In this document: piece by piece, positions 1 through 16,888 of the stretch
Layout: the number at the start of each line of letters is the position of its first letter
How positions within the stretch are numbered: the first letter of the stretch is position 1
From: Clostridiales bacterium
Lineage (GTDB): Bacteria; Bacillota; Clostridia; Tissierellales; Sedimentibacteraceae
Assembly (NCBI GenBank): GCA_003487955.1
Contig: DNNJ01000382.1
Coordinates: 1 to 16,888, forward strand
DNA length: 16,888 bases
Direction of reading: 5' to 3'
Program-made: the position numbers and the translations under genes
The notes under the pieces: model-generated
Databases searched by the model: none
What the model saw: the letters and a program-made list of their open reading frames with translations, nothing else
Told to the model about the DNA's origin: nothing

Positions 1-6
1 CTACCG

Positions 7-38
7 CTATTTTTCTCTCCCTTTGGTCGGAAAAATAG
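7..38. repeat. Inverted repeat downstream of the PilB-type gene
   Basis: A perfect 9-bp inverted repeat, CTATTTTTC (7-15) and GAAAAATAG (30-38), sits just beyond the stop codon of the PilB-type ATPase gene at 41. It could be a terminator stem or part of a spacer before the next pilus gene, but the window ends before a T-run or a start codon can be checked. The stem is AT-rich and so only moderately stable. Confidence 0.3.
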
Positions 39-40
39 GG

Positions 41-1726
41 TTAGGGCATCTCATATATCACCTGTGAGAATTCTTCTGTTGTTGTAACCCCCGACAATAC
101 CAATTCCCTGCAATTATCTCTCAAAGTGTTCATTCCTGCTCTTTCAGCCATTGCTGCAATTTCATCATTGCTTTTCTCATTTTGGATGGCATCCCTTATA
201 TTCTTGTCAATTATTAATATTTCATGAATGGCTATTCTCCCGCTATAACCTGTATAATAACATTTCGGACAGCCTCTGCCCCGCTGCAGCATAACATTTG
301 TATTGATTCCAAGCAGTCTTTTCTCTGCTTCATTTGCAGCATACTCTATTCTGCAGTTTAAACAAACCTTTTTAACCAATCTTTGAGCTACTATTCCCCT
401 TAATGAAGCAGCAACCAAAAATGGTTTAACTCCCATATCCTTAAGGCGCATAATTGTAGATACAGCGTCATTAGTATGTATGGTCGAAATTACCATATGA
501 CCTGTAATGGCTGCCCTTACAGCAATTTCAGCAGTTTCTTCATCCCGTATTTCGCCTACCATAATAATATTGGGGTCCTGTCTCAATATTGACCTTAATC
601 CCGTGGAAAATAAAAGCCCTGCCTTTGTATTGACCTGGACTTGGTTTATGCCTTCAATTTTATATTCAACAGGGTCTTCAATTGTAATAATATTTTTATT
701 CAGTTTATTAAGTTCATACAAGGCAGCATACAAGGTGGTTGTCTTGCCGCTTCCGGTAGGTCCTGCCGCTAAAATAATTCCGTTTGGCACTTCCAATAAT
801 GAATTGAATTTTTCCATATTGCTTTTCGTGAAACCCAATTCTTCTTTTGTTTTTAAAAAGTTATTTCTGTCCAATATCCGCATTACAATTTTCTCGCCAT
901 AAACGGTTGGAAGTACCGAAATTCGAAGGTCAACAACCGAATCATCTATTTTCATTTCAATTCTTCCATCCTGAGGCAGCCGTTTTTCTGCAATATTCAT
1001 TCCTGCTATTATTTTAACTCTGGTTATTATTGCCGACTGCGTTTGCTTTGAAGGGGCGAAAATTTCCTGCAGCTCACCATCTACCCTGACTCTCACCCTG
1101 ATTCTGTTTTCCATTGGTTCAATATGTATGTCGCTTGAACCCATTTTAAGGGCTTGGCCTATTAATGAATCTATGAGTCTTACAACAGGTGAATTAGCTA
1201 TGCTTAAAATATTTTCCGTTTCATCTGTTTCCTCATCAGCCAATGAGCTTTCCTTGTCAAAATCTTCAGCCGCTTTTTCAGCACTTCTTCCGCCCATGTA
1301 ATTTTCAATTGCCTCAATAATCCGGGATTTTGAAGCAATCACAATTTCTGATTTTCTTCCGGTTTCAACCTCAATGTCCTCTATGTTAAATATATTGAGA
1401 GGATCATATATTGCAATAAGTATTTTATCTTCCCATACTTTCAATGGTATGGAACAAGTTCTTTTAGCTGTATTTTCAGACAATAGCTTTGTTGCATCAG
1501 TGCTTACATAATAATTATCTAAATCTACCGTTTCTATTTTTAACTGCTTAGATAATGCCCTTACTAAGGTTATTTCCGTGATATAATTATTCTCAATAAG
1601 TATTTCTCCAAGCTTCTTATTACAAACCGGCTGCAGTTTCAAAGCTGCATTCAGTTGTTCAAGTGTTATTTCCTTTTGTGACAGCAGTATTTCCCCGATT
1701 TTCGAATAACTGCATATATTATTCAT
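41..1726 (-). CDS. pilB: PilB/GspE-type type IV pilus assembly ATPase
   Basis: Cytoplasmic hexameric ATPase that powers pilin polymerisation in type IV pilus or type II secretion systems; 561 aa, a normal length for PilB. Residues about 8-62 hold two tandem KxGEIL...I...L..AL..Q repeats typical of the MshEN (T2SSE_N) domain, which binds cyclic di-GMP in Vibrio MshE. The ATPase core shows Walker A GPTGSGKTT (about 322-330), an Asp box ITIEDPVEY (about 347-355), Walker B IIMVGEIRDEE (about 387-397) and a His box TIHTND (about 415-420). Four cysteines, CxxC at 455/458 and CxxC at 486/489, form the zinc site usual in PilB. It lies downstream of kal behind its own promoter and is probably the first gene of a type IV pilus operon running off the left edge. 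It is clearly a different subfamily from the TadA at 7364-8713. The start ATG has only a weak GAG-type ribosome binding site. Confidence 0.93.
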   Translation of the reverse strand: MNNICSYSKIGEILLSQKEITLEQLNAALKLQPVCNKKLGEILIENNYITEITLVRALSKQLKIETVDLDNYYVSTDATKLLSENTAKRTCSIPLKVWEDKILIAIYDPLNIFNIEDIEVETGRKSEIVIASKSRIIEAIENYMGGRSAEKAAEDFDKESSLADEETDETENILSIANSPVVRLIDSLIGQALKMGSSDIHIEPMENRIRVRVRVDGELQEIFAPSKQTQSAIITRVKIIAGMNIAEKRLPQDGRIEMKIDDSVVDLRISVLPTVYGEKIVMRILDRNNFLKTKEELGFTKSNMEKFNSLLEVPNGIILAAGPTGSGKTTTLYAALYELNKLNKNIITIEDPVEYKIEGINQVQVNTKAGLLFSTGLRSILRQDPNIIMVGEIRDEETAEIAVRAAITGHMVISTIHTNDAVSTIMRLKDMGVKPFLVAASLRGIVAQRLVKKVCLNCRIEYAANEAEKRLLGINTNVMLQRGRGCPKCYYTGYSGRIAIHEILIIDKNIRDAIQNEKSNDEIAAMAERAGMNTLRDNCRELVLSGVTTTEEFSQVIYEMP

Positions 1727-1791
1727 AAATACACTCTTTTCACGTTTTATTTGTGCTAATTATAAAATTTTATGTATGTCGTAGGGACTCC

Positions 1792-1820
1792 ATTATATTA
1801 TGCACCCCTATCATAGTCAA
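1792..1820 (-). promoter_or_regulatory. Sigma-A-type promoter for the PilB gene
   Basis: On the minus strand, TTGACT (1815-1820) is followed after exactly 17 bases by TATAAT (1792-1797), close to the vegetative consensus. It lies about 65 bases upstream of the PilB ATG at 1726, leaving a leader of roughly 60 nt. No other strong match was seen in the spacer. Confidence 0.72.
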
Positions 1821-1870
1821 TTTAACTAAATGTTTTATAGATTACAATTAGGGCTACATTCATTTACAAT

Positions 1871-1970
1871 CAGTTAATACTAATAATAATTTTGTTGTAT
1901 TTATTTTCCATTTTTGTTAGGACTTTCTATCGACTTATTGCAACAAAAAATGACGATTTTCATCGTCATT
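1871..1970. repeat. Intergenic repeat, copy 1 (partner at 13719-13817)
   Basis: About 100 bases in the kal-pilB spacer match the spacer at 13719-13817 in the same orientation. By hand alignment there are about 15 mismatches and three small gaps over roughly 98 positions. The block starts with the terminator hairpin of kal and continues past its T-run through TTGTTGcAATAAgTCGATAG, a TGGAA core and CAACAA to TTATTAG. It contains no credible open reading frame. It could be the trace of a duplication end, a dispersed intergenic element, or a conserved terminator-plus-leader. Confidence 0.8.
1940..1970 (-). terminator. Intrinsic terminator downstream of kal
   Basis: On the minus strand a 9-bp perfect stem (AATGACGAT paired with ATCGTCATT, 1949-1957 and 1962-1970) closes a 4-nt loop and is followed by six T residues. 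It lies about 30 bases after the kal stop codon. The other strand shows no T-run, so the terminator appears one-directional. Confidence 0.82.
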
Positions 1971-1999
1971 CCTATACATAACTTTTTGTCATTGAGTTC

Positions 2000-2383
2000 T
2001 TATTTATTTCTTTGTTTGCCCTTCGGAACTACACATGTGCCACTGGCTCTGCAAACCACTACAGGCTCTTCTAAAACGTCACATGCCGAGTCACTTATGT
2101 CGTTACGTGGTACTATTACTTTTCTTGCTTCAAATACCATTTTTCTTGAAGAATTTCCCGTAGATACTATTTCACCTTCTGCTTCAATGTATTCCCCTGC
2201 ATATACAGGTGCCAAGAATTCCACATTGTCATATGCAACGAATAGTCCTTCATCCCCGTCATTTCTTATAAGAAGTTCTGTTGCCACATCCCCGAACAAT
2301 CCAAGCATCCTTGCTCCATCAACTAAATTGCCGCCGTAATGAGCATCCTGTGAGCTCATTCTAAGCCTAATCAATGATTTCAT
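2000..2383 (-). CDS. kal: 3-aminobutyryl-CoA ammonia-lyase (hotdog fold)
   Basis: Predicted to catalyse elimination of ammonia from L-3-aminobutyryl-CoA to give crotonyl-CoA (EC 4.3.1.14), a late step of anaerobic lysine fermentation in the cytoplasm. The 127-aa length and the conserved blocks [36 protein letters not shown] and [17 protein letters not shown] are what I recall of Kal proteins of fermenting clostridia and fusobacteria. The start was set at the ATG at 2383, because a GGAGGG ribosome binding site lies 5 bases before it; a TTG four codons upstream falls inside that site. Kal is usually found with the other lysine-fermentation genes (kamA, kamDE, kdd, kce), but here it stands alone between two pilus gene sets, with its own promoter and terminator. 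An alternative is a related hotdog thioesterase or dehydratase of unknown substrate, but the blocks fit Kal well. Confidence 0.88.
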
Positions 2384-2410
2384 TTCACCCTCCAAATTTT
2401 TTGCTTATCT

Positions 2411-2434
2411 CTTGTCACTTTGCCCTGTGACAAG
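2411..2434. promoter_or_regulatory. Operator-like palindrome at the kal transcription start
   Basis: CTTGTCAC (2411-2418) and GTGACAAG (2427-2434) form a perfect 8-bp inverted repeat with an 8-bp spacer, placed just downstream of the -10 box of the kal promoter, where it would cover the start of transcription. A third half-site, CTTGTCA, occurs at 2459-2465 and overlaps the -35 box. This geometry fits repressor binding. The palindrome could instead form a hairpin in the 5' leader, but no T-run follows it, so a terminator is unlikely. Confidence 0.5.
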
Positions 2435-2437
2435 CTA

Positions 2438-2466
2438 ATTTTAGCATTTTAAAGAAGGCTTGTCAA
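2438..2466 (-). promoter_or_regulatory. Sigma-A-type promoter for kal
   Basis: On the minus strand a consensus TTGACA (2461-2466) is separated by exactly 17 bases from TAAAAT (2438-2443), about 55 bases upstream of the kal ATG. The -35 box directly abuts the T-run of the terminator that closes the Tad operon, so kal is probably transcribed independently of the pilus genes. Confidence 0.78.
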
Positions 2467-2501
2467 ATAAAAACCGGGATGGTTTATGCTTTAACCATCC
2501 C
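2466..2501 (-). terminator. Intrinsic terminator closing the Tad copy A operon
   Basis: On the minus strand GGGATGGTT and AACCATCCC (2493-2501 and 2476-2484) form a perfect 9-bp GC-containing stem with an 8-nt loop, followed by GGTTTTTATTT. It lies about 50 bases beyond the stop of the TadG-like gene and marks the end of the Tad transcript. Confidence 0.85.
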
Positions 2502-2552
2502 AAGTTCTTACTCTTATTATTCAATTAGTTTTTAAATGATATACAACTTTAA

Positions 2553-3956
2553 CTATTCCACTAATCTTACTGAACCGCCAGGTTTTTCGCCGGAAGGTGT
2601 CTCAAATGAATTTGTCGCACTATTATAAGGATATCTATTTATAAATTTAAGACTAATAATATCTGCACCTGTTCCATCCCAATTATTCATAACCTCACAT
2701 TCCAATAGCTCAATATGTTCCATTGGAATATTATAACCATTATTAGTCTGCAGTATATCCTTGTAATTTTCAATTTGAGATTCAATTATACTGTATACAT
2801 ATACAGTATTTCCCTCAACTGCGATTTTTTTCAGCGGATCCTGTATTTTGCTTAAATCTTTACCCATTTTATAAATAATAAAACCATCATCAACCTTCAC
2901 TTTAATACTATCGTCGTTGATTATTAAGTCTTTATTGCTAATTCTCTCCTTAATACCGGGACCAGTTTTATTCCAAGCTTCAAAAAGATCACCTTTTGCA
3001 TAGCTTTCTACACTATCTAAATTAATAAATGGCAGCGCATCACCAGCCCAAGCAGCGTTTTCTGCTACCGCTGTCACTGTCATAATAGAATCAGTGAAAC
3101 CAAGAAGCCTTGCAAAAGTATAGTTAACCTTCTCAGTATTTGTAACTCTAACTCTATTTGAATTGCCGTGTCTCTCCCCGACAAAAGTCTTATCATTACG
3201 AAGCTCAAGCATACGAGATTCTATTATATATTGAATGGCTGCGGTCTTATAATCTGCTGGAATTTCTTGATTATTATACCTATCGTTAATTTCATTCTTG
3301 TAGTCATCAGTGTTAAGCATTAAATTAATAATGGATAATTTATCGCTATCATTCTTTATTACCGGTGGATTACTGCCGGATGTATATGGTTTAATAGTAA
3401 TATTTAGATCCTCAGCGTAAGTCACTATTAATGAATTTGGTATTTGCATTAATTCTTCCCTTATTTCTTCTTTTATCTCTTCCTTTGTTTTTAAAGCAAC
3501 TGTTCCCGATATAAACATATCTCCCGTATCATCTAAATAACTACTGATATCAACATAATTGTCTTTAGCATAATCTATAATAACCGAATCGCTTTTTCCC
3601 TCTATGGCGTTTTTTATTTCCGATTCCAACTCTATCAGTTCATCTTCACTGTACACATTTTCATAAGCACCTTCAGTACCGCCAACAATAGTATGCGTAT
3701 CTACTTCAATAGTTGTACCCGCGATTGTACTATCTACTCCGTTAAGCCTCGCATATTGTGTTGCTGTACTTTCAGCATTAGCATAATCCAACGCCCCTGC
3801 CAATGCAGCTGCATCTGCTGCATTTTGCAATTTACTTCGTTGAACTGTCATGGCTCCGACATCAACAGCCAAGGCTGCAAAGCCCATCAGTACAACAAGA
3901 AACAAGGCAACAAAAACCATGGCTTGACCTGATTCATTTCTTATATATTTAAACAT
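2553..3956 (-). CDS. TadG-like Flp pilus accessory protein
   Basis: Predicted membrane-anchored protein of the Tad/Flp system. The N-terminus reads NESGQAMVFVALFLVVLMGF, then AVDVGAM and QRSKLQNAADAAALAGA, the pattern of the putative Flp pilus-assembly TadE/G-like (Tad) family: one N-terminal membrane segment (about residues 10-32) and a long exported C-terminal part. The cleavage-like site G10/Q11 lacks the Glu at +5 that Flp and TadE carry (Phe instead), as is common for TadG, so processing is doubtful. I see no von Willebrand A metal-binding motif in the rest, which I do not recognise. The ATG at 3956 was chosen because AAAGGAGG lies 9 bases upstream; a TTG three codons earlier touches the ribosome binding site. 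It is the last gene of the copy A operon. Copy B has no equivalent after its coiled-coil gene. Confidence 0.8.
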   Translation of the reverse strand: MFKYIRNESGQAMVFVALFLVVLMGFAALAVDVGAMTVQRSKLQNAADAAALAGALDYANAESTATQYARLNGVDSTIAGTTIEVDTHTIVGGTEGAYENVYSEDELIELESEIKNAIEGKSDSVIIDYAKDNYVDISSYLDDTGDMFISGTVALKTKEEIKEEIREELMQIPNSLIVTYAEDLNITIKPYTSGSNPPVIKNDSDKLSIINLMLNTDDYKNEINDRYNNQEIPADYKTAAIQYIIESRMLELRNDKTFVGERHGNSNRVRVTNTEKVNYTFARLLGFTDSIMTVTAVAENAAWAGDALPFINLDSVESYAKGDLFEAWNKTGPGIKERISNKDLIINDDSIKVKVDDGFIIYKMGKDLSKIQDPLKKIAVEGNTVYVYSIIESQIENYKDILQTNNGYNIPMEHIELLECEVMNNWDGTGADIISLKFINRYPYNSATNSFETPSGEKPGGSVRLVE

Positions 3957-3996
3957 CTTACCCAACCTCCTTTACACATATCAGCACCCCTTATCC

Positions 3997-4025
3997 ATTA
4001 TATACCATAATTTAGAATAAATAAA
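3997..4025 (-). promoter_or_regulatory. Weak candidate promoter before the TadG-like gene
   Basis: TATAAT (3997-4002, minus strand) is preceded after 17 bases by TTTATT, which matches only half of the -35 consensus. It lies in the roughly 100-base gap between the coiled-coil and TadG-like genes. No terminator is visible in that gap, so the gene may also be read through from the operon. Confidence 0.33.
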
Positions 4026-4057
4026 CAATCTGTTTTAAAATATTTTATCATATTTTA

Positions 4058-5134
4058 TCATTCCGTTTCAGCAATTTCTTGGGTTTCTTCTATTTCTTCT
4101 TTTTCAGCAGCAAATTCTTTTTGTATATCCATATATTCCAATGTTTTTTGCTTCTTAGCTAATTGTAATTCCATTGATGTAAGTCTGGATTCCGCAGTTC
4201 TTAGATTGTTTTGAACAGCTATTTTCTCTACAGCTATGTTGGCTTTTTCATTAATTAAATTTATGGATTTCTTATATTCTTCTTCTAATTGAGCTTTAAG
4301 CAAATCGTTGGCAACCAACAGCTTGTCATTTTGCATATTTGAACTTTGCAATGACTGTATCATGGATGACAGCCTATGTTTAAGTCCTCCTATTTCATCA
4401 TTTAGAATATCAATGGTTTTCTCTTTAGTCTTATTATCGGCGTTAAGTTTTTCTATAACCTCAGTCTGAGCATTCAACTGCTCATGCAGCTCATTTACCT
4501 TGGAATTCAAGTCAGCAAATTTTCCCTCTGTCATTATGCTTTTCAAATATTTAACTTCCATTTTTTCTTCTTCTAATTGTCTCGAAAAGTCTGCAACCAT
4601 ATCCCGTTGTTTTTTTGTTTCTTGCCTTTCGATTTTAAGCATTTCTTTTTGTGCTGCAGTTTCATCCTTTGAGCGTTGAAGATTGGCAGTCAATTCTTCA
4701 ATGGTATTTGAAAGCTGTTGTATCTTTTTTCCCAAAGACAGTTTTTCACCCTGCAAAACCTTCGCTTCCTCTTCTAATGAAACAATGTTGGATTTCAGAT
4801 TTAATACATCCTTTGCTGAATACTGTGATTCATCCAATTTAATGCTTTTTAATGATTCCGATAAATTATCATATTCAGCAGACAGCTTATTGTTTCTTGC
4901 AATAAGAGATTCATTGCTTTTTCTTAAGCTTTCTTTTTCCTCAAACAAGGTCTGAAGGTTTTTTTGAAATGTCTCCTTTGTAGACTGCTGTTGTTTTCTA
5001 ATCCTTAATAAATATTCCTGAACCGATTTCTTGGTATAACCCCCAAAGGAATTTTTTAATATTTGACTCAAATCAGCTTCTTCTGATTTATCTCGAATCA
5101 TTTCGACAATGTTTTTTTCTTCATTATTACTCAT
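4058..5134 (-). CDS. DivIVA-like coiled-coil protein of the Tad operon (copy A)
   Basis: A 358-aa soluble protein with no signal peptide or membrane segment. Residues about 22-45 contain FGGYTKKSVQEYLLRI, which resembles the N-terminal membrane-curvature-binding motif of DivIVA/GpsB (GY....V..FL). From about residue 45 to 330 it is almost continuous heptad-like coiled coil rich in Glu, Lys, Leu and Gln, ending in an acidic tail. DivIVA proteins gather at curved membrane such as poles and division sites and recruit partners; I infer a role in placing or scaffolding the pilus machine. It follows the DUF192 gene by 16 bases, with GGGAGG 7 bases before the ATG, and has a clear paralogue at 13885-14937, best conserved in the first 70 residues. 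It is not a classical Tad component, and a general cell-division role cannot be excluded. Confidence 0.72.
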   Translation of the reverse strand: MSNNEEKNIVEMIRDKSEEADLSQILKNSFGGYTKKSVQEYLLRIRKQQQSTKETFQKNLQTLFEEKESLRKSNESLIARNNKLSAEYDNLSESLKSIKLDESQYSAKDVLNLKSNIVSLEEEAKVLQGEKLSLGKKIQQLSNTIEELTANLQRSKDETAAQKEMLKIERQETKKQRDMVADFSRQLEEEKMEVKYLKSIMTEGKFADLNSKVNELHEQLNAQTEVIEKLNADNKTKEKTIDILNDEIGGLKHRLSSMIQSLQSSNMQNDKLLVANDLLKAQLEEEYKKSINLINEKANIAVEKIAVQNNLRTAESRLTSMELQLAKKQKTLEYMDIQKEFAAEKEEIEETQEIAETE

Positions 5135-5150
5135 TCATTAACCTCCCATA

Positions 5151-5477
5151 TCAAATAAATTTTATAATATCACCAATTCTTATCTTTTGTGAAGCATTTT
5201 CAGGAATCTCCAAAATATGCTTGGTTTTCTTTACAATCTTTCCTATTCTCCAAGGTTTTATAGTTTCCTTATAAAGCACTTCCATATCCGTTGATAAATA
5301 AACAGCATCAATAGTAATTTTCATAAAAAAGCAATGAATGGATGAACAATTGATTAACAGCAATCCTTCCTCATCTGATAAATATTTTCTATTCATTAAG
5401 CCTACAAGTCGTGATATAAAATTATCAGCTTTTGTAATATTATTAAAAATAACCTTATTATTACATAAAACTTTCAT
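5151..5477 (-). CDS. DUF192 family protein (copy A)
   Basis: A 108-aa protein of the DUF192 family (PF02643), recognised from RLVGLMNR near residue 23, EGLLL, FFMKITIDAVYLS and the closing HILEIPENA...IRIGDII. The family's function is not established. Many members carry a signal peptide, but this one does not and is probably cytoplasmic. Both copies share NCSxIHCFFMK, with two cysteines and a histidine that could hold a metal or form a disulfide (inference). Its ATG overlaps the tadC stop in TAATG, so translation is probably coupled to tadC. The paralogue at 14921-15271 has the same overlap and is identical at about 65 of 106 aligned positions by hand count. Confidence 0.78.
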   Translation of the reverse strand: MKVLCNNKVIFNNITKADNFISRLVGLMNRKYLSDEEGLLLINCSSIHCFFMKITIDAVYLSTDMEVLYKETIKPWRIGKIVKKTKHILEIPENASQKIRIGDIIKFI

Positions 5478-6403
5478 TATTTAAAAGCCTCCATAATTGA
5501 TACCACAGCAGGACCCATAAGCATTATAAAAATAACCGGGAAAATAAAGATAACCATCGGCAATAAAATTTTAATTGCCATTTTGTGTGCCTTTTCTTCA
5601 ATTTTTGACCTTCTGCCATCCCGTATGGAAGCAGCTTGAGTATGAAGAACATTTTTAAGAGAAATACCTAATTTGTTAGCCTGAACCACAGAACCGGTAA
5701 ATGACCTTAAATCATCTATATCGCATCTTTCGCTAAGACCCATCAGTGCATCACGCCTGCTTCGTCCCATGGACATTTCCCTGTATGCAATAGTAAATTC
5801 ATCGATTAAAGGTCCTTTAAAGTGTTCTATTATATGAAGCATTGCCTGCTCAAAGCCAAGACCTGCTTCCACATTGACGCTTAGCATATCCAAGACATCA
5901 GGCATTTGACTTTCCATATTTTCTCTTCTTTTTCTTATTTTACTGAATAAGCTAAAACGTAATATTGCAAAAGCGGCATATGCACCAAAAAACGGCAGAA
6001 AAACTTTAATTTTAATATCTAATTTTAATATAATTGCAAGTATAAAGAACAACACGGCAGTTCCAATAATAACAATTAACTTGATTGCAGCATATTCACT
6101 GGGCATTATGGTCATACCGGCTTGGCGAAGAAGTTTCCTTTGATTTTCAGCTTTTTCATGATTAGTGCTTGTCTGGGGCACAACCTTACTTAAGAATTTA
6201 ACAAAAGATTCCGTCATAGGATTGATGAAACGCTCTGCCAATGATTTGTTTAACTCTTCGTCAACAATCATTTCCTCGCCGGTAGTTTCCAATGCTGCAA
6301 GACGGCCTTTTATTCTGTCACTTTCAATTCCATCATTATAAAATAACATATAAACTAATGAAAATATTAGTACAGCAAAAACTAATGCAATATAAACAGC
6401 CAT
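5477..6403 (-). CDS. tadC: TadC, inner-membrane platform protein (copy A)
   Basis: Integral membrane protein of the type II secretion system F family that, with TadB, forms the platform on which TadA assembles Flp pili. The 308 aa hold an N-terminal membrane segment, a central pair of hydrophobic stretches (about residues 105-150), the cytoplasmic T2SSF domain (MPDVLDMLSVNVEAGLGFEQA, REMSMGRSRRDAL, QANKLGISLKNVL) and a strong C-terminal membrane segment. The ATG at 6403 follows a GAGG ribosome binding site by 5 bases; a GTG two codons earlier lies within that site. The gene begins 7 bases after the tadB stop and ends overlapping DUF192. The C-terminal 141 residues match the copy at 15271-16203 at about 121 positions by hand count. 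Confidence 0.9.
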   Translation of the reverse strand: MAVYIALVFAVLIFSLVYMLFYNDGIESDRIKGRLAALETTGEEMIVDEELNKSLAERFINPMTESFVKFLSKVVPQTSTNHEKAENQRKLLRQAGMTIMPSEYAAIKLIVIIGTAVLFFILAIILKLDIKIKVFLPFFGAYAAFAILRFSLFSKIRKRRENMESQMPDVLDMLSVNVEAGLGFEQAMLHIIEHFKGPLIDEFTIAYREMSMGRSRRDALMGLSERCDIDDLRSFTGSVVQANKLGISLKNVLHTQAASIRDGRRSKIEEKAHKMAIKILLPMVIFIFPVIFIMLMGPAVVSIMEAFK

Positions 6404-6410
6404 AAACACC

Positions 6411-7355
6411 TCACATCTTTATGTTAATGATTTTCCTGATAAACGAAAATCCTATAATTTCCAACACAATAGAAACAGTCAACAAAATTTTTCCCATTTG
6501 AGTTTCAAAAAAACCCTCGAAATAACTTGGAGTCATAACCATAATTGTAAGTACCAAGAATACCGGCAGCAACCCTATTACCATACCCGACATACGTCCT
6601 TGCGCAGTTAAAGTTTTAATATCATTTTTGATTCTAATTCTATCCCTTATAGTTCCGGATATCGTGTCTAAAATTTCCGATAAATTACTTCCTACCTGGG
6701 CAGATGTCATAACAGCTGAAACCAATAGCTCCAAATCCTTGCTTTTGGTTCTTTCTACCATATGATTAAGAGCATCCTCCTGCCTTACCCCATAATGAAT
6801 TTCTCTTAATACTTTAGCAAATTCTGTTGATATAGGCGGATGCATCTCCTCAGCTACACTTTCCATAGACTGTAAAAAGGTAAAACCTCCTTTAATACTG
6901 TTGCCCATTAATATAGTAGCCTGCCCTAACTGAGTGTTAAATAGGTCTTCGCGTTTTTTCCCGGCATTATTTACCAGAAAGGGCGGCACTGCAATACCTA
7001 TAGTCGAAAGTGCTATACCTGTAACTATATTTCCCCCCGAAGCAATTAACAAAAGCATTGGTATAAGCGTAAGCCCTGCCCATAGATAAATAAATTCATT
7101 GGCCTTAAGTTTAATACCTGATGAAGCAATATAGTTGGAAAATTCCTTGCTTGCTATCTTAAATCTATCTTTTTTTCTTCTGCTTTCTTCTTCGCTTTTC
7201 TCCTTTATAAATTGTTCCTGTACGTCATCTATATCATTTGATTTAAAATATCTTACTATTCTGTCCCTTGAACGTCTGGTGTTAGAGCCTGACAGTAAAA
7301 TGTATAAAATTAGATATATTAATGTAGCAACAATTAAGGATATTATAATTTCCAT
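6411..7355 (-). CDS. tadB: TadB, inner-membrane platform protein (copy A)
   Basis: Second T2SSF-family platform protein of the Tad secretion system, 314 aa. It has an N-terminal membrane segment (about 3-21), a charged linker with a run of Glu, Arg and Lys (about 46-66), two further hydrophobic stretches (about 88-127), the T2SSF domain (GNSIKGGFTFLQSMESVAEE, LREIHYGVRQEDALNHM, SAQVGSNLSEILDTIS) and two C-terminal membrane segments. The start ATG has GAGG 6 bases upstream and lies 8 bases after the tadA stop, consistent with coupled translation of the ATPase and platform. The paralogue at 16211-16888 is closely similar along its whole visible length. Confidence 0.9.
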   Translation of the reverse strand: MEIIISLIVATLIYLILYILLSGSNTRRSRDRIVRYFKSNDIDDVQEQFIKEKSEEESRRKKDRFKIASKEFSNYIASSGIKLKANEFIYLWAGLTLIPMLLLIASGGNIVTGIALSTIGIAVPPFLVNNAGKKREDLFNTQLGQATILMGNSIKGGFTFLQSMESVAEEMHPPISTEFAKVLREIHYGVRQEDALNHMVERTKSKDLELLVSAVMTSAQVGSNLSEILDTISGTIRDRIRIKNDIKTLTAQGRMSGMVIGLLPVFLVLTIMVMTPSYFEGFFETQMGKILLTVSIVLEIIGFSFIRKIINIKM

Positions 7356-7363
7356 AATTCACC

Positions 7364-8713
7364 TCAATTTGTAAACCAATCATCTCTGATAAAAACACCG
7401 CTGGCCGCTATTTTCTCAAGGAAGTTTGGTCTGATACCTGTTGAAACGAAATTTCCTTTAATCCTTCCGTATGTGTCAATACCTTCAATTCTGTATGTGA
7501 AAATATCCTGAAGGGTGATAGTGTCTCCCTCCATACCTACAACCTCGGTAATGTTTACTACTTTACGGGAGCCGTCTTTAAGTCTTGACTGATGAACAAC
7601 TATATCAAGAGCTGAATGTATTTGTTCTCTTATAGCACGAACAGGCAGCTCCATTCCCGACATTAGAACCATTGTTTCCATACGAGACATTAATTCCCTT
7701 GGCGAGTTGGCGTGTGCAGTCGTTAATGAACCGTCATGACCCGTATTCATTGCCTGAAGCATATCTAAAGTTTCACCGGAACGAACCTCACCTACAATTA
7801 TTCTGTCAGGACGCATACGAAGCGAGTTTCTTACTAAATCCCTTATGGTAATTTGTCCTGAACCTTCCAAGTTTGGTGGTCTGCTTTCCATTGTAACCAC
7901 ATGCTCCTGCATAAGCTGAAGTTCTGCAGCATCTTCTATTGTTACAATACGTTCATTGTTGGGAATATAGCCGGATAACACATTGAGCAGTGTAGTTTTC
8001 CCGCTTCCTGTCCCTCCGGAAACTATTATATTCATTTTACCTTTAACACAGGCCTCTAAAAACGACACCATTTTAGGAGAAATAGAGCCAAATTTTATTA
8101 AATCTGTAGCAGTAAACGGTGTTTTGGAAAACTTACGAATTGTCATAGAAGGACCAACTAATGAAACAGGCGGTATAACCGCATTAAAACGAGACCCGTC
8201 AGAAAGCCTTGCATCCACCATGGGACTTGATTCATCTATTCGCCTTCCAACAGAAGATACTATTCGATTTATTATATTCATAACATGAGCATTGTCTTTA
8301 AATACAACATCTGACAAATCCAACTTGCCTTTTCGCTCAACGTAAACTCTATAAGGACCATTTACCATAATTTCCGTAATTTCAGAATCATTTAGTAAAG
8401 ATTCAATCGGTCCTAAGCCCATTACATCATTATATACTTCTTTTAAAAGACGACTTCTCTCGGTTCTCGATAAATTTGAAGCTTTAGCTTCAATTATTGA
8501 TTCCATAACCTCTTTTAATTCTTCCTGCTGCTCGCCTTTCAAATTAAATAAACTTATATCCTGCTGGTTTACTGTTTCTATAAATTCCTTATGAATACGT
8601 TCCTTTAGCTCGGATTTCTCATCATAAACACTCTTGCCTGCCAAAGGTGTGTCAACTGCAACATCATCTGTAACTGTATTTTTTTGTTTTTCGAGTCTGT
8701 CTAATAAGCTCAT
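7364..8713 (-). CDS. tadA: TadA/CpaF-type pilus assembly ATPase
   Basis: Cytoplasmic VirB11/CpaF-family ATPase that drives Flp pilus assembly, 449 aa. The N-terminal domain (about 30-220) includes GLGPIESLLNDSEITEIMVNGP, here abbreviated to its start GLGPIESLL at about 99-107, typical of CpaF. The core shows Walker A GGTGSGKTT (about 233-241), an Asp box TIEDAAEL (about 258-265), Walker B RIIVGEVR (about 304-311) and the His box TAHANSP (about 332-338). It lacks the tetracysteine zinc site seen in the PilB-type protein of this window, as expected for TadA. It follows tadZ by 18 bases with an AAGGG ribosome binding site. The corresponding ATPase of copy B, if present, would lie beyond the right edge. 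Confidence 0.95.
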   Translation of the reverse strand: MSLLDRLEKQKNTVTDDVAVDTPLAGKSVYDEKSELKERIHKEFIETVNQQDISLFNLKGEQQEELKEVMESIIEAKASNLSRTERSRLLKEVYNDVMGLGPIESLLNDSEITEIMVNGPYRVYVERKGKLDLSDVVFKDNAHVMNIINRIVSSVGRRIDESSPMVDARLSDGSRFNAVIPPVSLVGPSMTIRKFSKTPFTATDLIKFGSISPKMVSFLEACVKGKMNIIVSGGTGSGKTTLLNVLSGYIPNNERIVTIEDAAELQLMQEHVVTMESRPPNLEGSGQITIRDLVRNSLRMRPDRIIVGEVRSGETLDMLQAMNTGHDGSLTTAHANSPRELMSRMETMVLMSGMELPVRAIREQIHSALDIVVHQSRLKDGSRKVVNITEVVGMEGDTITLQDIFTYRIEGIDTYGRIKGNFVSTGIRPNFLEKIAASGVFIRDDWFTN

Positions 8714-8731
8714 GTAACTTCACCCTTTATA

Positions 8732-9934
8732 TTATTTTTTCTTAAATAAACTTATTTTTCTATTTACTTTTTTTTCTTTTTCTAAAACGGTTTTATTAGT
8801 TCCACCACTTATTAAAATATCTACTAATCCTGATATTGATTGGCTTATTTTACTGCCCGGTGCACCTACTACAAAAGGTACACCCCTGTTTAAAGCATTT
8901 ACTGCCACCTTGTAATCACTTGGAAGTTTAGCCCAAATGGGATATCCTATTATTTTTTGCACATCATTTATTGTTATGGAATGCATATCTACTGCTCTAT
9001 TAACAATAACTCTTATTTTTTCAGTCTGCTGCAAGGATTCTAATATGGAAACGCTGAGCTTTGAATTTCTTAGAATTGAAATGTCAAGCCCCGTAACAAA
9101 AAATATTATAGACGATGATTCAATAGCAGTCATAGTAACTTCAGAAAATGATGGTGCAGTATCGACTATGACATAATCATAATATGTGCGAAGCAAGCTA
9201 AGTAAGCTCTGAATTTTCTCAGCTGAAACAAGTTCAGCATATTCAGGACTTTTAGGTGCACAAAGTACATGGACGCCACTGGAATGAACCGCCATATAGC
9301 TTCTTACAGAGTCTATATTAGGAGTAATAACATCCTGCACTAATTCAGTTATTGTATCCTTTGGCTCTATATCAAGGAAAATATGTAAATCACCAAACTG
9401 TAAATCCAAATCAATCAGGGCAACCTTCTTATGTTTCTCCGCTAATTTTACGGCTAAATTGGCTGAGATAGTGCTTTTACCGAGACCCCCCTTGGCACCA
9501 AAAACCGTAATTACGGTAGAAGACCACAAAAGGGATTCCTTTTGACTTAAAGATTTAATTCGTATAGATTCATTATGATAAACAGATTTTATATATTCTG
9601 CAAATTCCTTTGGAGATTTCGGGAATTCGGTAATATTATGGCATCCTGCATTTACTGCACTTTGCATAGTTTCCACATCTAAATTTTCAGCTGCCAATAT
9701 AACAAAAGTACGAGGCCTATGTAAAATAATTCTTTCTGCTAAATTTAAAACATCAGTATCGCCTGCTCCAAGTGTCATAATTATAATATCAGGAGATGTA
9801 TTTTCTATTTTATCAAGTGCCGCTGAGCCGCCGGGACTGTCACCTAATACAAATATATCCTCATCGTCAATCATGGATTTAAGAGCACCTATGTTTCTTT
9901 CCATTTTACTTATCAGCAAAACATTAATTCTCAT
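8732..9934 (-). CDS. tadZ: TadZ/CpaE, receiver-like plus MinD/ParA-type ATPase
   Basis: Localisation ATPase of the Tad system, 400 aa. Residues about 3-120 fold like a response-regulator receiver, but the expected phosphoacceptor position after the third strand is Thr (IIIMT, about 50-54), so phosphorylation is unlikely, as in known TadZ and CpaE proteins. Residues about 140-370 form the ATPase, with a deviant Walker A GAKGGLGKST (about 146-155, signature Lys 148), LIDLDLQFGD (about 173-182) and VIVDTAPS. The C-terminus is a Lys-rich tail. TadZ homologues mark the pole where the pilus machine is built. The gene follows cpaB by 11 bases with a strong GGGGGG ribosome binding site. Its presence with a DivIVA-like protein in the same operon suggests two layers of positioning. 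Confidence 0.92.
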   Translation of the reverse strand: MRINVLLISKMERNIGALKSMIDDEDIFVLGDSPGGSAALDKIENTSPDIIIMTLGAGDTDVLNLAERIILHRPRTFVILAAENLDVETMQSAVNAGCHNITEFPKSPKEFAEYIKSVYHNESIRIKSLSQKESLLWSSTVITVFGAKGGLGKSTISANLAVKLAEKHKKVALIDLDLQFGDLHIFLDIEPKDTITELVQDVITPNIDSVRSYMAVHSSGVHVLCAPKSPEYAELVSAEKIQSLLSLLRTYYDYVIVDTAPSFSEVTMTAIESSSIIFFVTGLDISILRNSKLSVSILESLQQTEKIRVIVNRAVDMHSITINDVQKIIGYPIWAKLPSDYKVAVNALNRGVPFVVGAPGSKISQSISGLVDILISGGTNKTVLEKEKKVNRKISLFKKK

Positions 9935-9945
9935 TTAAATCCCCC

Positions 9946-10701
9946 CTATTTAACAACCACATCATCAAATATTATGCTTTTTGTTTCCGGTAAACCGGTC
10001 ATTTCTTTATCCAAAGGCGACCTTAAAATCATTCTTAAGTTTCCCTTTACTTCCGACATACTTATATCCATAGCTTCTCTCGGAGTTACCTGTAATGTAA
10101 TGGTAGTATAAGAAACACCGGTTTCAGGATTTTTAGGCTTGCCATCTTGACTTAATACATCATCAACAGCAAGGATGGTAATATTTTCAGCAATCATTGC
10201 CGTGAAATCTTCCATTTCTTTTTCTTCTCCTTCAGCTGCGTCTTCCTTTTCTTCCTGATACTGAAGAAGTATGTCCACAGTGTTTTTAGGTCTAAGCATA
10301 CCGACCAAACCCGATAAATTTCCTACATCAACTGATATAGCGCGCATACCGGGTGCAATTTCATATGCTAATGTCCCATCTCCACCGCCCCCGTCAGGTG
10401 AAATAAGCTTTGTAGACAGCACTTGCTCGCCGGCAGTTATTTCATACTTTGAAAATTTACCAACTGCAGCATTTATATTTGTCATTGCCTCTTTATGAAC
10501 TGCTTCAACCGGCAGCTCTTTTAATTCAACCATATCAGCAGTAATAGTTGTATTTGGGGGAATATTTTCAGATGCTGTCAATACTCCTGTCTTAATAACC
10601 TCTACAACTGCAGCTCTTTCATTTAACATGTTTAGATAATTATACAAAAGGACAGCAGCAATAACTGCTGTCACCAGCGCTAATACTTTGACTTTTTTCA
10701 T
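9946..10701 (-). CDS. cpaB: CpaB/RcpC pilus assembly protein with SAF domain
   Basis: Envelope protein of the Flp pilus system, 251 aa. An N-terminal membrane anchor (about residues 5-21) is followed by an SAF domain (about 37-100: LTASENIPPNTTITADMV through GEQVLSTKLI) and the RcpC/CpaB domain (IAPGMRAISVDV, GMLRPKNTVDILLQY). A strongly acidic insert rich in Glu lies at about 150-166. In Gram-negative bacteria CpaB works with the secretin; in this probably single-membrane organism, with no secretin gene in view, it more likely interacts with the cell wall (inference). A GGAGG site lies 6 bases before the ATG. Confidence 0.88.
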   Translation of the reverse strand: MKKVKVLALVTAVIAAVLLYNYLNMLNERAAVVEVIKTGVLTASENIPPNTTITADMVELKELPVEAVHKEAMTNINAAVGKFSKYEITAGEQVLSTKLISPDGGGGDGTLAYEIAPGMRAISVDVGNLSGLVGMLRPKNTVDILLQYQEEKEDAAEGEEKEMEDFTAMIAENITILAVDDVLSQDGKPKNPETGVSYTTITLQVTPREAMDISMSEVKGNLRMILRSPLDKEMTGLPETKSIIFDDVVVK

Positions 10702-10725
10702 TAGTTTCCTCCGAAATATAAATAC

Positions 10726-11208
10726 TTACTGTTCTACCCTCATAGTTGTTTGAGCTTTAATTACATACATCCCATCTTCATTATCTTTAAATACTTCTGT
10801 AAATGCTCTTAAAATTGGTGTTAATATTTTTACTTTTCCTGTAAATTTAACATCAATTTTTAGACCGCCAGCATCAGCTATCGGCACTATTGGTTCAATT
10901 ATTTCCTCTATATCATCAATATCTAATTCAATTAGAGTATTATCTTTCATAATATCAAATGCTGCTCTTTCTGCTGAACCAGCAGCATATGAATCCTTAT
11001 CATCCATATCATCAGAATAATAATGTATTGCTATAAAACGGGCTGCCTCCCTGCTTGCATTGTTTGTAGCTAACTGGTTATGAAAAATCCATCCAAAGTC
11101 AATTATCCCCCCTATTAATAACAACAGTATGGGGAGCACCAATGCAAACTCAACCATTGCCTGACCTGATTCTTTTTTCATTATTTTTATTATATGCTTA
11201 AGTTTCAA
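10726..11208 (-). CDS. tadE: TadE-like pseudopilin
   Basis: Minor pseudopilin of the Flp system, about 160 aa. It has a basic leader, then ESG/QAMVEFALVLPILLLLIGG: a prepilin-peptidase-like site after Gly with Glu at +5 and Phe at +6, followed by the membrane helix and the TadE motif NNASREAARF. The start is uncertain. I chose TTG at 11208, which has a purine-rich GGGAGG about 8 bases upstream. An in-frame ATG at 11319 would add 37 residues; it overlaps the Flp stop in TAATG, but it has no ribosome binding site and would run through a terminator-like hairpin (11232-11267). The ATG of MKKESGQ is also possible but lacks a well-spaced site. It is followed by cpaB. Confidence 0.83.
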   Translation of the reverse strand: MKLKHIIKIMKKESGQAMVEFALVLPILLLLIGGIIDFGWIFHNQLATNNASREAARFIAIHYYSDDMDDKDSYAAGSAERAAFDIMKDNTLIELDIDDIEEIIEPIVPIADAGGLKIDVKFTGKVKILTPILRAFTEVFKDNEDGMYVIKAQTTMRVEQ

Positions 11209-11231
11209 ATCTCTCCCCTCCCCCTTAGAGT

Positions 11232-11267
11232 AAAAACACCGAACCCGACCATTCGGACGAGCCGGTG
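11232..11267 (-). terminator. Strong hairpin with T-run between flp and tadE
   Basis: On the minus strand CACCGG...CGGTG brackets a long stem with only one bulge and one U-U mismatch by hand folding, closed by a GAAT loop and followed by TTTTT. It stands out as GC-rich in an AT-rich setting. It lies about 50 bases after the Flp pilin stop and before the ribosome binding site of tadE. The likely role is a partial terminator giving more pilin transcript than downstream assembly transcript. Confidence 0.7.
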
Positions 11268-11318
11268 CTTTAGTGGTTTTGTATTTTAGTACGGTACTTT
11301 CTGAATTATTAGTTTCCA

Positions 11319-11489
11319 TTAAGGAGTTTCTAAATCGGATGCTACATCATCCATAATTGCGGCTGTCTTTTCACCTAATGTTCGTAGAGCTACAATAACA
11401 ACTACCGCAATTAACGCAAGTATCAGCCCATACTCTACCATACCTTGACCACTTTCTTCATTTTTCAGCCAGTTCATTAATTTTTTCAT
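11319..11489 (-). CDS. flp: Flp-type pilin
   Basis: Major structural pilin of the Tad system, 56 aa. The leader MKKLMNWLKNEESG ends at Gly14 and is followed by QGMVEYGLILALIAVVVIV: Glu at +5 and Tyr at +6 of the mature protein are the hallmark of Flp pilins cleaved by a TadV/CpaA-type peptidase. The mature chain would be about 42 residues, one hydrophobic helix plus a short tail ending in an acidic stretch. A strong AGGGGG site lies 5 bases before the ATG. It is the first gene of the copy A operon, preceded by a candidate promoter and followed by a strong hairpin-terminator. Confidence 0.92.
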   Translation of the reverse strand: MKKLMNWLKNEESGQGMVEYGLILALIAVVVIVALRTLGEKTAAIMDDVASDLETP

Positions 11490-11515
11490 TTTGACCCCCT
11501 AGTTATATTTTTTTT

Positions 11516-11543
11516 ATTTTATATTCATTATTATTCCAATCAA
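11516..11543 (-). promoter_or_regulatory. Candidate promoter for the Flp pilin operon
   Basis: TTGATT (11538-11543) and TAAAAT (11516-11521) on the minus strand are separated by 16 bases and would give a leader of about 20 nt before the pilin ATG. The region is very AT-rich, so other -10 choices such as TATAAA next to it are possible. Confidence 0.42.
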
Positions 11544-11568
11544 GAAATATCTGCATTAAGAGCGTTAC

Positions 11569-11624
11569 GTATATGTACAACATTTTTCTTAAATTAGAAC
11601 AATAAAAATATCATGTATATGTAC
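11569..11624. repeat. Pair of 10-bp direct repeats upstream of the pilin promoter
   Basis: GTATATGTAC occurs at 11569-11578 and again at 11615-11624, both in the same orientation and 46 bases apart, in the short spacer between the prepilin peptidase stop and the pilin promoter. Each unit is nearly self-complementary. Their position, roughly 30 and 75 bases upstream of the candidate -35 box, would suit binding sites for an activator. This is inferred from placement only. Confidence 0.45.
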
Positions 11625-11625
11625 C

Positions 11626-12297
11626 CTATATAAAACCTACATTTAACACTATTGTCAACAAAGCTAATATATAACCTGCTGACAAGAACGGTGCCAAAGG
11701 TAACATCGTTGAAAGGTAAATTTTCTTTAATGCCAACCCTACTAAAATATAAGTAAGTAATACAATTGCCATTATTCCTACGGCTGTTATAATAAGCGGA
11801 TATCCAAGTGCTAACGCTATTGCACCGGCTAATTTTACATCTCCTGCCCCTACTTTTCCAAATCCCATAAATCCTGCGACTGCGGTAAAAATTATCATTA
11901 CTGCCACCATACTGATAATCGCACCAAGAATATTGTTTAATTCAAAGTCAATCATGGTTTGAAATGTTATACCCAAAATTATGAGAGTTAAAACAAGTTC
12001 ATTAGGAATTATTCTGATATTTATATCAATTACCGCAATTATCAAGCCTAAAGTAATCTGAATACCTATCAATAAAGCTGCAATTATATTATCTATATAC
12101 AATCCTGTAGCTGCCCACGCTGCAAGGTTAAATAAGCAAATTAATAATTTTAATATGCTGGAAAGCTCTTTGCTTTCATTTGTTTCAAAAGCTTTCTTTC
12201 TTTTTTTATATTCAATTATTCGATTTGATATATCCGGTATTTTATATCCTGTCACCAGCCCTATAATGCTAAATAAAATTGTTATTATTATATTCAT
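11626..12297 (-). CDS. tadV: Prepilin peptidase, A24 family (TadV/CpaA type)
   Basis: Integral-membrane aspartic peptidase that removes the leader from Flp pilin and TadE, 223 aa. The two catalytic aspartates are visible in AVIDINIRIIPNEL (Asp about 91) and in the GxGD motif KVGAGDVKLAG (Asp about 153). About six to seven hydrophobic segments are present. The N-terminal cysteine-rich methylase domain of PilD is absent, as in TadV and CpaA. Its ATG directly follows the TAA stop of the upstream Wzy-like gene (TAAATG), so the two are translationally coupled. It ends 136 bases before the pilin start. It is the only prepilin peptidase in the window and might also serve the type IV pilus genes beyond the left edge. 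Confidence 0.9.
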   Translation of the reverse strand: MNIIITILFSIIGLVTGYKIPDISNRIIEYKKRKKAFETNESKELSSILKLLICLFNLAAWAATGLYIDNIIAALLIGIQITLGLIIAVIDINIRIIPNELVLTLIILGITFQTMIDFELNNILGAIISMVAVMIIFTAVAGFMGFGKVGAGDVKLAGAIALALGYPLIITAVGIMAIVLLTYILVGLALKKIYLSTMLPLAPFLSAGYILALLTIVLNVGFI

Positions 12298-13596
12298 TTA
12301 TGCTCCCATTTCTTCATTTGATGCAAAGTCAGTTGATAATAACCCTAAAAATATCCAAAATACATATGCAGTTACTGGCATGCTTATATTGAAAAAGGCT
12401 TGTATTAAATAACCTGCAACACTTGCATAAAGCCCTATAAAATATGTGTTTATCTTTAAATTCATCAACCCTTTTTTCAATACAAGTATAATGAAATATA
12501 AGTATATCATGAGCGAAGGAATCCCGGATGTAACTGCTATATTTAAATATTCATTATGAGCTTTATCCGTATATGATGATTCTGCTCCATATTTTTCTTC
12601 TACCTCATCCCTATATCTTTCAGTATATGGTTCCAATAGGTTTTCAATGCCAAATCCAAATATTGGTTCCTCCCCAATCATTTGAACTACTCGTTTCCAG
12701 ATAAACCCTCTGCGGGCTCCCGCATCATCAGATTGCTCTACCAGGAAATCTTTAGCATCATCTGAAATAGTTAAAAATCTCCTTATTAATTTCCCGTCTG
12801 TCTGATAATTGAAAAACGCCATAATTAAAAGTGTTACAAGGAAAATAATAAAATATCTGTAAATTTGTGACTTTTTAATATTATATGTTAATTTATGTAT
12901 GATGATAAAACATAATATTGAAAACATTCCACCTAACCAGGCACTTCTTGTGCTTGTGCATAATAAGCAATAAAACGAAACTGCATATCCAAATAATCCT
13001 GCTATTTTACTGTTAAAAATATAAAGATAAGTTGATATGGGTATTATCAGAACCAAGTATGTACCAAGAAAATTCGGATTCTGCATTGTTGAAGATGGTC
13101 TTGAACCAAATCCCTTAATTACTTCATCGTGAAACGGATAATATCCGTAAAACTGCATTATTCCATATAAAGAAACAAGTATGCCTGCTATCAAAGTATA
13201 TGTAAAAATCTTATTGCTTTTTATTCTGCATGTTCTTCCTATAATAAATAAATATAGGTATAGAAATATAGTTATAATTCCTTCCATCCTGCCGGGCTGA
13301 CCTATGATTGACCTTTGGATGTTTTCACTGAAAAAAGTTGATATAATTAGTATTAAAAAGTAGCTCATCAGCCATGCATTTATTCTGTCTCTGTCAAAGA
13401 CTGTTTTTATTGTTTTAATGTACTTAATCATAATTACAGAGTATGCGGCAAGCAAGCTGAAAATAGCTCCTAATCTGATAAATAAAAAGTCAAATTTTTC
13501 TAATTTTAAAAACAGCAGCGGTACAATTGAAAGTGTTAGTGTGATGGTAACTATAGTAATGTTATTAAATTTTTCTTTTGCAGCACTATTATACAT
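12298..13596 (-). CDS. O-antigen ligase/polymerase (Wzy) family membrane protein
   Basis: Polytopic membrane protein of about 432 aa with roughly ten to twelve hydrophobic segments. Motifs are those of the Wzy_C/O-antigen ligase family: PNFLGTYL, CTSTRSAWLGG, a large extracytoplasmic loop (about residues 255-345 of the protein) with GARRGFIWKRV and EPIFGFGIEN, and DKAHNEYLNIAVTSGIPSL. Members transfer or polymerise lipid-linked glycans, including onto pilins (PglL/PilO type). The tight coupling to the prepilin peptidase suggests pilin or surface glycan modification, but the substrate cannot be read from sequence. The ATG at 13596 was preferred because AAGGGTAAAGGG precedes it; a TTG seven codons upstream has no ribosome binding site. 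Confidence 0.82.
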   Translation of the reverse strand: MYNSAAKEKFNNITIVTITLTLSIVPLLFLKLEKFDFLFIRLGAIFSLLAAYSVIMIKYIKTIKTVFDRDRINAWLMSYFLILIISTFFSENIQRSIIGQPGRMEGIITIFLYLYLFIIGRTCRIKSNKIFTYTLIAGILVSLYGIMQFYGYYPFHDEVIKGFGSRPSSTMQNPNFLGTYLVLIIPISTYLYIFNSKIAGLFGYAVSFYCLLCTSTRSAWLGGMFSILCFIIIHKLTYNIKKSQIYRYFIIFLVTLLIMAFFNYQTDGKLIRRFLTISDDAKDFLVEQSDDAGARRGFIWKRVVQMIGEEPIFGFGIENLLEPYTERYRDEVEEKYGAESSYTDKAHNEYLNIAVTSGIPSLMIYLYFIILVLKKGLMNLKINTYFIGLYASVAGYLIQAFFNISMPVTAYVFWIFLGLLSTDFASNEEMGA

Positions 13597-13740
13597 ATGC
13601 CCTTTACCCTTAGCCAATAATTATGAAACATAACATAACTGATTATAAAACATATTAATTACATTATTATTATTTAATGATTTAATATTAATTTCATTTT
13701 AATTACATTTCAATTACACAGTATGCTAATAAAGATATTG

Positions 13741-13769
13741 TTGCTATTATATTCCATCTTTGTTATAAT
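13741..13769 (+). promoter_or_regulatory. Candidate plus-strand promoter inside repeat copy 2
   Basis: TTGCTA (13741-13746) and TATAAT (13764-13769) are separated by exactly 17 bases on the plus strand, pointing towards the 3' end of the coiled-coil gene. The corresponding positions in repeat copy 1 read TTGTAT and TAGGAC with the same spacing, so the -10 box is not conserved. No plus-strand gene follows, so any transcript would be antisense or spurious. Confidence 0.28.
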
Positions 13770-13787
13770 TTCTATCGATTTATTACA

Positions 13788-13817
13788 ACAAAAAATGACG
13801 ATTTTTTAATCGTCATT
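13788..13817 (-). terminator. Intrinsic terminator closing Tad copy B
   Basis: On the minus strand AATGACGATT pairs with AATCGTCATT (13808-13817 and 13794-13803), a perfect 10-bp stem with a 4-nt loop, followed by six T residues. It lies about 70 bases after the coiled-coil gene stop. The stem sequence is the same as that of the kal terminator. Confidence 0.82.
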
Positions 13818-13884
13818 CATACATTTAAGGACATTCCTCTGCCTGCGAAGACTATCTCATAAATTGAGGTGTGTCTCTATACCT

Positions 13885-14937
13885 TTAATCTTCTATTTGC
13901 TCGTTGTCTGAAACTCCTGTCTCCATTCTATTCATTTCTTCTTTTACTTCAATTGAGCTGTTTGTTTTAAGAAGCTGTACTTCCAATGAAGCAATTTTTG
14001 CTTCTGCGACACTTAAATTTTTCTGCGCAATTAATCTGTCTATTGTAATACCGGATTTCTCATTAATGAATGCAATTGTCTTTTTATATTCCTCCTGTAA
14101 TTGAAAATCTAAAGCTTCATTTGCAATTAATAATTTATCGTTTTGAACATTATACTCCTGTAATGTTTTCATTAAATTGTTTGTTTTTTCTTTAAGCAGA
14201 GAAACTTCATCATTAAGTGAATCAATAGATTTATCTTTTAAAGTAATTTCTTCATTTAATTTACTGTTAACTTCTGTTTGTGCCGACAGCTGAGTGCTTA
14301 ATTGACCTATCTTTAAATTTAATTCTGCAAATTTTCCATCAGAAATTGTTCCTTTTAAATATTTTACTTCATTTTTTTCTTCTTCTAATTTATTCGATAT
14401 GTCTGCCACAACATCACGTTGTTTTTTTAGTTCAAGTCTTTCAGACTTAAGCATTTCTTTCTGTGCCTCATATTCTTGAACTGAAATTGCAAGCTTGGTT
14501 TTAAGCTCGTCTATTTCATTGTTTAATTGCTCTGTTTTTCTCTCCAAGGAATAGTTTTCGCGGTTTGTTATCTTTATTTGCTCTTCCAAGGATACATTTT
14601 TGTTTTTTAGTTCTAAAACATTTTGAGCTGAATACTCAGAATCATCGAGCACTATATTCTTTAATGAACCGGCTAAATTGTCATATTCCGAGGTTAATTT
14701 ATTTAGACGTGCTTGTAGTGTTTCATTGTTTATTCTTAACTCTTCCTTTTCATCAAATAAATCTTGAAGGTTTTTTGAAAAAGTTTCCTTTGTTGTTTGC
14801 TGCTGTTTGTGGATTAATGATAAATATTCCTGCACAGATTGCTTCGTATAGCCCCCAAAGGTTGTTTTTAAAACACCGTCTAAATCCACTTCATCTTTAT
14901 CACGCAATATGCCAACTATATTATTGTCCCTTTCCAT
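13885..14937 (-). CDS. DivIVA-like coiled-coil protein of the Tad operon (copy B)
   Basis: Paralogue of the protein at 4058-5134, about 350 aa. The N-terminus repeats the DivIVA-like motif FGGYTKQSVQEYLSLI (about residues 26-41 of the chosen start), then KQQQTTKETFSKNLQ and a long coiled coil with no membrane segment. The first 70 residues are the best conserved between copies and the C-terminal end is the most diverged. The ATG at 14937 has GGAGG 9 bases upstream; a GTG three codons earlier touches that site. It overlaps the end of the DUF192 gene by 17 bases and is the last gene before a terminator, with no TadG-like gene after it. I infer it works with its own TadB/TadC platform. Confidence 0.72.
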   Translation of the reverse strand: MERDNNIVGILRDKDEVDLDGVLKTTFGGYTKQSVQEYLSLIHKQQQTTKETFSKNLQDLFDEKEELRINNETLQARLNKLTSEYDNLAGSLKNIVLDDSEYSAQNVLELKNKNVSLEEQIKITNRENYSLERKTEQLNNEIDELKTKLAISVQEYEAQKEMLKSERLELKKQRDVVADISNKLEEEKNEVKYLKGTISDGKFAELNLKIGQLSTQLSAQTEVNSKLNEEITLKDKSIDSLNDEVSLLKEKTNNLMKTLQEYNVQNDKLLIANEALDFQLQEEYKKTIAFINEKSGITIDRLIAQKNLSVAEAKIASLEVQLLKTNSSIEVKEEMNRMETGVSDNEQIED

Positions 14938-15271
14938 TTTTCTCACCCTCCAAAATTATATTATCTCCAATTCCAATACCTGTTGTCATGCCCTCAGGAA
15001 GCTCTAAAACATGGGTGCAGTTTTTAACGAGCTTCCCGATTCTCCATGGCTTGACAGTTTCTTTATACAGCACTTTCATATCTTTAGATAAGTAAACTGC
15101 TTCAATGGTGAATTTCATAAAAAAGCAATGTATCAATGAGCAGTTTTTTAAAAGCAACCCTTCATTTTCATTTAAGCTTTTCTTATTTAATAATCCAACC
15201 AGCCTTATTTTTAAACTTTCAGCTATTGTAATGTTATCTAATAGCAAATTATTATTAACATATAATTTCAT
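14921..15271 (-). CDS. DUF192 family protein (copy B)
   Basis: Paralogue of the DUF192 gene at 5151-5477, 116 aa, with a slightly longer C-terminus. It keeps RLVGLLNKK, EGLLLKNCSLIHCFFMKFTIEAVYLS, the shared KPWRIGK stretch and HVLELPEG...GIGIGD. There is no signal peptide. Its ATG overlaps the tadC stop in TAATG exactly as in copy A, and its own 3' end overlaps the coiled-coil gene. The strict retention of order and overlap in both copies argues that it acts with TadC or the coiled-coil protein. Confidence 0.78.
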   Translation of the reverse strand: MKLYVNNNLLLDNITIAESLKIRLVGLLNKKSLNENEGLLLKNCSLIHCFFMKFTIEAVYLSKDMKVLYKETVKPWRIGKLVKNCTHVLELPEGMTTGIGIGDNIILEGEKNGKGQ

Positions 15272-16203
15272 TACACCCCACCAAACATTTCCAATATGGA
15301 CACTACAGCAGGTCCCATTAATACTATAAAAATTACCGGGAAGATAAACATAACCATAGGTAAAAGAATTTTAATTGACATTTTATGTGCTTTTTCTTCT
15401 ATTTTGCTGCGCCTGTTTTCCCTGATGGAGGCTGCCTGTGAATGCAGAACATTTTTAAGAGATATACCTAATTTGTTGGCTTGAATTATGGAGCCGGTAA
15501 AGGATTTTAAGTCATCAATATCACAGCGTTCGCCTAATAATATCAGCGCGTCTCTTCTGCTTCTGCCCATGGACATTTCTCTGTAGGTAATATTAAATTC
15601 ATCAATCAATGGCCCCTCAAAATGCTCGATAATATGCAGCAATGCTTGTTCAAACCCTAATCCTGCCTCTACATTAACACTTATCATATCTAAAACATCC
15701 GGCAGTTGTCTCTCCATTTCATCTTTCCTTTTGGTTATACGGAACATTAAGTTAAACCGCATTACGGTAAAAGCCATATATGCCCCAAATAACGGCAATA
15801 AAAATAAATATAAGTAGCTTGCGTTTAATACTAAACCAAGTATTAAATATAACAGTGCATTTCCGCATATAACAATTATTTTAATGGCAGAGTATTCTTT
15901 TGGCTTTATAGTATATCCTGCCTGTCTAAGCGATTTTCTTAAATTTTCTGATTTTTGATTATTGAGACCTGTATCAGGCAGGATTTTACCAAGGGACTTA
16001 ACCAGCGAGTCCATAATAGGGCTGATAAATCTTTCTGACAATGATTTATTCAGCTCTTCATCCACAATTATGTCACTCTCAATATCAATTAATTTAGAAA
16101 TTCTGTTATTAACCTTGTCATGGTTCAAACCGTAGTTATTTAATGTAATAATTATCACACCGAATATGAATATTGCAAAAAAACCTGAAATATAAAGAGT
16201 CAT
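15271..16203 (-). CDS. tadC: TadC, inner-membrane platform protein (copy B)
   Basis: Paralogue of the TadC at 5477-6403, 310 aa, with the same layout: N-terminal membrane segment, a cytoplasmic stretch with VDEELNKSLSERFISP, two central hydrophobic segments, the T2SSF domain (LPDVLDMISVNVEAGLGFEQA start, REMSMGRSRRDAL, QANKLGISLKNVL) and a C-terminal membrane segment. The N-terminal third is less conserved than the T2SSF part. The ATG at 16203 is preceded by GAGG; a GTG two codons earlier lies in that site. It starts 7 bases after the tadB stop, as in copy A. Confidence 0.9.
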   Translation of the reverse strand: MTLYISGFFAIFIFGVIIITLNNYGLNHDKVNNRISKLIDIESDIIVDEELNKSLSERFISPIMDSLVKSLGKILPDTGLNNQKSENLRKSLRQAGYTIKPKEYSAIKIIVICGNALLYLILGLVLNASYLYLFLLPLFGAYMAFTVMRFNLMFRITKRKDEMERQLPDVLDMISVNVEAGLGFEQALLHIIEHFEGPLIDEFNITYREMSMGRSRRDALILLGERCDIDDLKSFTGSIIQANKLGISLKNVLHSQAASIRENRRSKIEEKAHKMSIKILLPMVMFIFPVIFIVLMGPAVVSILEMFGGV

Positions 16204-16210
16204 ATGCACC

Positions 16211-16888
16211 TCACACTTTAATATTTACTATTTTATTTATAACTGCAAACCCTGTAATTTCCAAAACTATAGATGTAACGATTAATATTTTGCCAATGGT
16301 AGAATCAAAAAAACCTTCAAAATAACTTGGAGTCATAACCATTATTGCTAAAATCAAAGCTATTGGCAACAAGCCTATAACTAATCCGGACATTCGTCCT
16401 TGGGCTGTCAATGTTTTGATTTCATTCTTAATTCTTATGCGATCTCTGATTGTATTTGAAATGGTATCAAGTATTTCCGATAAATTGCTTCCAACTTGTG
16501 CTGATGTCATAACAGCGGATACCAAAAGCTCCAAATCTTTATTTTTCGTCCTTTCCACCATGTGATTAAGTGCATCTTCCTGCTTGACGCCATAATGTAT
16601 TTCTCTTAGAACCTTTGAAAATTCAGTAGATATTGGAGGCTGCATTTCCTCTGCAATATTTTCCATGGACTGCAAAAATGTGAAACCTCCTTTAATGCTG
16701 TTTCCCATTATTACAGTGGCATCACCTAATTGCTTATTAAACAATTCCTCACGCTTTTTTCTTGCATTGCTGACTATAAACGGCGGTATGGAAATGCCTA
16801 TAATAGATAGGGCTGCTCCTGTAATTACATTCCCGTTAAAAAGAAAAACCACCATCATGGGAATTAAAGTTAAGCCTGCCCAAAAATA
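16211..16888 (-). CDS. tadB: TadB, inner-membrane platform protein (copy B, 5' end outside window)
   Basis: The C-terminal 225 residues of a TadB paralogue. The frame is open to the window edge and begins YFWAGLTLIPM, which corresponds to about residue 90 of the copy A TadB, so some 90 residues are missing off the edge. It contains GNSIKGGFTFLQSMENIAEE, LREIHYGVKQEDALNHM, SAQVGSNLSEILDTIS and two C-terminal membrane segments. An internal ATG at 16858 could be mistaken for a start, but homology to copy A continues upstream of it. The genes before it are probably further copy B Tad genes. Confidence 0.88.
   Translation of the reverse strand, partial: YFWAGLTLIPMMVVFLFNGNVITGAALSIIGISIPPFIVSNARKKREELFNKQLGDATVIMGNSIKGGFTFLQSMENIAEEMQPPISTEFSKVLREIHYGVKQEDALNHMVERTKNKDLELLVSAVMTSAQVGSNLSEILDTISNTIRDRIRIKNEIKTLTAQGRMSGLVIGLLPIALILAIMVMTPSYFEGFFDSTIGKILIVTSIVLEITGFAVINKIVNIKV

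Follow-up and report, generated by a model that had tools for sequence, protein, structure and literature searches.

Do the two genes that follow tadC in this clostridial locus, one for a DUF192 protein and one for a long coiled coil, belong to the Tad pilus machine? The window, the whole 16,888-nucleotide stretch analyzed, comes from a 32,274-base contig of a Sedimentibacter-like clostridium whose genome is 79.66% complete in 427 contigs. It contains one Tad (type IVc) pilus operon (operon A) and, just upstream, the 3′ end of a second (operon B), with the order tadB-tadC-DUF192-coiled coil identical in both gene sets and both on the minus strand (Table 1). The initial annotation, which described a duplicated four-gene module, proposed looking right of the window for tadA, tadZ, and flp of copy B. 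These were present along with the rest of the operon: wzy, tadV, flp, tadE, tadG, cpaB, tadZ, and tadA of copy A lie inside the window, and those of copy B lie to its right. Since copy B extends rightward as a whole Tad operon, the contig carries two Tad operons in tandem. The repeat is thus real, but the four genes form the 3′ portion of these operons and were not duplicated separately; in both, tadC-DUF192-coiled coil closes the core genes.

Table 1. Features of the two Tad operons (coordinates are window positions unless marked as contig positions)
Feature	Position	Strand	Pfam match or note
Copy A tadG-like pilus protein, after copy A coiled coil	2553..3965	-	PF13400, 49.9 bits
Copy A coiled-coil gene, 358 aa, after DUF192	4058..5134	-	N-terminal FGGYTK motif
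Copy A DUF192 gene, 108 aa; start overlaps tadC stop	5151..5477	-	PF02643, 51.7 bits (cut-off, 27)
Copy A tadC (platform)	5477..6409	-	T2SSF, 64.5 bits
Copy A tadB (platform)	6411..7355	-	T2SSF, 68.1 bits
Copy A tadA (motor ATPase)	7364..8713	-	T2SSE, 219.7 bits
Copy A tadZ (ParA/MinD-type ATPase)	8732..9934	-	AAA_31, 65.2 bits
Copy A cpaB/rcpC	9946..10701	-	RcpC, 73.8 bits
Copy A tadE	10726..11319	-	TadE, 65.9 bits
Copy A flp pilin	11319..11489	-	Flp_Fap, 37.6 bits
Copy A tadV prepilin peptidase	11626..12297	-	Peptidase_A24, 45 bits
Wzy_C/O-antigen-ligase-like membrane protein, head of operon A	12298..13617	-	PF04932, 77.9 bits
Intrinsic-terminator-like stem-loop after copy B coiled coil, between operons B and A	13793..13818	-	
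Copy B coiled-coil gene, 353 aa	13885..14946	-	
Copy B DUF192 gene, 116 aa	14921..15271	-	PF02643, 49.2 bits
Copy B tadC	15271..16209	-	T2SSF, 66.9 bits
Copy B tadB, 3′ part (5′ end outside window)	16211..16888	-	T2SSF, 67.7 bits
Operon B remainder: tadA, tadZ, cpaB, tadG, tadE, two flp, tadV, wzy	contig 17393-24899, right of window		

TadA, TadB, TadC, TadZ, CpaB, Flp, TadE, and TadV are all encoded in one locus, as expected of a Tad system. Copy A Tad genes were assigned by Pfam, as were tadB, tadC, and tadG of copy B, where RcpC scored 86.3 bits and the remaining genes were assigned only by likeness to copy A. A receiver-domain match in copy A tadZ fell slightly under the Pfam cut-off (27.8 of 30.2 bits), and an Rfam search found no family in the window. 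The tadC/DUF192 TAATG overlap occurs in both copies; the 7-bp tadB/tadC gap first described holds with the ATG start of tadC, while an upstream GTG start gives 1 bp. The terminator-like stem-loop, a consensus match only, was the single one found in positions 13400-14000, versus 0.1 expected in shuffles.

The proteins are paralogous yet diverged, as the initial annotation had it: in global alignments, identity between copies was 177/225 (79%) for tadB, 201/310 (65%) for tadC, 65/108 (60%) for DUF192, and 188/349 (54%) for the coiled coil. The Wzy_C proteins heading the operons share 197 of 434 residues. Two relatives (G165 and G171) have a single operon at this site, between dnaK-dnaJ and a lyase/pilB flank. 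The best match to copy B is the operon of the nearest relative, UBA8386 (74 to 93% over five proteins). In a tadZ+tadB+tadC tree, copy B paired with UBA8386 at a support of 1.000, while S. saalensis was the partner of copy A (0.970). Support for the latter grouping was just 0.43 to 0.44 in single tadZ and tadC trees, and a DUF192+coiled-coil tree placed copy A outside both pairs. Copy A looks like the added operon, and copy B resembles that of the nearest relative. A recent in-genome duplication was rejected because third codon positions are only 43 to 49% identical and the copies group with different relatives. We consider it improbable that the tandem is an assembly chimera, the metagenome bin having merged a copy A strain and a copy B strain that each had one operon at this site. 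Such a joining would fit the fragmented, incomplete genome, the single operon in the two relatives, and the different affinities of the copies, but when the junction (13618-13884) was compared with six alternative flanks, nothing longer than 23 bases matched once the coiled-coil gene had ended. The junction also carries a terminator-like site of its own, and the G+C contents of the operons are similar (0.342 and 0.346).

The DUF192 domain is found in bacteria and archaea. Pfam labels it only "Uncharacterized ACR." Both copies pass the PF02643 cut-off, and the AlphaFold2 (AF2) model of copy A (mean pLDDT, 93.1) has the fold of 3m7a and 3pjy. By hydropathy, neither the DUF192 proteins nor the coiled coils of either copy contain a transmembrane stretch; 3pjy carries the name hypothetical signal peptide protein, whereas the two Tad versions here have no hydrophobic segment.

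In the phylum sample, DUF192 usually comes immediately after tadC. Among the matches listed, which are not totals and exclude the window genome's own RcpC row, 101 of 150 DUF192 places lay downstream of cpaB on the same strand (median, 5.05 kb) and 0 lay upstream. Twenty linked and 20 unlinked loci were fetched, hand-picked down the lists rather than drawn at random; DUF192 directly followed tadC in 19 of the 20 linked loci (of 101), at a spacing of -20 to +127 bp, and had no tadC nearby in 11 of the 20 unlinked places (of 49). A survey of the order recovered DUF192 in 17 of 249 genomes: directly after tadC in 13, with one gene between in 3, and in one frame with a tadC remnant in 1 (L038), where DUF192 nonetheless persists. 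This fixed place makes DUF192 a testable Tad component. The proposal that every cpaB-bearing locus has DUF192 was rejected, as 22 of the order's 38 RcpC genomes (36 of the 38 over the cut-off) were without it. Nineteen of 20 fetched RcpC stretches without DUF192, which represent 18 genomes, 3 of them with DUF192 elsewhere, had a tadA of a distant type (E values of 5e-47 at best); in the remaining one, L094, the tad locus was closer (E, 3e-90). Of the 149 RcpC places in the phylum lists, 48 had no same-strand DUF192 within 20 kb, contig ends not being excluded.

The coiled-coil family is narrower than the linkage of DUF192 to tadC. In several clostridial families it immediately follows DUF192; the coiled-coil search scored only 7994 candidates. 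The order tadC-DUF192-coiled coil was seen in 15 of the 16 loci of a named collection, four of which (L103 to L106) are, judged by equal lengths, the same contigs as L042, L036, L039, and L037; the 16th locus starts 300 bases from a contig end. Within the same genus, 5 of 7 genomes with either gene carry both. The coiled coil was present in 8 of the order's 17 DUF192-bearing genomes and was not seen in the other 9, which include L041, of the same genus, and L030, cut by a contig end; it was found in 0 of the 20 linked phylum loci fetched. Tad pili as a class therefore cannot depend on the coiled coil. Since the pair adjoins tadC in many other genomes, confinement to this one, the outcome named beforehand as refuting the idea, did not occur.

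The coiled-coil N terminus weakly resembles DivIVA/GpsB (PF05103), a family whose N-terminal domain bears an F-x-G-Y motif, with a likeness consisting of a predicted short helix, a GY-containing loop, and a long helix; AF2 modeled this stretch as a short helix, a GGYTK loop, and a long helix. In hhalign, it matched 18 clostridial DivIVA N termini with 74% probability over 25 columns, GGYTK aligning with the DivIVA RGYD/N, and four controls, including three rod segments, gave 0.9 to 3.1%. The DivIVA profile was motif filtered and leans towards the motif because 12 of 30 loci were dropped, no frame fitting the filter. All 18 DivIVA N termini beat all 200 shuffles, which were made from other proteins, and all stayed under the HMMER inclusion threshold. 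In a PDB search with the N-terminal profile, GpsB accounted for 2 of 5 matches at E values up to 10 (0.17 and 0.31), the top match being an unrelated transcription factor (0.039). Foldseek with the N-terminal model returned nothing beyond 3 matches at E values near 10, and the upstream gene CC2_B did not match the profile. Neither coiled coil reached any Pfam cut-off; PF05103 gave no row for either at E values up to 10, copy A scoring 9.3 of 28 bits. The label "DivIVA-like" given initially thus survives in a weak form, for about 25 N-terminal residues and below the family cut-off. The protein also differs from DivIVA/GpsB in its much longer rod and its place in a pilus operon. It could quite possibly be a scaffold rod without kinship to DivIVA/GpsB, its GGYTK motif having arisen by convergence. 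The sub-cut-off scores and the N-terminal PDB and Foldseek results are consistent with this, as are the generic coiled-coil rods that the full-length profile matched in the PDB and the best NCBIfam rows, which were SMC rods far below cut-off (TIGR02168, 31.4 and 24 bits versus 567); however, the DivIVA likeness sits in the conserved N terminus, is missing from the three rod-segment controls, and coincides with the stretch covered by the GpsB matches.

The gene neighborhoods in relatives suggest that the two genes are not strays and that their products regularly accompany the pilus machine as accessories. Our best reading, to which we give a probability of about 45%, is that both serve the clostridial Tad machine as accessory subunits in the cytoplasm, with DUF192 on the TadC platform and the coiled coil as a scaffold or positioning factor. 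It is unlikely that they are instead operon passengers, cotranscribed with the Tad genes and acting elsewhere, DUF192 as the binding domain of a general process and the coiled coil as an unrelated cytoskeletal or regulatory rod. The unlinked DUF192 places without tadC nearby and the DUF192 kept beside the tadC remnant count against our reading. Against passengers stand the invariable position downstream of cpaB in the 101 linked places listed, the close or overlapping junction with tadC in 19 of 20 fetched, and the co-occurrence of the genes within the genus. As an accessory subunit, DUF192 would be a small soluble protein of the cytoplasm, produced along with TadC, whose stop codon overlaps the DUF192 start, and would bind the TadB/TadC platform on its cytoplasmic face. 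The coiled coil would be a cytoplasmic scaffold: its DivIVA/GpsB-like N terminus would dock to the membrane or to a partner in the platform, and its rod of roughly 300 residues would collect or place the machine, alongside TadZ. With the pair in each operon fitted to that operon's platform, the two pili would be assembled separately; finding both operons agrees with the earlier proposal of two pilus systems, each with its own pair. We regard as rather doubtful the stronger combination, in which the pilus machine has, in the coiled coil, a DivIVA/GpsB-type landmark or adaptor of its own and DUF192 is a cytoplasmic Tad-platform subunit across the phylum (presumably Bacillota), together an unrecognized cytoplasmic subcomplex of monoderm Tad pili with two matched versions here. 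If true, the presence of a DivIVA/GpsB-like protein among pilus genes would hint at how the Tad machine is positioned in Gram-positive cells.

A literature text search found no paper mentioning DUF192 together with tadC, or "tad pilus" together with DivIVA or UPF0127. The gene pair was nevertheless noted in December 2025 in Bulleidia and Helcococcus, in a report whose accessible part gives no function (PMC12786226), and therefore is not "undescribed," as the initial annotation had it. Three genomes of Helcococcus ovis and two bins of Erysipelotrichales are also reported to have it (PMC12786226). As here, the Gram-positive tad operon of Bulleidia closes at its 3′ end with a penultimate DUF192 gene and then the coiled-coil gene, and 3pjy and 3m7a are DUF192 fold neighbors; Bulleidia has one tad operon versus two here (PMC12786226). 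For its coiled coil, that part of the report gives an HHpred likeness to SMC and none to DivIVA/GpsB, and it makes no statement on the spread of the DUF192-tadC order (PMC12786226). The TadA, TadB/C, TadZ, and CpaB homologues correspond to the inner-membrane part of the Caulobacter Tad machine, whose cytoplasmic rings are CpaF and CpaE; DUF192 is not mentioned in the accessible text (PMC13170226). The accessible text of a survey of Clostridia Tad operons likewise contains no mention of COG1430, "coiled," or DUF192 (PMC3244431). Those operons have the same core genes as the two here, and several can occur per genome, with four in Desulfotomaculum reducens (PMC3244431).

The four-gene set tadB-tadC-DUF192-coiled coil is present in two copies, with the coordinates, gene order, and junctions claimed in the initial annotation, and the pairs are paralogous and diverged, as it had also stated (identical residues: tadB, 177/225; tadC, 201/310; DUF192, 65/108; coiled coil, 188/349). 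Copy A belongs to a Tad operon inside the window. Copy B continues beyond the right edge, where tadA, tadZ, and flp were to be looked for; all are present, within a whole Tad operon. The window covers bases 1-16888 of its contig (L028 among our fetched loci), which is 32,274 bases long, and the genome comprises 427 contigs and is 79.66% complete. The operon of copy B encodes a Wzy_C protein, tadV, two flp genes, tadE, tadG, cpaB, tadZ, tadA, tadB, tadC, DUF192, and the coiled coil, with dnaK and dnaJ upstream; copy A has a single flp gene, and its tadG follows the coiled-coil gene. The best-conserved pairs between the operons are tadA (370/444), tadZ (328/400), and tadB, and the least similar are tadG (84/304), the second flp gene (20/55), and wzy (197/434). 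After the coiled-coil gene of copy B, we found one terminator-like site (0.1 expected) and, in the same 601 bases, 9 promoter-like matches (3.9 expected; standard deviation, 1.9), all consensus matches only.

Coordinates of features in the window contig and in fetched loci (L numbers)
Feature	Sequence	Coordinates	Remarks
Wzy_C/O-antigen-ligase-like membrane protein	window	12298-13617	head of Tad operon A
Wzy_C/O-antigen-ligase-like membrane protein	contig (L028)	23544-24899	head of Tad operon B
3-aminobutyryl-CoA ammonia lyase of lysine fermentation	window	2000-2395	after tadG; NCBIfam 198.7 bits, cut-off 160
Second coiled-coil gene, 490 aa	contig (L028)	24958-26430	upstream of operon B
VWA-domain protein	L033	7336-9273	between tadC and DUF192
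VWA-domain protein	L034	9457-11463	between tadC and DUF192
DUF192 in frame with tadC-like stretch	L038	9325-9996
Ricin-type lectin-domain protein	L178	3880-4989	between tadC and DUF192

It is quite unlikely that the tandem pair is an assembly chimera: the junction, compared with six alternative flanks, gave short matches only. In Sedimentibacter saalensis and UBA6113, a single Tad operon is flanked by dnaK-dnaJ on one side and by the lyase gene with pilB on the other; the Tad site of S. acidaminivorans differs, since dnaK and dnaJ were not seen in the 19.5 kb beyond tadV. Copy B is most closely related to the UBA8386 operon (tadZ, 93%; tadB, 92%; tadC, 91%; coiled coil, 87%; DUF192, 74%). In UBA8386, tadG, the lyase gene, and pilB come after the operon, and the UBA8386 contig begins within the operon. 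The lyase gene and pilB of the window genome are likewise closer to UBA8386 (95% and 86%) than to S. saalensis (87% and 60%). These relationships suggest that copy B is the resident operon and that copy A was added, whether by an old duplication or by transfer. A three-gene tree (tadZ, tadB, and tadC) placed copy A with S. saalensis with a support of 0.970; this grouping was weak in single-gene trees and absent from the tree of DUF192 and coiled coil.

DUF192 was present in 17 of 249 genomes of the order. It directly followed tadC in 13 of these (gaps of -20 to +8 bp) and was separated from it by one gene in 3, which in the two tested encodes a VWA-domain protein. In the remaining one, DUF192 is in frame with a tadC-like stretch, an apparent remnant of the tadC N terminus in which Pfam shows no T2SSF domain. 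In a phylum sample, DUF192 occurred in 175 of 398 genomes and cpaB/RcpC in 201. Among the matches listed, 101 of 150 DUF192 places lay within 20 kb of a listed RcpC of the same strand, which was upstream of DUF192 in all 101 (median distance, 5.05 kb). Twenty of these linked places were fetched, and in 19 DUF192 lay -20 to +127 bp from tadC (3.1 kb in the other). Fetching 20 of the 49 unlinked places revealed a tadC match in 9 and none in 11; of the 9, tadC was directly before DUF192 in 5, about 1.1 kb intervened in 3 (the one gene tested encodes a ricin-type lectin-domain protein), and 1 had a different order. Separately, 19 of 20 fetched RcpC stretches of the order that lack DUF192 carried a distant tadA type (L077-L093, L095, and L096); they may represent the distant tad-like group described in PMC3244431.

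For the coiled coil, a protein search yielded 118 relatives, scored among 7994 candidates. The named genome collection gave 16 loci, from Sedimentibacter, Sinanaerobacter, Anaerovorax, Anaerotignum, Desulfosporosinus, Peptococcaceae, Oscillospiraceae, Lachnospiraceae, and other bins. Whether the pair always follows tadC was to be checked: 15 of these 16 loci have the order tadC-DUF192-coiled coil (the 16th starts 300 bases from a contig end), with DUF192 abutting or overlapping tadC in 10 of the 15. In the order, the coiled coil was seen in 8 of the 17 DUF192 genomes and not seen in 9, one of them cut by a contig end (L030). In three of the 8 (L040, L043, and L044), the full-length match was weak (E, 5e-07 to 6e-12) and the N-terminal match clear (E, 4e-08 to 2e-10). 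Within the genus (25 genomes), 6 carried the coiled coil, 6 DUF192, and 5 both, the exceptions being a coiled-coil fragment only (genome G182) and DUF192 only (G183). The coiled coil was found at none of the 20 fetched phylum loci in which DUF192 is linked to RcpC.

The conserved N-terminal block of the coiled-coil family has nine residues invariant in 25 sequences (L26, K27, G31, G32, Y33, T34, S37, V38, and Y41), and AF2 modeled it as a short helix, a loop, and a long helix (mean pLDDT, 79.5; pTM, 0.45). DivIVA has a loop that touches the membrane, and GpsB serves cell-wall enzymes as an adaptor. When the N-terminal block was compared by profile with 18 clostridial DivIVA N termini, the probability was 74% over 25 columns (four controls, 0.9 to 3.1%). 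The N-terminal profile gave five PDB matches, in which GpsB (E, 0.17 and 0.31) ranks behind an unrelated transcription factor (0.039). We therefore regard DivIVA/GpsB kinship as a lead and not a result. The best PF05103 score found in the window genome belongs to the 490-aa protein (positions 9 to 66; E, 0.004; below cut-off). The model of the copy A DUF192 protein (mean pLDDT, 93.1) matched 3pjy and 3m7a, the same matches that PMC12786226 gives for Bulleidia DUF192; G26, H48, F51, M52, P75, and E90 are invariant in 23 Tad-linked members.

That paper describes DUF192 and the coiled coil as the two 3′ genes of the Bulleidia tad operon. It finds the two consistently beside Tad genes, in Bulleidia, in Helcococcus ovis, and in two Erysipelotrichales bins, and suggests possible Tad-system roles for them; the function of the pair is inferred. 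More than one tad operon per genome was already known (PMC3244431). New here are the breadth of the DUF192-tadC order, the tandem of two Tad operons, and an account of the coiled-coil family, whose N terminus may be DivIVA/GpsB-like.

Genes similar to the Wzy_C-type genes lie near tad genes in three other loci (L037, L041, and L190); our guess is that the protein is a pilin O-glycosyltransferase. The ammonia lyase gene encodes a thioesterase fold, and the same gene follows Tad genes in L036, L039, L041, and L042.
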